A DNA stretch of 64,000 nt, taken from contig CAIQOO010000185.1 in NCBI GenBank assembly GCA_903873485.1, positions 1 through 64,000 on the forward strand. Reading direction: 5' to 3'. Positions 1 to 64,000 of this stretch are shown here, piece after piece. The stretch comes from an uncultured beta proteobacterium (lineage in GTDB: Bacteria > Pseudomonadota > Gammaproteobacteria > Burkholderiales > Burkholderiaceae_C). Position 1 is the stretch's first letter, and every line of letters begins with the position of its first letter. The notes below the pieces were generated by a model that worked only from the letters and a program-made list of their open reading frames with translations, was not told the origin of the DNA and did no database searches. The position numbers were made by a program, and so were the translations under genes.

Positions 1-482
1 CCAATCAGGCCAATCGGGCACTCGGACTGGATCGAGATGCCCTTGTTCAGCGGGAACAGTTCCTGAATTTCGTCAATGATCTTGTCGAGTTTTTTGTCGC
101 CGCCAAAAACGATGTCTTTTTCCTGGAAATCCGAGGTGAACTGCATCGTCACAAAGGTGTCAACTCCGGTGGTGCCGATGTAATAGTTGCGCCGCGCCGC
201 CCATGAATACTGGCCGCAGCCAACCGGGCCGTGGCTGATGTGGACCATGTCCTTGATCGGACCCCAGACCACGCCTTTGGAGCCGGCGTAGGCACAGCCC
301 CGAATCGTCATCACGCCAGGCAATGACTTGATATTGGATTTGACGCCGCAGTCGGGCTTGCCGCTCTCAAACGAGCCCAAGTGTTTGGCGCGCCGCTTGG
401 CCATCTTTTCAGGATAGGCCTTCAGCACTTCATCAATCAGGGCCTTGTTGGTGGCCTTACGCTCTTCAACGGTGGCAGTCAT
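1..482 (-). CDS. nifD: NifD, nitrogenase MoFe protein alpha chain (5' part only)
   Basis: Alpha subunit of the molybdenum-iron nitrogenase component, which reduces N2 at FeMo-cofactor using electrons delivered by NifH. Only the first 160 codons are in the window; the gene continues past base 1. Reverse translation gives a NifD start ([16 protein letters not shown]) and the conserved P-cluster cysteines: Cys63 in [10 protein letters not shown], Cys89 in [11 protein letters not shown] and Cys155 in SECPIGLIG, at the positions expected for NifD (62, 88 and 154 in Azotobacter). The ATG at 480-482 has a GGAG ribosome site about 9 bases upstream. It follows nifH by 108 bases on the same strand, so it is read from the nifH promoter, and nifK is expected beyond the edge. 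Confidence 0.97.
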
Positions 483-590
483 GGGGGAACTCCGGTTAGG
501 TAAATAGTTGAATCAGTTGAAATAGTTGATCTGGCAGTTGGCCCAGACCCAATTCATCGCGAGGGCGAATCAGGCCGGGCTGATGACTTG

Positions 591-1637
<1,047 letters not shown>

Positions 1638-1717
1638 TCAGCCTCACGACAATCCAGAAATTTCAGATTAATCAATCAAATCAGCGGTTTATGGAGCAAT
1701 TCCGGATTGAGTCCAGG

Positions 1718-1739
1718 CTTTGTTGATTTCCCTACAAAG
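1718..1739. promoter_or_regulatory. NifA upstream activator site
   Basis: A TGT-N10-ACA motif (TGT at 1721-1723, ACA at 1734-1736) with the T at the fifth N position favoured by NifA. It is extended to a longer dyad by CTTTGT/ACAAAG arms. It lies about 125 bases upstream of the predicted nifH start, the usual distance for NifA acting by DNA looping, probably with IHF at the A/T-rich stretch around 1655-1690. Confidence 0.85.
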
Positions 1740-1878
1740 CCCATTGCCGTGTCGCAAAACCCCCGGATTGACCTGCCATCACGCGCGCTTTGTGTCGCTT
1801 TTGCAGTTTGCCCAGGCAAATAACCAGCCAGAAGGCAATGGCACTGACTGAAGGGAGTTTTTCCGCTTTGGGGGGTCT

Positions 1879-1943
1879 TTCCGTTCGGGCTGAGCTTGTC
1901 GAAGCCTTCTTTTCCCTTCGACCAAGCTCAGGGCGAACGGAAA
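1879..1943. repeat. REP-like palindromic repeat, copy 1
   Basis: Two long arms, TTCCGTTCGGGCTGAGCTTG and its near-complement ending CGAACGGAA, face each other around a short A/T-poor loop. The GAGCTTGTCGAAG core is a dispersed palindrome seen in many beta- and gammaproteobacteria. A second copy lies at 42308-42376. It sits between the nif control region and the end of parC, where it can form a strong hairpin in RNA from either side. Confidence 0.8.
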
Positions 1944-1954
1944 TATTTGGCAAG

Positions 1955-1980
1955 CCATGGCGCTTGCGTCAGCGCCATGG
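1955..1980 (-). terminator. Hairpin downstream of parC, possible terminator
   Basis: Perfect 10-base arms CCATGGCGCT / AGCGCCATGG around a 6-base loop, 30 bases after the parC stop. There is no strong U-run, so this may be a 3'-end-stabilising hairpin rather than a classical intrinsic terminator. Confidence 0.45.
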
Positions 1981-2010
1981 TCATTTGAATGTCAGCATGG
2001 CCTGTTTGGT

Positions 2011-4413
2011 CTATTCAACCCGCGTGATCGTCACCGGCTTGAAGCCCAGATCGGCCAGTTTGCCCTTGCGGCCACGGGCGGCGCGGGCGTTGTTGAGGCT
2101 GCGAATTTCCAGCGTTTCATCGCGCTCCTTGCCACCTCGGCCAATGCCCTGAATGCGCACGCTGCGGCTGTAGGCGGCGGCCCCGGCCAGCGTGTCTTTG
2201 GCTTCCAGGTCAATCAGCAGCAAACCGCGCCCGCCATGGGCCATGGTCTTCAACTCGCTGATGGCAAAGGTCAAAATACGCCCGCCGGTCGAGGCACAGG
2301 CGACATGGGTGGCGGCTGACAGTGGCGCAGAACCCGCATCACAGGCCACCACCGACGGCTGGCACAGGGTTTCGCCTTCGTTGACAGTGACAAACGACTT
2401 GCCGGCTTTGAACTTGGAGACCATGTTTTCCACCGCTGCGAAAAAACCATAACCACCGCTGCAAGACAGCAGCAGGCTGGCGTTCATCGGGCCGGCAAAG
2501 TAGTAGAGCAATTGGCTGCCCGGCTCCAGTTCAATCAGGCTGGTGACGGGCTGGCCGTCGCCGCGTGCGCCGGGCAGCAGCGACACCGCTACCGAATAGA
2601 CCCGGCCATTGCTGCCAAAGGCCAGCAGGGTATCGATGGTGCGGCATTCAAAGCTGCCGTAGAGCGCATCGCCGGCCTTGAAGCTGTATTCGACCGCTAG
2701 CGTGCTGGCGCTGCCGGTCACACCAGCGCGGTCTTTGGCCCAGCCTTTTTGTGCCCGCACCCAGCCTTTTTGGCTGACCACCACGGTCACCGGCTCATCG
2801 ACCACCTTGACTTCGAGCACGACTTTTTTCTCGGCCTGAATCAGGGTGCGGCGTGCATCGGCAAACGTTTTGGCATCGCCCTCGATTTCCTTGATCATCA
2901 GGCGGCGCAACGCCGTCGGGCTAGCCAGGATGTCTTCGAGCTTGTGCTGCTCGCCACGCAGGCCGACCAATTCCTGCTCAATCTTGATCGCCTCCAGCCG
3001 GGCCAACTGGCGCAGGCGGATTTCCAAAATATCCTCGGCCTGCCGATCCGACAGCTTGAAGCGGGCCATCAGCGCCGCCTTGGGATCATCGGCCTGACGA
3101 ATGATCGCGATCACCTCATCAATATTGAGCAGCACCAGCGCCCGGCCCTCCAGGATATGGATGCGGTCGAGTACCTTGTTGAGCCGGTGGCGCGAGCGCC
3201 GCTCGATGGTGCTTTGCCGAAACGCGATCCACTCGGTGAACATCTGCCGGAGCGACTTTTGCGTCGGGCGGCCATCGAGGCCGATCATGGTCAGGTTGAT
3301 CGGGCTGGTGCTTTCCAGGCTGGTGTGCGCGAGCAAGGTATTGATCAGTTCCTGCTGGCCAATCTTGCTGGTTTTGGGTTCGCACACCAGGCGCACTGCC
3401 GCATCTTTGCTCGACTCGTCGCGCACCACATCCAGCACCGACAGCAGCGTGGCCTTGATCTGGTTCTGTTCGAGCGACAGGGCCTTCTTGCCGGTCTTGA
3501 TTTTGGGGTTGGTGAGTTCTTCAATTTCCTCCAACACGCGCTGTGTGCTGACCCCCGGCGGCAATTCGGTCACCACCAGTTGCCACTGGCCGCGCGCCAG
3601 GTCTTCGATTTTCCAGCGCGCCCGGCATTTAAGCGAACCGCGCCCGCTGCGGTAGGCATCGGCAATCTCGGCGGCACTGCTGATAATCTGCCCGCCACCG
3701 GGATAGTCTGGCCCCGGCACCAAAGCCAACAATGCGTCTTCAGAAAGTTCCGGCGACTTGATCAGCGCGATGCAGGCATCGGCGACTTCGCGCAGGTTGT
3801 GGCTGGGGATTTCGGTGGCCAGCCCGACCGCAATGCCGCTGGCCCCGTTGAGCAGGGCAAACGGCAGGCGGGCCGGCAACTGGCGCGGCTCCTCGGTGGA
3901 ACCATCGTAGTTGGGCGAAAAATCAACCGTGCCTTCGTCAATTTCATCAAGCAGCAGGCTGGTGATTTTGGCCAACCGGGCCTCGGTGTAACGCATGGCG
4001 GCCGCACCATCGCCATCGCGGCTGCCAAAATTGCCCTGGCCGTCGATCAGCGGATAACGCTGCGAAAAGTCCTGCGCCATGCGCACCAGCGCGTCGTAAG
4101 CCGCGCTGTCGCCGTGCGGGTGGTAGCGGCCCAGCACATCGCCGACCACGCGGGCGCACTTAACCGGCTTGGCCCCGACATTGCCATTGGCCCCGCCAAA
4201 CCCTAAGCCCATGCGGCCCATGGCGTACAAAATGCGCCGCTGCACCGGCTTCTGGCCATCGCAGACATCCGGCAGGGCGCGCCCCTTGACCACGCTCAAG
4301 GCGTATTCCAGGTAAGCGCGCTGGGCGTAACTGGCCAAGCTCGGGCTGTCGCCGGAGTTGGGTAATGGTGGTACTGCGGGTTTTGGTGGTTCAAAAAGGG
4401 TCGGATCAGTCAT
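2011..4413 (-). CDS. parC: ParC, topoisomerase IV subunit A
   Basis: DNA-breaking and rejoining subunit of topoisomerase IV, which unlinks daughter chromosomes together with ParE. The 800 residues give the GyrA/ParC fold: the breakage domain starts with [20 protein letters not shown], the quinolone-resistance region holds [18 protein letters not shown] (Ser103 unaltered), and the catalytic tyrosine is Tyr142 in MRYTEARL. The C-terminal beta-pinwheel is shorter and less repetitive than in GyrA, which favours ParC, as does the linked parE. parE lies on the same strand but 4.4 kb upstream, separated by a restriction-modification module that appears to be an insertion. The start is the only plausible ATG. 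Confidence 0.95.
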
Positions 4414-4432
4414 GAAGATGCCTGCATAATTG

Positions 4433-4496
4433 CTCTAAATAAAATAGCTGCTTGTGCAATGGGGACGGGGGCTAGAGGCTGATTTGTTATAAAAAA
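4433..4496 (-). repeat. Dispersed Comamonadaceae-type repeat (copy A), between parC and the R-M module
   Basis: Carries the shared blocks ATAGCTGC and GGGCTAGAGGC separated by about 20 bases, with A/T-rich ends (AAATAAAATAG, TTATAAAAAA). It lies just upstream of the parC start, so any parC-specific promoter here overlaps it. Confidence 0.65.
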
Positions 4497-4572
4497 TGGC
4501 GGATAAATGGCCCAGTGGAGGTTTGACTGTGGCGAACGCCACCAATGTCAGCTCTCAGCCTTGGCTTGGGTA

Positions 4573-4627
4573 TCAAAACAGACCCCGGCCCTTGCTGGTG
4601 TTGCGTTGGCAGCTCTACTTTTGATCA
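4573..4627 (+). repeat. Dispersed repeat (copy B), 3' side of the R-M module
   Basis: Matches the copy at 53205-53269 closely through CCCTTGCTG-TGTTGCG and GGCAGCT, with an A/T-rich end. With copy A it forms a repeat-rich left border of the restriction-modification module; copy C at 8840-8893 marks the other border. Confidence 0.6.
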
Positions 4628-4639
4628 ACATGACCCGCT

Positions 4640-5128
4640 TCAAACATCGATACCAATCAACACCAGTGGCACCGATGGCACGCCACGGCCATTGCGAATG
4701 ACGTTGTAAAACTCGCCCTCGTAATAGGCCACGCCTGAACTCATTTGGGATTGCAGGGCTTTCATGGGCAGGATTTCGATACCCACATCGATTTCGTCGC
4801 GCATGTAAGACACCAGATGTTGGGCAAACAGATCAGATGTATTCAGGGCATCGCCAAATTGCACCTTCACTGCCACTCGGTCTTTTACCAAATTACCATC
4901 CGCTCGAACCTGATCGCTATCGCGGCTCGGCTGCTCCCAACCATGATGGATGAATGCCTGCTGAAAAACCAACTTTACAGACTCCACATTTTGACGAGCA
5001 GCGCTGGTTCGGTAAGGTGGCACGGGCACATCTTCAACAATCTGCTGAAGTTCCGCCCACAAGGCTGCATGATGAATCTGGAGAAACTCCAGACCATTAA
5101 GGTGCGAATAGGATTGAACAATTTTCAT
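4640..5128 (-). CDS. BstYI/BglII-family type II restriction endonuclease, probably catalytically inactive
   Basis: A 162-residue protein whose start (MKIVQSYSHLNGLEFLQIH) and C-terminal half (QMSSGVAYYEGEFYNVIRNG) match the BstYI/BglII endonucleases, which cut RGATCY or AGATCT. It is shorter than BstYI (about 200). From remembered BglII and BstYI sequences, the catalytic set Asp-x8-Glu-x-Gln (BglII Asp84, Glu93, Gln95) aligns with Asn79, Lys88 and Gln90 here, so both acidic metal ligands are replaced. The codons are AAT (4892-4894) and AAG (4865-4867), each one G-to-A change from GAT and GAG. It is the last gene of the module, 9 bases after the AlwI-like gene. Family assignment is firm; loss of activity is inference. 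Confidence 0.82.
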   Translation of the reverse strand: MKIVQSYSHLNGLEFLQIHHAALWAELQQIVEDVPVPPYRTSAARQNVESVKLVFQQAFIHHGWEQPSRDSDQVRADGNLVKDRVAVKVQFGDALNTSDLFAQHLVSYMRDEIDVGIEILPMKALQSQMSSGVAYYEGEFYNVIRNGRGVPSVPLVLIGIDV

Positions 5129-5137
5129 CTTGGCTAA

Positions 5138-6859
5138 TCACCTTGCGTTGCTCTGAATGTGAGTAATGCGCTGCGCCACAATTTTGGAGATTTCTGTCTT
5201 CCATGCAGGTGCTTCATGGGCTGGTCGCAGATGGCTGCACAGATCGAGCAATTCTCGAATCAGGCTTGCCTGAACACGATCTGCGCCAAACATGGCTGCA
5301 AAGTAGGTTTTGAACTGATCGAGTGTCAGCGGTGTAATGTCCAGGCGCATCTTGTCATCGGCACGCGTGTACCAGCAGCCGATCCGGAAGGTTTCTGCGG
5401 TGTTGGAATCAATGTGGTTGGCAATGAACAGCCCATAGACTTGCTTGCCGGACTGCGCTGCATGGTGCAGCACAAGATCGGCCACATGACGGCGCACCGG
5501 CTCACCTTCGGCAGCTTCCTGACGTGAGTTGTCGGTCAATGTGACTTCAACCACCAGCACAAAGTCAGCAAATTCAAAAATCAGATCAGGGCCATTGCCC
5601 GGCGCTGTGCCAACAGGTAAAAAATCCTGGTCAATCTTGAAACGCCTGGCTTCATAGGGCTTGTTGGTCAGGCTGTTGATGGCCAGGAAAGCCCGCCATA
5701 GCACCCACTCAAAATAGGCTGGCGCTTCGGCCTTCGGGACTTCAATTTCATCACCGTTGGCAAGAGTTTTTTTGGCTTTCCGGGTGCGGAGAAGTTCCAT
5801 GAAAGCCACGATTTCATGCCATTCAAAGGGCTGTCTGGCTGCATATTGCTCTTCCTTGTGCTCTGACAATAGCCCATCAATCTGGTGTCGAATAGCGGCA
5901 ATGTCGGCTGGCGTTTCGGTCGGCTTACCGGTTGTATCGAATGGAATGCCAAGTTGTTTAAGTTGCTGTAATAAATCATCCAGAACCGCCAAGGCCGAAT
6001 CTTTGTTGTCGGTTGGCAGCGTTGCACCTTGGCATAAGGCAGCCAGGTACAGCCGGTCGGTCGCAGGGACATCACGATCCTGAACCAGTTTCTCGATGAA
6101 AACGTGCTTTTCAGGTACCAGAGAAATGCCGCGCCCCTTGCTTTGCACCAACCCTGTCGCCTTGAGGTAGCGCAGATTCGTATCAGCATAATCATTGAAT
6201 GTGCTGGCAACGTAACCATGAAGCACGGCTGCAGCATCCCGTTCATGACGGTCAAATTGTTTTTTGTTGGGTGAGGCCATCCGACGGGCGCGCAATTCAA
6301 GCACTCGGGCAACAATGTCTGCCAGAGCATCGTCGCTGCTGCTGAGCTGCACAACCAGTGCCATTTCAATGAAGTTGAGTCGGCTTTCCCCGGTTTGCAG
6401 GGCCAACGCCAGCATCACTGCAAGTGTGTGCCGCACCGGAGAAAACACCGAAAAACCAAACCTTTGCTCCAGTAGCGACGGAATGTAGTGCGCTGCCAAG
6501 GCCCGCAAAAAACACTCCTGCATGGCTGGCACAGTTTCTGCACGAATCAATCGCCAGCCGTTTGGCGTGATCGTGTCTATCGGGCCGACTTCAGTTTGCA
6601 CTATGCCAGATGTAATCGGCACCTCCGGGTAAAGGAAACCTAGCTTATTCAGGGCAGAACGCCATTTTCGACCAACGCTGTAACTCTCATCGTCACCGAG
6701 TTCAACAATACCGCCATCCCCCAATAATCGGCGAAACGCAATTTCCTGTTCTCTGCCACGCAGATTGCCTTGTAATGATGAATGAGACAGCGCTATCAAA
6801 CCATCGCGCAACCTGAATGGACTGCGAACAGTCGTATTGCCTAAATGCCATGGCTTCAT
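5138..6859 (-). CDS. AlwI-family type II restriction endonuclease
   Basis: A 573-residue protein beginning MKPWHLGNTTVRSPFRLRDG and containing GRKWRSALNKLGFLYPE, both hallmarks of the AlwI endonuclease family; AlwI recognises the asymmetric site GGATC and cuts outside it. The nuclease centre is the PD-(D/E)XK variant GPDLIFEF (Pro424-Asp425) followed by VVEVT (Glu438-x-Thr440), normal for this family. It starts 4 bases after the methyltransferase stop, so the two are translated together, and BstYI-like 4640-5128 follows 9 bases later. GGATC specificity is inferred from the family and from the paired double adenine methyltransferase. Confidence 0.88.
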   Translation of the reverse strand: MKPWHLGNTTVRSPFRLRDGLIALSHSSLQGNLRGREQEIAFRRLLGDGGIVELGDDESYSVGRKWRSALNKLGFLYPEVPITSGIVQTEVGPIDTITPNGWRLIRAETVPAMQECFLRALAAHYIPSLLEQRFGFSVFSPVRHTLAVMLALALQTGESRLNFIEMALVVQLSSSDDALADIVARVLELRARRMASPNKKQFDRHERDAAAVLHGYVASTFNDYADTNLRYLKATGLVQSKGRGISLVPEKHVFIEKLVQDRDVPATDRLYLAALCQGATLPTDNKDSALAVLDDLLQQLKQLGIPFDTTGKPTETPADIAAIRHQIDGLLSEHKEEQYAARQPFEWHEIVAFMELLRTRKAKKTLANGDEIEVPKAEAPAYFEWVLWRAFLAINSLTNKPYEARRFKIDQDFLPVGTAPGNGPDLIFEFADFVLVVEVTLTDNSRQEAAEGEPVRRHVADLVLHHAAQSGKQVYGLFIANHIDSNTAETFRIGCWYTRADDKMRLDITPLTLDQFKTYFAAMFGADRVQASLIRELLDLCSHLRPAHEAPAWKTEISKIVAQRITHIQSNAR

Positions 6860-6863
6860 ACAA

Positions 6864-8765
6864 TTAGTAACCTACAAAGATATATTCTTGAACAGTATTT
6901 TTATTATTTCCAACCTTGTTCCCTTGATTTCCAAATGAATACTTGTAATCAACAGGAATCACATCAACGTGTGATTTATGCTTTGCCATGATGGCAACCA
7001 TTTCATCCAGCGTTGGCAAACTGTTGGATGAGTAAGATACCATCAATACAGAATCACTAAAGCGCTTGAAAAGCAGATCAAATGCTTGCACCGCACCATT
7101 TCTTGACGAGAAAGGTGTTGGATAGGATTTAAATTTCTTGGTCACGGTATGCTCTTGAATCTCCACCCCTTGCCAATTCCTGGCCAAACCTTCAATAAAA
7201 TGATAACGTCGGACGTATTCATTATCAGAGAGTGGAGAGTAATATGGTGGATCAATATAAACCAACCCCGGTTCTCCACTCTGAAAATTCATGGCATCAC
7301 CGTGATTTGCTTTATTTTTTTCCCCGTTGCTGAATACCGCAGCATTAATAACATCAACAGCATCAATAAATTGTTTTTCAAAAGTCAACAATAAATCTTT
7401 ACGCCCATCATCATACCGATCACCCACATAGGTAAAAATGCCGCGTGGACGTTTTTTCAGACAAGCTCTGATCAAGGCTGACATGGCAATAGCTTGCTGG
7501 TACGGATTTTCTAGGGCTTTAATATTGGAGCGTATTATATCAATCAACCGGTTATTATCATCACTAAAATACAGGCCCCGAAATTTGGTTTCAACAAAAT
7601 TATCCGTCGGATTTTTTTGTACCATCAGCGACAAAACCTCGCCACGTGGCAAACGAACATCATTGTTTTCAATCAATGCTTTTGCAAATGTTGCCGACAT
7701 CGCCATGTAGTCATTGCTTGTCACAGATTTACCGTGAGATTTCAACATATAACTCACAACACCCGAACCAGAAAAAAGATCAATCGCTGTATTAAACTCA
7801 AATTGAGAAGCAATTGACCAAATTTCAGTCAGTAATTTATTTTTTGATCCCATAAAGCGTGTCGTGGGATAAAGCATGACTTGTTCCGATAACGGCTCTG
7901 GTGCTAATTTAATATTAAAATTTCGCTTCGATGGAATACTCACAATCACATCTTCACCAGTGCGCCCCTTACCGTTGCATGAAATATAACGCTTGGTCTG
8001 TACGATTTCACGCGAAAATAACTGATACTGTTCATGTACCAAAGGATGATTTGAGTTGGTAAGAATCACATGACACCCCAATTCATGCAAGCGCCTGACC
8101 TCTTGGGCCAGCTCGATATGATCTTCTTCATAAAATTGCTCTTTGGTATAGCGCTTGAAATCAGCATATTGTGAAATTGGCAAATAAGGTGGATCAAGAA
8201 AAATAAAATCACCAGGCAGGGCATTTTCTTTCAACACTGTTTTATAATCAGCACAAATTATTTTTGTATGCCCAAGCAACTTTGATGCTGCTTTTAATGA
8301 AAATTCATCAATAATTTTTGGATTTTTATATCTGCCAAACGGTACATTGAACTGGCCAGATTTATTGACCCGATACAAGCCATTAAAACAGGTACGGTTC
8401 AAAAATATAGTCCTTGCCGCCGCATCAACATTTGACAAATCAGCCGGGTTAACGGCGCGCAAAGCATAAAATACTTCTTCGGTATTTTCATATTCTTTTA
8501 GTTGTTCAATAACCGCCTCAGCATCATCAGCGACCGTCTGGTACAAATTTACCAACTCTGGATTTATATCTGCAATAATTCCATTAACCGGCGCAACAGC
8601 AAAAAACAGCGATCCTCCGCCAAAAAACGGTTCGATATACCGGCCATAGCGCTTTGGCATTTTTGACCTGAGTTCGCCTAAAAGCTGTGTTTTGCCGCCA
8701 GCCCATTTCAACAATGATTTAGTGACATCTTCGCGCGGCGGTTCAATAACAACGGCTTTTTGCAT
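6864..8765 (-). CDS. Fused double D12-class (Dam-like) N6-adenine DNA methyltransferase
   Basis: Two complete alpha-class adenine methyltransferases in one 633-residue chain. The first has motif X WAGGKTQLL, SAM motif FFGGGS (about 47-52) and DPPY at 191-194. The second has FMGSKNKLL, DLFSGSG (about 329-335) and DPPYYSP at 505-511. Such fusions (as in M.FokI) modify both strands of an asymmetric site, fitting the AlwI-type partner. The start chosen is the ATG at 8763-8765, preceded by AAGGA; an ATG 7 codons upstream (8786) lacks a ribosome site. Its base composition is visibly more A/T-rich than the flanking parE and parC, a sign of transfer. Confidence 0.92.
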   Translation of the reverse strand: MQKAVVIEPPREDVTKSLLKWAGGKTQLLGELRSKMPKRYGRYIEPFFGGGSLFFAVAPVNGIIADINPELVNLYQTVADDAEAVIEQLKEYENTEEVFYALRAVNPADLSNVDAAARTIFLNRTCFNGLYRVNKSGQFNVPFGRYKNPKIIDEFSLKAASKLLGHTKIICADYKTVLKENALPGDFIFLDPPYLPISQYADFKRYTKEQFYEEDHIELAQEVRRLHELGCHVILTNSNHPLVHEQYQLFSREIVQTKRYISCNGKGRTGEDVIVSIPSKRNFNIKLAPEPLSEQVMLYPTTRFMGSKNKLLTEIWSIASQFEFNTAIDLFSGSGVVSYMLKSHGKSVTSNDYMAMSATFAKALIENNDVRLPRGEVLSLMVQKNPTDNFVETKFRGLYFSDDNNRLIDIIRSNIKALENPYQQAIAMSALIRACLKKRPRGIFTYVGDRYDDGRKDLLLTFEKQFIDAVDVINAAVFSNGEKNKANHGDAMNFQSGEPGLVYIDPPYYSPLSDNEYVRRYHFIEGLARNWQGVEIQEHTVTKKFKSYPTPFSSRNGAVQAFDLLFKRFSDSVLMVSYSSNSLPTLDEMVAIMAKHKSHVDVIPVDYKYSFGNQGNKVGNNKNTVQEYIFVGY

Positions 8766-8839
8766 ATTCAATCCTTGTTTAGACATCAGCAGTTGCTATT
8801 AAAAAGTTAAAAATGTGACTCACTTCAGCGCAATCTTCA

Positions 8840-8893
8840 TATAAAAACAGCCTCCAGCCCTTACAGGTAAAGCGCCATCAGCTATGTTTTTCA
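8840..8893 (+). repeat. Dispersed repeat (copy C), between the R-M module and parE
   Basis: AAAACAGCCTCCAGCCCTTA block followed by AAAGCGCCATCAGCTAT and an A/T-rich end. It ends 3 bases before the parE stop and is the right-hand repeat bordering the restriction-modification module. Confidence 0.75.
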
Positions 8894-8896
8894 TAT

Positions 8897-10867
8897 TCAA
8901 ATATCGACCTCGACCGAATCCCCATGCAACTCCATCAAGTCGCGCCGTGCCCCGGCTTCGCCTTTGCCCATCAGCTTGGTCATCAGCTCGGCGGTCTGAA
9001 GCGTGTTCAGATTGCCCAAACTCACCTGCAGCAGCCGGCGCGTATCCGGGTTGAGCGTGGTGTCCCACAATTGCTCGGCATTCATCTCACCCAAGCCCTT
9101 GAAGCGGCTGATGGCCCAGGCGGTTTCGCGCACACCCTCCTTGCGCAGCTTGTCCAGAATGGCGGTCAGTTCCCCCTCGTCGAGCGCGTAGGCCTTGGAG
9201 GCCGGCTTTTTACCGCGTGCCGGTGCATCGACCCGAAACAGCGGTGGCCGCGCCACATAGATGTGACCGGTGTCAATCAACTTGGGAAAGTGCCTGAAAA
9301 ACAGCGTCAGCAGCAGCACCTGGATGTGCGAGCCATCGACATCGGCATCGCTGAGGATGCAAATTTTGCCGTAACGCAGGCCGCTCAAATCGGGCGCGTC
9401 GCTGGGGCCATGCGGGTCAACCCCGATCGCTACCGCAATGTCATGGATTTCGGTGTTGGCGAACAGCCGGTCGCGCTCGACCTCCCAGGTGTTCAAAACC
9501 TTGCCGCGCAGCGGCAAAACCGCCTGGCTCTCCTTGTCACGGCCCATTTTGGCGCTGCCGCCGGCTGAATCACCCTCGACCAGAAACACCTCGTTTTGCG
9601 CCAGGTCGCGGCTTTCGCAATCGGTCAGCTTGCCGGGCAGCACCGCCACACCCGAGCCTTTGCGCTTTTCAACCTTTTGGCCGGCCTTCTGGCGCGACTG
9701 GGCTGCCTTGATGGCGATTTCTGCGAGTTTTTTGCCGTATTCGACGTTCTGGTTCAGCCACAGCTCCAGTGCCGGCCGCACAAAACCCGACACCAGCCGC
9801 AGCGCGTCACGCGAATTCAGGCGCTCCTTGATCTGGCCCTGAAACTGCGGATCGAGTACCTTGGTGGACAGCACATAACTGGCGCGGGCAAACACATCGT
9901 CAGGTAGCAGCTTGACCCCCTTGGGCAACAGCGAGTGCAGATCAACAAAACTCTTGACCGCCGCAAACAAGCCATCGCGCAAGCCCGATTCATGGGTGCC
10001 ACCGGCGCTGGTCGGGATCAGGTTGACATAGCTCTCGCGCACCGGCTGACCGTCTTCAGTAAAGGCGACACACCAGGCGGCACCCTCGCCGTCGGCGAAA
10101 CTCTCGTGCTGCGCATCAGCAAAACCCTCGCCTTCAAACAGCGGGATCACCGGTTCGCCAGTCAGCGTTTGTGTCAGGTAGTCGCGCAGGCCGCCTTTGA
10201 ACAGCCAGGTTTTGACCTCTTTGGTTTTTTCCTGCACCAGCGTGACCGCAACACCGGGCATCAGCACCGCCTTGCTGCGCAGCAGATGTTCCAGATGCGC
10301 CATCGGCAACAGCATCGACTCGAAGTATTTGGGATCGGGCCAGACCCGCACGCAGGTGCCGGAGCGGCGCTCGCCCTCGCCGGCAGGCCGCACAGTGAGT
10401 GGCTCGATCACGTCGCCGCCCGAAAACACCAGCCGCGCCACTTGCGCCTCGCGGTAGGTGGTGGCTTCGAGCCGGCTTGACAGCGCATTGGTCACGCTCA
10501 CGCCGACACCGTGCAGGCCACCCGAAAAGCTGTAAGCGCCGCCCTTGCCCTTGTCAAACTTGCCACCGGCGTGCAACTGGGTGAATACCAGTTCAATCAC
10601 CGGGGCTTTCTCGGTCGGGTGCAGGCCAAAGGGAATGCCTCGGCCATCGTCTTCAATACTGACCGAGCCGTCAATATGCACTGTCACCTTGATCTTTTTG
10701 CCATGCCCGGCCAGCGCTTCGTCAGCCGCGTTGTCAAGCACTTCCTGGATCACATGCGCGGGCGTGTCGGTGCGGGTGTACATGCCGGGGCGCTGCTTGA
10801 CAGGCTCTAAGCCCTTGAGCACGCGGATGGAACTTTCGGAATATTCAGGGTTGGGTTTGGTCGCCAT
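8897..10867 (-). CDS. parE: ParE, topoisomerase IV subunit B
   Basis: ATPase subunit of topoisomerase IV. The 656 residues show the GHKL ATP site (EVLDNAADEAL, then DDGRGIPFG and GGLHGVGVSVTNAL), the transducer domain, and the toprim domain (EGDSAGGSAK, then DADVDGSHIQVLLL with the metal-binding acidic cluster). The length and the absence of a long insert favour ParE over GyrB, as does the ParC on the same strand. In related genomes parE and parC usually sit side by side; here the R-M module lies between them. The 121-base gap to the divergent MFS gene should hold both promoters. Confidence 0.95.
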   Translation of the reverse strand: MATKPNPEYSESSIRVLKGLEPVKQRPGMYTRTDTPAHVIQEVLDNAADEALAGHGKKIKVTVHIDGSVSIEDDGRGIPFGLHPTEKAPVIELVFTQLHAGGKFDKGKGGAYSFSGGLHGVGVSVTNALSSRLEATTYREAQVARLVFSGGDVIEPLTVRPAGEGERRSGTCVRVWPDPKYFESMLLPMAHLEHLLRSKAVLMPGVAVTLVQEKTKEVKTWLFKGGLRDYLTQTLTGEPVIPLFEGEGFADAQHESFADGEGAAWCVAFTEDGQPVRESYVNLIPTSAGGTHESGLRDGLFAAVKSFVDLHSLLPKGVKLLPDDVFARASYVLSTKVLDPQFQGQIKERLNSRDALRLVSGFVRPALELWLNQNVEYGKKLAEIAIKAAQSRQKAGQKVEKRKGSGVAVLPGKLTDCESRDLAQNEVFLVEGDSAGGSAKMGRDKESQAVLPLRGKVLNTWEVERDRLFANTEIHDIAVAIGVDPHGPSDAPDLSGLRYGKICILSDADVDGSHIQVLLLTLFFRHFPKLIDTGHIYVARPPLFRVDAPARGKKPASKAYALDEGELTAILDKLRKEGVRETAWAISRFKGLGEMNAEQLWDTTLNPDTRRLLQVSLGNLNTLQTAELMTKLMGKGEAGARRDLMELHGDSVEVDI

Positions 10868-10988
10868 AGCGGCGCATTGTAATCACGCAAGCCGCAAAAT
10901 ACTGTATGTAAAGTCAGTTATCGGCGGGTCGTGTCTGGAATCTGGCAGCATTTCGGCACATGGCCCGATGTTTCGTTATATTTCACGG

Positions 10989-12209
10989 ATGTCCAAAATC
11001 GCCAAAAACCTCTCCCTCCAGCAAGTGCTCATCTGCGGTGCCGCCATCGTCACCGTGTCGATGGGCATCCGCCATGGCTTTGGGCTTTGGCTGCAACCGA
11101 TCACCCAGGTGCAAAGCTGGAGCCGTGAAACCTTTGCCTTTGCGCTGGCGATCCAGAACCTGGTGTGGGGGTTTTCCGGCATTTTTGCTGGCATGCTGGC
11201 GGATCGATTTGGCGCATTTCGGGTGATTGTGGCGGGGGCTGCGCTGTATGCGCTGGGGCTGCTGGGCATGGCTTATGCCAGTTCGGCGCTGATGTTCTCA
11301 CTGACCGCCGGGGTGCTGATCGGGCTGGCGCAGGCCGGTACCACCTATGCGATTGTCTATGGGGTGATTGGCCGCAATGTGCCGCCCAGCCAGCGTTCCA
11401 TGGCGATGGGGATTTCGGCGGCAGCGGGTTCGTTTGGCCAGTTTCTGATGGTGCCGACCGAGGGTTTCTTGATCAACAGCCTAGGCTGGCAGCAAGCACT
11501 GGTGGTGCTGGCCTGTGCTTCCCTGTTGATGATGCCGATGGCCTGGTGGCTGCGCGAACCCGATTTCAGCGGCGGTGCCGGGCATTTTCGCGAGCAGTCG
11601 ATTGTGCAGGCGCTGCATGAGGCATTCCAGTACCGCAGTTTCCAGTTGCTGATGGCGGGCTATTTTGTCTGCGGCTTTCAGGTGGTGTTCATTGGTGTGC
11701 ACATGCCGAGTTATCTGAAAGACCAGGGCTTGTCGCCGCAAGTGGCGAGTTATTCGCTGGCGCTGATTGGCCTGTTCAACGTGTTTGGCACTTACGCCGC
11801 CGGCCTGCTGGGGCAACGGCTGCCCAAAAAGTACATCCTGGCCTTCATCTACCTGACGCGGGCGGTGGTGATCAGCGTGTTTTTGCTGGTGCCGCTGTCG
11901 CCGCTGAGCGTTTATGTGTTTTCTGCGGTGATGGGCTTGTTGTGGCTATCGACGGTGCCGCCAACCAATGCGGCAGTGGCGCAGATTTTTGGCGTGGCGC
12001 ATTTGTCGATGCTCGGCGGCTTTGTGTTTTTCAGCCACCAGATTGGCTCGTTTCTGGGGGTCTGGCTCGGCGGCTATCTGTTTGACCGCACCGGCAGTTA
12101 CAACATCGTCTGGTACATCGCGATTGCGCTCGGGGTGATCGCGGCCTTGCTCAATCTGCCGATCAAGGAAGCGGCGATTGTGCGTACCCCGGCACCGCAG
12201 GCCGCCTGA
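10989..12209 (+). CDS. MFS transporter, 12 membrane segments
   Basis: A 406-residue permease of the major facilitator superfamily with about 12 hydrophobic segments and the loop 2-3 signature MLADRFGAFRV, a form of GxLaDrxGrr. MGIRHGFGLWLQPI in the first segment and the overall pattern resemble the oxalate/monocarboxylate branch of MFS, but no substrate can be named. The reading frame is open much further upstream because it shadows parE; the ATG at 10989 (MSKIAKNLSL) fits the first membrane helix, with 10968 as an alternative 7 codons earlier. It is followed after 5 bases by a 41-residue ORF, probably cotranscribed. Confidence 0.85.
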   Translation: MSKIAKNLSLQQVLICGAAIVTVSMGIRHGFGLWLQPITQVQSWSRETFAFALAIQNLVWGFSGIFAGMLADRFGAFRVIVAGAALYALGLLGMAYASSALMFSLTAGVLIGLAQAGTTYAIVYGVIGRNVPPSQRSMAMGISAAAGSFGQFLMVPTEGFLINSLGWQQALVVLACASLLMMPMAWWLREPDFSGGAGHFREQSIVQALHEAFQYRSFQLLMAGYFVCGFQVVFIGVHMPSYLKDQGLSPQVASYSLALIGLFNVFGTYAAGLLGQRLPKKYILAFIYLTRAVVISVFLLVPLSPLSVYVFSAVMGLLWLSTVPPTNAAVAQIFGVAHLSMLGGFVFFSHQIGSFLGVWLGGYLFDRTGSYNIVWYIAIALGVIAALLNLPIKEAAIVRTPAPQAA

Positions 12210-12214
12210 GCCGC

Positions 12215-12340
12215 ATGAAGCCGCTGCACCGGTTCGTGCTGCTGGCTGCCCTGCTGGGCGTGCTGGGTGCGGTGTTTGCCCTGTATGCCCAACCCGACTT
12301 CCTGATGATGCTGGCCAACCAGGTCTGGAGCTGTTTTTAG
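12215..12340 (+). CDS. Small hydrophobic protein, 41 residues, unknown function
   Basis: An ATG-started frame of 41 codons immediately after the MFS gene (5-base gap). It encodes a positively charged start (MKPLHR), a single hydrophobic segment over residues 7-23 and a short polar tail ending in WSCF. It looks like a single-pass membrane or exported peptide. The tight spacing suggests translation from the MFS transcript. No family is recognised, and the evidence is position, membrane-like composition and a clean stop. Confidence 0.5.
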   Translation: MKPLHRFVLLAALLGVLGAVFALYAQPDFLMMLANQVWSCF

Positions 12341-12441
12341 CCCTGCCGCTCCCGGCCACGGTACCCGTCAAGGCTTGTCATGCGGCCATCAGGGCAGCTT
12401 GTCGGCTGCTCGGACGGTTCAGGCAGGCTGGTTAGTCTCGC

Positions 12442-12447
12442 TAAAAT
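12442..12447 (+). promoter_or_regulatory. Possible -10 box of the dapA promoter
   Basis: TAAAAT 35 bases before the dapA ATG in the 136-base gap after the small ORF; the -35 match is weak. Only a candidate. Confidence 0.3.
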
Positions 12448-12476
12448 AGCCGGTTCCACTGTTTCGAGTTCACCAC

Positions 12477-13370
12477 ATGACATTTCCGACGAGCCCCATC
12501 ACTGGCAGCATTGTTGCCATGGTCACCCCGATGCTGCCCGACGGCAGCGTGGATTATCCGTCGCTGCGAAAGCTGATCGACTGGCATATCGCCGAGGGCA
12601 CCGACTGCATTGGCGTGGTCGGCACCACCGGTGAATCGCCCACAGTGAGCATGCAGGAAAACTGCGAGGTGATCCGGGTGTCGGTGGAGCAGGCCGCAGG
12701 GCGCGTGCCGATCATGGCCGGCTGCGGCTCCAATTGCACGGCAGAGGCGATTGAACTGGCCACATTTGCCAAACAAGTCGGGGCCAACTGCCAGTTGCAG
12801 GTGGTGCCTTACTACAACAAACCCACTCAGGAAGGCCAGTACCGGCACTTCAAGGCGATCGCCGAAGCGGTCGATCTGCCGATGGTGTTGTACAACGTGC
12901 CGGGTCGCTCGGTGGCGGATATGGCGCTTGAAACCGCCTTGCGGCTGGCCCAACTGCCCGGCATCATCGGCATCAAGGAAGCCACCGGCAACATCGACCG
13001 GGCGCAGTGGCTGATTCGTGAAGCGCCAAAAGGTTTTGCGATTTACTCGGGCGACGACCCCACCGCCGTGGCGCTGATGCTGTGCGGTGGTCATGGCAAC
13101 ATCAGCGTTACCGCCAATGTGGCACCCCGGCTGATGCATGAACTGTGCATGGCGGCGATTGCTGGCGATGTCAGGCGCGCCATGGCAATCCAGTTCAAGC
13201 TGATGCCGCTGCACAAAAACCTGTTTGTTGAAGCCAATCCAATTCCGGTCAAATGGGCGATGGCCCGCCTGAACCATTGTGGCGGCACCTTGCGCCTGCC
13301 CATGACAGCGTTAACCCCGGCCAACGAATCCGTTGTTGAAGAAGCATTGCGTGCGGTCGGACTGCTGTAA
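12477..13370 (+). CDS. dapA: DapA, 4-hydroxy-tetrahydrodipicolinate synthase
   Basis: Condenses pyruvate with aspartate semialdehyde in the first committed step of lysine and diaminopimelate synthesis in the cytoplasm. The 297-residue TIM barrel shows the Schiff-base lysine Lys167 in [10 protein letters not shown], the catalytic tyrosine Tyr139 in VLYNVPGR, the GTTGES substrate loop (49-54) and the [10 protein letters not shown] segment. It is followed 42 bases later by a bamC-like lipoprotein gene. The dapA-bamC linkage is ancient (bamC was once called dapX), which supports both calls. Confidence 0.96.
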
Positions 13371-13412
13371 TCACCCCGCAGCAGACCTTATTTCTTACCC
13401 GAAGGGACTTTT

Positions 13413-14495
13413 GTGAACCATTCCTCCAGACTTGTGCTGCTTGGCCTGACCGTGGCTTTGGGTGCCTGCTCATCGCTTGAAAGCGACAAAGTCAATTACA
13501 AGAGTGCCGGCAAGGCCCCCTCGCTTGAAGTGCCGCCTGATCTGACGCAGCTTGCGCGCGAGAGCCGCTATGTGGTGCCCGGCACGCCAGTGACCGCATC
13601 GAGCTTTCAGTTGGGACAAACGGCCAGCCAGACCCTGCCCACCGGCATGGTTACGGTGGGGGATGTGCGCATTGAACGTTCTGGCAACCAGCGCTGGCTG
13701 GTGGTTGACCGCCCGGCCGACAAACTGTGGGAACCGGTAAAAGACTTTTGGCAGGAAAACGGATTTTTGCTGGCAATGGACCAGGCCAACCTGGGCATCA
13801 TGGAAACCGACTGGGCCGAAAACCGGGCCAAACTGCCGCAGGACCTGATCCGCAACACGCTGGGCAAGCTGATCGACTCACTCTATTCCACTGGCGAACG
13901 TGACAAGTTTCGCACCCGGCTAGAGCGCAACCCGGCTGGCGGCACCGACATTTTCATCAGCCACCGTGGCATGGTCGAGGTCTATAGCACCACCCAGAAA
14001 GACCAGACCATGTGGCAGCCCCGGGCCGCTGACCCGGAGCTTGAGACCGAGTTTTTGCGGCGCTTGATGGTCAAGCTGGGCGTCTCGCAAGAGCAAGTCA
14101 AGTCGCTGGTGGCGGCTGGCGCGCCCAAGATCAGTTCTCGCGTGACCAGCATCAATGGCCAGCCTGCCTTGCAGATCGATGACGGCTTTGACCGGGCCTG
14201 GCGCCGGGTTGGCTTGTCACTGGACCGCACCAATTTCACCGTCGAAGACCGGGATCGCAGCAAAGGTCTTTATTTTGTGCGCTATGTGGCACCTGTAGCC
14301 GACAAGGCAGAGGCCGGGTTTTTCAGCAAAATGTTCAATTCTGGCAAAGTTGACGGCACGCTGCAGAAGTTTCGGGTGTCGGTGGCCAGTTCGGGCAATC
14401 TGACCACCGTGTCGGTGCAGGCTGCCGATGGCTCAGCCGCCAACGCGGCCGATGCCCAGCGCATTGTGGCTGTGCTGGCCGAAGACCTGAAGTAA
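13413..14495 (+). CDS. bamC: BamC-like outer-membrane assembly lipoprotein (NlpB)
   Basis: Lipoprotein of the BAM complex that inserts beta-barrel proteins into the outer membrane. The start is GTG at 13413, supported by GAAGGGA 6 bases upstream. A short signal peptide ends in the lipobox LGAC, giving a lipidated Cys19. The 360 residues then follow the BamC plan: an unstructured N-terminal segment with PSLEVPPDLTQL, and two helix-grip domains (about 90-210 and 235-360). Its place after dapA matches the classic gene order. The family is diverse in sequence, so the name rests on layout, length and neighbourhood. Confidence 0.85.
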   Translation: MNHSSRLVLLGLTVALGACSSLESDKVNYKSAGKAPSLEVPPDLTQLARESRYVVPGTPVTASSFQLGQTASQTLPTGMVTVGDVRIERSGNQRWLVVDRPADKLWEPVKDFWQENGFLLAMDQANLGIMETDWAENRAKLPQDLIRNTLGKLIDSLYSTGERDKFRTRLERNPAGGTDIFISHRGMVEVYSTTQKDQTMWQPRAADPELETEFLRRLMVKLGVSQEQVKSLVAAGAPKISSRVTSINGQPALQIDDGFDRAWRRVGLSLDRTNFTVEDRDRSKGLYFVRYVAPVADKAEAGFFSKMFNSGKVDGTLQKFRVSVASSGNLTTVSVQAADGSAANAADAQRIVAVLAEDLK

Positions 14496-14509
14496 CACCA
14501 CCGACAGCA

Positions 14510-15430
14510 TCAAAACGGTGCATCCGATGCCGCAGCGGCTGGCGGCACAACCGGGCTGGCCTGACCCGGCGCCAGTTCGGCGACTGCGGCGCGCACTGTG
14601 GCTTTTTCACCGGCACTGGCAAACTTGCTGTATTTGCCAAGGGTTGCCACCAGTTGGCCATAAATGCGCGGGTTGGCCGCCAGGCATTCACGCTGCTCGA
14701 GAAAATCGGCATCGCCCGACAGATTGCCGACCAGGCCACCGGCCTCGGTGATCAGCAGCGAACCTGCCGCCACGTCCCAGGGTTGCAGGCCAAGCTCAAA
14801 AAAACCATCGGTAAAACCTGCCGCCACATAAGCCAGATCCAGCGCAGCAGACCCGGGGCGGCGCAGCCCGGCGGTGCGCTGCATCATCTCGCCCATCATG
14901 CGCAAATAGCGGTTGATGTCGTCATCGATGCGGTATGGAAAACCGGTAGAGATCAGGCATTCCTGCAGCCGGGTGCGCTTGGCCACGCGCAGCCGGCGGT
15001 TGTTCATGAAGGCGCCGCGTCCTTTGGTGGCGGTAAACAGGTCGTTGCGGCTGGGGTCATAGACCACCGCCTGCTCGATCTTGCCCCTGACCGCCAGCGC
15101 GATGCTGACGCAGTAGATCGGCAGGCCATGGATGAAGTTGGTGGTGCCATCAAGCGGATCGATGATCCAGACACATTCGGAGTCTTGCGCACCATGCTCG
15201 CGGCCTGATTCCTCGGCCCAGATGCCATGGCCGGGGTAGGCCCCGAGCAGGGTTTCGATAATGATTTGCTCGGCCGCCTGATCGACTTCGGTGACAAAGT
15301 CGTTGACCTGCTTTTGCGAGACGCGAACCGACTCGACATCGAGTGCCGCCCGGTTGATGATGGCACCGGCAGCGCGGGCTGCCTTGACGGCCACATTGAT
15401 CATCGGGTGCAGAATGGAAGTGGTCATCAT
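14510..15430 (-). CDS. suhB: SuhB-type inositol-1-monophosphatase
   Basis: Mg2+-dependent phosphatase of the inositol monophosphatase family; SuhB also joins NusA/NusB-type antitermination complexes in E. coli. The metal site is visible as [21 protein letters not shown] and, near the C-terminus, WDVAAG. The reading frame is open to 15517, but homologues begin near [16 protein letters not shown], so the ATG at 15428-15430 ([10 protein letters not shown]) is chosen; no strong ribosome site marks it. The last 35 residues are Ala/Pro-rich and look unstructured. It is divergent from trmJ, with about 110 bases between starts, and convergent with bamC. Confidence 0.92.
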
Positions 15431-15540
15431 GGTGTGTTTCGATGTTGGCGCAACCGATTTTGGCGGGGTTGCGCGGATGGCGGGGTGTGCCGGCAGAGCG
15501 GCTGCGGGCAGCGACAATACGCCGATTTTAACGGCCCGCC

Positions 15541-16326
15541 ATGCAGACCCGATTCATCCTGATCAACACCAGCCATGCCGGCAATGTCGGTGCCTGTGCC
15601 CGCGCCATGAAGACCATGGGCTTTGATGACCTGGTGCTGGTGGCGCCACGCTGGCCGAATGTGCTGCGCCGCGAAGAAACCATCCAGCGCGCCAGCGGTG
15701 CGCTGGATGTGCTGAAAAACGCCCGCATCGTCGCGACCCTTGACGAGGCGCTTGACGGCATGACCCATCTGTGCGCCACCGCCATGACCCCGCGCGACTT
15801 TGGCCCGCCTGCAGTGGCGCCGCGCGAGTATTTTAAAACGCTATTGAAAACAGAGCTGTCAGCGCATGCTGGACAAGGGCCAGAGGCCAAAAAGGCTTGT
15901 AATTCCGGGCTGGCCTTGCTGTTTGGCTCGGAGCGCTTTGGCATGAGCAATGACGATGTTTACCGCTGCCATGTTGCCTTAAGCATTCCCGCCAACCCGC
16001 AGTTTGGCTCGCTCAACCTGGCCGCCGCCGTGCAGGTGATCGCCTACGACTGGCGGCTGGCTTTGGCGGCCTGGCCGGTGCAGGCGGCCACCGCTGCCCC
16101 GGTGCTGGCCGACGCCGCGCAGGTGGCCGGCATGCTGGCGCATCTGGAGCAGGCGCTGATCGGCATTGGCTTTCTGGACCCGCAGGCCCCGAAAAAGCTG
16201 ATGCCCCGGTTGAACCAGTTGTTCAACCGGGCCGGCGTGACGGACGAAGAAATCCATATTCTGCGTGGCATCGCCAAGATGATGCTCAAAACTGCACCGG
16301 CTGAAGCTCAGCCTGTTTCAAATTAG
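15541..16326 (+). CDS. trmJ: TrmJ, tRNA (cytidine/uridine-32-2'-O)-methyltransferase
   Basis: SpoU/TrmD-type knotted methyltransferase that 2'-O-methylates position 32 of certain tRNAs. The 261 residues show the SPOUT motifs: [23 protein letters not shown] at the N-terminus, [14 protein letters not shown] and [19 protein letters not shown]. Between residues about 98 and 118 a segment ([10 protein letters not shown] and onward) is encoded by a copy of the dispersed repeat (15838-15898) that is read in frame without disrupting the fold. In operon with cysE (9-base gap); in many bacteria trmJ lies beside iscR and cysE, and the isc operon is in this window too. Confidence 0.95.
15838..15898 (-). 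repeat. Dispersed repeat (copy O) inside trmJ, read in frame
   Basis: Blocks GAGCTGTCAGCGC and AAGGGCCAGAGGCC match the repeat family in reverse orientation. It encodes an extra loop of about 20 residues just before the [12 protein letters not shown]-binding motif. Confidence 0.65.
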
Positions 16327-16335
16327 ACTCAAAAA

Positions 16336-17109
16336 ATGTTTTCAAAACTCCGATCCGACATTCAATGCATTCTTGAGCGCGACCCGGCGGCGCGCAGCAC
16401 CTGGGAGGTGCTGACCTGCTACCCCGGCCTGCACGCCGTGATGCTGCACCGGTTGGCGCACGCCTGCTGGACCGGTGGCTTCAAATGGCTGGGGCGCTAC
16501 ATCTCGCACATCACCCGGTTTTTGACCGGCATCGAAATCCATCCCGGCGCCAAAATTGGCAACCGGGTATTTTTTGACCACGCCATGGGCGTGGTGGTCG
16601 GCGAAACCGCCGAAATTGGCGACGATTGCACTATTTACCAAGGGGTTACGCTGGGCGGAACCTCGCTTTACAAGGGCACCAAACGCCATCCGACGCTGGG
16701 GCGCGGTGTGGTGGTCGGGGCCGGCGCGCAGGTGCTCGGCGGTTTTGCCGTGGGTGATGGGGCCAGGGTCGGCTCGAATGCGGTGGTGACCAAGCCGGTG
16801 CCCGCTGGGGCCACGGCGGTTGGCAACCCGGCGCGCATCATTGCGGCAGATCTGGATGTCAAACGCGAGGAGGCGGCGTCCAAAATGGGTTTTTCGGCTT
16901 ACGGCGTGACGCAAAGTGACGACCCGCTGAGCCAGGCGATGCGCGGCCTGATCGACAACGCCGCTGGCCATGAACACCAGATCGCCATGTTGTGGAAAGC
17001 CATCGCGATGCTGCGGGCCGACCGGGCCGATGCCGACTGTGTGCCTGGCGATGCCACCTTGAGCGAGCATTTCGAGGCTGACCGCCTGAATCAATTGCTG
17101 GGGAAGTAG
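16336..17109 (+). CDS. cysE: CysE, serine O-acetyltransferase
   Basis: Makes O-acetylserine from serine and acetyl-CoA, the entry step of cysteine synthesis. The 257 residues have a helical N-terminal domain and a left-handed beta-helix of hexapeptide repeats with the signature segments [41 protein letters not shown] and [22 protein letters not shown]. His in FFDHAMG is the catalytic base. It is shorter at the start than E. coli CysE, as in the shorter CysE class. It is cotranscribed after trmJ, 9 bases downstream. Confidence 0.95.
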
Positions 17110-17160
17110 CGCCTGACACTTTGCCTGCCACCGGTTTCAAAGCAAAGCTGCGAGTTTTTC

Positions 17161-17232
17161 AAGTAGATGCTATTTATTATGTAGCGTATTACGCAATACC
17201 CATAAGGGCTGGAGGCTGTTCTTATTGATAAA
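17161..17232 (-). repeat. Dispersed repeat (copy D), between cysE and mog
   Basis: On the minus strand it reads ACAGCCTCCAGCCCTTATGG, then GTATTGCG and a small GCGTA-T-TACGC dyad, then AATAAATAGC. It lies between two convergent genes and its 3' end overlaps the mog stop codon. It could serve as a terminator for both. Confidence 0.8.
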
Positions 17233-17824
17233 ACGTGCGAATCGCAGACTTTGGCCTGAAGGCCTTGCACACCGTTGCATCGGTTTCGATATACGGCCCG
17301 CCAATCAGGTCGATGCAGTAGGGCACTGCCGCAAAAATGCCGTCCATGAGTTGCCGGCCATCGGCATCCTTCAGGCCTTCGAGGGTTTCGGCAATGGCTT
17401 TGGGCTGGCCCGGCAGGTTGATGATCAGGCATTGACCCCGGATTACCGCCACTTGCCTGGACAAAATTGCGGTCGGCACAAATTTCAGGCTGATCTGGCG
17501 CATCTGCTCGCCAAAGCCGGGCAGTTGCTTGTGCGCCACCGCCAGCGTGGCCTCGGGCGTCACATCGCGCAGCGCCGGGCCGGTGCCGCCGGTGGTCAAA
17601 ATCAGCGCGCAGCCGGCATCTGCCAGCTCAATCAGCGTGGCGCTGATGCTGGCCTGCTCATCGGCAATCAGGCGCGGCTCGAATTGCAGCGGGTTCTTCA
17701 GCGCTTGGGTCAGCCAGTCCTGCAGGGCGGGCAGGCCTTTATCAACATAGATGCCGCCAGCGGCGCGGTCGCTGATGGAGACGATGCCGATCTTGATGGC
17801 ATCAAAAGGGGAGGGTGTATTCAT
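17222..17824 (-). CDS. mog: Mog, molybdopterin adenylyltransferase
   Basis: Activates molybdopterin by adenylation before molybdenum insertion. The 200-residue protein has the MoCF-binding fold with IGIVSISDRAAGG at the start, LILTTGGTGPALRDVTPEA (the GGTG substrate site) and the INLPGQPKAIAETLEGL segment. The start chosen is the ATG at 17822-17824 (MNTPSPFDAIKIG); an upstream frame to 17890 adds 22 unlikely residues. Molybdenum enzymes that could use the cofactor are not in the window; nitrogenase uses FeMo-co, made by a different route. The stop codon lies inside repeat copy D. Confidence 0.93.
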   Translation of the reverse strand: MNTPSPFDAIKIGIVSISDRAAGGIYVDKGLPALQDWLTQALKNPLQFEPRLIADEQASISATLIELADAGCALILTTGGTGPALRDVTPEATLAVAHKQLPGFGEQMRQISLKFVPTAILSRQVAVIRGQCLIINLPGQPKAIAETLEGLKDADGRQLMDGIFAAVPYCIDLIGGPYIETDATVCKAFRPKSAIRTFYQ

Positions 17825-17929
17825 GTTTGTTTCGATCCTCGCCCCGCAAGAGGCGAATTTGGAAGCGGCTACCCATCTTGCCATGGGCATGCCGTGCGGT
17901 GCCGGATTGCGCCGCCAGGTGACTTGGCA

Positions 17930-18352
17930 TCACGCCGTGGCACTGATCACACGACCCATGATCTGGCTGGGTGCAGCGACAACTTGTTGGCTGTAGCGCT
18001 GAATGGCCTGGGTACTGCTGGCCTGACTGGCAGATACCGACCCCTTGGTGGCTGCAAACTTTCCAATGTTTCCAATGTAGGTCGGATTGCCCTGCGGCAG
18101 CGCATCGGCGTTGTTGCTGCTGATGGAAATGGGCTTGCCGACAGTGGTCGTCGCGCTGGCGCCACTTTCCAGGGTGCGTACTTTCTGACGCGATTGAACC
18201 ACCACCTGCTCTTGTTGATCAGCCTGGCTACGCAGGTCTTGGGCATGGGCTTCGGCTTGATCGGCTTGCCGTCGCGCCTGTTCAATGCGATTTTTGATCA
18301 GCGCCGACTGCAGCGACGTGGTGGCGCTGTTGGTAGCGGCAATGGCAGCCAT
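17930..18352 (-). CDS. Small protein with coiled coil, unknown function
   Basis: A 140-residue protein with an alanine/glutamine-rich helix (about 20-62) likely to form a coiled coil, then a Ser/Thr/Gly-rich low-complexity tail. It has no signal peptide, cysteine or membrane segment. Its last residues (IMGRVISATA) closely resemble the end of the next upstream protein, 18381-18572 (TTGRLLNVTA), suggesting a shared C-terminal motif. The ATG has a weak AGGTG site. The two genes lie 28 bases apart on one strand and are probably cotranscribed. No family is recognised. Confidence 0.6.
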   Translation of the reverse strand: MAAIAATNSATTSLQSALIKNRIEQARRQADQAEAHAQDLRSQADQQEQVVVQSRQKVRTLESGASATTTVGKPISISSNNADALPQGNPTYIGNIGKFAATKGSVSASQASSTQAIQRYSQQVVAAPSQIMGRVISATA

Positions 18353-18380
18353 GATGACACCTGATTGCAGCCCATTGGCC

Positions 18381-18572
18381 TCAAGCCGTCACGTTCAACA
18401 AGCGTCCGGTGGTTTGTCCTTGCGTATTGACAACCGGCCTCGGCGGTGTCGGCGGGGTCTGGCTGGTCTCGGTCGCGTTGCGCGCAGGCGGATTTTCTTG
18501 CTGATTCTTTTGAATCTGGGTCGGTTTTTGGGTCGATTGAAGCGGCGAACTGGTTGAACGTGAAACTTCCAT
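18381..18572 (-). CDS. Small Pro/Thr/Gln-rich protein, unknown function
   Basis: A 63-residue, low-complexity hydrophilic protein (MEVSRSTSSP start, PPTPPRP in the middle) with no cysteines or hydrophobic segment. A strong AAGGAGT ribosome site lies 7 bases before the ATG, the best evidence that it is a real gene. Its C-terminal TTGRLLNVTA matches the pattern GR[VL][IL]x[AV]TA at the end of the downstream protein. It is possibly a disordered export or anchoring peptide; the function is unknown. Confidence 0.6.
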   Translation of the reverse strand: MEVSRSTSSPLQSTQKPTQIQKNQQENPPARNATETSQTPPTPPRPVVNTQGQTTGRLLNVTA

Positions 18573-18645
18573 TTGGTACTCCTTCAGGGTATTGTTGCTA
18601 GTTTACAAGTCTTGCGCGCAACATTCAACCACTTGTTTCAAAGCC

Positions 18646-20421
18646 TTATGCATTGAATTGCAATGCCGCCAGACCGGCATACACGCCGCCCAATGCCACC
18701 AGTTCGGCGTGGCTGCCCTGTTCTACCAGGCAGCCCTGATCCACCACCACAATCCGGTCGGCTTTTTGCACCGTGGCCAGGCGGTGCGCAATCACCAGCG
18801 TGGTGCGGCCATGCATGGCAGATTCGAGGGCCGCCTGAACCATGCGCTCGCTCTCGGCATCCAGCGCGCTAGTGGCTTCATCAAGCAACAGCAGCGGCGG
18901 GTTTTTCAGGATGGCACGGGCAATCGCAATGCGCTGGCGCTGGCCGCCACTCAGGCGCACGCCACGTTCGCCCAAAAAAGTGTCGTAGCCCTGGGGCAGG
19001 GCGCTGATGAACTCATGCGCAAAGGCTGCCTGAGCCGCCGCTTTGACCTCTGCCGCACTGGCATCAGGGCGGCCATAGCGAATGTTTTCATGGGCGCTGC
19101 TGGAAAAAATCACCGCATCCTGCGGCACGATGCCAATGCGGTGGCGCAGGTCGCCCAGCGCCAGGTCGCGGGTTGGCACGCCATCGAGCAAAATCCGCCC
19201 GTCCTGCGCATCGTAAAAACGCAGCAACAACTGAAATACCGTGCTTTTGCCGGCGCCACTGGGGCCAACCAAGGCCACGGTCTGCCCGGCTTCTACCCTG
19301 AGCGAAAAATCCCGCAGTGCCGGCTGTTGCAGCCGGGATGGATATAAGAACGTGACATCATCAAATTCAATAGCACTCCCCGCAGACTGCATAAGGGCTG
19401 GAGCCGGATTTGATGGTGAAACAATGGACGATTGGCTGGCCAGCAACTCGATCAGCCGCTCGGTCGCTCCGGCGGCGCGCAGCAAGTCGCCATAGACCTC
19501 GCCGAGCACCGCAAAAGCCCCTGCCAGAATGATCACATACACCACGGTTTGCCCGAGGTGTCCGGCGCTGATGCGCCCAGCCATCACCGCCTGCGTGCCC
19601 TGGTACAGGCCCCACAACAGTGCCGCCGAGGTGGCGATGATGATGAAGGCCACCAGAGCCGACCTGGCCCGCGAGCGCTGCACGGCGGTCTCGAACGCCC
19701 GGTCGGTGGCCTGGGTAAAGCGGCCGGTCTCGCGCGCCTCGGCGGTGTAGCTTTGCACCACCGGAATGGCGTTGAGCACCTCGGCAGCAATCGCGATTGA
19801 ATCAGCCGCCCGGTCCTGGCTGGCGCGCGAAAGCCGGCGCACCCGTCGGCCAAACCACAAGGCCGGCAGCACGATCAACAGCAGCACCAGCAACACCTGC
19901 GCCATCACCAGCGGGTTGGTCCACACCAGAATGACCAAGGCGCCCAGGCCCATCACCAGATTGCGCAGACCCATGCTCAGCGACGAGCCGACCACGGTTT
20001 GCACCAGCGTGGTGTCCGATGACAGGCGCGACAGCACTTCGCCGGTCTGGGTGGTTTCAAAAAACTCCGGGCTTTGCTGCAGCACATGGGCATAAACCGC
20101 GCAGCGCAGGTCGGCGCTGACCCGCTCACCCAGCCAGCTCACCATATAGAAACGCGCCGCCGAAAAAAGCCCCAGCGCCACCGCCACGCCAAATAGCAGG
20201 ACAAAGTGCTGGCGCAGTGCCATCACCTGCGCGCCCTGGCCAGATTGCACCAGACCCGCATCAATCAGGCTGCGCAGCGCCAGCGGAAAAGCCAGGGTGG
20301 CCATGGCGGCCAGCACCAAAAATGCCAGCGCCAGGCCGATGCGCCCACGATAAGGCCGCAAAAAAGGGAGCAGGCCCGAGAGCGACTTGGGGCTGCGTGG
20401 TGGCTGGGTGGTGGCGGTCAT
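18646..20421 (-). CDS. MsbA-like ABC exporter, fused permease and ATPase
   Basis: A half-transporter of about 591 residues that would work as a homodimer exporting lipids, lipid-linked compounds or drugs from the inner membrane. The N-terminal half has six membrane helices. The C-terminal ATPase has Walker A GPSGAGKST, Q-loop, signature LSGGQRQRIAIARA, Walker B LLLLDEATSALD and H-loop IAHRLATV. The linker between halves (about 335-355, NPAPALMQSAGSAIEF) is encoded by repeat copy F, read in frame. The ATG at 20421 is preferred over a TTG at 20439. The gene lies downstream of the lipocalin-like gene, 145 bases away, with repeat copy E between. The substrate is unknown. Confidence 0.88.
   Translation of the reverse strand: MTATTQPPRSPKSLSGLLPFLRPYRGRIGLALAFLVLAAMATLAFPLALRSLIDAGLVQSGQGAQVMALRQHFVLLFGVAVALGLFSAARFYMVSWLGERVSADLRCAVYAHVLQQSPEFFETTQTGEVLSRLSSDTTLVQTVVGSSLSMGLRNLVMGLGALVILVWTNPLVMAQVLLVLLLIVLPALWFGRRVRRLSRASQDRAADSIAIAAEVLNAIPVVQSYTAEARETGRFTQATDRAFETAVQRSRARSALVAFIIIATSAALLWGLYQGTQAVMAGRISAGHLGQTVVYVIILAGAFAVLGEVYGDLLRAAGATERLIELLASQSSIVSPSNPAPALMQSAGSAIEFDDVTFLYPSRLQQPALRDFSLRVEAGQTVALVGPSGAGKSTVFQLLLRFYDAQDGRILLDGVPTRDLALGDLRHRIGIVPQDAVIFSSSAHENIRYGRPDASAAEVKAAAQAAFAHEFISALPQGYDTFLGERGVRLSGGQRQRIAIARAILKNPPLLLLDEATSALDAESERMVQAALESAMHGRTTLVIAHRLATVQKADRIVVVDQGCLVEQGSHAELVALGGVYAGLAALQFNA
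19368..19418 (-). repeat. Dispersed repeat (copy F) inside the ABC exporter gene, read in frame
   Basis: On the coding (minus) strand it reads CCGGCTCCAGCCCTTATG, then a GC-rich middle and GTGCTATT. It encodes the flexible linker between the membrane and ATPase domains, a tolerant site for an insertion. Confidence 0.75.
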
Positions 20422-20502
20422 AAGCTGGTAGTTCAACAAAATCCAGAAAGCAGGCCCGGCATGGTTTTAACCGCAGCGGACCACCGCCAGTTGCTGAAAT
20501 AG

Positions 20503-20562
20503 ACATAAAAATAGCCTCCAGACCTTATGGGCATTGGGCAAAAAGCTCTATTATTGATAGTC
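20503..20562 (+). repeat. Dispersed repeat (copy E), 3' of the lipocalin-like gene
   Basis: AAAAATAGCCTCCAGACCTT block, then ATGGGCATTGGGC and AGCTCTATTATTGATAG. It fills the gap between the lipocalin-like stop and the ABC exporter start. Confidence 0.75.
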
Positions 20563-20566
20563 ATTT

Positions 20567-21736
20567 TTACAGTTTCAAGGGGCTGGCGTAGCCCGTCATC
20601 TCAAGGTAGCCGCGCCCAATCGGTTGCCCCTGCTGATTGAGCAAATCGCTCAGGCCTTCCCAGTAAATGGCGCCGGTGGAAGAGCGGCTGTCGAGTTCCT
20701 GATTGTCAAGCACCGCCCGCACGACAAAGCGCTGCCAGGCGGTGTCTGGCGTTGTCTCGGCAGCATTGCCAGCGGCCTTGCGCCGGATATCTAGCGTCCA
20801 TTGCACCGGGTAGCGGGCACCACTGGCCGGGCTTTGCCAGACCCGGTCAATTGTGAAGACCACATCGTCGGGCGCAAACACCAGCGCCTGTGCACTGCCC
20901 TGGGCACGCCAGGAACCGCCAGCCCACAAACTCGAACCGGTTTTGGTGCGCAGCCGAAAAGCGGTCAGCGCACTGCCATCGTTGAGATTCATGCCAATCC
21001 AGTCCCAGCCAACCGCATCCGGATGCAGCAGCGACTCGCTCCACTCATGATCAAGCCAGGCGCGACCGGCAACTGGCATGACCTGACCGGCCAGCGTCAA
21101 CTCGCCTGACACATTCAGGTGCGGCAGGCTGTAGTAATAACTGGCCTGCGCAGCTTCTGGCCCCTTGCGCGACAGGCCCTGATCGCCCTGCAGCAGCAGC
21201 GGCTGGGTTTCTTGCAAGCGCAGCGTGAAGGCGAAGCCTTGCCCCGACACCCGCACCTGGTACGTGCCGTCACGGCGCACCAAGGACCAATCGCGCAAAC
21301 TGACCTCGGTGTCGGTCTCGCTGGCAAAAGCCAGGTCCACCGATGCCTTGCCGGAACTGCGGGCAATGCGCTGGTCGTGCAGCAGGCGCAGGCCGGCCAC
21401 ATCAGTGACGGCGGCGTGGGCAAAAATCAACTGCCGGGCAGCAAACGCCGATGTCATGGACTGGGTTGTGGGCACCCTGGAGCGAAAGAACGTCAACTGA
21501 AAACCAAACAGGCGCGCGGGTGCCTGCAATTCGCCGGTGACATACCACCACTCGATGGCCGTGTCGGGATGACTGCCCAGGTCGCGCGGAAACCGCAGCA
21601 AGCGCCTGGCCAACTTTGGCGCAGTGGCTTCAAGGCGGCTGACCTGCGACTGTGCCAGTTCAGGCCAAACCGGCCCAAGCAGTGCTGCCGCCAGCAGTTG
21701 ACGCCGCTGAAGTCTTGGGAGGAGGGGTGTTTGCAA
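20567..21736 (-). CDS. Secreted lipocalin-like (AttH/CrtC-type) protein
   Basis: A 389-residue protein with an N-terminal signal-like segment (RRQLLAAALLGPVWPELAQS) and the two-lobed lipocalin-like fold of the AttH/CrtC family. Diagnostic segments are AIEWWYVTGELQ near the start, LFGFQLTFFR, and GRAWLDHEWSES with WDWIGMNLNDG in the second lobe. CrtC hydrates carotenoids, but most members without carotenoid genes nearby are of unknown role and often accompany export ABC systems. No crt genes are present here, so a hydratase function is not claimed. Periplasmic or lipid-associated location is inferred. Confidence 0.8.
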   Translation of the reverse strand: MQTPLLPRLQRRQLLAAALLGPVWPELAQSQVSRLEATAPKLARRLLRFPRDLGSHPDTAIEWWYVTGELQAPARLFGFQLTFFRSRVPTTQSMTSAFAARQLIFAHAAVTDVAGLRLLHDQRIARSSGKASVDLAFASETDTEVSLRDWSLVRRDGTYQVRVSGQGFAFTLRLQETQPLLLQGDQGLSRKGPEAAQASYYYSLPHLNVSGELTLAGQVMPVAGRAWLDHEWSESLLHPDAVGWDWIGMNLNDGSALTAFRLRTKTGSSLWAGGSWRAQGSAQALVFAPDDVVFTIDRVWQSPASGARYPVQWTLDIRRKAAGNAAETTPDTAWQRFVVRAVLDNQELDSRSSTGAIYWEGLSDLLNQQGQPIGRGYLEMTGYASPLKL

Positions 21737-21827
21737 GGTGAAAACTGGGGGATGAAGGGCAGGCTGGAGTGTAAGGATGTTGGTGTTCTACCCACCTTTT
21801 GCAAGGCTGATCCAGGACTGGTCAGAT

Positions 21828-21874
21828 AGAAAATTTGGCCTCCAGCCCTTGGCTGGTGCCTGATCTGCCAGCCC
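21828..21874 (+). repeat. Dispersed repeat (copy G), upstream of the type III-like locus
   Basis: AAAATTTGGCCTCCAGCCCT block followed by GGTGCCTGATCTGCCAGC. It lies between the lipocalin-like start and the first gene of the type III-like defence locus and overlaps the region where that locus should have its promoter. Confidence 0.6.
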
Positions 21875-21950
21875 TGGCATGGACGGTCATAATTCAGCGC
21901 CAGCCGCACCCGCTGCGGCCCCCACACAACCTCACCGCGCCAGCCAGTCC

Positions 21951-24900
21951 ATGAAAACACCCGACCAGTGCCAGTCTGAAACCCGCTTTGTCGCCCTGAT
22001 GAGCGAGCTGTTTCAGATGGACGAGGCACAGGCGCTGGACTTTGGCATCTACCGCATCATCCGCCGTCACAATCGTGACATCAAAGCCTATTTGGGCGAA
22101 GTCATCACCAGCCCGGATGGGCAGCAAACCCTGCACGGCGGCACCTTGGCGCAAACGCTCAATGAGGCTTTTGCCGCCAGCGATGACGAAGCACTGGCGG
22201 CAGACAAATTCCGCCTGCAAGACCTGGGAAAGCAGCTTGGCCTGAAGCCTGGCATGACGCAGGCCGAGCGCACCGCCCAACTGGCGCAAGCCGAGGGCAT
22301 ACCCGCCACGCAAGCGCTGGCAGCCGAATACCGCAGCCGCAGTGCCGCCCAGACCGGTCAACAAACCGTGCAGCAAGACCGCACCGAAGTGCTCAACCGG
22401 CTGTACCAGTTCTTTGCCCGCCACTACCAGGACGGCGACTTTATTGTCGAGCGCCGCTACGGCAAGGGCGGTGCACGCTGGGTCAAATCGACCGGCGATG
22501 ACACCGAGTTTCACTGGGCCACCGAGGACATGTACTACATCAAGTCGGGCGACATCTTTACCGACTTTGACTTGCGGCTAAGCTCCGGCCAGGCCTTGCG
22601 GCTGACCGTGGAGCCAATCAGCCTGCAAGCCACCCGCGCCGCCCTCAAGCCCAATGACAAGGCGCATTACGAGCTGGCCAGCGCCACACGGGGCAGCGAC
22701 GGCATCACCACGGTGCTGCTGGGCTACCACAAAGGCACGCAAACCGAAGCGCAAAAGGACAAGATCATCAGCGCCGCCTGCCAGGCGGCGCAGGTCAACG
22801 CCACGCAAGCCGACACTGAACTGCGGCGCTGGCTGGCGGCCTTTATGGCGCGCAACCAGAGCGACTTTTTTATCCACAAACGGCTGCAAGAAGCCCTGAG
22901 CGACGACCTCGATATTTACATCAAGACCGAACTGCTCGATACCGATCAGTTGCTGGCGGGCACGGTCAAGCAGCCCAGCGACCTGCCGCAGCGGGTGTTG
23001 CAGGTGGCGCGCATCGTGCGACAGGTAGGCCGCCAGCTCATCGACTTTTTGGCCACACTGGAGGACTTTCAAAAAAACCTGTGGGAAAAGAAAAAACTGG
23101 TGTTTGATACCCGCTACGTCATCACGCTGGACCGGCTGGCGCGTTTATGCCCGGACTGGCTGGCTGCGCACATCGACCGCATCGTTTTAGGCCAGCGCAG
23201 CGAGTGGCAAGACCTGGGGCTGGGCGACTTTGCCAACGCCGCCGACTGCATGCGCCACACGCCAGGCGATCTGGCCAGCCCGGCTACCACCAGCTACCTG
23301 CCGCTGCCAGTCGATACCGGGCGCTTTGACGCAGACTTTAAATGGTCGCTGCTGGCAGCCGTGACCGCCAGCACAGCACTCGATGAAGCGCTGGACGGCG
23401 TGGCGATTCAGTCGGACAACTGGCAGGCGCTTAATACCTTGCAAGCAAAATACCGCGAACAGGTCAAGTGCATCTATATTGATCCTCCCTACAACACCAA
23501 CAGCAGCGGCATCCCCTACAAAAACGGCTACCGCCACGCCTCGTTTGCCGCGCTGATGCACAACCGCATCGACCAACTGCACCGCCTGCTGCCCGCTGAT
23601 GGCGCGATGTTTGTCAGCATTGACAAGACTGAGCGCACCGTGCTGGAGCAAACGCTGGACGCGGTGTTTGGCGCGGACAACCGGGTCGAAGAGCTGATCT
23701 GGACCATGAACACCAACAACAGCCAAGCCCCCAACTACTCGACCAACCACGAATTTGTGCAGGTCTATGCCCGCCACCGCCCCACGGTAGAGCAAGACAA
23801 GGCGATGTTTCGCGAGCCCAAGCCCGGTTTTGAAGAGGTCATGGCGCTGGTGGCTGAACTCAACCCGACTTACCCGCGCATTGCCGACATCGAAACGGCT
23901 TTGCGCGCCCTGTACGAGCAACACAAACTTGACTACCGCAGCGACGTGGAAGCGCAAGGGCTTGAGCTGGAAGACGAAAAAGACAACGACCCGTGGCGCG
24001 GCCTGTACAACTACAGCCATGCCGAATATCGCGATGCGAACGGCTGTTTGGTGGCAGAAAAAGAAGCGCTGTCTCGGCAGGCACATATCCGGATTTGGCG
24101 AGAAGGTGATATGTCGATGCCCGCTACCAAACAATCCGAAAGCACCCGTGACCCGAACCATCGAAATTGGCGCTTCTACGACCCACCTCATCCCATTTCA
24201 GGTAATCCCTGTCAACACCCAAAACGAGGCTGGAATGTTGGTTATCCTGATGATCCGGATGCACCTGAAAAGCGGAGCTTTCTGGCTTTACTACGTGATC
24301 ACCGGATTGCTTTTGGCGATAGCGAAAAGAAGGTGCCACAAATCAAGAGAATGCTGCACGAGGCCGAAACCAATGTCGGCAAAAGCGTTTTTCGGGACTA
24401 TTCAGACGGCGAAAAACAAACCTCGGCAATGTTTGGCAAGTCCGGTGTCTTTCTTGCACCCAAGCACACCGACTTTGTCTCGCGCTTTATTTTGCAAGGC
24501 TCCAAAGCCGACAGCACCGTGCTGGACTGCTTTGGCGGGTCCGGCAGCACGGCGCACGCGGTCATCAACGTCAACCGGCTGGAAAAGTCCAAGCGCAAAT
24601 TTGTCACGGTCGAAGTCAACCGCTACTTTGACAGCATCATCGTGCCGCGTCTGAAAAAAGCCGCTGCCGCCAATGGCTGGAGCGCTGGCCGCGCCAAAGC
24701 ACTCGACGGCCCCGGCCTGTTTATGCGCATCCAGACCCTGGAGCAATACGACGACACGCTGCAAAACCTGGCGCAAGACACGGCCGTGGGCGACTCGGGC
24801 AACCTGCTAGCCGACATTCCGGCACTCGCCTTGAGCTACAGACTTGATAGCTGCTCGCGCAAGCTGTATATGGGCTTGGAGCACTTTTTCTCCCCATTTG

Positions 24901-25238
24901 GCTACCAATTGCAGCGCGCCGCCGGGGGCGGCAATGCACAGGCCACCGAGGTCGATCTGGTCGAGTCGCTGCCCTATCTGCTGGGGCTGGACGTAACAAG
25001 CCTGTACCGCGAGCCGCAAGGCGTGGTGCTGCTGGGACGCAACCGTCGTGCTGAATCAGTCGCGGTGTTTTTCCGCGACTGCGCTGCCACCAATTCAGCC
25101 GACTGGGTGCAAGCCAAACTGGCGCAACACCCGGCGCAGCGCGTCTATGCCAACAACCCGGCAGCCCTCAGCTTTGCCGGCTGCGACGGTCTCGAAGCCA
25201 TCGAAGCCGTGTTTGCCTTGCAATTCAAAAGGACTTGA
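21951..25238 (+). CDS. Type III-like beta-class adenine DNA methyltransferase (Mod) with a long N-terminal region
   Basis: A 1095-residue methyltransferase. Motif IV is IYIDPPYNTN (DPPY at 511-514) and the SAM site FGGSG is at about 861-865; IV before I is the order of beta-class enzymes such as type III Mod. Type III Mod proteins are usually 550-700 residues. Here about 500 extra residues precede motif IV (starting SELFQMDEAQALDFGIYRII) with no recognisable catalytic motif. A repeat copy (24843-24890) is read in frame near residue 965-980. The ATG at 21951 is chosen; an ATG at 21879 in the same frame adds 24 Ala/Pro-rich residues and neither has a good ribosome site. It is the first gene of the defence locus; helicase and nuclease genes lie at 28163-31841. 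Confidence 0.88.
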   Translation: MKTPDQCQSETRFVALMSELFQMDEAQALDFGIYRIIRRHNRDIKAYLGEVITSPDGQQTLHGGTLAQTLNEAFAASDDEALAADKFRLQDLGKQLGLKPGMTQAERTAQLAQAEGIPATQALAAEYRSRSAAQTGQQTVQQDRTEVLNRLYQFFARHYQDGDFIVERRYGKGGARWVKSTGDDTEFHWATEDMYYIKSGDIFTDFDLRLSSGQALRLTVEPISLQATRAALKPNDKAHYELASATRGSDGITTVLLGYHKGTQTEAQKDKIISAACQAAQVNATQADTELRRWLAAFMARNQSDFFIHKRLQEALSDDLDIYIKTELLDTDQLLAGTVKQPSDLPQRVLQVARIVRQVGRQLIDFLATLEDFQKNLWEKKKLVFDTRYVITLDRLARLCPDWLAAHIDRIVLGQRSEWQDLGLGDFANAADCMRHTPGDLASPATTSYLPLPVDTGRFDADFKWSLLAAVTASTALDEALDGVAIQSDNWQALNTLQAKYREQVKCIYIDPPYNTNSSGIPYKNGYRHASFAALMHNRIDQLHRLLPADGAMFVSIDKTERTVLEQTLDAVFGADNRVEELIWTMNTNNSQAPNYSTNHEFVQVYARHRPTVEQDKAMFREPKPGFEEVMALVAELNPTYPRIADIETALRALYEQHKLDYRSDVEAQGLELEDEKDNDPWRGLYNYSHAEYRDANGCLVAEKEALSRQAHIRIWREGDMSMPATKQSESTRDPNHRNWRFYDPPHPISGNPCQHPKRGWNVGYPDDPDAPEKRSFLALLRDHRIAFGDSEKKVPQIKRMLHEAETNVGKSVFRDYSDGEKQTSAMFGKSGVFLAPKHTDFVSRFILQGSKADSTVLDCFGGSGSTAHAVINVNRLEKSKRKFVTVEVNRYFDSIIVPRLKKAAAANGWSAGRAKALDGPGLFMRIQTLEQYDDTLQNLAQDTAVGDSGNLLADIPALALSYRLDSCSRKLYMGLEHFFSPFGYQLQRAAGGGNAQATEVDLVESLPYLLGLDVTSLYREPQGVVLLGRNRRAESVAVFFRDCAATNSADWVQAKLAQHPAQRVYANNPAALSFAGCDGLEAIEAVFALQFKRT
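24843..24890 (-). repeat. Dispersed repeat (copy H) inside the mod gene, read in frame
   Basis: TTGATAGCTGCTCGCGCAAG and TATGGGCTTGGAGCA blocks with a run of T at the end. It encodes YRLDSCSRKLYMGLEHFF within the Mod C-terminal region. Confidence 0.6.
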
Positions 25239-25240
25239 CC

Positions 25241-25510
25241 ATGCCCACCATCAGCATTTTTTACGGCATTGTGATTGCCATGTATTTCAGGGATGTGCAA
25301 CGGCACCACCTGCCACACATCCATGCGCGTTATCAAAACGCCAACGCGGTTTTTGCCATTGAAGACGGCAGTTTGCTCGACGGCGAATTCCCGCCCAACA
25401 AAACCCGGCTGGTGCAGGCCTGGATCGAAATTCACCGCGAAGACCTGGAGGCTGATTGGTCGTTGGCCGTGACGGGTGAAGAGCCCTTGCGCATTGCGCC
25501 GCTTCAATAA
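25241..25510 (+). CDS. DUF4160 family protein
   Basis: An 89-residue protein with the DUF4160 pattern: ISIFYGIVIAMYFRD, then HHLPHIHARYQ and the acidic/aromatic segment EDGSLLDGEFPP. DUF4160 proteins are commonly paired with DUF2442 proteins, as here, in arrangements that resemble toxin-antitoxin modules, though the biochemical role is not established. It starts 2 bases after the mod stop, so it is translated from the same message. Its placement inside a defence operon suggests either an accessory function or a passenger module. Confidence 0.8.
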   Translation: MPTISIFYGIVIAMYFRDVQRHHLPHIHARYQNANAVFAIEDGSLLDGEFPPNKTRLVQAWIEIHREDLEADWSLAVTGEEPLRIAPLQ

Positions 25511-25520
25511 GGAGGATGCC

Positions 25521-25763
25521 ATGCTGCTCGATGTGGTGAAAGTTCAACCTCAAGCGGACTACCGGCTGCTGCTGGAATTTGAAAATGGCGAGCGACGTGT
25601 TTTTGACATGACCCCATTGCTGGTGCAAAAGCCGTGGCTGCGCATCCAGCCGAGCCATCTATTTACCCGCGCATTTGTCGAAAACGGCACGGTGGCCTGG
25701 CCGGGCAATATCGACATCGCACCGGAAACCTTGTACGACTTGTCCATCCCGGTGCAGCAATGA
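25521..25763 (+). CDS. DUF2442 family protein
   Basis: An 80-residue protein with the DUF2442 pattern: LLDVVKVQPQADYRLLLEFENGERRVFDM, then GTVAWPGNIDIAPETLYD. The ATG at 25521 has a GGAGG ribosome site 5 bases upstream, beginning right after the DUF4160 stop; an in-frame ATG at 25476 inside DUF4160 is rejected. The pairing with DUF4160 is typical. It is followed by repeat copy I and then by the 3' end of the opposite-strand VapC gene. Confidence 0.82.
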   Translation: MLLDVVKVQPQADYRLLLEFENGERRVFDMTPLLVQKPWLRIQPSHLFTRAFVENGTVAWPGNIDIAPETLYDLSIPVQQ

Positions 25764-25774
25764 CAAAGTTAAAT

Positions 25775-25824
25775 CAACTTTGATAGCTGTCAGCGCTTAT
25801 CAGACCTGGGCTAAACAGCAAATG
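25775..25824 (-). repeat. Dispersed repeat (copy I), between DUF2442 and vapC
   Basis: TTTGATAGCTGTCAGCGCTT block followed by GACCTGGGCTAAACAGCAAA. It separates two convergent genes and contains the vapC stop codon. Confidence 0.65.
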
Positions 25825-26215
25825 GATTAACCAGTAGCACACCAAAGCTGGCAAAGTCGCGCGTGTTGCGCGTCACCACTGTCAGGCGATGCACCAGGGC
25901 AGTTGCGGCAATCATGGCATCTTCAAACAGCGCATCAGACTGGTGATGCATCAAACCTGCCCAGCGCCGAAAAATGACCGCATCCATCGGCAAAATGGCG
26001 CGGGTGCTGGCCAGCCGGTCGGCCCATAGCGTGATCTCAAGCGCCTTGGCCGGGTCTGTGTCTCGGGTGATTTCAATGCCGCGTTGAATTTCGCCCAAAG
26101 TGACGGCTGAAATATACACATCAGTCTCTGGTACACGCTCAAGCCAAGCCAGCACAGCGCCATGCGGGCGGGTCTTGCGCAACTCTGAGACCACATTGGT
26201 GTCAAGCAGGTACAT
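25811..26215 (-). CDS. VapC-type PIN-domain toxin
   Basis: A 134-residue PIN-domain ribonuclease. It has the metal-binding acids of the fold: Asp near the start in MYLLDTNVVSELRK, Glu in SAVTLGEIQRGIE, and Asp in LFEDAMIAATALVHRLTVVTRNTRDF. Such toxins cleave RNA when the partner antitoxin is degraded. The ATG at 26215 is chosen; a TTG two codons upstream is possible. It lies 13 bases after the stop of the Phd-type antitoxin gene, on the strand opposite to the surrounding defence genes. Its last codons overlap repeat copy I. Confidence 0.88.
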   Translation of the reverse strand: MYLLDTNVVSELRKTRPHGAVLAWLERVPETDVYISAVTLGEIQRGIEITRDTDPAKALEITLWADRLASTRAILPMDAVIFRRWAGLMHHQSDALFEDAMIAATALVHRLTVVTRNTRDFASFGVLLVNPFAV

Positions 26216-26228
26216 CAACAATGCCGCA

Positions 26229-26483
26229 TCAAAAAATCACCGGCGGGCGGCGCTTTGCGCTGCCACGCTGTGGTAGCGCCAAATCATCTTGTCCTGCACT
26301 GTCAAGCAACATTTGTTTAAGAGATGGCTGACTGTTGGCTTGCAGTTGGCGCCATTGCGCTGCGGATACCAGCACGGCCGCCTCAATGCCGCGCCTGGTG
26401 ACAAGTTGGGGCCCAACGGTGAGGCTGGCTTGCAAAAATTCACTGAACCGTGATTTGGCATCTTGAACCGGCCAAGTCTGCAT
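26229..26483 (-). CDS. Phd/YefM-type antitoxin
   Basis: An 84-residue antitoxin partner of the downstream PIN toxin. The N-terminal MQTWPVQDAKSRFSEFLQAS with LVTRRGIEAAVLVS is the Phd/YefM DNA-binding fold; the tail from about 55 (SLKQMLLDSAGQDDLALPQR) is the toxin-binding segment. The ATG at 26481-26483 has AAGGAA upstream; a longer frame to 26627 is a shadow. The pair likely autoregulates from the 120-base gap shared with the divergent AAA ATPase gene, so toxin control and the second half of the defence locus may share a promoter region. Confidence 0.85.
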   Translation of the reverse strand: MQTWPVQDAKSRFSEFLQASLTVGPQLVTRRGIEAAVLVSAAQWRQLQANSQPSLKQMLLDSAGQDDLALPQRGSAKRRPPVIF

Positions 26484-26604
26484 GGCAATTCCTTCAATGA
26501 CTAGTAGTCTGACCAGTTTAACGGGGAACGCCAGACCAGACAACCGTTTGATAATCAGGCATTGGCGACTCACCGTATCACCCTGTTCAACCCCCCACAG
26601 CCCC

Positions 26605-28158
26605 ATGCAAAAATTTTTCAACACCACCGGCCCGTGTTATCCAGAGCGTCATTACATGGTCGATCCGCTGAAACGGCTCAAAGGCGTTGAGGCGCTGATT
26701 GACCAGGGGCAGTATTTTGTGATTCACGCGCCGCGCCAAAGCGGCAAAACCACCTTTGGCCTGGCACTGATGGACAAGCTCAACGCGCTGGGGCATTACA
26801 CCGTGCTGATCAGCTCGATCCAGCCAGCGGCGCAGGGGCGCGACCCGGTGCAGGCGATGAGAATCGCGGCGCTGTGCATTGACCGCGACAGCCGCCTGTA
26901 TTTGCCGAGTGCCGAATGGGCACCGGCTGTTGTCCGTGACCAGACCTTGCCTGATGACGGCTTGCGTGGCTATTTGCAGCAATGGGCGCTGGCCAACCCC
27001 AAGCCCATCGTGCTGCTGCTCGACGAAGTCGATGCGCTGCAAGACGCCAATTTTTTGGCGCTGCTCTACCAATTGCGCACCGGCTTTACCGGGCGCAACA
27101 AGGGCGGCTTTCCGCACTCGGTGGGCCTGATCGGCCTGCGCGATGTGCGCGACTACAAAATCCGGCTGCGCCCGGATGCCCAAAGCCTGGGCACCAGCAG
27201 CCCGTTCAACGTCAAGGCAGAGTCTTTTTTTATTGACCGGCTGAACCTGAACGACATCGCATCGCTGCTGCAACAACACACTGACGCGACCGGTCAGATT
27301 TTTGAACCCGCCGCCGTGGCAGCTATCGCCGACCTGTCGCAAGGCCAACCCTGGCTGGTCAATGCGTTGGCCTACCATATCGTCAATCGGCTGCTCGATG
27401 GCGACACCACCCAGCCCGTCACCGAGGCGCTGGTGTGGCAGGCCAAAGAGGCGCTGATCTTGCGCCGCGACACCCATCTGGATTCGCTGGTGGACAAGCT
27501 CAAGGAAGACCGTGTGCGCGGCATCGTCAACGCCATCATTGAAGGCACTGAGCTTGTGGATGACCGCTACAACGATGCCTTGAGCTACTGCCAGGACCTG
27601 GGGCTGGTCACCCGCCGGGCACCGATCCGCTTTGCCAACCCGATTTACCAGGAAATCATCCCGCGTGTGATGAGCTATGGCTGGCAGCTCTCCATCCCGC
27701 AAGACATTGCCGACCCGTTTTGGTACATCAAAGGCGGTCGCCTGGACATGGACGCGCTGCTGCAGGCGTTTCAAAAGTTTTACCAACGCCACTCGGAGGC
27801 CTGGCTGTCCAGATACGACTTCCGCGAGGTCGGCCGGCAACTGCTGTTGATGGCCTTTTTGCAACGCATCGTCAATGGCGGTGGCCACATCACCCGCGAG
27901 ATGGCGATTGGCAATGGCCGCGCTGACCTGGTAGTGGAGTTTGGCGGGCAGACGTTTGTGCTGGAACTCAAGCTCAAATACCGCAGTGACAGCCAGCAAG
28001 AGGGCCAGCAGCAACTGGCCCGGTATCTGAACCGCATCGGCCAAAACCACGGCTACCTGCTGCTGTTTGAAACCGACCCGGCCACCGCCTGGGAAGACCG
28101 CATCCAATGGCAACACCTGACGCAAGACGGCAAGGCCATCACGCTGGTCGGCATGTAG
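26605..28158 (+). CDS. AAA-like ATPase with C-terminal PD-(D/E)XK nuclease-like domain
   Basis: A 517-residue protein. The N-terminal ATPase has Walker A HAPRQSGKTTF (41-51) and Walker B IVLLLDEVDAL; these resemble the STAND-like AAA families that lie in defence and mobile loci. The C-terminal segment GNGRADLVVEFGGQTFVLELKLKY has Asp441, Glu454 and Lys456 in the PD-(D/E)XK arrangement, so DNA cleavage is possible. The ATG at 26605 is chosen because CYPERHYMVDP homology starts there; the ribosome site is weak. The helicase gene starts 4 bases after its stop, linking it to the restriction genes, although similar ATPases also occur alone. Confidence 0.75.
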   Translation: MQKFFNTTGPCYPERHYMVDPLKRLKGVEALIDQGQYFVIHAPRQSGKTTFGLALMDKLNALGHYTVLISSIQPAAQGRDPVQAMRIAALCIDRDSRLYLPSAEWAPAVVRDQTLPDDGLRGYLQQWALANPKPIVLLLDEVDALQDANFLALLYQLRTGFTGRNKGGFPHSVGLIGLRDVRDYKIRLRPDAQSLGTSSPFNVKAESFFIDRLNLNDIASLLQQHTDATGQIFEPAAVAAIADLSQGQPWLVNALAYHIVNRLLDGDTTQPVTEALVWQAKEALILRRDTHLDSLVDKLKEDRVRGIVNAIIEGTELVDDRYNDALSYCQDLGLVTRRAPIRFANPIYQEIIPRVMSYGWQLSIPQDIADPFWYIKGGRLDMDALLQAFQKFYQRHSEAWLSRYDFREVGRQLLLMAFLQRIVNGGGHITREMAIGNGRADLVVEFGGQTFVLELKLKYRSDSQQEGQQQLARYLNRIGQNHGYLLLFETDPATAWEDRIQWQHLTQDGKAITLVGM

Positions 28159-28162
28159 CGGC

Positions 28163-30679
28163 ATGGCAACTGCAAAACGCTCGGGCCATGCCCGGCTCAA
28201 ATCGGCCCTGGTGCTGCGCGATGCGCTGGCGGTTGAGTTGGGGCTGGCGCTGCCTGCCGCCATGGCGCAACTGCGTACGACAGAAGAAAACATCGGCAGC
28301 GCCCCGGCGCTGGCTGATGGCCACTATCTGGCGGCATTGGCCTCGGTCTGCGCCGGCGATGTGGCGTATCTGGGTGAACTGGACAGCTTGGTGCGCCAGG
28401 CTGCTTCTCGGGTGCGCTTTGCACCGCGCTATGCGCAATACCTGGCGCTGCTTCTGTTTGCCCACTGGGTGCAGGCGCAGTCTGACGACACCGAGGCTTT
28501 GTTGCAGCGCCTGAATGCTTACCTGGCAGCGCACAAACCCAAAGCCGCTGACGTGGCGGCTGAACTCAAGCCCTTTGAGGCAGCCGACCTGCAACTGGCC
28601 GCCTTCTGGATGGCCACCGCTGCGGGCAAAACCCATGTGCTGCATGTCTGCCTGGCGCTGCTGGATAAGCGCCGCACCTGGCAGCGGTTGCTGCTGATTA
28701 CGCCGTCAGAATCATTGACCCGCCAGCATGCCGAAAAATTGCGTGCGCTGTCTGACTGGGATGTGTTTGCCTATCCTGCGGACGGTGATGCCAGCGCACT
28801 CGGGCGCTTGGCCGCAGACACGGTCATCGTGCTCGACATCAACAAACTCGCCATTGACAAAAAAGGCGACGGCCTGACGCTGCCGACTTCGCTGTTTGGC
28901 GATGGCTGCAACCTGGTGCTGGTCGATGAAGGCCACAAGGGGCAAAAGTCCGAGGCCGGGGTGTGGAAGGCGGTGCAGGCCGATCTGGCCGGCATTAACG
29001 CGCCAATTGCTGCGCAGCGCGGACTGCTGATCGAGTTTTCTGCCACCTTTGGCCAGGTGGTGGAAGGAGAACACGCGCTGGGCCGTTATGCCAAGTCGAT
29101 TGTTTTTGATTACGCCTACGACCGCTTTCACCAGGATCGCTATGGCAAGGACTTCTGGCATGTGCGGGTGCAGTCGGGAGCCGAGGCCAGCGCCGCCACC
29201 CAGCAAGACACCTTGACCGCCGCGCTGCTGGCATATTGGCACCAGGTGACGTGTTTTCGCTCGGCCAGCGCCCGGCAGGCGGCGGTCGAACTGGGTTTGC
29301 AGGTGGCTTCCCCGCTGTGGGTGCTGCTGGGTCTGTCGGTAATTGGCAGCAGCAAAAACGAGGGCGACAAGGCACAGACCTCGGACGTCGTGGATGTGCT
29401 GCGCTTCCTGACCGGCATTCTGGCGCAGCCGGCCAGCCTGGCCGCGAGCCTGCGCCAGTTGGCCCGCACCACCACGGTCGGCACCGACTTGCTGCCGCCC
29501 GAGGTGCGAAGCATTGTCTCGGCGCAGGCTGCCGATGGGTCGGCCAGCCCTGATGAGTCGTCAGCGCTGCAGGTGCTGGCCCAGCGTGTGCTGGCCGACT
29601 GTTTTGGCTGGCAGACGGGTGACAAACCGGTGCTGCGGTTGCTGCGCACGGCCAGCGGCGAACTCGGGCTGGGCCTGTTGCGCGGTGACAGTGCTTGTTA
29701 TTGGGGCGTTGTGAATGTGGGCGATGCCGTCGGGCTGAAAAAAGCGCTGGAGTCGAACGGCCTGGCGGTGCAGGACGATGCGCTGACCGGCTCGCTGTTT
29801 GCCGCGCTGGATGCGCCTGGCAGCGGTCTGAATGTGCTGATTGGCTCGCGCCGTTTTGCCGAGGGCTGGGACAACTTTCGGGCGTCCAGCCTGACGCTGC
29901 TGCGCCTGGGCCAGGGCGAGGGTTCGCTGATCATCCAGATGTTTGGCCGGGTGGTGCGCTTTGCCGGGGTCAATGGCAACGGCAAACGGCTGGAGCGGCC
30001 GCCGCCCGAGCTGGCCCCGTTGCAAACCGCCTATGTGTTTGGCCTGAAGTCGGGCTATCTGGACGTGTTTTTGCAAAGCCTGAGCGACAACGGGGTGCTG
30101 CAGGCGCAGTACATCGACTGCCCCATACAGCGCACGGTGGTGCCTGCGGTGTTGCAGGCGGTGCGGGCCATTGCCCCGACTGCGCGTGAATTTCAGGCGG
30201 TGGTGCTGGGCGGCGACTGGCTGGCCGGCATCAACGAGGTCACGCTGTCGCTGGGTGCCAGCGTGGCCACCTCGCGCCTGAAAGACGGCATGGTCACGGC
30301 ACAGCAGGGCAAGCTCGGGCAGGACATCACCGACGAGTTCAGGCGCTGGCTGGCGCTGATTGACCGCGATGCGCTGTTTTGCGAGCTGGTGGAATGGCGG
30401 CGCAGCCAGCGCTGGTGGAATTTGTCGTTTGACCGCACGGCCATTGACGCGGCACTCAGCAGCAGCAAGTTCAGGCTGATGGGGCTGGATGGCATGTTGC
30501 GCGTGCAGCAAGCCGCCGACCTGCAACGCCTGCAGCGGCTGGCCTTGACGGTGGTACGGCGAATGCTGGAGGCAGCCTACCGCAAACAGGTGAGCCGGCA
30601 CAGCCGCTATGCGCTGGCAGCCGATATTCAGGGCGGCGTGCCAGCCCAGTATTTCAAGGAGGTGTCTGTTGGGAACTAA
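28163..30679 (+). CDS. Type III Res-like SF2 helicase without a nuclease domain
   Basis: An 838-residue superfamily 2 helicase. Walker A is the unusual ATAAGKT (151-157), typical of Res/type I HsdR-like helicases; Walker B is VDEGHKG (254-260), motif III SAT (293-295), motif V RFAEGWDNF and motif VI QMFGRVVRF. Type III Res proteins carry a C-terminal PD-(D/E)XK nuclease; none is visible here. Instead the nuclease motif appears in the next gene, which overlaps its 3' end. The start is the ATG at 28163, 4 bases after the AAA ATPase stop. DNA translocation powered by ATP is inferred. Confidence 0.85.
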   Translation: MATAKRSGHARLKSALVLRDALAVELGLALPAAMAQLRTTEENIGSAPALADGHYLAALASVCAGDVAYLGELDSLVRQAASRVRFAPRYAQYLALLLFAHWVQAQSDDTEALLQRLNAYLAAHKPKAADVAAELKPFEAADLQLAAFWMATAAGKTHVLHVCLALLDKRRTWQRLLLITPSESLTRQHAEKLRALSDWDVFAYPADGDASALGRLAADTVIVLDINKLAIDKKGDGLTLPTSLFGDGCNLVLVDEGHKGQKSEAGVWKAVQADLAGINAPIAAQRGLLIEFSATFGQVVEGEHALGRYAKSIVFDYAYDRFHQDRYGKDFWHVRVQSGAEASAATQQDTLTAALLAYWHQVTCFRSASARQAAVELGLQVASPLWVLLGLSVIGSSKNEGDKAQTSDVVDVLRFLTGILAQPASLAASLRQLARTTTVGTDLLPPEVRSIVSAQAADGSASPDESSALQVLAQRVLADCFGWQTGDKPVLRLLRTASGELGLGLLRGDSACYWGVVNVGDAVGLKKALESNGLAVQDDALTGSLFAALDAPGSGLNVLIGSRRFAEGWDNFRASSLTLLRLGQGEGSLIIQMFGRVVRFAGVNGNGKRLERPPPELAPLQTAYVFGLKSGYLDVFLQSLSDNGVLQAQYIDCPIQRTVVPAVLQAVRAIAPTAREFQAVVLGGDWLAGINEVTLSLGASVATSRLKDGMVTAQQGKLGQDITDEFRRWLALIDRDALFCELVEWRRSQRWWNLSFDRTAIDAALSSSKFRLMGLDGMLRVQQAADLQRLQRLALTVVRRMLEAAYRKQVSRHSRYALAADIQGGVPAQYFKEVSVGN
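30656..30671 (+). promoter_or_regulatory. Strong ribosome site deciding a TTG start
   Basis: AAGGAGGT at 30656-30663, the best Shine-Dalgarno match in the locus, sits 5 bases before TTG at 30669 inside the end of the helicase gene. No ATG or GTG lies in the right place, so TTG is taken as the start of the nuclease gene. Confidence 0.8.
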
Positions 30680-31841
30680 AAAACCGGCGCAGCCGGTGCA
30701 AGACGGCTTGTTTGGCACCTTGGTGGGCGCGGGTGGCCTGATGTGCCCGGACATCAGCGGCATGCCGCTGATTGTTGACCCGCGTGGCGAACTGGAGGTG
30801 ATGGCACCGGGCAGCGTCTATCAGCCATTGCTGCTCGAACCTCGGCAAGCCAGCGTCGTCATCGGCCCTGGCTGGCTGGATGGGCACGAAGAGGCCTTTG
30901 TGCGCGACCTGATCAAGTGGCTGTACCCGGCGGGCGACCATCCAAAAAGCGTCAACACCCCGTTGCAATGGGGCGGCAAAGAAATCTGGCTCAAGCGCAA
31001 TCTGGAAAAACGCGACGAGTCGTTTCGGCTGCGGGTCGATGACTCGGACTGGTATTACCCGGACTTTATTGTCTGGATCATTGACCATGCCACACGCACC
31101 CAGACCTTTGGTTTTGTTGACCCCAAAGGGCTGACGCTGGGCGCCCCCGGTGGCTGGAGCGACTACAAGGTGATTTGCACCCTGTATGCGCCGCATCTGG
31201 TCGAGCGGCAATTGGCAGCCGCCGGCCAGAGCGTGATCTATGAGGGCCATCCGTGGACATTTCGGGTGCGCGGCCTGCTGCTGTCCAACTCCACTCATGC
31301 CGCGCTGGCGGCACAGGCCAAGTTTGATGTGCGCAACACGGATGGGCAAAAACAGCCGCCCAAAGAGGCCGACTTTGGCCGGGGCCGCATTGTGTTTCAA
31401 AGCCAGAACAGCCATGACCGCGCCTATATTGCCAAGGTGTTGCAGCGCCTGACCGAGGACAGCGAGATCGACCACCTGCTGCAACAGACCGCGCTGCTGT
31501 TTGACCCGCAGCACTATTTCACCCCATCAGGCGAGGCCGGGCACGACCTGGCGCTGCGCTTTGATGAGGGTCACCCCAACGAATCCAAATTTGTGCAGGC
31601 GCTGCTGGAAGACTACTTGGTGCCCGATGCCGCCGGCCAGCATGGCACCTGGTGCCGCAACAACCGGCGCGGTCAGTTGATGGACTACGCCAAAAAAGGC
31701 GGCTTGTTGGGTTTTGGTGCCGAAAAAGTAGCCGACCTGCTGAACAACCCTGCTCCCTGCGAAACGCTCTGGCAGCGCAGGCATCCAGTTGCCATGCTCA
31801 AGCCAGTGGTCAAAACAGGCTGCCAGAAACAATACCCTTAA
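30669..31841 (+). CDS. Stand-alone PD-(D/E)XK nuclease of the type III-like locus
   Basis: A 390-residue protein of no named family. Residues 129-154 read YYPDFIVWIID, a spacer, then FGFVDPKG: Pro131-Asp132 and Asp151-x-Lys153 form a PD-(D/E)XK nuclease centre, with a supporting acidic helix at HEEAFVRDLIKWL (73-85). In ordinary type III systems this domain is the C-terminus of Res. The gene starts from TTG with a strong ribosome site and overlaps the helicase stop by 11 bases, so the two are translated together, as expected of subunits of one enzyme. The C-terminal part (about 200-390) shows no known motif. Confidence 0.8.
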   Translation: MGTKKPAQPVQDGLFGTLVGAGGLMCPDISGMPLIVDPRGELEVMAPGSVYQPLLLEPRQASVVIGPGWLDGHEEAFVRDLIKWLYPAGDHPKSVNTPLQWGGKEIWLKRNLEKRDESFRLRVDDSDWYYPDFIVWIIDHATRTQTFGFVDPKGLTLGAPGGWSDYKVICTLYAPHLVERQLAAAGQSVIYEGHPWTFRVRGLLLSNSTHAALAAQAKFDVRNTDGQKQPPKEADFGRGRIVFQSQNSHDRAYIAKVLQRLTEDSEIDHLLQQTALLFDPQHYFTPSGEAGHDLALRFDEGHPNESKFVQALLEDYLVPDAAGQHGTWCRNNRRGQLMDYAKKGGLLGFGAEKVADLLNNPAPCETLWQRRHPVAMLKPVVKTGCQKQYP

Positions 31842-31891
31842 AAAATTACCAATCAGTCTATTTACCCGACTATAACGCTTGGTTTTTGGTT

Positions 31892-31914
31892 ATACTTGAC
31901 TGCGCTAGTCGAGA
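31892..31914 (+). promoter_or_regulatory. IscR binding site (type 1) at the isc promoter
   Basis: The dyad ATACTTGACT-GCGC-TAGTCGAG matches the type 1 IscR consensus ATASYYGACTRNNNTAGTCG. It overlaps a TATACT -10-like box at 31891-31896 and lies about 50 bases before the iscR start. [2Fe-2S]-IscR bound here would repress the operon, giving feedback on Fe-S cluster status. Confidence 0.88.
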
Positions 31915-31962
31915 AAGCACTCGGCTAAACCAGTTTACCTAACCGAATGCCAGGAGTTTTTC

Positions 31963-32499
31963 ATGCGTCTAACCACCAAAGGCCGTTTTGCCGTGACCGC
32001 GATGATTGATCTGGGGCTGCGCCAGGCGGCAGGCCCGGTCACCCTGGCGGCGATCAGCCAGCGTCAGGAAATCTCGCTTTCCTATCTTGAACAACTGTTT
32101 GGCAAATTGCGCCGCCATGCGCTGGTCGAATCCACCCGCGGCCCCGGCGGCGGTTACACCCTGGCGCGTGCACCGGCCGACATCACCGTAGCCGAGATCA
32201 TCAGCTCGGTCGATGAACCGATGGATGCAACCCAATGCGGCGGCAAGGAAAACTGCCTTGGTGAGGGTGCCCGCTGCATGACGCACGACCTGTGGGCTTC
32301 GCTCAACGTCAAGATGGTCGAATTTCTGGAGTCGGTCAGCCTGCAAAAGCTGGTCGATGAGCAATTGGCCAAGGGTTTTCAGATGGAAGAAAAGCCAATG
32401 CTCAAACGCGCCATTTCCAGCATGCCAACGGTCAAGCCCATTCGCATCAATGCGCCCAATTCGGTGTTTGCGCTGGGCAATGCTTATTCCAAGGCATGA
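31963..32499 (+). CDS. iscR: IscR, Fe-S-sensing transcription regulator
   Basis: Rrf2-family regulator that senses the Fe-S supply. The 178 residues start MRLTTKGRFAVTAMIDL, with a winged helix (LSYLEQLFGKLRRHALVES and GPGGGY wing) and the cluster-binding segment CGGKENCLGEGARCMTHDLW, giving three cysteines at about 92, 98 and 104 and the fourth ligand His107. AGGAG precedes the ATG. It is the first gene of the isc operon and has an IscR site in its own promoter, so it is autoregulated. Confidence 0.97.
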   Translation: MRLTTKGRFAVTAMIDLGLRQAAGPVTLAAISQRQEISLSYLEQLFGKLRRHALVESTRGPGGGYTLARAPADITVAEIISSVDEPMDATQCGGKENCLGEGARCMTHDLWASLNVKMVEFLESVSLQKLVDEQLAKGFQMEEKPMLKRAISSMPTVKPIRINAPNSVFALGNAYSKA

Positions 32500-32541
32500 G
32501 TTGCACTCTCCATACCCCTACCCCTAGCCGAGAACCTGAAC

Positions 32542-33762
32542 ATGGACAACACCCCGCATTTTCCGATTTACATGGATTACAGCGCCACCAGCCCCTGTGA
32601 CGAGCGCGTGGTGGATGCCATGATTCCCTGGCTGCGCCAGCATTTTGGCAACCCGGCCTCGCGCAGCCACGCCTGGGGCTGGGAGGCCGAAGCGGCAGTA
32701 GAAAAAGCGCGCGGACAAGTCGCGGCCCTGATTGGTGCCGACCCGCGTGAGATTGTCTGGACCTCGGGTGCCACCGAATCCAACAACCTGGCGATCAAGG
32801 GTGCGGCGCACTTCTACCAAAGCAAGGGCAAGCACATCATCACCGTCAAGACCGAGCACAAGGCGGTGCTCGACACCTGCCGCGAGCTGGAGCGCCAGGG
32901 CTTTGAAGTGACTTACCTGGATGTTCAGCCGGATGGTCTGGTCGATCTGGATGTCTTCAAGGCGGCCATTCGCCCCGACACCATTCTGGCCAGCGTGATG
33001 TTTGTCAACAACGAAATTGGCGTGATCCAGGACATTGCGGCACTCGGCGCCATTTGCCGCAGCAAAGGCGTGGTGTTCCATGTCGATGCGGCGCAGGCCA
33101 CTGGCCGGGTTGAATTTGATCTGGGCCAGTTGCCGGTCGATTTGATGAGCCTGACGGCCCACAAAACCTATGGCCCCAAAGGTATTGGCGCGCTGTTTGT
33201 GCGGCGCAAGCCACGTATTCGCATCGAGGCGCAGATGCACGGCGGTGGTCACGAGCGCGGCATGCGCAGCGGCACACTGCCGACGCACCAGATTGTCGGC
33301 ATGGGCGAGGCTTACCGGATTGCCAAAGAAGAAATGGCCGATGAGAACCGGCGCATCCAGGCGCTGCACGACCGCATGATCGCCGGATTGAGCGATATCG
33401 AGCAGGTGTTCATCAATGGCCACCTCGAAAAACGGGTGCCGCACAACCTGAACATGAGCTTCAACTATGTTGAGGGTGAATCGCTGATCATGGGCATCAA
33501 GGGCCTGGCGGTGTCGAGTGGTTCGGCCTGTACGTCGGCCAGTCTGGAACCCAGCTATGTGCTGCGTGCGCTGGGCCGCAGCGACGAGCTGGCGCACAGC
33601 AGCCTGCGCATGACGATTGGCCGCTGGACCACCGAGGCCGAGATTGATTACGCGATTAACACCATCCGGGTGAATGTCGCCCGCCTGCGCGAGTTAAGCC
33701 CGCTGTGGGACATGTACCAGGAAGACATTGACATTTCGGCGATTCAATGGGCGGCGCACTGA
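32542..33762 (+). CDS. iscS: IscS, cysteine desulfurase
   Basis: PLP enzyme that converts cysteine to alanine and passes sulfur as a persulfide to IscU and other acceptors. Lys208 ([11 protein letters not shown]) carries PLP; Cys330 in [14 protein letters not shown] is the mobile-loop cysteine. [14 protein letters not shown] binds the cofactor ring. The length of 406 is typical of IscS, and it lies 42 bases after iscR. It supplies sulfur for Fe-S clusters, including those of the NifH and NifD encoded in this window unless a nif-specific NifS exists elsewhere. Confidence 0.97.
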
Positions 33763-33841
33763 CAGCGCCAGCTTTGCGGTTGGGTCCAAAAAACCCCATT
33801 GAGCCTGGCTGAGGATATTTTTCATCTTGAAAGGAAACGAT

Positions 33842-34240
33842 ATGGCATATTCTGAAAAAGTCGTCGATCACTACGAACACCCGCGTAACGTAGGTTCGTT
33901 TGACAAGGGCGACGAGTCGGTTGGCACCGGCATGGTCGGGGCACCGGCTTGCGGCGACGTGATGAAGCTGCAAATCAGGGTGAATGCCGAGACCGGGGTG
34001 ATTGAAGACGCGCGCTTCAAAACCTATGGCTGCGGCTCGGCGATTGCCTCCAGCTCGCTGGTCACCGAATGGGTCAAGGGCAAGACGCTAGACCAGGCCG
34101 CGATGCTGAAAAACAGCCAGATTGCCGAAGAATTGGCGTTGCCGCCTGTCAAAATCCACTGCTCGATCTTGGCGGAAGATGCCATCAAGGCAGCGGTCAA
34201 TGACTATCGCCAGAAACACGCCGAAGCGCAAGCCCATTGA
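33842..34240 (+). CDS. iscU: IscU, Fe-S cluster scaffold
   Basis: Scaffold on which IscS-derived sulfur and iron are assembled into [2Fe-2S] clusters. The 132 residues hold the three ligands Cys37 (GAPACGDV), Cys64 (TYGCGSAIAS) and Cys107 (IHCSIL) plus His106, and the LPPVKIH chaperone motif recognised by HscA. The ATG at 33842 follows AGGAAACG; a frame open 5 codons earlier is ignored. Confidence 0.97.
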   Translation: MAYSEKVVDHYEHPRNVGSFDKGDESVGTGMVGAPACGDVMKLQIRVNAETGVIEDARFKTYGCGSAIASSSLVTEWVKGKTLDQAAMLKNSQIAEELALPPVKIHCSILAEDAIKAAVNDYRQKHAEAQAH

Positions 34241-34252
34241 ACCACGGCTGAC

Positions 34253-34277
34253 AAACCGGCCTGCATTGGCCGGTTTT
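34253..34277 (+). terminator. Intercistronic hairpin between iscU and iscA
   Basis: Perfect 9-base arms AAACCGGCC / GGCCGGTTT around loop TGCATT, followed by one further T, 13 bases after the iscU stop and 31 before iscA. It may partly terminate transcription or protect the 3' end of iscRSU mRNA, lowering expression of the later genes. Confidence 0.65.
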
Positions 34278-34308
34278 GCCAGATTCTCATCACACACATC
34301 AAAAAATC

Positions 34309-34632
34309 ATGGCTGTTACGCTGACTGAAGCTGCCGCCCGGCATGTCAACCGCTACCTGAGCAAACGCGGCTTGGGTGTCGGGGTGCGCCTGGGTGTCAA
34401 AACCACCGGTTGTTCGGGGCTGGCGTACAAGCTCGAATACGTCGATGAAATCGGGCCTGAAGACATGGTTTTTGAAGGCCATGGCGTCAAGGTGCTGATT
34501 GACCCGAAGAGTTTTGCCTACCTTGACGGCACCGAGCTGGACTTTGTGCGCGAAGGCCTCAACGAAGGCTTCAAGTTCAACAACCCCAGAGAACGGGACC
34601 GCTGCGGCTGTGGCGAGTCGTTTCGGGTGTGA
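34309..34632 (+). CDS. iscA: IscA, A-type Fe-S carrier
   Basis: Carrier that delivers iron or clusters to target enzymes. The 107 residues carry the three conserved cysteines: Cys35 ([10 protein letters not shown]), Cys99 and Cys101 (RCGCGESF). Start [13 protein letters not shown]. Its stop overlaps the GTG start of hscB. Confidence 0.96.
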
Positions 34633-35147
34633 ATCTTCAATCTGACGATTTCGAGCTGTTTGGGCTGCAGCGGCGCTTTGCACAAGACCGCGCGCTGCTT
34701 GATGCGCGCTGGAAAGACCTGCAGCGCGAAGCGCACCCTGACAAGTTTGCCGCCCAGGGAGCCGCCGCCCAGCGCATTGCCATGCAGTGGTCGGTGCGCA
34801 TCAACGAGGCTTATCAGCGGCTGAAAAACCCGCAGCAGCGCGCCGCCTACCTGTGTGAATTGCAGGGTGTGCCGGTCAACGCCGAAAGCAACACCGCCAT
34901 GCCGGCTGTGTTTTTGATGCAGCAAATGGAATGGCGCGAACAACTCGAAGCCGCCCACAGCGCTCAATATCTGGAGCAAATACGGCTTCAAGTCAAGCAG
35001 GCTGTGCGTAGTGTGCTAGAAAAAATAGAGCACTTGATCGATCAGCAGGGGGCCTATGCCGAGGCGGTTGGGCAGGTCAGGGCGCTAATGTTCATCGAGC
35101 GTTTTGAGCAAGATGTTGATGGCCGCCTGGATCAGATTGAAATTTGA
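34629..35147 (+). CDS. hscB: HscB, J-type co-chaperone of Fe-S assembly
   Basis: Recruits IscU and stimulates the ATPase of HscA. The 172 residues start from GTG within the end of iscA and contain an N-terminal J domain with the HPD motif (36-38) and [20 protein letters not shown], followed by a three-helix IscU-binding domain. A segment around 115-135 is encoded by a possible diverged repeat copy (34972-35029), the weakest of the in-gene copies. Confidence 0.95.
34972..35029 (+). repeat. Possible dispersed repeat (copy J) inside hscB
   Basis: CGGCTTCAAG, GCGTAGTGTGCTAG and AAAAAATAG blocks loosely match copy D. It is diverged and could be chance, but the spacing and the A/T-rich end fit. 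Confidence 0.35.
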
Positions 35148-35166
35148 GACGATCACCCTAACTTCT

Positions 35167-37032
35167 ATGGCATTACTCCAAATCTCGGAACCCGGCCAGT
35201 CGCCTAACCCGCACCAGCGGCGCATTGCCGTCGGCATTGACCTAGGCACCACCCATTCGCTGGTGGCCGCCGTGCGCCATGGTGTGGCAGAGTGCCTGCC
35301 CGATGCGCAGGGGCGGGTGATCTTGCCCTCGGTGGTGCGTTACCTGGCCGGTGGTGGCCGGCATATCGGTTTTCAGGCGATCGAAACCGGTGTTGGCGAT
35401 CCGCAAAACACGATTGCTTCGGTCAAGCGTTTCATGGGCCGCAGCCTGAAGGATGTGGCGCTGGCGGGCAAGTTGCCCTACCAATTTGTCGATCACCCCG
35501 GCATGCTGGGCCTGCAAACGGTGCAGGGTGAAAAGTCTCCGGTGGAGGTCAGCGCCGACATTCTGGCCACCCTGCGCTACCGCGCCGAAGACAGCTTCGA
35601 CGACGAACTGTATGGCGTGGTGATTACCGTGCCGGCCTATTTTGATGACGCGCAACGTCAGGCCACCAAAGACGCAGCACAACTGGCCGGGCTGAACGTG
35701 CTGCGCCTGATCAACGAGCCAACCGCTGCGGCCATCGCCTACGGACTGGATAACGCCAGTGAAGGGGTCTATGCCATTTACGACCTGGGCGGCGGCACCT
35801 TTGATATTTCGATTTTGCGCCTGACCCAGGGCGTGTTTGAGGTGGTAGCCACCGGCGGCGACTCGGCCCTCGGTGGTGATGACTACGACCATGCGCTGGC
35901 CGACTGGGTGCTGGCGCAACTTGGCCTGGGCCGCATGGACGATGCCAGTGCGCTTGACAAAGCTGCCCTCAAGGTCGCAGCACGGGCTTGCAAGGAAGCC
36001 TTGTCTGCTACTGATTCAATAGCTATTAGCGCAGTACTGACGGGGGCTACAGCCACTTTTGACGTAAAACGCACAGATTTTGAAGCGGCCACCCAAGCGC
36101 TGACGGCACGCACCATGACGGCGGTGCGCAAGGCCTTGCGCGATGCCAAACTCACAAGCGACGAGGTCAAGGGTGTGGTGATGGTCGGTGGCTCCACCCG
36201 CATGCCGCAAATCCAACAAGCGGTGGGCCAGTTTTTTGGCCAACTGCCGCTGACCAACCTGAACCCCGATGAGGTGGTGGCCCTGGGTGCGGCGATTCAG
36301 GCCAACCAGTTGGCGGGCAACAACCCGGGCGGCGATTTGCTGCTGCTCGACGTGATACCGCTGTCGCTCGGGGTGGAAACCATGGGCGGCTTAGTCGAGC
36401 GCATTGTGCTGCGCAACGACACCATCCCCACTGCCAAGGCGCAGGATTTCACCACCTACATCGACGGCCAGACCGCCCTTGCCCTGCATGTGGTGCAAGG
36501 TGAACGCGACCTGGTGGCCGACTGCCGCAGTCTGGCGCGTTTTGAGCTGCGCGGCATCCCGCCGATGGTGGCGGGTGCGGCGCGCATCCGCGTCACTTTT
36601 ACCGTCGATGCCGACGGCCTGCTGAGTGTGTCGGCGCTGGAACAGGGCAGCGGGGTTGAGGCGCACATTGCCGTCAAGCCGTCTTATGGCCTGGCTGACG
36701 ACCAGATCGCCCGCATGCTGGCCGAGAGCTTCAGCACCGCCGAGGCCGACATGCTGGCGCGCGCCGTGACTGAAGCAAGGGTCGATGCCGACCGCATGGT
36801 GCTGGCCACCCAAAGCGCCTTGGCGGCCGACGGCGATTTGCTTGACGACGGGCAGCGCGCCGAGATTGACCGGTTGCTGCACCAGTTGCAGGCAGCCGGC
36901 AGCCTCACCGATGCCGCCGCCATCGAGGCAGTCACCAAGGCGCTGGCCACCGGCACCGAAGCGTTTGCCGCGCTGCGCATGAACCGTGGCATTCAAAAGG
37001 CGCTTGCTGGCAGGAATATTGCGTCTATTTGA
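35167..37032 (+). CDS. hscA: HscA, Hsp70-type chaperone of Fe-S assembly
   Basis: Hsp70 homologue that uses ATP to release clusters from IscU. The 621 residues have the ATPase domain ([39 protein letters not shown]) and the substrate domain with [13 protein letters not shown]. The segment encoding about residues 283-300 ([17 protein letters not shown]) is a copy of the dispersed repeat read in frame, in a surface region between conserved motifs. The ATG at 35167 starts [11 protein letters not shown]; the frame opens earlier only because it runs over the hscB end. It is followed by fdx. Confidence 0.96.
36012..36064 (-). repeat. Dispersed repeat (copy K) inside hscA, read in frame
   Basis: TTCAATAGCTATTAGCGCAG and GGGGGCTACAGCCACTTTTG blocks with family spacing, reverse orientation. 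It encodes residues at about 283-300 of HscA, between two conserved ATPase-domain segments. Confidence 0.7.
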
Positions 37033-37101
37033 AGCCGATTCCCCGCGCAAGCGTCGCTGCTGCCTGGCTCACTGGGCCTACCGAACTTAACCGAGACTGA
37101 T

Positions 37102-37440
37102 ATGCCAATCATCAAAATTTTGCCCCACGCCGAATACTGCCCGCAAGGTGTCGAGGTCTCGGCCCCGGCGGGCACCTCAATCTGTGAGGCGCTGCTGGAG
37201 CACCACATCCATATCGAACACGCTTGCGAAATGAGCTGCGCCTGCACCACCTGCCATGTCATCGTGCGTGAAGGCTTTGATTCACTGGTGCCTTCCGAAG
37301 AAGAAGAAGACGATCTGCTGGACCGCGCCTGGGGCCTGCAGCCGCAGTCGCGTCTGAGCTGCCAGGCGATTCTGGCGCAAAAAAATCTGCTGATCGAGAT
37401 TCCCAAATATTCGATCAACCATGCCAAGGAAAACCATTGA
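37102..37440 (+). CDS. fdx: Fdx, [2Fe-2S] ferredoxin of the ISC system
   Basis: Adrenodoxin-type ferredoxin that supplies electrons for cluster assembly. The 112 residues have ligands Cys42, Cys48 and Cys51 in HACEMSCACTTCHV and Cys87 in SRLSCQAIL, the usual ISC spacing. It is the last recognisable isc gene; no iscX follows, as dnaQ starts 25 bases downstream. Confidence 0.97.
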   Translation: MPIIKILPHAEYCPQGVEVSAPAGTSICEALLEHHIHIEHACEMSCACTTCHVIVREGFDSLVPSEEEEDDLLDRAWGLQPQSRLSCQAILAQKNLLIEIPKYSINHAKENH

Positions 37441-37465
37441 TTCCCGTTTTTGACGGCCCCTAACC

Positions 37466-38194
37466 ATGCGACAAATTTTTCTCGATACCGAAACCACCGG
37501 CCTGTCGGCAGACAACGGCGACCGGGTGATTGAAATTGGCTGTGTTGAGCTGGTCAACCGCAAGCTCACCGGCAACAACCGCCACTTTTACCTCAACCCA
37601 GGGCGCGACAGCCACGAAGAAGCGCTCAAGGTACACGGCATTACCAGCGAATTTCTCAAAGACAAACCCCGCTTTGAAGCGGTTGCCGCCGACCTGATCG
37701 ACTATTTGAAAGATGCCGAGCTGGTGATTCACAACGCCCCGTTTGACCTGGGCTTCCTGAACATGGAACTGGCCCTGATCGGCCAGCCGCCGTTGCGAAG
37801 TCTGGTCGCCAATGTGATAGACACGCTGGTGATGGCCAAGGAACTGTACCCCGGCAAGCGCAATTCGCTCGATGCGCTGTGTGACCGGCTGGAGGTGGAC
37901 AACTCGGGCCGCGCCCTGCATGGTGCCTTGCTCGACGCCGAATTGCTGGCCGACGTTTATATCAACCTGACGCGCGGGCAAGACGCGCTGCTGATGGACG
38001 ACAGCGCCGCCACCGACAGCGCTGGCCAGGCGCTTGCGGCCCGCGACCTGAGCAGCTTTCAGTTGACCGTGCTGCTGGCCCAGGAGCAGGAATTGGCCGC
38101 GCATGAAGAGGTGTTGAAACAAATCGACAAATCCAGCGGCGGCAAAACTGTCTGGCGAAAATTCATGCCGGAATTGCCCCGCTTGTCAGCCTGA
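37466..38194 (+). CDS. dnaQ: DnaQ, DNA polymerase III epsilon proofreading subunit
   Basis: 3'-5' exonuclease that proofreads for the replicative polymerase. The 242 residues contain ExoI RQIFLDTETTGL, ExoII VIHNAPFDLGFLNMEL and ExoIII-epsilon GALLDAELLADVY with the catalytic His before the Asp (RALHGALLDAE). The C-terminal tail that binds the alpha subunit (dnaE at 49638 in this window) is present. It is convergent with lysR. Confidence 0.96.
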   Translation: MRQIFLDTETTGLSADNGDRVIEIGCVELVNRKLTGNNRHFYLNPGRDSHEEALKVHGITSEFLKDKPRFEAVAADLIDYLKDAELVIHNAPFDLGFLNMELALIGQPPLRSLVANVIDTLVMAKELYPGKRNSLDALCDRLEVDNSGRALHGALLDAELLADVYINLTRGQDALLMDDSAATDSAGQALAARDLSSFQLTVLLAQEQELAAHEEVLKQIDKSSGGKTVWRKFMPELPRLSA

Positions 38195-38230
38195 CTGATT
38201 GCTGCCGGATCAGGATGTCTGACGCTCAAG

Positions 38231-39175
38231 TCAGCCGCCCCGGTGCCGCTCCAGCAAGGCATTGCGGGTGGCGGGGCTGGTCAGCGCGTTGAGCCACCAT
38301 TGCAGTGCGCGGCCCAGGCTGGTCTGGGATCCGGCGCGCCAGGCATAGCTGACACGGATCACCCGGGCTGCCTGCTGCGTGGTTTTGACCACCAGGCGGC
38401 CGGTGTCAATGTAGTCGCGCACCATGCATTCAGGCACCGAGCCACAGCCCATGCCGCGCAAATGGGCATCGAGCTTGGCCTGCATGCTGGCCACCGTGAA
38501 GACATCCTGGCCACCGAGCAGGCCAACCGTCACGCCCCGGCCCCGGCTGATGCTGTCGGCCACCGCCACCGCGCGGTGGGCGCGCAGCATGTCGTCAGTC
38601 AGCGGCTCGGGGGCGTTGGCCAGCGGGTGGTGCGGGGCGACGGCATAGACAAACCGCACATCACCGAGTGGCTGGGTGTGGATGGCGGTGCTGTGCACCA
38701 GATCAGCGACACCGAGGGCGAGGTCGGCCTGGCCGCTGGTCAGGGCTTCCAGCGTGCCCGACAGGGTTTCGTCGCGCAAGCGGATGCGGGTCGGCGGGTT
38801 TTGTTCCAGAAAGTGCTCGCACAATTCCATCACCGTGGCTTTGGCAATGATGCTATCGACGGCGATGGTGAATTGCGGCTCCCAGCCGGTGGCCACGCGC
38901 TTGACCCGATTTGCCACCGCATCGATGTCTTCCAGCAGGCGCGCGCCCTCCAGCAGCAGTTCGTTGCCTGCCGGCGTCAGTTTGGCCTGACGCGAACTGC
39001 GGTCAAACAGCAGCACGTCGAGTGCGTCTTCAATCTGGCGCACCCGGTAGGTCAGGGCGCTGGGCACCATCCCTTGGGCGCGGGCAGCGGCGGCCAGGCT
39101 GCCGGCTGCGGCAATGGTTTGCAGCATAGCCAGTGCATCCGGGGTAAGAACATTGCGGGCGGTGGCAGTTGTCAT
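38231..39175 (-). CDS. LysR-family transcription regulator
   Basis: A 314-residue LysR protein: winged helix (ALAMLQTIAAAGSLAAAARAQG, then SALTYRVRQIEDAL) and a C-terminal ligand-binding domain. In related genomes a regulator of this kind lies divergent from a pirin/flavodoxin pair like the one at 42532-43851, so that pair is a likely target; here the type IIG gene separates them. The ATG overlaps the stop of that gene by ATGA, so it is translated from the R-M transcript or from an internal promoter. The inducer is unknown. Confidence 0.88.
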   Translation of the reverse strand: MTTATARNVLTPDALAMLQTIAAAGSLAAAARAQGMVPSALTYRVRQIEDALDVLLFDRSSRQAKLTPAGNELLLEGARLLEDIDAVANRVKRVATGWEPQFTIAVDSIIAKATVMELCEHFLEQNPPTRIRLRDETLSGTLEALTSGQADLALGVADLVHSTAIHTQPLGDVRFVYAVAPHHPLANAPEPLTDDMLRAHRAVAVADSISRGRGVTVGLLGGQDVFTVASMQAKLDAHLRGMGCGSVPECMVRDYIDTGRLVVKTTQQAARVIRVSYAWRAGSQTSLGRALQWWLNALTSPATRNALLERHRGG

Positions 39176-42100
39176 TGCGGATTGACCAAATCAATTTCAG
39201 CCTCGGTCAGGCCGTACAGGGTGCCGATATGCTGCTGGATTTGCGCGTCGGTTTGTTCCAGCAGGCGCTGGTACTGAGTACGTTCGCGGTCCAGCACGGC
39301 GGCGTTGAACTTTTCGGCAGCTTGAAGGATGCGGTCCACTAGCTTGGCGATCTGCATTTGCATCTCTGGCGTTGGTGCGATCAGCGGAATCGCCAGCAGC
39401 GGCTCCTTATCCACCTGAAACTGGTCACCCTGCATTTTTCCCTTGTGCCTGAGCCAGTACCTGACAACATTGGAGTTGAGCAGGGCGGTCAGATACTTGA
39501 GATTGATGCGCCTGGTTTTGATGATGTTGAAGGTTTGCGAAACGTAGCAGTCAAAGTCGGTGTAGCTGAAGGTTGGCTCGGCACACTTTCGCACAGAGAT
39601 GATTTTTTCCCCTTTGAAGAAATTTTCATCGCGGGATCGGTGCAAACCATAGGGCTTGTTGTCCGAGGTGATGACTTTCTTGAATTGATCCAGATGCGCC
39701 TTGAGCTTGGGATAGGGGTTTATCGCTAAAGGGTCTTTGAAGGATGAGTCGGTGTAAATCACCCACAATCGGTTGGTGCGCTGACTCCAGTAACGGCGCA
39801 ACTCTTGGGTCGTGTAAAAAGGCTTTACCAGGCGCTTTTCTGCCGCGCTCAGCAGAAGACTATTTTTTTCGGTGTGATCCAGATTGAAAATACCTTGCCC
39901 GACACTGAAATGACGCTTCAATACCGACTGTGATTTTTTGTTGACGAAGTCCTGTGGCGGAACAATACCTTGAGCCACTTCGGTTTTTCCATCAAGTTTG
40001 AAGTTGGCCGCGTCCAGCAGTTTTCGCAGCAGGGCAGTATGTTGGGCATCTGAAAACGTAAAAGGCGATCCACCGAGTTGCATGCGCTCAACGATTGGCC
40101 TCATGAAGGTTGCCTGCGGCAACTCATCACGTCTCAACAGCCCTTGGGCATCTTCGAGCCTGCGTTTTTTGCCACCCAGCACCCGGTAGTCAAACGCATA
40201 GGACGCCGGTGTGCCAGCGCGCCGGGCGATCAGGATCATGGTCTGAATGCCGGCATCGCGAAACACCTTGAAGTCGCCAAAATCAATCAACTGCTCAATG
40301 CGCGCATCTTTGGACAGCTTTTCACGCAAGCGCCGGGCACCAAAGTTGGTGGTCCAGTTGTTGGTGGCAATCAAGGCCAGCGTGCCAGACTCAGGTTTCA
40401 GAATGTCAAGTGCGCGGCAGGCAAACAGGTACCAGATGTCCATCTTGCCCTGAAAGTAGGGCGACTCGCGCAAGTGGTCAAACGCCTCGCGGTGGGTGTA
40501 TTCCTTGATGTAGGGCGGGTTGCCAATCACCAGGTCAAAGCCGCCGCCGCGCTGCATCACCTGTGGAAAAGTTCGGTGCATGTTGACCGCCCGCAGTGCC
40601 TCAAAGCGTGTCATGGAAAACATGTCGTCAGCAGCGGCATCGTCAATCGGCGAGATCAGGGCGTTGCCGACAATGATGTTGTTGTGCAGTGGCGGCAGCA
40701 GGGCGCCAGCCAGCTCAAGCTGCCCGGCCTGCGCGCTGGCAGTGGTTTCGTCTTCAAGCAGCTTGAGGTACAGCGAAAGCTGCGATACCTCGACCGCCTG
40801 CGCGTCAATGTCGATGCCAAAAATGCACTTTGTCAGCACCTCGCGCTTTTTTTGAATCGACAGATGCAACACCCCATCGCGCAGCACGGCGTCGCCTTGT
40901 TTCGCCAGCCTGGGCTGTGCGGCATAGGTGCGTGCCAGCTCGGTCAGCAGATAGTCATAGACGCCAATCAAAAAAGAACCGCTACCACAGGAGGTGTCAA
41001 TCGTTTTGACCGCCAGAATCTCAGCCGGGGATTTGCCGGTGACCTTGGGGCCAAGCGCTTGTTCCACCATATAGCTGACGATGTAGTCGGGCGTGTAATA
41101 AACGCCGCCGGCCTTGTGAGTCATCGGTTTCTCTTCAATGCGCGCTTCTTTGGCGTTGGCAATCACGACTTTTCCCAAGAATCGCTCGTAAATGCGTCCC
41201 AGCATTTCAATCGGAATGGCATTGAAATCATAGGGCGATGCGGCATCGGTGAGTTCATCGCAAATCGCCAAAAAGGCCGTGTCATCCGCCTGAAAGCCTG
41301 GCGCATCCAGTATCGCGTGGTGCTTATAGACGACACCGTTGTATTGTTTGTCGAGCCGGTCGCAGTCGCGGACAAACTGTTTCCAGGCCGATGTTTTTGT
41401 TCCCAGGCGGCTGATGATGGGTGCAGGCTCGATCAGCTTGTCTTCCAGAAAGCGGGTAAACACCAGCCGGTCCAGCGTGCGCTGCACCGCTTCGGTGAGC
41501 TGTTCGCTGTCAAGTTGCGGGTTAAGGCGTTTGAAGGAGCGTGCCAGGTCTTCGCGGTACTGGTCGAGCAGCCCCAGAAAGGCATCGTCAATGTTCTGGA
41601 AACCGCCCGCAGACTGCCCGAGTTGCCTGTTCTGGGTGCCAGGTTTTTCCAGCGTTTGGGCATACTGGCCAATTGCATCGCCCAGCGTTGCCTCGCGCGA
41701 GAACAGCCAGTAGATTTTGGCAAAAGTGTCTGCATCCCGAAATTCACGAAAGTGATAGACCGCCAGTTGCCGGGGCAAGGCTGACTTGATGTTCGGCTTG
41801 AAGCGGCTGTCGATGATGTGAAAACTATTGAAATCAGTCAGCACCACCACCGGCAACTGGTGGCTCCAGCTATAGCGTATCGCCTGAAAATAGTTGTCGG
41901 GCGTGGCAATGTCATGCTGCGGGCGCTTGGCTTCGACAAAAAACCGGGGCCGCTTGTTGAATTGCGGAGCCAGCGAGAACGCATAGTCGGCGCGGCGTTT
42001 GGCCGTGCCGGTGGTGACACTTTTCTCGATCTTCACCTCTTGCGCGTAAGGATTGGTCTGCGTCTCGTGGTTGACATCCCAGCCCAGCGCGATAAACAGC

Positions 42101-42234
42101 TTGTCCAGAAAGTCGTGGCGCAGTTCCTGCTCCTGGTAGTCGGCGCTCAGGTAGTGCGCCAGATTAGCCTCGAACTGGTCCACCAGACCCTTGACCACCT
42201 GATGTGCGGCTGCAAAATTTGTTTTTTCTTTCAT
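39172..42234 (-). CDS. Type IIG restriction-modification fusion protein
   Basis: A single 1020-residue enzyme that both methylates and cuts. The N-terminal nuclease has KRRADYAF (Asp83) and FFVEAKRP (Glu101, Lys103), a PD-(D/E)XK centre. The central gamma-class adenine methyltransferase has motif I DTSCGSGSFLIG and motif IV VIGNPPYIKE, preceded by the PMTHKAGGVYYTPDYIVSYM motif X segment. The C-terminal third is the recognition domain, ending in a helical region (AAVLDRERTQYQRLLEQTD). The recognition site cannot be read from sequence. Its stop overlaps the lysR ATG. The 298 bases upstream hold a REP-like palindrome and the operator of the divergent pirin gene. Confidence 0.93.
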   Translation of the reverse strand: MKEKTNFAAAHQVVKGLVDQFEANLAHYLSADYQEQELRHDFLDKLFIALGWDVNHETQTNPYAQEVKIEKSVTTGTAKRRADYAFSLAPQFNKRPRFFVEAKRPQHDIATPDNYFQAIRYSWSHQLPVVVLTDFNSFHIIDSRFKPNIKSALPRQLAVYHFREFRDADTFAKIYWLFSREATLGDAIGQYAQTLEKPGTQNRQLGQSAGGFQNIDDAFLGLLDQYREDLARSFKRLNPQLDSEQLTEAVQRTLDRLVFTRFLEDKLIEPAPIISRLGTKTSAWKQFVRDCDRLDKQYNGVVYKHHAILDAPGFQADDTAFLAICDELTDAASPYDFNAIPIEMLGRIYERFLGKVVIANAKEARIEEKPMTHKAGGVYYTPDYIVSYMVEQALGPKVTGKSPAEILAVKTIDTSCGSGSFLIGVYDYLLTELARTYAAQPRLAKQGDAVLRDGVLHLSIQKKREVLTKCIFGIDIDAQAVEVSQLSLYLKLLEDETTASAQAGQLELAGALLPPLHNNIIVGNALISPIDDAAADDMFSMTRFEALRAVNMHRTFPQVMQRGGGFDLVIGNPPYIKEYTHREAFDHLRESPYFQGKMDIWYLFACRALDILKPESGTLALIATNNWTTNFGARRLREKLSKDARIEQLIDFGDFKVFRDAGIQTMILIARRAGTPASYAFDYRVLGGKKRRLEDAQGLLRRDELPQATFMRPIVERMQLGGSPFTFSDAQHTALLRKLLDAANFKLDGKTEVAQGIVPPQDFVNKKSQSVLKRHFSVGQGIFNLDHTEKNSLLLSAAEKRLVKPFYTTQELRRYWSQRTNRLWVIYTDSSFKDPLAINPYPKLKAHLDQFKKVITSDNKPYGLHRSRDENFFKGEKIISVRKCAEPTFSYTDFDCYVSQTFNIIKTRRINLKYLTALLNSNVVRYWLRHKGKMQGDQFQVDKEPLLAIPLIAPTPEMQMQIAKLVDRILQAAEKFNAAVLDRERTQYQRLLEQTDAQIQQHIGTLYGLTEAEIDLVNPQ

Positions 42235-42307
42235 GGGGCCATCTTTGCAATACAGGAAATGTCAGTTTGCGACAGCAACTAATAGTTCGTTTCGTTAAAA
42301 GCGCTAC

Positions 42308-42376
42308 CGTTCGCGGTGAGCTTGTCGAACCGCAATTGTCAACGTTTGCAGGCCTTCGACAAGCTCATGCCGAACG
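42308..42376. repeat. REP-like palindromic repeat, copy 2
   Basis: CGTTCG..GTGAGCTTGTCGAA faces TTCGACAAGCTCAT..CGAACG across a 24-base loop; same family as 1879-1943. It lies in the divergent gap between the type IIG gene and the pirin gene. Confidence 0.75.
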
Positions 42377-42440
42377 ATTGGATTGAAGTCGTTTTGTTGG
42401 AACACTTGCCGCGCTTGTTATTTGCAGTTGATCTGGTTTT

Positions 42441-42459
42441 CATTCAAATCATTTGAATG
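42441..42459. promoter_or_regulatory. Perfect 19-base palindrome upstream of pirin, probable LysR operator
   Basis: CATTCAAATCATTTGAATG: 9-base perfect arms around one base, containing a T-N11-A core like LysR boxes. It is centred about 82 bases before the pirin ATG. The LysR-family gene at 38231-39175 is the obvious candidate binder. Confidence 0.6.
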
Positions 42460-42531
42460 ATGCCATCAATCCGGCCGAGTTTGCCGAAACGGTTTCAGAC
42501 CTAAACTTGAGTGAAGACAAGGAATTGAAAG

Positions 42532-43233
42532 ATGTTAACCCTCAGACCCTCTCAAGCACGTGGCTACGCCGATCACGGCTGGCTCAAATCGTTTCACAGT
42601 TTTTCGTTTGCCGACTACTTTGACCCCCAGCACATGGGCTGGGGCAATTTGCGCGTCATCAACGAAGACTGGATCGCGCCCGGCAAAGGTTTTGGCACGC
42701 ATGGCCACCGCGACATGGAAATCGTGACCTATGTGTTGTCGGGGGCACTGGCGCACAAGGACAGCATGGGCAATGTCGAGGCCATCTTGCCCGGCGAGGT
42801 GCAGCGCATGAGTGCCGGCAGCGGCGTGCGCCACAGCGAGTTCAACCATGCGCCTGCCGACACCACGCACCTGCTGCAAATCTGGATAGCGCCGAATGTG
42901 TCGGGCATCACCCCAAGCTATGAGCAAAAAACCTTTGCCAGCGCCGACAAGCAGGGCCGCTTGTGCCTGGTCGCTTCGCCGGATGGCACGCAAGGCTCGG
43001 TCACGGTGCATGCCGATGCCCGCCTTTACGCCGGTCTTTTCGAGGCCGGGCAAACCGCCACGCTGGCACTGCAGCCCGGCCGCAAAGCTTATGTATTTCT
43101 GGTGCGCGGCAAGCTGTCGGTTAATGGCATGGCGCTGGGCGCGGGTGACGCCGCCTTGCTGGCTGACGAGTCTGATGTCATGCTGACCGATGCGGCACAG
43201 GCCGAAGCGCTGGTTTTTGACCTCGCTGCCTGA
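42532..43233 (+). CDS. Pirin-family protein (YhhW-like)
   Basis: A 233-residue bicupin of the pirin family. The metal site of the N-terminal cupin is visible: FGTHGHRDMEIVTYVLSG with histidines and Glu, then VRHSEFNHAP. YhhW-type pirins can act as quercetin 2,3-dioxygenase in vitro, but the physiological substrate is usually unknown. It is followed 63 bases later by a WrbA-like flavodoxin gene, a frequent pair under a LysR regulator, and it has an operator-like palindrome upstream. Confidence 0.9.
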   Translation: MLTLRPSQARGYADHGWLKSFHSFSFADYFDPQHMGWGNLRVINEDWIAPGKGFGTHGHRDMEIVTYVLSGALAHKDSMGNVEAILPGEVQRMSAGSGVRHSEFNHAPADTTHLLQIWIAPNVSGITPSYEQKTFASADKQGRLCLVASPDGTQGSVTVHADARLYAGLFEAGQTATLALQPGRKAYVFLVRGKLSVNGMALGAGDAALLADESDVMLTDAAQAEALVFDLAA

Positions 43234-43296
43234 ACCGTTTTTTTTCAAGTTTTTCAACCCGTTCACCCACTCACTCAACCTTAAAGGAGTTTCACC

Positions 43297-43851
43297 ATGG
43301 CAAATGTTGCTGTTGTTTTCCATTCCGGCTACGGCCATACCCTGCGCATGGCGCAATCGGTAGCCGATGGCGCCGGCGCCGAGCTGGTCGCCATTGATGC
43401 CGACGGCAACCTCAACGAGGAAGGCTGGGCCACCTTGAACGATGCCGACGCGATCATCATGGGCAGCCCGACCTACATGGGATCGGTGAGCTGGCAGTTC
43501 AAGAAGTTTGCCGATGCCTCCAGCAAAGCCTGGTTCAGCCAGGCCTGGAAAGACAAGATCTTTGGCGGCTTTACCGCCAGTGCCAACGTCAACGGCGACA
43601 AACACTCGACCCTGCATTACTTCATGACGCTGGCGATGCAGCATGGCGGCATCTGGGTCGGCACCGGCCTGCATTACAACAACACCAAAGCGGCCAAACG
43701 CGATGACGTCAATTACCTGGCATCCAGCGCCGGCCCGATCGCCCAAACCCCGGGCGATGCCAGTGGCGCTGAAATGAATGCCGGCGACCTCGAAACCGCG
43801 CGCCTGTTTGGCCAACGGGTGGCTGAGGTGGCCAGCCGGTTCAAGGCCTGA
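43297..43851 (+). CDS. WrbA-like flavodoxin-family NAD(P)H:quinone reductase
   Basis: A 184-residue flavodoxin-fold protein. The FMN phosphate loop is HSGYGHTLRMAQ near the start, MGSPTYMGSVSWQFKKF binds the isoalloxazine ring, and TASANVNGDKHSTLHYFM follows. WrbA homologues reduce quinones by two electrons, avoiding semiquinone radicals. AAAGGAGT precedes the ATG. The pairing with pirin suggests a response to quinones or flavonoid-like compounds. Confidence 0.88.
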   Translation: MANVAVVFHSGYGHTLRMAQSVADGAGAELVAIDADGNLNEEGWATLNDADAIIMGSPTYMGSVSWQFKKFADASSKAWFSQAWKDKIFGGFTASANVNGDKHSTLHYFMTLAMQHGGIWVGTGLHYNNTKAAKRDDVNYLASSAGPIAQTPGDASGAEMNAGDLETARLFGQRVAEVASRFKA

Positions 43852-43888
43852 GAAAACGATGCCAGTCAAATCGTCACGATTTTATAAG

Positions 43889-43947
43889 TCTTTTATGTCT
43901 GAAGCCCAATACCCATAAGCGCTGCCAGCTATCATTAATGTAGCTAT
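43889..43947 (+). repeat. Dispersed repeat (copy L), between the flavodoxin and TonB receptor genes
   Basis: TGAAGCCCAATACCCATAAG, then GCGCTGCCAGCTATCATTA and TAGC. It lies 38 bases after the flavodoxin stop, where a terminator is expected. The rest of the 217-base gap shows no other feature. Confidence 0.75.
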
Positions 43948-44068
43948 TCAAGGCGCTTCAGGACAACTGCTTCGGGTGATGCCTGCAGACTGAAAAAATT
44001 GCCAGGGATAACGGGCAGAATTGGGGGCTGCCAGACAGCTTCCTGTCCATCCTACGAGGGCACTTTTC

Positions 44069-46051
44069 ATGACTTTTTTTGATCAACCGCGTGCCCGGAC
44101 GCTGGCTGTGCTGGCCATGCTGGCCTGGGGCCGCGTCGGGATGGCGCAGTCGGAGCTGGCGCTGTCAGAGAAAGATTTCTTGTCCGACATGCCGATTGTG
44201 CTGTCGGTGTCGCGCCTGCCGCAGCGGCTTGATGAAACACCGGGCGCCGTGACGGTGCTTGATCGCGACACAATCCGCCGCAGTGGCGCCCGTGATGTGG
44301 CTGATCTGCTGCGGCTGGTGCCCGGTTTTCAGGTCAGCACCGCGTTTGAAAATGTGGCGCCGCTGGTAAGCTACCACGGGGCCTTTGACAGTTATTCCAA
44401 CCGGCTTGAATTGCTGATTGATGGGCGCAGCGCCTATTCACCCTACTTTATTGGCAGCGTGGCGGCCGGCCTGCAGACCGTCGCGGTGGCCGACATTGAT
44501 CGCATCGAGGTGCTGCGCGGCTCCAACTCGGCGGCCTACGGCGCACGTGCAATATTGGGCATGATCAACATCGTGACCCGCCACAGCGCCGACACACTGG
44601 GCTCACAAGCCGCCCTGACGGTGGGCGAAAACGGCATTCGTGATGCCTGGGCGCAGGTCGGCTGGGGCGGTTCGGGTGGCACCTTTCGCCTGAGTGCCGA
44701 TCGCCGGGGTGACGATAGCCTGGCTGGCTCAAATGGTCAAAACCGTGTCGCACGGGTCAATTTCAGAGCAGATTTGCACCCCAGCGCCCAGGACGAGGTG
44801 CAATTGCGGTTCGGCACGCTGTCGATTGATGCCGGCAAGGGTTTTGTCGGCGACATCGACAATCCGCCCCACCCGACGGCGTTTGGTGCCGATTACGCGC
44901 AGCTCGACTGGCTGCGTCACCTTGGAGCCGATCAAGACTTGCTGTTGCGGCTGTCGCACAGTCGGGAGCGCTATGAGGACAAATTTCTTTATTCGTTGCG
45001 GCGATTGGGCATTGACGACGATTACAGCGTCGAGATCAGCGGCGAAACCCGCAGCGATGTGCTGTCGCTGGAGCACACCCGGCGTTATGGCGATGCGCTG
45101 CGGTTGGTGTGGGGTGGTGAATTTCGCAGCGAAAAAACCGTTTCTAAAGCGGCTTACAACAACGATGCGGCGCTGATCACCGATTTCAGCCGGCTGTTTG
45201 GCAATCTGGAGTGGCGCGCGCAGCCGTCGGTGCTGGTCAACCTGGGTGCCATGGCCGAGCACAGCAGTGTCAGCGGTGACAACTTTGCGCCACGTTTGAT
45301 GGTGAACTGGCATGCAACACCCAGCCAGACCTGGCGTGTCGGCCTGTCCAAAGCCTTCAGGCCGCCAAGCAACTACGAGCAGTTTGCCGATGTGCGCTTT
45401 GTCTATCAAGGCATGCTGCTCGGTGTCAACACGTTGGCCAGCGGCCTGGTGCAGGCCGAAAACGTGTTGTCCCGGGAGATTGGTTACCTGGGTGACTTTC
45501 CCCAATGGGGTGTCAGTGTCGATGTGCGGGCATTTCATGAAAAGATCGATGGCTTCATTCGCCAGCGAAACAGAACCCTGCCGCGTGATTACGCCAACGA
45601 CGAGAACTTTGCCATGAAAGGCCTTGAATACCAAGCCAAATGGAAGCCTTGGAGCGGTGCCGAAATTGTGTTGAGCCAGAGCTATACCGACATCGGGGCC
45701 ATCAACTATCCGCCTGATTCCCCCTTGTTGGATTACCAAACTGGCACCCGTCATGCGGCACCCAGGTGGGCCACCATGATTGCCTATTTTCAAAAGTTGC
45801 CAGGCAACCTGAACCTGAACCTGACCCTGACGCACCAGGATGACAGCGAAACCACCCTGGTGGGTTCGGGTTACAGCAGCAAAATGGCCCGAACCCGCAC
45901 CGATTTTCGTCTTGCCAAGTCGTTGCGCTGGGGTACGCGCCGGGGAGAGGTGGCGCTGGTGCTGCAAAACCTGGGGCTGCCGTACCAGGATTTTGTGCCC
46001 TCATTCAGGTTTGAGCGACAGGCTTTTGTGACTTTGCGGCTGGACAACTGA
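44069..46051 (+). CDS. TonB-dependent outer-membrane receptor
   Basis: A 660-residue receptor with a signal peptide (ARTLAVLAMLAWGRVGMAQ), a plug domain (LDETPGAVTVLDRDTIRRSG, then VLRGSNSAAYGARAILGMINIVT) and a C-terminal 22-strand barrel ending in aromatic FVTLRLDN. It imports a large substrate using TonB energy. The ATG at 44069 is chosen; the frame is open 16 codons earlier. It is followed by a periplasmic binding protein 7 bases later and a histidine kinase, so it may feed a sensing circuit. No siderophore or cobalamin genes are near, so the substrate is unknown. Confidence 0.92.
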   Translation: MTFFDQPRARTLAVLAMLAWGRVGMAQSELALSEKDFLSDMPIVLSVSRLPQRLDETPGAVTVLDRDTIRRSGARDVADLLRLVPGFQVSTAFENVAPLVSYHGAFDSYSNRLELLIDGRSAYSPYFIGSVAAGLQTVAVADIDRIEVLRGSNSAAYGARAILGMINIVTRHSADTLGSQAALTVGENGIRDAWAQVGWGGSGGTFRLSADRRGDDSLAGSNGQNRVARVNFRADLHPSAQDEVQLRFGTLSIDAGKGFVGDIDNPPHPTAFGADYAQLDWLRHLGADQDLLLRLSHSRERYEDKFLYSLRRLGIDDDYSVEISGETRSDVLSLEHTRRYGDALRLVWGGEFRSEKTVSKAAYNNDAALITDFSRLFGNLEWRAQPSVLVNLGAMAEHSSVSGDNFAPRLMVNWHATPSQTWRVGLSKAFRPPSNYEQFADVRFVYQGMLLGVNTLASGLVQAENVLSREIGYLGDFPQWGVSVDVRAFHEKIDGFIRQRNRTLPRDYANDENFAMKGLEYQAKWKPWSGAEIVLSQSYTDIGAINYPPDSPLLDYQTGTRHAAPRWATMIAYFQKLPGNLNLNLTLTHQDDSETTLVGSGYSSKMARTRTDFRLAKSLRWGTRRGEVALVLQNLGLPYQDFVPSFRFERQAFVTLRLDN

Positions 46052-46058
46052 GCGGCTG

Positions 46059-47021
46059 ATGCAGCAGGTTCGGCGGCTACTGTTGCTGGGCTGCCTGCCA
46101 GGCTGGGCGATGTGGGGTGAGACACAGGCTGGGGTGCGCAGCGGTGACGAAGCGGTGCTGATCGTCAGCAGTGACAGCGCCGCAGCCTTCGTAGATGCCG
46201 CCCAGGCCCTCACCGAAGAACTGTTGCATGCAGGTATTTCCCGCTACGCCATTCCCCAGATGACTGCTGCCGAATGGGCCGCATCCAGCAAATCGGGCCA
46301 GGCCCCGCAAGCGCAGGTGCTGGTGGCTTTGGGTACCGAGGCGGCCACCCTGTTGGCCACAACGGTGACCAAGACGCCGGTGCTGTGCGCGCTGCTGCCG
46401 CGCAGCAGTTTTGAACGGGTTTTGCGCGGCAGCGGCAGAAAGCCATCGAGCCTGTTGACCGCGTTGTACCTCGATCAGCCGTTGAGCCGGCAACTGGCGC
46501 TGATCCGGCTGGCTTTGCCGGCGGCGCAGCGGATCGGGGTGCTGTGGGGGCCAGAGTCGGTGGCCCGTGCGCCCTTGCTCAAATCGCTGGCCGCCGCCCA
46601 GGGCCTGACATTGGCAGAGGCCAAAATGGACAGTGCAGAAGGTGTTTTCCCGGCATTGAAACAGGTGCTCGGCGACTGTGATGTGCTGCTGGCGCTGCCT
46701 GATCCGCAGGTGTATCACGGCAGCAGCATTCAAAATATCTTGTTGTCGGCGTTTCGCGCCGGGGTGCCAATGGTCGGGTTTTCACCGGCCTATGTGCGCG
46801 CCGGCGCGCTGCTGGGTCTGCATGTGACCCCGGTACAGGTGGGACGGCAGGCGGCCAGCCTGGTGCTGGAGGCGCTGCAAGACCGGGCGCTGCCAGCCAG
46901 CCCGGTCGAGTCGAATGACTTTGAGGTCGGGGTCAACGACCATGTGGCGCGGGCCATGGGTCTGGCGCTCAACGCGAGCAACTTGCGACTGGCCTTGCGC
47001 CGTGCCGAGCGGCTGCCATGA
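46059..47021 (+). CDS. Periplasmic substrate-binding protein without transporter partners
   Basis: A 320-residue protein with a signal peptide and the ABC_sub_bind type two-lobed fold (VLVALGTEAATLLA, IGVLWGPESVARAPLL, GVPMVGFSPAYVRAGALLGLHV, then VTPVQVGRQAASLV). Such proteins usually serve ABC importers, but no permease or ATPase gene is adjacent. It overlaps the start of the hybrid kinase gene by 4 bases, so a role as ligand-binding partner of that kinase is more likely. Its ligand probably enters through the TonB receptor encoded just upstream. Confidence 0.8.
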   Translation: MQQVRRLLLLGCLPGWAMWGETQAGVRSGDEAVLIVSSDSAAAFVDAAQALTEELLHAGISRYAIPQMTAAEWAASSKSGQAPQAQVLVALGTEAATLLATTVTKTPVLCALLPRSSFERVLRGSGRKPSSLLTALYLDQPLSRQLALIRLALPAAQRIGVLWGPESVARAPLLKSLAAAQGLTLAEAKMDSAEGVFPALKQVLGDCDVLLALPDPQVYHGSSIQNILLSAFRAGVPMVGFSPAYVRAGALLGLHVTPVQVGRQAASLVLEALQDRALPASPVESNDFEVGVNDHVARAMGLALNASNLRLALRRAERLP

Positions 47022-48979
47022 AACTGCTCGACATCCGTTCGCGCATGCTGCTGGCGGCACTGCTGCCACTGGTGCTGATCAGCACCTTGCTGGCGATTTT
47101 CTTTCTGTTCGCCCGGTTTTCTGACATACAGGATGCCTATCAGCAGCGCATCCGCACGGTCACCAGGCAACTGGCACTGGCCAGCGAATACAGCTTGTTT
47201 TCTGCCAACCAGCAACAATTGCACAAGCTGGTAGCCGGTGTCTTGCGCGAGCCGGATGTGCGCTGGGCCGGTGTGCTTGATGCCGGCGGACAAACGCTGG
47301 CCAGTGCCGGTCATGCAGGCAGCCTTGCCGGGCTGGTGTTTGTGTCGCCCGAGGGGCAGAGTTTTGCTGCTGACACCGGTCTGGACGGGCTGGCCCAGCC
47401 GGTGATTGCCAGTGAACTCCCGCTTGACGATCTGTATCAGGGCATAACCCTTCGACCAGAGGCCACACCGCTACAACTCGGCTTGGTGCGGGTGGTTTTT
47501 TCGCGCCAGTCACTCGATCTGCAACGGCGCAACATGCTGCTGCTGGGTGCCCTGATTGGTGCCCTGGGTCTGGCTTTTGGCGTCGGTCTGGCGGCCTGGC
47601 TGAGCGCTGGCGTGATTCGACCGATCATGCGAATCACCCGTTTGATTGAACAAATTGGACGTGGCGATTTTTCCGAGGCCCGGGCCGCACGTGATCTGGC
47701 GCAGCTTGATGACCCCTTGCATGACTTGCAAGACAATCTGCACCGGATGGCGGATCGGCTGGCGTATGCCCGCGATGACCTGGAGCGCCAGGTGGCACTG
47801 GCGACGCAGGCACTGCGGGCCAAGAAAGAAGAGGCCGAGCAGGCAACCCAGGCCAAATCGCGTTTTCTGGCTGCTGCCAGCCATGATTTGCGCCAGCCAA
47901 TGCATGCGCTGGGCATGTTCATCAGCCGTTTGGCGCAGCTTTCGCATGATGCACAGACCGGCCAATTGGTGGTCCAGTTGCAGGCTTCGGTGGGTGCCAT
48001 GCAAAAACTGCTCGACGGGCTTCTCGATCTCTCCAGGCTTGATGCCCAAGCGGTGCCGGTCAAGCCGGGTGCCTTTGCCTTGTCAACCCTGTTTGAGCAA
48101 CTCGCGCATGACCTGGCACAGACTGCATCAGACAAGGGCTTGCGGCTGCGCATTCGTGCCAGCCCGCTGTGGGTGATGAGTGATGCCACGCTGGTTTATC
48201 GCATCTTGCTCAATCTGGTGTCCAACGCGCTGCGCTACACCGAACACGGCGGCGTGCTGCTGGCAGCACGGCTGAGCAACAGTGGTCAGCAGGTGCTGCT
48301 GCAGGTGTGGGACAGCGGCATTGGCATTGCGCCCGAGCACCAGCAAGCGGTGTTTGCCGAGTTTTACCAGGTGGCCAATGCGGCGCGCAACCGCACCCTG
48401 GGGCTGGGCCTGGGGCTGAACATCGTGCAACGCACGGCAGCGCTGCTGGGACACCCGTTGCAGTTGACTTCTCAACTGGGCCGGGGCACCCGCTTTACCC
48501 TGACATTGCCGCGCGTTCAGCCCGGGCTGTCCGCGCCCGCCGCAGACCCGCCCGAGCCGCAGCGGCCAGACGAACTGCGGGGCATCGCGGTGCTGGTCAT
48601 TGATGATGACCCATTGGTGCTGGCGGCGGTGGCCTCTGTGCTGGACGGCTGGGGCATGCGGGTGTGTCAGGCGCTCGGGCTATCGCAAGCTCGGCAGCAG
48701 CTTGAGGCCGGCTGCCAGCCGGCGGTCATCGTTTGCGACTACCGGCTGCAAGAGGAACTCAATGGCATCGAGGTGATTCAACAACTGCGCGGGCTGCTGG
48801 CGCAGCTAACACCGGCTTGCCTGCTGAGCGGCGACACCGACCCAGGTTTGATGCAGGCGGCGCAAGTTGCCGGCCTGACCCTACTGCACAAGCCGGTGCG
48901 GCCCGCCAAGTTGCGCAGTTTGCTGCGGCGCCTGGTGCAAAACCAGGATCAAAAGTTAATCGATGACGACTTGCCGTAA
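47018..48979 (+). CDS. Hybrid sensor histidine kinase with C-terminal receiver
   Basis: A 653-residue membrane kinase: first membrane segment about 9-32, periplasmic sensor about 33-170, second segment about 172-196, HAMP linker, HisKA with His289 in AAASHDLRQPMHALG, HATPase (LNLVSNALRYTEHGG, DSGIGIAPEHQ, GLGLGLNIVQRT), and a receiver with DDDP and phospho-acceptor Asp574 (VIVCDYRLQ). The DLRQPMHAL H-box marks the class that often pairs with NarL-type regulators. It is translationally coupled to the binding-protein gene. Its 3' end overlaps the convergent regulator gene by 31 bases. Confidence 0.92.
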   Translation: MKLLDIRSRMLLAALLPLVLISTLLAIFFLFARFSDIQDAYQQRIRTVTRQLALASEYSLFSANQQQLHKLVAGVLREPDVRWAGVLDAGGQTLASAGHAGSLAGLVFVSPEGQSFAADTGLDGLAQPVIASELPLDDLYQGITLRPEATPLQLGLVRVVFSRQSLDLQRRNMLLLGALIGALGLAFGVGLAAWLSAGVIRPIMRITRLIEQIGRGDFSEARAARDLAQLDDPLHDLQDNLHRMADRLAYARDDLERQVALATQALRAKKEEAEQATQAKSRFLAAASHDLRQPMHALGMFISRLAQLSHDAQTGQLVVQLQASVGAMQKLLDGLLDLSRLDAQAVPVKPGAFALSTLFEQLAHDLAQTASDKGLRLRIRASPLWVMSDATLVYRILLNLVSNALRYTEHGGVLLAARLSNSGQQVLLQVWDSGIGIAPEHQQAVFAEFYQVANAARNRTLGLGLGLNIVQRTAALLGHPLQLTSQLGRGTRFTLTLPRVQPGLSAPAADPPEPQRPDELRGIAVLVIDDDPLVLAAVASVLDGWGMRVCQALGLSQARQQLEAGCQPAVIVCDYRLQEELNGIEVIQQLRGLLAQLTPACLLSGDTDPGLMQAAQVAGLTLLHKPVRPAKLRSLLRRLVQNQDQKLIDDDLP

Positions 48980-49599
48980 CCCCAGCGGCTGGCTTCCAGT
49001 GCTGCCTGCAGGCGGGTCTTGACGCCAAAGCCGCGCAGGATGCTGCTGATGTGGGTTTTGACGGTTTCATCCGACAGTTGCAGCCGGTCGCTGATTTGCC
49101 GGTTGCTGCAACCGTCAAGCAGCATGCGCAGCACGGCTTCCTGGTAGCGGGTGAATACCGGTGGCTTGATCGGCAGGCACGGGTTGCCGCCGGGCTGATC
49201 CGAACTGAACTGGGCTGACACATAGACTTCGCCACTGAGCACCAGCCGCAAGGCAAACAGCAACTCGTCGCACAAGCCCGACTTGGTCACAAAGCCGGCG
49301 GCACCGCCTGCCAGCACCCGCTGCATGATGCTCGGGTTGGCCGAGCCTGAGAGGATTACCACCGGCAATTCAGGGTATTTTCTGCCAAAAACAGCCAGTG
49401 CGGCCAGCCCGTCCATGTCGGGCAGGTGGTAGTCCAGCAACACCAGATCAAGGTCGCGGTGGGCTTTTGCCAGCTTGAAGGCATCGGCGCAGTCGGGCGC
49501 CTGCAACACCTCGACCGGCTCGGTGTCCACCAGGTTTTGCAGCACTTGGCTTAAGCCCGCGCGCACCAGCGCATGATCATCAACCACCAATATCTTCAA
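48949..49599 (-). CDS. NarL/LuxR-type response regulator
   Basis: A 216-residue regulator: receiver (VVDDH, phospho-acceptor Asp56 in LVLLDYHLPDMDG, then VILSGSA and the Lys in FVTKSG) and a LuxR-type helix-turn-helix (GCSNRQISDRLQLSDETVKTHISSIL). It is probably partner of the hybrid kinase, as in many TonB receptor-kinase clusters. It lies convergent to the kinase with a 31-base overlap and divergent from dnaE (38 bases between starts), so the two control regions are superimposed. Confidence 0.92.
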   Translation of the reverse strand: MKILVVDDHALVRAGLSQVLQNLVDTEPVEVLQAPDCADAFKLAKAHRDLDLVLLDYHLPDMDGLAALAVFGRKYPELPVVILSGSANPSIMQRVLAGGAAGFVTKSGLCDELLFALRLVLSGEVYVSAQFSSDQPGGNPCLPIKPPVFTRYQEAVLRMLLDGCSNRQISDRLQLSDETVKTHISSILRGFGVKTRLQAALEASRWGYGKSSSINF

Positions 49600-49624
49600 C
49601 GACTTTGCTCCAACGACTTATTCC

Positions 49625-49630
49625 TACAAT
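49625..49630 (+). promoter_or_regulatory. -10 box of dnaE, possibly giving a leaderless mRNA
   Basis: TACAAT 7 bases before the predicted transcript start near 49637, one base before the dnaE ATG at 49638. No ribosome site precedes that ATG. The -35 match is weak. Confidence 0.4.
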
Positions 49631-49637
49631 ATAGCCC

Positions 49638-52600
49638 ATGTTTGTCCACCTTCGCCTGCACACTGAATTTTCCGTCATTGACGGCACCAACCGCATCGAC
49701 GAGATCGTCAAATCTGCCGCTTCAGATGGGCAGCCAGCGCTGGCCATCACCGATTTGAGCAACCTGTTTGGTGCTGTCAAATTCTACAAAGAAGGACGCA
49801 AGCGCGGCGTCAAGCCGATCATTGGCGCTGAAATCTGGCTCGAAGGCATAGGCCGGGATGCCGCACAACTGTCGCGCGTGCTGCTGCTGGTGCAAAACCA
49901 TCAGGGCTACCTCAACCTGTGCGAATTGCTGGCGCGGGCCTGGACGCAAAGCGCCGCCCGGGCGCAGGCGCTGGTCAGCCCCACCTGGCTGGCCGAACTC
50001 AATGGCGGCGTGATTTGCCTCTCGGGCGCACAGGCCGGGCCGGTCGGGCAGGCGCTGCTGCAGGGCGACCTGGCCCGCGCTCAAGATGCCGCAGCGCAAC
50101 TCGCCGCCTTGTTCCCAAATCGCTTTTACCTGGAATTGCAGCGCGCCGGCCGCCCCGAAGACGAACCCCATGTGGCGGCAGCGGTGCAACTGGCGCAGCG
50201 CATGGCGCTGCCGGTGGTGGCCACCCATCCGATCCAATTTGCCGCGCCTGACGACTTTGAAGCCCACGAGGCCCGGGTCTGCATTGCCGAGGGCGAGATT
50301 CTGGCCAATCCGCGCCGGCTGCGCCGCTTTACCCGCGAGCAGCATTTCAAGACCAGCGCGCAAATGCAGGCGCTGTTTGCCGACCTGCCCTCGGCCCTGG
50401 CCAATAGCCAAGAGATTGCCAAACGCTGCAATCTGACCCTGGTGCTGGGCAAGCCGCAGTTGCCGGATTTTCCGATACCGGCGGTCAATGGCGTGGTGAT
50501 GGCCCCGGACGATTACTTTCGCCATGCCGCGCAAGAAGGCCTCAAAGAGCGCATGGTGCACCTTTACCCCGACCCGGCGCAGCGTGCAGCGCAAATGCCG
50601 CGTTACCAGGAGCGGCTTGAATTCGAGCTGGGCACTATCCTCAAAATGGGCTTTCCGGGCTACTTTTTGATCGTCGGCGATTTCATCAACTGGGCCAAAA
50701 ATAACCGCTGTCCAGTGGGGCCAGGGCGCGGCTCGGGGGCTGGTTCGCTGGTGGCTTATGTGCTCAAAATCACCGATCTCGACCCGCTGCAATACAAGCT
50801 GCTGTTCGAGCGTTTTCTGAACCCCGAGCGGGTCTCGATGCCCGACTTTGACATTGACTTTTGCCAGGGCAACCGGGATCGTGTCATTGACTACGTCAAG
50901 GACAAATACGGCAAGGACGCAGTCAGCCAGATCGCCACCTTTGGCACCATGGCGGCGCGCGCGGCGATTCGCGATGTCGGCCGGGTGCTTGACATGAGTT
51001 ACACCTTTTGCGACGGTATCAGCAAGCTCATTCCGAACAAGCCGGGCGTGTCGGTGACCCTGCAACTGCCGCCGCCGCCAGGCGAGCGCAAAAAGGACGA
51101 CAAAACCGTCTATGCAACCGAGGCCGAGCCGATTCTGGCCGAGCGCGAAGCGCGCGAAGAAGATGTCAAAACCCTTCTGGTACTGGCGCGCAAGCTCGAA
51201 GGCCTGACCCGCAACATCGGCATGCACGCTGGCGGCGTGCTGATCGCACCGGGCAAGCTGACCGACTTTTGCCCGCTGTATCAGCAGCCCGGCAGCGAAT
51301 CGGCGGTGAGCCAGTACGACAAGAACGATGTCGAGTCGGTCGGCCTGGTGAAGTTCGACTTTTTGGGCCTGGCCACGCTGACGATTCTCGAAATTGCCCG
51401 CGAACTGATCATCAAGCGCCACCCTGGCCAGGAAAATTTTGCCTTCGAAAACCTGCAACTCGATGACAAGGCTGTCTATAAATTGTTTCAGGAGGGCAAA
51501 ACCGAGGCGGTATTCCAGTTTGAATCACGCGGCATGCAGGGCATGTTGCGCGATGCCAAGCCGACCCGGCTGGAAGACCTGATCGCCCTCAACGCCTTGT
51601 ACCGGCCCGGCCCAATGGACCTGATACCGAGCTTTGTCGCGCGCAAGCATGGCCGCGAGGTGGTCGAATACCCGCATCCGCTGGTGGCCGAGATGCTGTC
51701 CGAGACCTACGGCATCATGGTCTATCAAGAGCAGGTGATGCAGACTGCGCAGATTCTGGGCGGCTACTCGCTCGGTGGTGCCGACATGCTGCGCCGCGCC
51801 ATGGGCAAAAAAGATGCCGACGAAATGGCCCGGCACCGACAGATTTTCCGCGACGGGGCGGCCAAGAAAGACATTAGCCAGGACAAGGCTGACGAAGTCT
51901 TTGACCTGATGGAAAAGTTTGCCGGCTATGGCTTCAACAAGTCGCACGCCGCCGCCTATTCCCTGCTGGCCTACCACACCGCCTGGCTCAAGGTGCATCA
52001 TCCGGCCGAGTTCTTTTGCGCCAACATGACGGTGGAAATGGACGACACCGACAAGCTCAAGGTGTTGCTCGAAGATGCCCTGAAGATGGGCCTGACATTT
52101 GAGCCGCCCGATGTCAACCATGGCACCAGCCGGTTTGAGCCAGTCTCCGACAAGGTAATCCGTTACGGCCTGAGTGCCGTCAAAGGCAGCGGCTCACAGG
52201 CGATTGAGGCGGTGGTGGCGGCGCGCGAAGGCCGGGGTGCCGGGCCGCTGGGCGACGTAGCCGGGCCGTTCAAGAGTTTGTTTGATTTTTGTGCCAGAGT
52301 CGATCGAAGCCGCATCAACAAGCGCACGGTCGAAGCCCTGATCAAGGCTGGTGCCTTTGACACGCTCAACCGCAATCGCGCCAGCCTGCTGGCCAGTGTC
52401 GATCTGGCATTTGAATTTGGTGCTGCGACACTGGCCAACGCCAACCAGTGCAGCCTGTTTGACATGGGTGGCGGCGATGCGCATGGCTCCAGCACCGAAG
52501 AGCCAGCGCTGGTGCAAGCCACGCCCTGGGGTGTCAAGGAGACGCTGACCTTCGAGAAAACCGCCGTCGGCTTTTACCTGTCGGGCCATTTATTTGACGA

Positions 52601-53204
52601 GGTGGCAGAAGAGGTGCGCCATTTTGCCAAGCGGTCGATCACCGACCTGATTGACACCCGCGAGCCGCAATTGCTGGCCGGCATCGTCACCGATTTACGT
52701 TTCATCAACGGCCAGCGCGGCAAGTTGGCGCTGTTCAAGCTCGACGACAAATCCGGGGTGATTGAAGCGCGCGCCGACGAAGCCTTGATCAACGCCCACA
52801 AAAACCTGCTCAAAGACGACGAATTGATCGTGGTGATGGGCAAGGTGCAGCCGGATCGCTTCTCGGGCGGCATGCAGTTGACGGTGCTGCAGTTGTCGAG
52901 TCTGGAGGCGGCGCGCTGCCGCTATGGCAAGCACCTGCTGGTCACGCTGGCAGCCGCGCCAAGCCAACGCCGGCCTGATGTGGCACGCTTGCTCAAAGAC
53001 TACCCGGCGCAGCGCGAAGCCACCGATCAGGGTGATCTGTGGCGCGGTTTGGGCGTGCGGCTGGCCCTGGCCTGCGTCGGTGAGACTGGCGCTGCCAGCG
53101 CCGAACTGCAGTTGGGCGAGCACCGGTTTTACCCGAGCGATGCCGCACTGGCAAGCTGGCAGGCGCAGGCCAGCCCCGGTTCGGCCACCATTGTTTATCA
53201 GTAA
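49638..53204 (+). CDS. dnaE: DnaE, DNA polymerase III alpha subunit
   Basis: Replicative polymerase of 1188 residues. The N-terminal PHP domain begins MFVHLRLHTEFSVIDGTN; the palm holds GPGRGSGAGSLVAYVLKI and the catalytic aspartates in MPDFDIDFCQGNRDRVIDYV; NIGMHAGGV and GFNKSHAAAYSLLAYHTAWLK are standard DnaE segments; an OB domain and C-terminal tau-binding region follow. It is monocistronic and ends in repeat copy M. The start is the first ATG and no Shine-Dalgarno site is visible. Confidence 0.97.
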   Translation: MFVHLRLHTEFSVIDGTNRIDEIVKSAASDGQPALAITDLSNLFGAVKFYKEGRKRGVKPIIGAEIWLEGIGRDAAQLSRVLLLVQNHQGYLNLCELLARAWTQSAARAQALVSPTWLAELNGGVICLSGAQAGPVGQALLQGDLARAQDAAAQLAALFPNRFYLELQRAGRPEDEPHVAAAVQLAQRMALPVVATHPIQFAAPDDFEAHEARVCIAEGEILANPRRLRRFTREQHFKTSAQMQALFADLPSALANSQEIAKRCNLTLVLGKPQLPDFPIPAVNGVVMAPDDYFRHAAQEGLKERMVHLYPDPAQRAAQMPRYQERLEFELGTILKMGFPGYFLIVGDFINWAKNNRCPVGPGRGSGAGSLVAYVLKITDLDPLQYKLLFERFLNPERVSMPDFDIDFCQGNRDRVIDYVKDKYGKDAVSQIATFGTMAARAAIRDVGRVLDMSYTFCDGISKLIPNKPGVSVTLQLPPPPGERKKDDKTVYATEAEPILAEREAREEDVKTLLVLARKLEGLTRNIGMHAGGVLIAPGKLTDFCPLYQQPGSESAVSQYDKNDVESVGLVKFDFLGLATLTILEIARELIIKRHPGQENFAFENLQLDDKAVYKLFQEGKTEAVFQFESRGMQGMLRDAKPTRLEDLIALNALYRPGPMDLIPSFVARKHGREVVEYPHPLVAEMLSETYGIMVYQEQVMQTAQILGGYSLGGADMLRRAMGKKDADEMARHRQIFRDGAAKKDISQDKADEVFDLMEKFAGYGFNKSHAAAYSLLAYHTAWLKVHHPAEFFCANMTVEMDDTDKLKVLLEDALKMGLTFEPPDVNHGTSRFEPVSDKVIRYGLSAVKGSGSQAIEAVVAAREGRGAGPLGDVAGPFKSLFDFCARVDRSRINKRTVEALIKAGAFDTLNRNRASLLASVDLAFEFGAATLANANQCSLFDMGGGDAHGSSTEEPALVQATPWGVKETLTFEKTAVGFYLSGHLFDEVAEEVRHFAKRSITDLIDTREPQLLAGIVTDLRFINGQRGKLALFKLDDKSGVIEARADEALINAHKNLLKDDELIVVMGKVQPDRFSGGMQLTVLQLSSLEAARCRYGKHLLVTLAAAPSQRRPDVARLLKDYPAQREATDQGDLWRGLGVRLALACVGETGAASAELQLGEHRFYPSDAALASWQAQASPGSATIVYQ

Positions 53205-53269
53205 TTTATAACAAAAATGGCTGTAGCCCTTGCTGCTGTTGCGCTGCCAGCTATCTTAAATATAGCTTA
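53205..53269 (+). repeat. Dispersed repeat (copy M), between dnaE and tolA
   Basis: AAAAATGGCTGTAGCCCTTG, GTTGCGCTGCCAGCTATC and AAATATAGC blocks. It starts right after the dnaE stop and supplies the tolA stop codon at its other end, so it forms the whole intergenic region and probably acts as a two-way terminator. Confidence 0.8.
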
Positions 53270-54256
53270 ATCCTTTGGCCGGAAGATCAGCAAAAAGATG
53301 CTCGGCAGGGTGCCGTCGGTGTCGCGCGGCAGCACTTCGGTTTTGTCAATGGCTTTGATGACCGCGTCGTCCCAGGCGGCAACACCGCTGGACTTGAGCA
53401 GCCGGCGGCCAATGATGGTGCCATCGGGCGCGGTGCGCACCTCGACCTCGGCGGTCGGGTTGCCCGCGATGTCTTCGGTGAAAACAATATTCGGTTTGAT
53501 GCGGGCGCGGATTCTGCCGGCGTAGCTCGCCGAGGGACCAGAAGATCGCAGGGCGCTGCCGGTTGAAGTGGCCGCGCCGGTGCCGCCCGCCACGCCGGTT
53601 GCCATGCCGGTGATGCGCGCCAGGTTTTTCTCCCGCTGGGCTTCGAGCTGCCGGGTTTGCTGCTCGGCTATTTTCTTGTCAAGAGCCGCTTGTTGCGCCT
53701 TGTCAAGCTGCGCCTTCTTGAGTTTTTCTTCCCTGAGTTTGTCTTGCTTGAGCTGTTGCTGCTTGTCGAGCCTGAGTTGCTCTTGCTGTTGCTGCTTTTC
53801 AAGCTTGAGTTGCTCTTGCTTTTCCAGTCTGAGCTGTTCCTGCTTTTCGAGCTTGAGCTGTTCCTGCTTTAACTTCTCTTGCCTAATTTTTTCCAGCCGC
53901 TGTTCTTGCTGGCGTTTCAGCCGCAGCTTTTGCTGCTCCAGTGCAATGTCCGCATCGGCTTGCTGCGGCGGCGGTGGTGCCGGTTCCGGTTCCGGTTGAA
54001 CCGGTTCAGGCGGTGGTGGCGGCGGTGTGGGTTCAGGTTCAGGCGCTGGTTCGGGGGCGGGTGGGGCGGCTTCTGCTGGCAGGGCCGACCAGAGTTCGGC
54101 ATCAAAACTGAGCACTTGGGCTTCGTGCTTCCATTGAATGCCCCAGGTCAGCGCCGCCAGCAGCGCCGCATGGGCCAGCACCGCCAGCCCGAGCGAACGC
54201 AGCAAGCCCGGTGTCGGCGGCGGGGCAAACTCAAGTCGATCGGTGTCAACTGACAT
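53267..54256 (-). CDS. tolA: TolA, envelope-spanning protein of the Tol-Pal system
   Basis: Links the inner-membrane TolQR motor to the outer membrane during cell constriction. The 329 residues have one membrane segment (LGLAVLAHAALLAALTWGI), a Pro/Glu-rich stretch (60-100), a long Gln/Lys/Leu/Glu coiled coil (105-215) built of an 8-residue repeat (EQLKLEKQ type), and a C-terminal TonB/TolA domain (AEVEVRTAPDGTIIGRRLLKSSG). DNA coding the coiled coil is internally repetitive (about 53740-53880). tolB and pal do not follow; dnaE is next, convergent. Confidence 0.93.
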   Translation of the reverse strand: MSVDTDRLEFAPPPTPGLLRSLGLAVLAHAALLAALTWGIQWKHEAQVLSFDAELWSALPAEAAPPAPEPAPEPEPTPPPPPPEPVQPEPEPAPPPPQQADADIALEQQKLRLKRQQEQRLEKIRQEKLKQEQLKLEKQEQLRLEKQEQLKLEKQQQQEQLRLDKQQQLKQDKLREEKLKKAQLDKAQQAALDKKIAEQQTRQLEAQREKNLARITGMATGVAGGTGAATSTGSALRSSGPSASYAGRIRARIKPNIVFTEDIAGNPTAEVEVRTAPDGTIIGRRLLKSSGVAAWDDAVIKAIDKTEVLPRDTDGTLPSIFLLIFRPKD

Positions 54257-54264
54257 GGGGTGCG

Positions 54265-54684
54265 TTAGCTGGCGAGTTGCACCGACAGACCGACCCGGCT
54301 GACGCCGGCGCGTTTCAGGCGGTCCATGACGCGCACCACGGCTTCGTATTTGACGTTTTTGTCGGCGCTGATCACCACGGCAGTGTTGGGTGTGGCGGCT
54401 TGCGCCTGCAATACGGTGTTTGCCACATCCTTTAGCGCGACCGGGCTGGATTTGTCTTTTAGCCGGAATTGCAGCGTTTCGTCCTTGCCAATGATGATTT
54501 GCAGCACCTGATCGGGCTGTTTGGCGGCCTGGCCTACGCTGGGCAGGTCGATCATGCTCGGTGCAATCAGCGGGGCCGTCACCATGAAAATGATCAACAG
54601 CACCAGCATCACGTCAATAAAAGGCACCATATTGATTTCGTTGATGGTGCGGCGCCCGCGTCCGCGGCTCACGACAGATGGCAT
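54265..54684 (-). CDS. tolR: TolR, ExbD-like motor subunit
   Basis: A 139-residue inner-membrane protein with one helix (INMVPFIDVMLVLLIIFMVTAPL) containing the proton-pathway Asp and a periplasmic domain ending with the VMDRLKRAGVSRVGL segment. It forms the proton-driven motor with TolQ. It lies 15 bases after tolQ and 8 before tolA. Confidence 0.95.
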   Translation of the reverse strand: MPSVVSRGRGRRTINEINMVPFIDVMLVLLIIFMVTAPLIAPSMIDLPSVGQAAKQPDQVLQIIIGKDETLQFRLKDKSSPVALKDVANTVLQAQAATPNTAVVISADKNVKYEAVVRVMDRLKRAGVSRVGLSVQLAS

Positions 54685-54699
54685 GTTGTGGCCCCGGTT

Positions 54700-55392
54700 T
54701 CAGTGGCCAGCGGCTGACTGCGCGCCAACATTGCGCTGCAAGATATTGGAAAACTCTTCAATAAAGGTTTCCAGCCGGATCGAAATGCGGTCAATGTCGC
54801 GGGCAAAGCGGTTGTAGGCGACCACCGCCGGAATTGCCGCAAACAGGCCAATGGCGGTGGCCACCAGCGCCTCGGCAATGCCGGGTGCCACCGTGGCCAG
54901 CGTTACCTGGGTCAGCGCTGCCAGGCCGGTAAAGGCGTGCATGATGCCCCAGACCGTGCCAAACAGGCCAACATAGGGCGACACCGAGCCGACCGAGGCC
55001 AGAAACGACAAATGGGTTTCGACCACATCCATTTCACGCTGAAAGCTGGCCCGCATGGCGCGCCGGGCACCGTCCATCAGGGTGCCGGGGTCAGCAATGC
55101 GGCGCTCGCGCAGCTTCTGGAATTCACGCATGCCGCTGGCAAAAATGCGCTCCATCGGGCCGGCTGCGCGGGCGTTTTTGGTGGCCGCCGCAAACAGGTC
55201 GTTCAAGCTGCTGCCCGACCAGAATTCGCGCTCGAACGTATCGTTGAGCGACTTGACCTTGCCGAGCGAAAACAGTTTGCGAAAAATGGCCGCCCAACTG
55301 GCCACCGAGATGCTGATCAGCAGCAGCATCACCAGTTGCACCACGATGCTGGCATTGAGCACCAGGTGCAGGATCGAGAGTTCTTGGTTCAT
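54700..55392 (-). CDS. tolQ: TolQ, ExbB/MotA-like motor subunit
   Basis: A 230-residue three-helix inner-membrane protein (first helix LVMLLLISISVASWAAIF; the last two in VGLFGTVWGIMHAFTGL and ALVATAIGLFAAIPAVVAYN). It forms the proton channel with TolR. It is the first gene of tolQRA; no ybgC precedes it. The 133-base gap upstream shows nothing beyond a short A/T-rich stretch. Confidence 0.95.
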   Translation of the reverse strand: MNQELSILHLVLNASIVVQLVMLLLISISVASWAAIFRKLFSLGKVKSLNDTFEREFWSGSSLNDLFAAATKNARAAGPMERIFASGMREFQKLRERRIADPGTLMDGARRAMRASFQREMDVVETHLSFLASVGSVSPYVGLFGTVWGIMHAFTGLAALTQVTLATVAPGIAEALVATAIGLFAAIPAVVAYNRFARDIDRISIRLETFIEEFSNILQRNVGAQSAAGH

Positions 55393-55525
55393 TCAGTCAA
55401 TTGCAAATAAGAAATGTTAAATGACGCATGACAGTTCAGGTCTGGCAGTGTGCCAGACCGGATTAAAGCATTCAGCACCCACCCGGGCATTCTGACGGGC
55501 TTGCCCGGCGCATTGGTCCGGCCGG

Positions 55526-56710
55526 TCATGCCAGCAGACTGCGCAAACGCGCAATCGCCTGGTGCAACTCGGGCATGGCACTGGCGGTCGACAAGCGGAT
55601 GAAATGGCGGGTTTCGGCGTGGCCAAAATCACGCCCCGGGGTTACTGCGACATGGGCACGCCGCATGATCTCAAACGCCAGCTCCCAACTGCCGTCAAGC
55701 CCGAGCTTGTCGCACGCGGCCGAACAGTCGGCCCAGGCATAGAAAGCGCCATCGGGCAGCACCGGCACTGTCAGTCCGAGCGCGTTGAGAGCCGGGATAA
55801 AGTCATCGCGCCGGGCCTTGAACTCGGCACGGCGGCGCTCGTATTCCAGCAAACTCTCTGGCTCAAAACAGGCCAGTGCGGCGTGTTGCGCAATGGTGCT
55901 GGGGCAGATGAACAGGTTTTGCGCCAGCCGTTCGATCACCGGCACCAGCGGCTCGGGCAGCACCAGCCAGCCCAGCCGCCAGCCGGTCATGCTGAAATAT
56001 TTGGAAAAACTGTTGATGCTGATGATCTGCTCGTCAATCGCCAGCGCCGACCGGGCAAACTGCGCGTCATGGCTCAGGCCCAGATAAATCTCGTCAACCA
56101 GGGTGATGCCGCCGCGCTGGCTGACCTGCTGGTGAATGCGCTGCAACTCGTCAAAGGCGATCGAGGTGCCGGTCGGGTTGGACGGGGAGGCCAGCAACAC
56201 CCCCCGGGTGGCTTTGCCCCAGGCTTGTGCCACCTGATCGGCACTGAGCTGAAAGCGCTGTGCGGCGCTGGCCGGTATCAGCACTGCCGTGCCGTCAGCC
56301 GCCGCCACAAAATGCCGGTTGCAAGGATAGCTTGGGTCGGGCATCAGCACCTCGTCGCCGGCCTCGATCAGCGCCAGGCAGACCAGTTGCAGCGCCGCCG
56401 AGGCTCCGGCGGTGACGACAATGCGGCTGGCCGGCACCTTGACCTGAAACCGGCTGGCATACCACTGGCTGATGCGCTCGCGCAGTTCTGGCAAGCCAAT
56501 GGCCGCCGTGTAATGGGTCAAGCCGTCATGAATAGCCCGGGCGGCGGCCTGTTGCACCAGCGGTGGTGCGGTGAAATCAGGCTCGCCTACGTTGAGGAAA
56601 ATCATCGGCTGGCCGGACTCTGCCACCTGTGCTGCCAGGGCCTGTGCCGCCTTGGCCATTTCCATCACATAAAACGGCTCAATGCGTTGTGCGCGCTGCG
56701 TTATCTTCAT
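55526..56710 (-). CDS. Class I/II PLP-dependent aminotransferase
   Basis: A 394-residue fold type I aminotransferase. Segments are FLNVGEPDFTAPPLV, VTAGASAALQLVCLAL, ASPSNPTGTSIAFDEL, LVDEIYLGLSHD and the PLP lysine in INSFSKYFSMTGWRLGWLVLP. It resembles aspartate/aromatic or alanine-type transaminases; the amino donor cannot be fixed. It is the last gene of the rib-nusB run, 18 bases after nusB. Confidence 0.87.
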   Translation of the reverse strand: MKITQRAQRIEPFYVMEMAKAAQALAAQVAESGQPMIFLNVGEPDFTAPPLVQQAAARAIHDGLTHYTAAIGLPELRERISQWYASRFQVKVPASRIVVTAGASAALQLVCLALIEAGDEVLMPDPSYPCNRHFVAAADGTAVLIPASAAQRFQLSADQVAQAWGKATRGVLLASPSNPTGTSIAFDELQRIHQQVSQRGGITLVDEIYLGLSHDAQFARSALAIDEQIISINSFSKYFSMTGWRLGWLVLPEPLVPVIERLAQNLFICPSTIAQHAALACFEPESLLEYERRRAEFKARRDDFIPALNALGLTVPVLPDGAFYAWADCSAACDKLGLDGSWELAFEIMRRAHVAVTPGRDFGHAETRHFIRLSTASAMPELHQAIARLRSLLA

Positions 56711-56728
56711 GCCCGACCCGGTCTCGAA

Positions 56729-57262
56729 TCAGCCGCGCGACTGGCTGCGGTCGGCTGCCACCTCGGTCGCGCGCAGTTGCCGGGCCAGCGCGTTGAGCAC
56801 GCCATTGACGTATTTGTGGCCATCGGTGCCGCCAAATTCTTTGGCCAGTTCAATGCATTCATTGAGCACCACGCGCCAGGGCACGTCCGGACAATGCTGA
56901 AACTCGTGGGCGCCGATCCACAGTATGGCGTGTTCAACCGGTGAAATTTCGGGCAGTGGCCGGTCCAGCAAGGGGATGATCAGGGCATCAAGCTGCTGCG
57001 CCTGCCCGGCGCAGCCGTGCAGCAGGGCATCAAAATGCACTGCATCGGCCTTGGAGAAGCCCGCCAAGTCGCGGGTAAAGGCGGCCACTTCAGAGAGTTC
57101 GTTTTTGCCGACTTGCACCTGGTAGAGCGCCTGCAGCGCAAATTCGCGCGAGCGCGAGCGCGGCGACTTGCTGGCGGCCTTGAGCACCCCGGTGCTGGTC
57201 AGGCCCTTGCGGGATTGCCGGGGTGGCCGGGCAGGCGTGCCGGGGTGGCTGAATTCGCTCAT
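56729..57262 (-). CDS. nusB: NusB, transcription antitermination factor
   Basis: A 177-residue all-helical RNA-binding protein that with NusE holds the boxA antitermination complex on rRNA operons. It has a 35-residue Ser/Arg-rich leader before [16 protein letters not shown]; the rest ([46 protein letters not shown]) is typical. The start overlaps the ribH stop by ATGA. Confidence 0.95.
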
Positions 57263-57735
57263 GCAATAGCTTTCATCAGATGCGCCATTTCAACCGCAAC
57301 GCGGGCCGCATCGCGGCCCTTGTCGGTCTGCCGGGCGACGGCTTGTTCCATGTTGTCGGTGGTCAAAATGGCATTGGCAACCGGCAACTTGTTGTCCAGC
57401 GCAACCCGGCTAATGCCGGCGCCGGATTCATTGGCAACCAGCTCAAAGTGGTAGGTGTCGCCACGAATGATGCAGCCCAGCGCGATCAGCGCGTCATAGT
57501 CCAGGGTTTCGGCCAGCCCCATCAAGGCCACCGGCACTTCCAGCGCGCCGGGCACCTGCACCAGCTTGATCTGGCTGGCTGGCACGCCCAGCGCAAGCAG
57601 TTCATCAAAGCAGGCCTGCGCCAGTGCATCGGTGACAGCCGCATTAAAGCGGGCCTGCACCATGCCGATCGAGAGTGTCTTGCCATTGAGGCGGGAGTCG
57701 GTGGCAGCAAGCCTGCCCTGGTCAGCGATCAGCAT
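57259..57735 (-). CDS. ribH: RibH, lumazine synthase
   Basis: Condenses the pyrimidine and butanone phosphate intermediates into 6,7-dimethyl-8-ribityllumazine. The 158 residues show [50 protein letters not shown] and MAHLMKAIA-type ends. The ATG at 57735 (MLIADQG) is chosen over the upstream frame to 57810. It is coupled to nusB. Confidence 0.95.
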
Positions 57736-57775
57736 GGTGGTGTTCCTGGTAACAGGTGAAAGGAGTGTGGCCGGC

Positions 57776-58891
57776 TCAGGGTGCCACATAGCCGACGATT
57801 TCCAGGCCATAACCGGTCATGCTGGGCATGCGGCGCGGGTTGCCCAGCAGCTTCATTTTATGCACCCCTACGTCGCGCAGTATTTGTGCGCCAATGCCAT
57901 AGGTGCGCAGATCCAGCCGACCGCGCACCGGCCCGTGGCTGGCAGTGGCGGTGCCATTGAACTGGGCCAGCAGCTGTTCGCCGCTTTCGCCACAGTTGAG
58001 CAGCACCACCACACCCTTGCCTTCGGTCGCGATGCGCGCCAGGCTGGCCTCAAGACTCCAGGAATGCATGACCCGGCCGGTCTCGAGGGCATCCAGCACC
58101 GACAGCGGTTCATGCACGCGGGCCAGCACCGCCTCGTCGGGGCGCCACTCGCCCAACACCAGCGCCAAATGCACGCCTTGAGCCGTCTTGTCCTTGAAGG
58201 CGTGGGCGCAAAAGGCACCGGCGGCGGTGTTGAGCTGGCGGCTGCCGACATGCTGCACCAGCGACTCAACCCGGCTGCGGTGTGCAATCAGGTCGGCAAT
58301 GGTGCCAATTTTGAGGCCATGTTCGGCCGCAAACAACTGCAAATCGGGCAGCCGCGCCATGGTGCCATCGTCGTTCATGATCTCGCAAATCATCGCCGCC
58401 GGGGTGCAGCCGGCCATGCCGGCCAGATCGCAACCGGCTTCGGTGTGACCGGCGCGCATCAGCACGCCGCCTTCGACTGCTTGCAGCGGGAACACATGGC
58501 CGGGCTGCACCAGGTCGTGCGCCTTGGCATTTTTTGCCACCGCAGCCAAGATGGTGCGGGCACGGTCAGCGGCTGAAATGCCGGTGGTCACACCTTCTGC
58601 GGCCTCGATCGAGACGGTAAAGGCAGTGCCTTTTTTGTCGCCATTGTGTGTCGTCATGGGCGGCAGTTGCAGGCGCTGGCAGTGCGCCCGGGTCAGGGTC
58701 AGGCAGATCAGGCCGCGGCCAAAGCGGGCCATGAAGTTAACCGACTCGGGCGTGACATGCTCGGCCGCCATCAGCAGGTCACCTTCGTTTTCGCGGTCTT
58801 CTTCATCGACCAGAATCACCATGCGACCCAAACGCATGTCGGACACGATGTCTTCTACCGGCGAAATATTCACGGGGTTGGGGCTTGTCAT
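57776..58891 (-). CDS. ribBA: RibB (DHBP synthase) fused to a degenerate RibA-like domain
   Basis: The N-terminal half makes 3,4-dihydroxy-2-butanone 4-phosphate from ribulose 5-phosphate: [18 protein letters not shown] and [17 protein letters not shown] are intact. The C-terminal half has the fold of GTP cyclohydrolase II but lacks its zinc cysteines: where SEC..GD...S..CDC is expected, the sequence runs [20 protein letters not shown]. It therefore cannot act as RibA and the cell needs another ribA gene. The ATG at 58891 ([10 protein letters not shown]) is preferred to 58909. Confidence 0.92.
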
Positions 58892-58935
58892 GAACACTCT
58901 GCCAGTCAAAAAAACAAGAGAAAAATGTGCCTGGC

Positions 58936-59571
58936 TCAGGCTGGCACGGTTTGCAGGGCCGGGCTGAGCATACGTTCAACATAGCGCGCAATCAGGTCAA
59001 TCTCCAGATTGACCCGGCTGCCTGCCTGAAGCTGCCCCAGCGCGGTGTTGTGCAGCGTGTGCGGAATCAGGTTGATGCTGATCTGGCAGCCGCTGGCCAA
59101 GTCATCGACCAAGTTGACCGTCAGGCTGACGCCGTTGACGGTGATCGACCCCTTGTAAGCGAGGTATTTGGCCATCGAAGTGGGTGCCAGAAGCTGCAAG
59201 GCCCAGCTTTCACCGACCTGCGCAAACCGGGTCACGACACCGATGCCATCGACATGGCCGCTGACCAGGTGGCCGCCGAGGCGGTCATTGGCGCGCAGGG
59301 CTTTTTCCAGGTTGACGCTGCCCGGTGTGTCCAGGCCAGCGGTCTTGTCAAGCGATTCGGCGGAAATATCGACACTGAACTGGCGCTCTGCCGGGCTGAT
59401 GCCGGTGACGGTCATGCAGGCGCCATTAAGCGCGATGCTGTCGCCCAGGGTCACGTCGTCGAGGTAAGCCGGCGGGCATTCAAGGGTCAGGCGCTTGCCA
59501 TGACTGGCCGAGTCGCCCAGGGCTTGAACAGCCGCAATACGGCCAAGGCCGGTGATGATTCCAGTAAACAT
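58936..59571 (-). CDS. ribE: RibE, riboflavin synthase alpha chain
   Basis: Dismutates two lumazines to riboflavin. The 211 residues form two similar barrels: [15 protein letters not shown] with NGACMTVTG, and [16 protein letters not shown] with NGVSLTVN. The ATG at 59571 is chosen; the frame is open 14 codons earlier. It is third last in ribD-ribE-ribBA-ribH order. Confidence 0.95.
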
Positions 59572-59597
59572 GGGCGTGATTGTCTCAGATGGTTTGA

Positions 59598-60713
59598 TCA
59601 AAATGCCTCGCACCCGACCGGTCTGGCCAGAATGCGCAGGTCATGGCCGACTGGCTCGATGCCGTGAAAACGCAAATCCAGCGCGTCAGCGAGTTGGCTG
59701 AAGGGCCCCAGGCTGGTCATGCCGATGCCCTGGCCCAGCAATTTGGGGGCGAGGTAAATCAACAACTCATCGACCAGCCCGGCGCGAATCAGCGCGCCAT
59801 TGAGCCGCTGGCCGGCTTCAACATGCAATTCGTTGATTGAGCGTGCTGCCAGGTCTTGCAGCATGGCGGCCAGATCCACCTTGCCCTGGGCATCAGGCCG
59901 GTACAGCACTGTGGCGCCGCGCCCTTCAAGCGCCCGCTGTTTAGCATCATTTTGGCCTGCAGCCCATATCCATAAAGCGCGTCCAGCTATAAAAAGACTA
60001 GCATCCAGCGGGGTTTCGAGGCGACTGTCCACCACCACCAGCGTGGGCTGGCGAGCGGTGGGCACCAGCCGCACGTCGAGTCTTGGGTTGTCGGCCAGCA
60101 CCGTGCCAATGCCGGTCAGCACGGCGCAACTGCGGGCGCGCCAGGCGTGGCCATCGGTGCGGGCGGCGCTGCCGGTGATCCACTGGCTCTGGCCGTTGTT
60201 GAGCGCGGTTTGGCCATCGAGCGAGGCGGCGATCTTCAGGCGCACCCAGGGTGTGTTGCGGATCATGCGGCTGAAAAAGCCGATGTTGAGTTCGCGTGCC
60301 TGCTGTGCCAGCGGGTCATCGGGGTTGAGGATGTGGACCTCAACCCCCGCTGCCCGCAGCCGGTCAAAGCCTTGACCTGCCACCAGCGGGTTAGGGTCGG
60401 TGTGCAGGGACACCACTTGTCGGATGCCGGCGGCAATCAAGGCATCACAGCAGGGGCCGGTGCGGCCCTGGTGCGAGCAGGGTTCCAGGGTGACAAATGC
60501 GGTGGCTCCCTGCACCGATCGACCGCTGGCGCGGGCATCGCGCAGCGCCATGATTTCAGCGTGCGGACCGCCGGCTTGCTGGGTCTGGCCGCGCCCGAGA
60601 ATCTGGCCGTCCGCCGAGCTGATGACACAGCCCACGCGCGGGTTGGGCGATGTCAGCGTCAGGCTTTGGCGGGCCAGATCAAGGGCTTGGGCGAGATAGC
60701 AGTCGTGCGGCAT
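59598..60713 (-). CDS. ribD: RibD, riboflavin deaminase/reductase
   Basis: Bifunctional second and third steps from GTP. The deaminase has HAE (51-53) and the zinc cysteines Cys78 and Cys87 in LEPCSHQGRTGPC; the reductase has RLKIAASLDGQTALNNGQSQWITG and DVRLVPTARQPTLVVVDSR. A stretch after DASL (FIAGRALWIWAAGQND) is encoded by repeat copy N, read in frame, within the reductase domain. It is the first gene of the operon; no FMN riboswitch was found in the 64-base gap upstream. Confidence 0.95.
   Translation of the reverse strand: MPHDCYLAQALDLARQSLTLTSPNPRVGCVISSADGQILGRGQTQQAGGPHAEIMALRDARASGRSVQGATAFVTLEPCSHQGRTGPCCDALIAAGIRQVVSLHTDPNPLVAGQGFDRLRAAGVEVHILNPDDPLAQQARELNIGFFSRMIRNTPWVRLKIAASLDGQTALNNGQSQWITGSAARTDGHAWRARSCAVLTGIGTVLADNPRLDVRLVPTARQPTLVVVDSRLETPLDASLFIAGRALWIWAAGQNDAKQRALEGRGATVLYRPDAQGKVDLAAMLQDLAARSINELHVEAGQRLNGALIRAGLVDELLIYLAPKLLGQGIGMTSLGPFSQLADALDLRFHGIEPVGHDLRILARPVGCEAF
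59943..60003 (+). repeat. Dispersed repeat (copy N) inside ribD, read in frame
   Basis: ATTTTGGCCTGCAGCCCATA, then TCCATAAAGCGCGTCCAGCT and ATAAAAAGACTAGC. It runs antisense to ribD and encodes about 18 extra residues in a loop of the reductase domain. Confidence 0.75.
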
Positions 60714-60777
60714 GGTGGGGCGCGGTTCATCGGCGCATTTTAGGGCGCAGCCGGCCGGGCGCGATTAAACTAGGCCG

Positions 60778-61071
60778 ATGCAAACTGTTCAAGAACTTTT
60801 CAATCGTGACAGCACGACCAGCCTGGAGCTGGTCGCGTTGTTGAATGCGCTACGTCCGGCTGATGAGCCACGGCTCAGACATCATCACTTCATGCGCAAA
60901 GTCCGCAAGGTGCTCGGTGAAGCAGGTATCAAAAAAGCTGCCACCGCCCGTCGCGGCGAACGTCCGAACCATCTGTTCACCCGGCGTGAAGGCTGTTTGA
61001 TGGTGATGTCCTACGGGACCGACTTGCAGGCCGCCATATTTGACCTCGCCATGAACCGCGCTGCCAAATGA
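60778..61071 (+). CDS. Small Rha-like putative DNA-binding protein
   Basis: A 97-residue basic protein. SLELVALLNALRPADEPRLR with HHHFMRKVRKVLGEAGIKK and the tail HLFTRREGCLMVMSYGTD follow the order of phage Rha-type regulator domains (a helix-turn-helix-like start, then a Leu/Met-rich beta segment), but the match is only by pattern. There are no phage genes around it. It is divergent from ribD and 46 bases ahead of a histidine kinase gene. Confidence 0.5.
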   Translation: MQTVQELFNRDSTTSLELVALLNALRPADEPRLRHHHFMRKVRKVLGEAGIKKAATARRGERPNHLFTRREGCLMVMSYGTDLQAAIFDLAMNRAAK

Positions 61072-61117
61072 TGCGCAGCCAGGCGGCTCAAAGAATCTGA
61101 TCCGGAGAACATGGCTG

Positions 61118-62185
61118 GTGGTCAAGCCCAAGGTGCTGATTGTTGAAGACGAGCTGGTGGTTGCGCGCGACATCGAGCAGCAGCTTCATGAACTGGGCTA
61201 CCAGCCGGTCGGCATCGTCACGCATGGGGAGCAAGCCATCAAGCTGGCCGCCGAGTTGCGTCCGGATCTGGTGCTGATGGATATCCAGCTTGTCGGCGAG
61301 ATGGACGGCATTGCGGCGGCCCAGATCATTCGCACCCGGTTTGCGCTGCCAGTGGTTTTTTTAACCGCATTTACCGCCGATGACGTGCTTGAGCGGGCCA
61401 AGCTGACCGAGCCGTTTGGCTACATCCTGAAACCATTTTCCGAACGTGAACTGCGCACCGTGCTGGCCATGGCGCTGTACAAACACCAGGCGGAAGCCCG
61501 CTTGCTCAACACCACGCGCCAGTTGAAAGCCTTGTCCCGGCGGGTGCTGGAAGCTCAGGAACTTGAGCGCCGGCGTGTCGCGATTGAACTGCATGACGAA
61601 CTTGGCCAGTCGCTCACTGCCATCAAGATCAACCTGCAGCTCAGCGAGCGCTTCAAAGACCAGTCACCGGTCGATCTGAACCAGGAAAACATCCGCATTG
61701 TGGAAGATGCCTTGCAGCAGGTGCGGCGCCTGGCCACGGCGTTGCGACCGTCGATGCTTGATGATCTCGGCCTGTCCCCGGCGCTCAACTGGATTGCCCA
61801 GCAGACCGCGCAACGCGGCGGATTTCTGGTCAATTTTCATGATGAGCGGATGCAGGCGCGGCTGGCTGCCGAGATTGAGATTGTGTGTTTTCGCATCGTC
61901 CAGGAGGCGCTGACCAATGTCACCCGCCACGCCCAGCCAAGCGAGGTCAACATCAGCCTGAGCCGTGACGGACTCGACCTGCTGCTGTCGGTGCAGGACG
62001 ACGGCCTGGGTTTTGATTTGCCGACGATGCGCGAGCGGGCGGTGGCCGGTGGCAGCCTGGGTGTGCTGGGCATGCAGGAGCGCGCCACGTTGGTCGGTGG
62101 CCAGCTTGACATTGACTCGGCGCCAGGGCACGGCACGACGGTGCTGTTCAGGTGTCCGTGGCGCCACCATGAGGAGCCGGTGTGA
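61118..62185 (+). CDS. Cytoplasmic histidine kinase with N-terminal receiver
   Basis: A 355-residue soluble protein: receiver (Asp55 in LVLMDIQLVGEMDG, Lys in YILKPFSER), then a HisKA_3 dimerisation domain with His159 in RRRVAIELHDELGQSLTAIKI, and an ATPase domain (IVQEALTNVTRHAQ, DDGLGFD, GVLGMQERA, GHGTTVLF), all of the NarX/DegS class. No membrane segment. The GTG at 61118 starts it with CGGAG 10 bases upstream. It is coupled to the NarL-type regulator by a 4-base overlap; the pair is a receiver-kinase-regulator relay with unknown signal. Confidence 0.9.
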   Translation: MVKPKVLIVEDELVVARDIEQQLHELGYQPVGIVTHGEQAIKLAAELRPDLVLMDIQLVGEMDGIAAAQIIRTRFALPVVFLTAFTADDVLERAKLTEPFGYILKPFSERELRTVLAMALYKHQAEARLLNTTRQLKALSRRVLEAQELERRRVAIELHDELGQSLTAIKINLQLSERFKDQSPVDLNQENIRIVEDALQQVRRLATALRPSMLDDLGLSPALNWIAQQTAQRGGFLVNFHDERMQARLAAEIEIVCFRIVQEALTNVTRHAQPSEVNISLSRDGLDLLLSVQDDGLGFDLPTMRERAVAGGSLGVLGMQERATLVGGQLDIDSAPGHGTTVLFRCPWRHHEEPV

Positions 62186-62829
62186 GGCCGGTGCGGGTGC
62201 TGCTGGCCGATGACCACACCCTGGTGCGGGCCGGCTTGCGCAAACTGCTGGAGTCAATGCCCGATATTGAGGTGGTCGGCGAAGCCGGTGACGGACTGGC
62301 TTTGCTGGAACTGGCCGAAAAACTGCAGCCTCACCTGGTGCTGATGGACATCGCCATGCCGGGCCTCAACGGCATTGAGGCCACTGCCCGGCTGGTCAAG
62401 TCCTGGCCGGGCATCCGGGTGTTGATCCTGTCGATGCACCAGAACGAAGAGTATGTGCGCCAGACCCTGCGGCATGGTGCGGTGGCCTATTTGCTCAAAG
62501 ATGCGGCCCCCATGGAGCTTGAATTGGCGCTGGCGGCGGTGCTGCGTGGCGAAACCTACCTCAGCCCGGCAGTTTCCAAAGGCGTGGTAAACGACTATGT
62601 GCTGCGCCTGCGCGGTGAAGACCTGGCCGCTGACCCGCTGTCGCCGCGCCAGCGCGAGGTGCTGCAACTGATCGCCGAGGGCCAGAGCACCAAGGAAATT
62701 GCCCGACGGCTGGACTTGTCGGTGAAAACCGTCGATACCCATCGCAGCCAGCTCATGAAGCAGCTCGACATCCACGAAGTGGCCGGGCTGGTGCGCTATG
62801 CCATGCGGGTGGGCCTGGTTTCCCTGTAA
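62182..62829 (+). CDS. NarL/LuxR-type response regulator, partner of the adjacent kinase
   Basis: A 215-residue regulator: receiver (LLADDHTLVRAGL, Asp56 in LVLMDIAMPGLNG, Lys in YLLKDAAP) and a LuxR helix-turn-helix (LSPRQREVLQLIAEGQSTKEIARRLDLSVKTVDTH). The GTG start overlaps the kinase stop. It is likely phosphorylated by 61118-62185. Confidence 0.93.
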   Translation: MRPVRVLLADDHTLVRAGLRKLLESMPDIEVVGEAGDGLALLELAEKLQPHLVLMDIAMPGLNGIEATARLVKSWPGIRVLILSMHQNEEYVRQTLRHGAVAYLLKDAAPMELELALAAVLRGETYLSPAVSKGVVNDYVLRLRGEDLAADPLSPRQREVLQLIAEGQSTKEIARRLDLSVKTVDTHRSQLMKQLDIHEVAGLVRYAMRVGLVSL

Positions 62830-62940
62830 GCCATTGCCGCCGGTACGCTTGACCAAGCGGCTATCGAGGGCGCCGGTCGGCAAGAAAAATGGGCTACAGT
62901 CTGACTTGACAATCAGCCAGATGGCATCTGACTTGCTGGA

Positions 62941-63238
62941 ATGACGATCAACACCACATCAATTCACAACATGACCAAATCAACCAGCGTACCGGCCGCC
63001 ATGCAGGAAAAGTTCGGCGCCATCACCCAGGCCACGGATGCCTTTTGCGATCAATATCTCAATGACCAATACAAGCTGCTGATTCGCCAGGCGCTCGCCG
63101 CGCTGTGCCGCAAGCGCCCCTCGCCGCTGCAGAGCGGCAAGGCAAACTCCTGGGCTGCCGGTGCCGTGCATGCGCTGGGCATGGCCAACTTCCTGTTTGA
63201 TGCCACACAAACGCCGCATATTGCCGCTGGAGGCACAA
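62941..63238 (+). pseudogene. Truncated or frameshifted DUF6398 protein
   Basis: The first 95 codons match the DUF6398 pattern: AAMQEKFGAITQATDAFCDQYLND, then ALCRKRPSPLQSGKANSWAAGAVHALGMANFLFD and QTPHIAA. After PHIAA the expected helix-turn-helix continuation is missing and the frame runs into unrelated sequence (GGTRNRFCQR). In another frame the next bases read PLEAQEIAFAKGLIPYVPAH and stop. So a deletion or frameshift has joined the remnant to the next gene. The start could also be the ATG at 62971. Confidence 0.6.
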
Positions 63239-63303
63239 GAAATCGCTTTTGCCAAAGGGCTGATCCCCTATGTGCCGGCTCACAAGAAAGATTAGCCGCC
63301 AAA

Positions 63304-63675
63304 ATGGACCCCAAGCCCCTGGAAGCCGCTGCACCGGCTGCTGCGTTGCCTGTTTTCCATTACCGCTGGTTGCCGACCATAGCGCTGGAAGCCGGCATGG
63401 TGATCGCCCGACCGGTGGTGGGCTTGACCGGTGTCCGGGAGACGATGTATCTGGCGATTGGCTCCCAGTTGACGGCCAGCACCATCGCGCAAATGGTGGT
63501 CAAGGGGGTGGAATGCGTGGCGGTTCTTGATCCGTTGCCAACTGAGTATTCTGATGACGGCCCGTCAATTGCCAGGTTCGAGACCCGGCTTGGGGAGATT
63601 TTTGGACCGCAACCCAATGCTGCCTGCCAGGCCTTGATGCAGGCACTGAGGCTGGCCCGGCCGACGCTATGCTGA
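63304..63675 (+). CDS. Protein resembling the N-terminal domain of HD-GYP proteins
   Basis: A 123-residue protein; the core LEAGMVIARPVVGLTGVRETMYLAIGSQLTASTIAQMVVKGVECVAV follows the GMVLA-(x)n-G..LT...I..L...G...V pattern of DUF3391-type domains that precede HD-GYP or HDOD phosphodiesterase-like domains. Here the HDOD domain is in the next gene, which overlaps its end by 7 bases. The frame is open back to 62941 through the DUF6398 remnant; the ATG at 63304 is chosen as the real start, with weak ribosome-site support. Confidence 0.55.
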   Translation: MDPKPLEAAAPAAALPVFHYRWLPTIALEAGMVIARPVVGLTGVRETMYLAIGSQLTASTIAQMVVKGVECVAVLDPLPTEYSDDGPSIARFETRLGEIFGPQPNAACQALMQALRLARPTLC

Positions 63676-64000
63676 AACCTGACAACCCGATGAATGACAT
63701 TGAGGCGATTGCCCGGCTGTTGCCGCCATTTCCCAAAGTTGTGCTGCAACTGCTTGAATTGTTGCGCGATGAAGAGTCTTCGTTCGAGGTGATGGGGCGG
63801 CTGATCCGCAATGATCCGGTGCTGTCGGGCAACGTGCTGGGGTTGGCCAACCACATTCGGCGCCTGCACGCCTACTCTGACCTGACCGACCCGTTTGCCG
63901 CCGCTTCATTGATTGGGGTCAATCGGGTGCGCCGAATTGTCGTCAGCCTCGGCATGAACCGTTTTATTGGCGGCGGGGCCGGCAGCGACTTTTTTTTCAA
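63669..64000 (+). CDS. HDOD-domain signalling protein (5' part only)
   Basis: The first 110 codons, cut by the right edge. IEAIARLLPPFPKVVLQLLELLRDEESSFEVMGRLIRNDPVLSGNVLGLAN is the HDOD start, and SLIGVNRVRRIVVSLGMN its next conserved helix. HDOD proteins regulate c-di-GMP or stress signalling and often lack the catalytic HD residues. It is coupled to the preceding gene. Confidence 0.8.
   Translation, partial: MLKPDNPMNDIEAIARLLPPFPKVVLQLLELLRDEESSFEVMGRLIRNDPVLSGNVLGLANHIRRLHAYSDLTDPFAAASLIGVNRVRRIVVSLGMNRFIGGGAGSDFFF

Follow-up and report, generated by a model that had tools for sequence, protein, structure and literature searches.

Can the motor and the cutter of a type III restriction enzyme be divided between two genes? 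In type III systems, Res is usually a single protein that serves as both; methylation affects one strand of an asymmetric site, cleavage occurs around 25 to 27 bp away with two inverted sites, and the stoichiometry is Mod2Res1. The question is raised by a stretch of 64,000 nucleotides from an uncultured beta proteobacterium (the window), for which the original prediction described a methyltransferase (Mod), DUF4160 and DUF2442 proteins, a reversed Phd/VapC pair, an AAA ATPase, a Res-type helicase (Hel) and a separate nuclease (Nuc). Open reading frames and Pfam and PADLOC matches confirm all of these genes within 21951..31841, with Mod, Hel and Nuc intact (Table 1). Our preferred reading, to which we give a probability of roughly 0.78, is a type III-like restriction-modification system whose Res is split into two polypeptides and whose mod-hel junction accepts addiction or backup modules as plug-ins.

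Table 1. Features of the split type III-like locus (positions in the window)
Feature	Coordinates	Strand	Evidence
Mod, beta-class DNA aminomethyltransferase, 1095 aa	21951..25238	+	Pfam PF01555 2.8e-24; PADLOC MTase_III 5.3e-106
DhiT-like toxin (DUF4160)	25241..25510	+	PF13711 1.8e-23; NCBIfam DhiT 88.7 bits, cut-off 100
DhiA-like antitoxin (DUF2442)	25521..25763	+	PF10387 2.1e-13; start picked by eye
VapC-like PIN toxin, reversed	25811..26221	-	PF01850 1.9e-17
Phd/YefM antitoxin, reversed	26229..26483	-	PF02604 3.3e-14; start picked by eye
AAA_35 ATPase, PD-(D/E)XK-like C-terminus	26608..28158	+	PF14516 1e-6; PF08011/PF13366 sub-cut-off
Hel, SF2 helicase part of Res, 838 aa	28163..30679	+	PF04851 1e-8; PADLOC REase_III 6.1e-60
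Hel/Nuc junction: ribosome site AAGGAGG and 11-nt overlap	30656..30679	+	
Nuc, PD-(D/E)XK nuclease part of Res, 390 aa	30669..31841	+	TTG start

Mod is taken to start at the ATG at 21951, within a frame that is open from 21879 (1119 aa). The DhiT-like gene begins 2 nt past the Mod stop, and the AAA ATPase gene stops 4 nt short of Hel. The DUF2442 protein probably starts at the ATG at 25521, and the AAA protein probably at 26608 rather than 26482, because its plasmid homologues align from query residue 41 or 42 (nine of the ten listed) or 28 (the remaining one). The ATPase assignment of this protein held, while the nuclease-like C-terminus attributed to it gives weak PDDEXK_9 and PDDEXK_3 matches below the Pfam cut-off. 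A promoter scan of 25700-26700 found none. The same genome also encodes a fused cousin of the split Res.

Mod is of the beta class, with the catalytic DPPY ahead of the AdoMet motif FxGxG: DPPYN (residues 511-515) and FxGSG (861-865) are kept in all ten unbroken Mods aligned, and the variable region lies inside the core. Its profile (A3), which excludes the Mods of L007, L016 and L050 (each in two ORFs, unmended), the L048 Mod and any Mod truncated at a contig end, matches the EcoP15I Mod (4zcf) at 2.1e-53; the predicted structure of Mod is poor (pLDDT 57). The locus shares with EcoP15I and EcoP1 a beta-class Mod, an SF2 motor and a PD-(D/E)XK nuclease, but its nuclease is unfused, modules lie between mod and hel, and its Mod is around 375 to 405 residues longer in front, judging from alignment offsets. 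This enlargement, which places about 480 aa ahead of the methyltransferase core, had been presented as a peculiarity of the locus; however, the long Mod is not special to split loci, since in the fused cousins Mod measures 929-1139 aa. Long Mods also occur in the two-gene type III systems covered by the PADLOC models MTase_III (PDLC03646) and REase_III (PDLC03654), with 989-1113 aa in plasmid examples from Natronosalvus, Hymenobacter, Blastomonas, Haloprofundus and Athalassotoga.

The likeness to these systems extends to Res, as the helicase and PD-(D/E)XK core of the fused form align with Hel and Nuc in a comparison with 27 other fused proteins, but Res is there one protein of 1022-1112 aa, whereas the window has two (838 and 390 aa), of which Nuc bears additional ends. 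In the profile comparison, Hel aligns with fused-Res columns 19-858 and Nuc residues 49-263 with columns 894-1070; since each matches successive columns, we regard them as two parts of one Res. Likewise, Hel matches a single PADLOC REase_III model of 1154 positions, to which Nuc gives a weak match of its own. Hel is an SF2 helicase-type ATPase related to Res, and its AAGKT, DEGH, SAT and GRVVR columns, which we take to be SF2 helicase motifs, are invariant in 15 aligned rows. Conservation exceeds chance: identity is 51-71% for Hel across 18 public loci and 42-64% for Nuc in 16, with the catalytic residues of the latter invariant (YPDF...DPKG in 17 of 17 sequences). The predicted type III-like locus with a split Res is borne out by the resemblance of Mod to EcoP15I Mod and by the tiling of a fused Res by Hel and Nuc, and none of the PADLOC, Pfam or NCBIfam models matched describes the split form.

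Nuc residues 1-48 and 264-390 have no match in fused Res, and this is one reason to consider that Nuc could instead be a regulated, dissociable effector like that of Hachiman HamA/HamB or XPB/Bax1, with Hel sensing and holding Nuc until its release for broad DNA cutting, as opposed to cleavage at a set spacing from where Mod binds. We consider this unlikely. In a Foldseek search with Nuc, the best match was Bax1, a nuclease solved with the XPB helicase, and a HamAB entry stood lower in the list, with nothing at E<=0.001; profile searches of the PDB gave no relative of Hel at 0.01 and, for Nuc, a single match at 0.094, unrelated by name. Hachiman is a published nuclease-helicase pair and, as far as the accessible text of its description goes, resembles the window in that a helicase and a nuclease are encoded as distinct partners. 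Searches with the eight window proteins at 1e-3 found no match to the Hachiman, BREX, Hma or DISARM models of PADLOC among the matches listed (25 of 28 for Mod, all for the others), and membership in these four systems was ruled out on that basis. We know of no methyltransferase in Hachiman, whereas the window locus includes Mod.

The division of Res is a regular feature. Nuc is an ORF of its own directly after Hel in all 21 loci showing both, and the 21 split helicases form one clade (100%) as opposed to the 27 fused cousins, so the split is no accident. The association of the nuclease with the 838-residue helicase, on which the original prediction could be checked, therefore holds in 21 of 21 loci, the cellular ones having been found through Hel, with six short Hel peptide patterns in genome contigs (at least 18 loci). 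Searches with the Nuc profile found no Nuc beside unrelated neighbours lacking a Hel or Res context: four loci in viral contigs all have Hel ahead, and the matches in 12 of 389 family genomes and 4 of 388 phylum genomes (overlapping samples) consist, apart from the window itself, solely of Nuc-like segments within long Res frames (checked in G1075). A plasmid search with the Nuc protein was empty at 1e-4. The split loci are labelled Pseudomonadota, Myxococcota and Nitrospirota, but these labels may err because every one of the 18 cellular records is a metagenome bin. The counts also overstate the number of independent cases: L049, L050 and L055 are near-duplicates, L009 closely resembles L015, and a single MAG supplied both L005 and L008. 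The tree omits L040, whose Res is truncated by a contig end, L020, whose Hel spans two ORFs, and L055, whose Hel is truncated; the latter two were still counted for Nuc following Hel.

As predicted, the nuclease gene of the window overlaps the helicase end and starts from TTG behind a strong ribosome site, which lies at 30656-30662, inside the last Hel codons and 6-8 nt before the start. Nuc starts elsewhere were chosen by us from ORFs and alignment A2; AAGGA stands 8-9 nt ahead of the Nuc start in 18 of all 21 loci, with the spacing in L009 and L015 measured from an ATG one codon upstream. Nuc also lies in the same +1 frame relative to Hel, with a short overlap, in 18 of the 21, which would suit a programmed +1 frameshift at the Hel end that yields some fused Res and makes the split only partial. 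Nevertheless, we find this very improbable: Nuc is in another frame in L013 and L017, the latter with a 65-nt gap, the two are divided by a stop in L011, 20 of the 21 loci retain a start together with a motif resembling a ribosome site, and no common slippery site is apparent by eye. Recent decay or a sequencing error splitting one res gene in the window genome, for which the fused cousin in that genome might speak, has a negligible chance, as it is contradicted by the same split in 21 loci with catalytic residues kept; a recent pseudogene or frameshift artefact was thus rejected.

The genes between mod and hel behave differently. The original prediction took this precise combination of genes for a single system, but the cargo is not a fixed set: accessory genes differ from locus to locus, and 8 of the 20 loci with a Mod-Hel interval have none (L005, L020 and L055 show no such interval); the others hold DhiT/DhiA (six), DUF1016 (three), UPF0175/DUF3368 (one) or other genes (two). 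On the 20-row tree the cargo needs at least 8 changes (the minimum possible is 5), in favour of a plug-in place. A fixed mod/DUF4160/DUF2442/AAA system was accordingly ruled out. Nor are DUF4160 and DUF2442 the unknowns that they had been taken for: they are the domain pair of dhiTA, which, in the accessible part of the report, is a working toxin-antitoxin in Dickeya with the DUF4160 toxin first and the DUF2442 antitoxin second (PMC8198452). The window pair has this order of domains, but belongs to the same families rather than the same equivalog, since its NCBIfam scores for DhiT and DhiA (88.7 of 100 and 17.7 of 200 bits) lie below the cut-offs.

It is quite possible, if not what we favour, that the cargo consists of unrelated hitchhikers, toxin-antitoxin pairs that have inserted where insertion is tolerated and that secure their own persistence rather than that of the restriction system. 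Cargo differs among close relatives and is often missing, and shuffling the "none" and DhiTA labels on the 20-row tree scatters them to about the same degree as observed. Relatives of DhiT and of the AAA protein occur on plasmids, the latter 43-45% identical and labelled AAA/ATP-binding or hypothetical (10 of 14 matches listed), and L016 and L017 hold loosely placed ORFs. However, the same junction is used with a close fit between Mod stop and Hel start in 9 of the 12 filled loci (in two there is no fit), and some fused cousins hold other modules, known defence or candidate ones, at their mod-res junction. As for the window's site, iscR-like matches were found in 19 of 20 genus genomes, its own included; in the nine others examined as loci, a UvrB-like gene (by eye) precedes iscR in every case, and no clean empty site is demonstrable among them because the flanking gene order differs.

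A 2024 preprint by Payne reportedly speaks of "guilt-by-embedding". In the portions of the reports available, DarTG2 sits between hsdS and hsdR (PMC12255303) and PrrC is embedded in EcoprrI (PMC12707154); in these loci too, a restriction operon houses a module of the toxin-antitoxin or abortive kind, but both are type I, whereas in the split loci the module lies between mod and the split res, most commonly DhiTA and DUF1016. The m4C type III systems of Murray (2021) have a third, ATPase gene 5′ of mod, and the fused cousins L087 and L090 also have an extra gene, for a DrmD-like helicase, upstream of mod; the accessible text places the nuclease in the C-terminal part of Res and reports no divided Res (PMC8259958). 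Among the matches listed in the open PMC literature, we found no account of separate helicase and nuclease genes for a type III Res, nor of DhiTA between mod and res.

Under the split-Res reading, we infer that the variable region of Mod would let it recognise a short asymmetric site, which it would methylate at N6-A or N4-C, and that Hel and Nuc would join it as a split Res, the overlap of their genes probably setting the Hel:Nuc ratio. On unmethylated DNA, Hel would spend ATP and begin sliding, and Nuc would cut near the site once complexes meet. The modules hosted at the mod-hel junction, here DhiT/DhiA followed by the reversed Phd/VapC pair and the AAA-nuclease, would most likely provide addiction or backup growth arrest upon loss or inhibition of the restriction system.

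Judging from its sequences, the locus seems to be an uncommon but regularly recurring variant of type III defence rather than a wholly new kind. A bolder proposal, which we hold tentatively and with more doubt than belief, is a distinct type III subtype in which motor and nuclease are separate and translationally coupled, the cutter may be regulated or released alone, and a standard mod-hel port swaps guard modules (toxin-antitoxin pairs, DUF1016 nucleases) that would fire when restriction is lost or blocked. As far as the accessible literature goes, type III defence and modules embedded in restriction loci are already known, while the combination of a two-subunit Res with a swappable mod-hel slot appears to be new. 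Model-based annotation would probably label such a locus ordinary type III through Hel, with a weak match or none for Nuc. The short-burst type III motor, coupled to a distant cut, has been studied in one fused protein, and a natural two-protein Res would allow motor and cutter to be mixed, titrated and mutated separately. Furthermore, with modules gained and lost at a single junction, filled loci can be paired with empty ones, and A-type with B-type DhiTA, as natural comparisons for asking whether embedded toxins guard restriction systems.

All of the genes described in the original prediction are present at the window locus, in the order described (see the table below): a methyltransferase gene (Mod), several inserted genes, the SF2 helicase part of Res (Hel) and its nuclease part as a separate gene (Nuc), which starts from a TTG located 11 nt ahead of the Hel end, with AAGGAGG 6 to 8 nt ahead of that TTG. 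Given that the reversed Phd/VapC pair sits between the DUF2442 gene and the AAA gene, the AAA, Hel and Nuc genes probably need a promoter of their own within 26484-26607, where a consensus scan found none. Elsewhere in the window, positions 6001-10000 have a G+C content of 45-51%, compared with about 60% over most of the window, which suggests another acquired stretch. The same genome also has a second relative with a one-protein Res (G000:C209:1-11422, about 6220-9555, minus strand); this fused Res of 1111 aa overlaps the upstream Mod, itself cut by the contig end.

Features of the window locus and its neighbours
Feature	Position	Remarks
ORF	20567-21736	opposite strand; next upstream of the locus
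Mod	21951-25238	beta-class methyltransferase, PF01555
DUF4160/DUF2442 pair	25241-25763	
Phd/VapC pair	25811-26483	reversed
AAA ATPase	26608-28158	weak PD-(D/E)XK-like tail
Hel	28163-30679	
Nuc	30669-31841	
iscR-like gene	from 31963	next downstream of the locus; named by eye

The Mod profile finds the EcoP15I Mod at 2.1e-53. Two comparisons identify Hel and Nuc as two parts of one Res. One PADLOC REase_III model is matched by Hel at 6.1e-60 and by Nuc at 8.8e-05 (model positions 999-1051). In profile-profile alignments with 27 fused cousins, that is, related type III loci with a one-protein Res, Hel falls on columns 19-858 of the fused Res (E 1e-106). Columns 894-1070 are matched by Nuc residues 49-263 (E 2.5e-21, probability 99.4), and the Nuc motif YPDF...FVDPKGL aligns on the same motif of the fused protein. 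The split Res thus keeps every catalytic part, the division falling within a linker. Both ends of Nuc (residues 1-48 and 264-390) lack a fused-Res counterpart in the local alignment, and most of the C-terminal tail is missing from the Nucs of L010 and L012 (303 and 313 aa).

The split itself, as originally predicted, is real. A Hel scan of 84,980 species genomes gave at least 18 loci and viral contigs gave 4 further close ones; in 21/21 loci showing both genes, the window included, Nuc directly follows Hel (in two more, L008 and L019, the contig stops within Hel). Hel and Nuc overlap in 19 of the 21, Nuc is in the +1 frame relative to Hel in 18, and AAGGA stands 8-9 nt before the Nuc start, within the codons of the Hel C-terminus, also in 18. 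For L009 and L015, Nuc was counted from an ATG one codon upstream of the scripted position, with an overlap of 17 nt; L010 and L017 have GGAGG 6 nt before the start in place of AAGGA, and L011 has no clear ribosome site and an uncertain Nuc start. Such an overlap with a ribosome-site motif would have its usual meaning of translational coupling. The split Res is thus conserved across distant hosts (3 Myxococcota, 1 Nitrospirota and, among the other labelled ones, Pseudomonadota), where the hosts are the labels of metagenome bins for 18/18 cellular records and binning can err. A contig classed as viral, that of L048, has a split system at about 7151-14305 (L054); by eye, genes of the McrB and McrC types come after it, and a gene resembling a phage tail gene lies farther along. 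The Thermus phage phiLo carries a relative (L078, 1056-6262) whose Res-like protein is without the nuclease end, with Mod fragments nearby by eye; it looks decayed, not split.

As the cellular loci had been found via Hel, whether Nuc occurs without Hel was asked separately. A Nuc profile found 4 loci in viral contigs, with Hel in front in 4/4. Among 389 family and 388 phylum genomes, in overlapping samples, it matched 12 and 4 genomes, respectively, giving the window Nuc and 14 other places, of which 13 lie inside frames of 947-1278 aa; the remaining one (in genome G1075) is a 725-aa frame that runs off the contig and matches Hel too. No free Nuc with other neighbours was found in any of these three sets, and querying plasmids with the window Nuc gave no match at 1e-4. 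In these searches, Nuc was seen only in a Hel or Res context, a point that the original prediction had asked about.

In a tree of 48 helicases (IQ-TREE), a single branch with 100% SH-aLRT support separates the 21 split ones from the rest, requiring one change. Open frames measure 1042-1271 aa in the 27 fused rows, all of which except L041 give a same-frame BLAST match to Nuc. The program warned of long branches joining L031 and L041 with the split group, which leaves it uncertain which fused relative is nearest. We infer that the fused Res is ancestral from its breadth, which covers archaeal and bacterial plasmids. Hel matches at E<=1e-50 occur in 9/369 class, 6/398 phylum and 12/399 family genomes (these samples overlap, the window's own genome and some others being in more than one), and since only the window's own locus is split among them, the split form is rare.

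The enlarged Mod had been taken as a peculiarity of this locus, but the Mods of fused cousins measure 929-1036 aa in three viral contigs, 989-1113 aa in five plasmids and 1033-1139 aa in eleven genome stretches. A PADLOC MTase_III model has 1057 positions. The long N-terminal half is thus a family trait. The region after motif IV is strongly variable, and shorter in L004, L008, L011 and L018, as would be expected for target recognition.

Nor are the accessory genes fixed parts, as the predicted gene set implied; they are interchangeable. Among 20 loci judged (the L006 Mod is cut off, though its cargo is visible, and L017 shows only the Mod end), 8 have no cargo between Mod and Hel (L003, L010, L012, L013, L014, L048, L049, L050) and 6 have the DUF4160 toxin/DUF2442 antitoxin pair, DhiT/DhiA (window, L004, L006, L007, L008, L018). 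DUF1016/YhcG is found in 3 (L009, scanned; L015 and L019, alike by eye), and single loci have UPF0175 plus DUF3368 (L011), a glyoxalase-like gene with one more ORF without a family name (L017), or only such an ORF (L016). The 20-row tree requires 8 changes for these six states, where the minimum is 5 and shuffled labels average 10.5 (5/200 shuffles are as low); filled versus empty requires 6. The empty and DhiT/DhiA labels are scattered about like shuffled ones (226/500 and 265/500 as low), and well-supported branches alone force 3 changes for each. Cargo comes and goes, although many weak forks leave the count of exchanges poorly determined.

The DhiT/DhiA pairs form two lineages, A (window, L004, L006, L007; toxins 57-67% identical) and B (L008, L018; 80%), with 38-42% between them. 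Beside its A-type pair, L007 has a second, B-type antitoxin (9732-10010), which shares 84% identity with the one in its close relative L008 and is probably a sign of a half-finished cassette replacement. In Dickeya, the dhiTA toxin inhibits growth, and the pair is a functional toxin-antitoxin there and in E. coli (PMC8198452); the window pair may act likewise. Read by eye, the Mod stop of the 8 empty loci either merges with the Hel start or precedes it by no more than 2 nt. In 9 filled loci, the cargo begins 0-11 nt past the Mod stop; its far end lies anywhere from 16 nt within Hel to 4 nt short of it. The Hel start codon is uncertain in L007 and L008, as is the start of the cargo in L011. The other three filled loci are L006, without a Mod end, and L016 and L017, which do not fit closely: ahead of Hel they have about 320-370 nt in which no gene was identified.

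Similar insertions occur in the wider family. By eye, 12/27 fused cousins have an ORF other than Mod directly before Res; in upstream stretches of these and of L047, Mod was adjacent to Res in L047, and 10 of the 12 have one farther upstream; none was found in the stretches of L086 and L092. The ORF in the L091 gap is without a family name. Nine of the inserted proteins, taken from seven cousins (L084, L085, L086, L087, L088, L090, L093; L089 and L092 left out), were scanned with PADLOC, which matched AAA plus DUF4276 as HEC-01A/B (L093), RhuM (PDC-S05) twice, Fic (SoFic), an AbiJ-like protein (PDC-S32), NsnB and NsnC, and, weakly, a zeta-toxin-like protein. The AAA/DUF4276 pair is seen in L093 and, alike by eye, in L094 and L095. 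Just ahead of mod, L087 and L090 (and L091 and L093 by eye) have a helicase gene of 959-976 aa, DrmD-like by PADLOC in the former two, where it resembles the third ATPase gene of the type III systems described by Murray (2021; PMC8259958). Given these PADLOC matches, the mod-res gap of the wider family also houses defence-type modules, and since embedded toxins or defences have already been published for type I restriction operons (PMC12255303, PMC12707154) and BREX (PMC12839542), the cargo half of the finding is less novel.

In classical type III systems, the nuclease is fused to Res, and the window system lacks that one feature. Because this feature fails, we call the system type III-like and not an ordinary member: judging from its genes, it would work like type III, as a variant apart from the ordinary members of that class.
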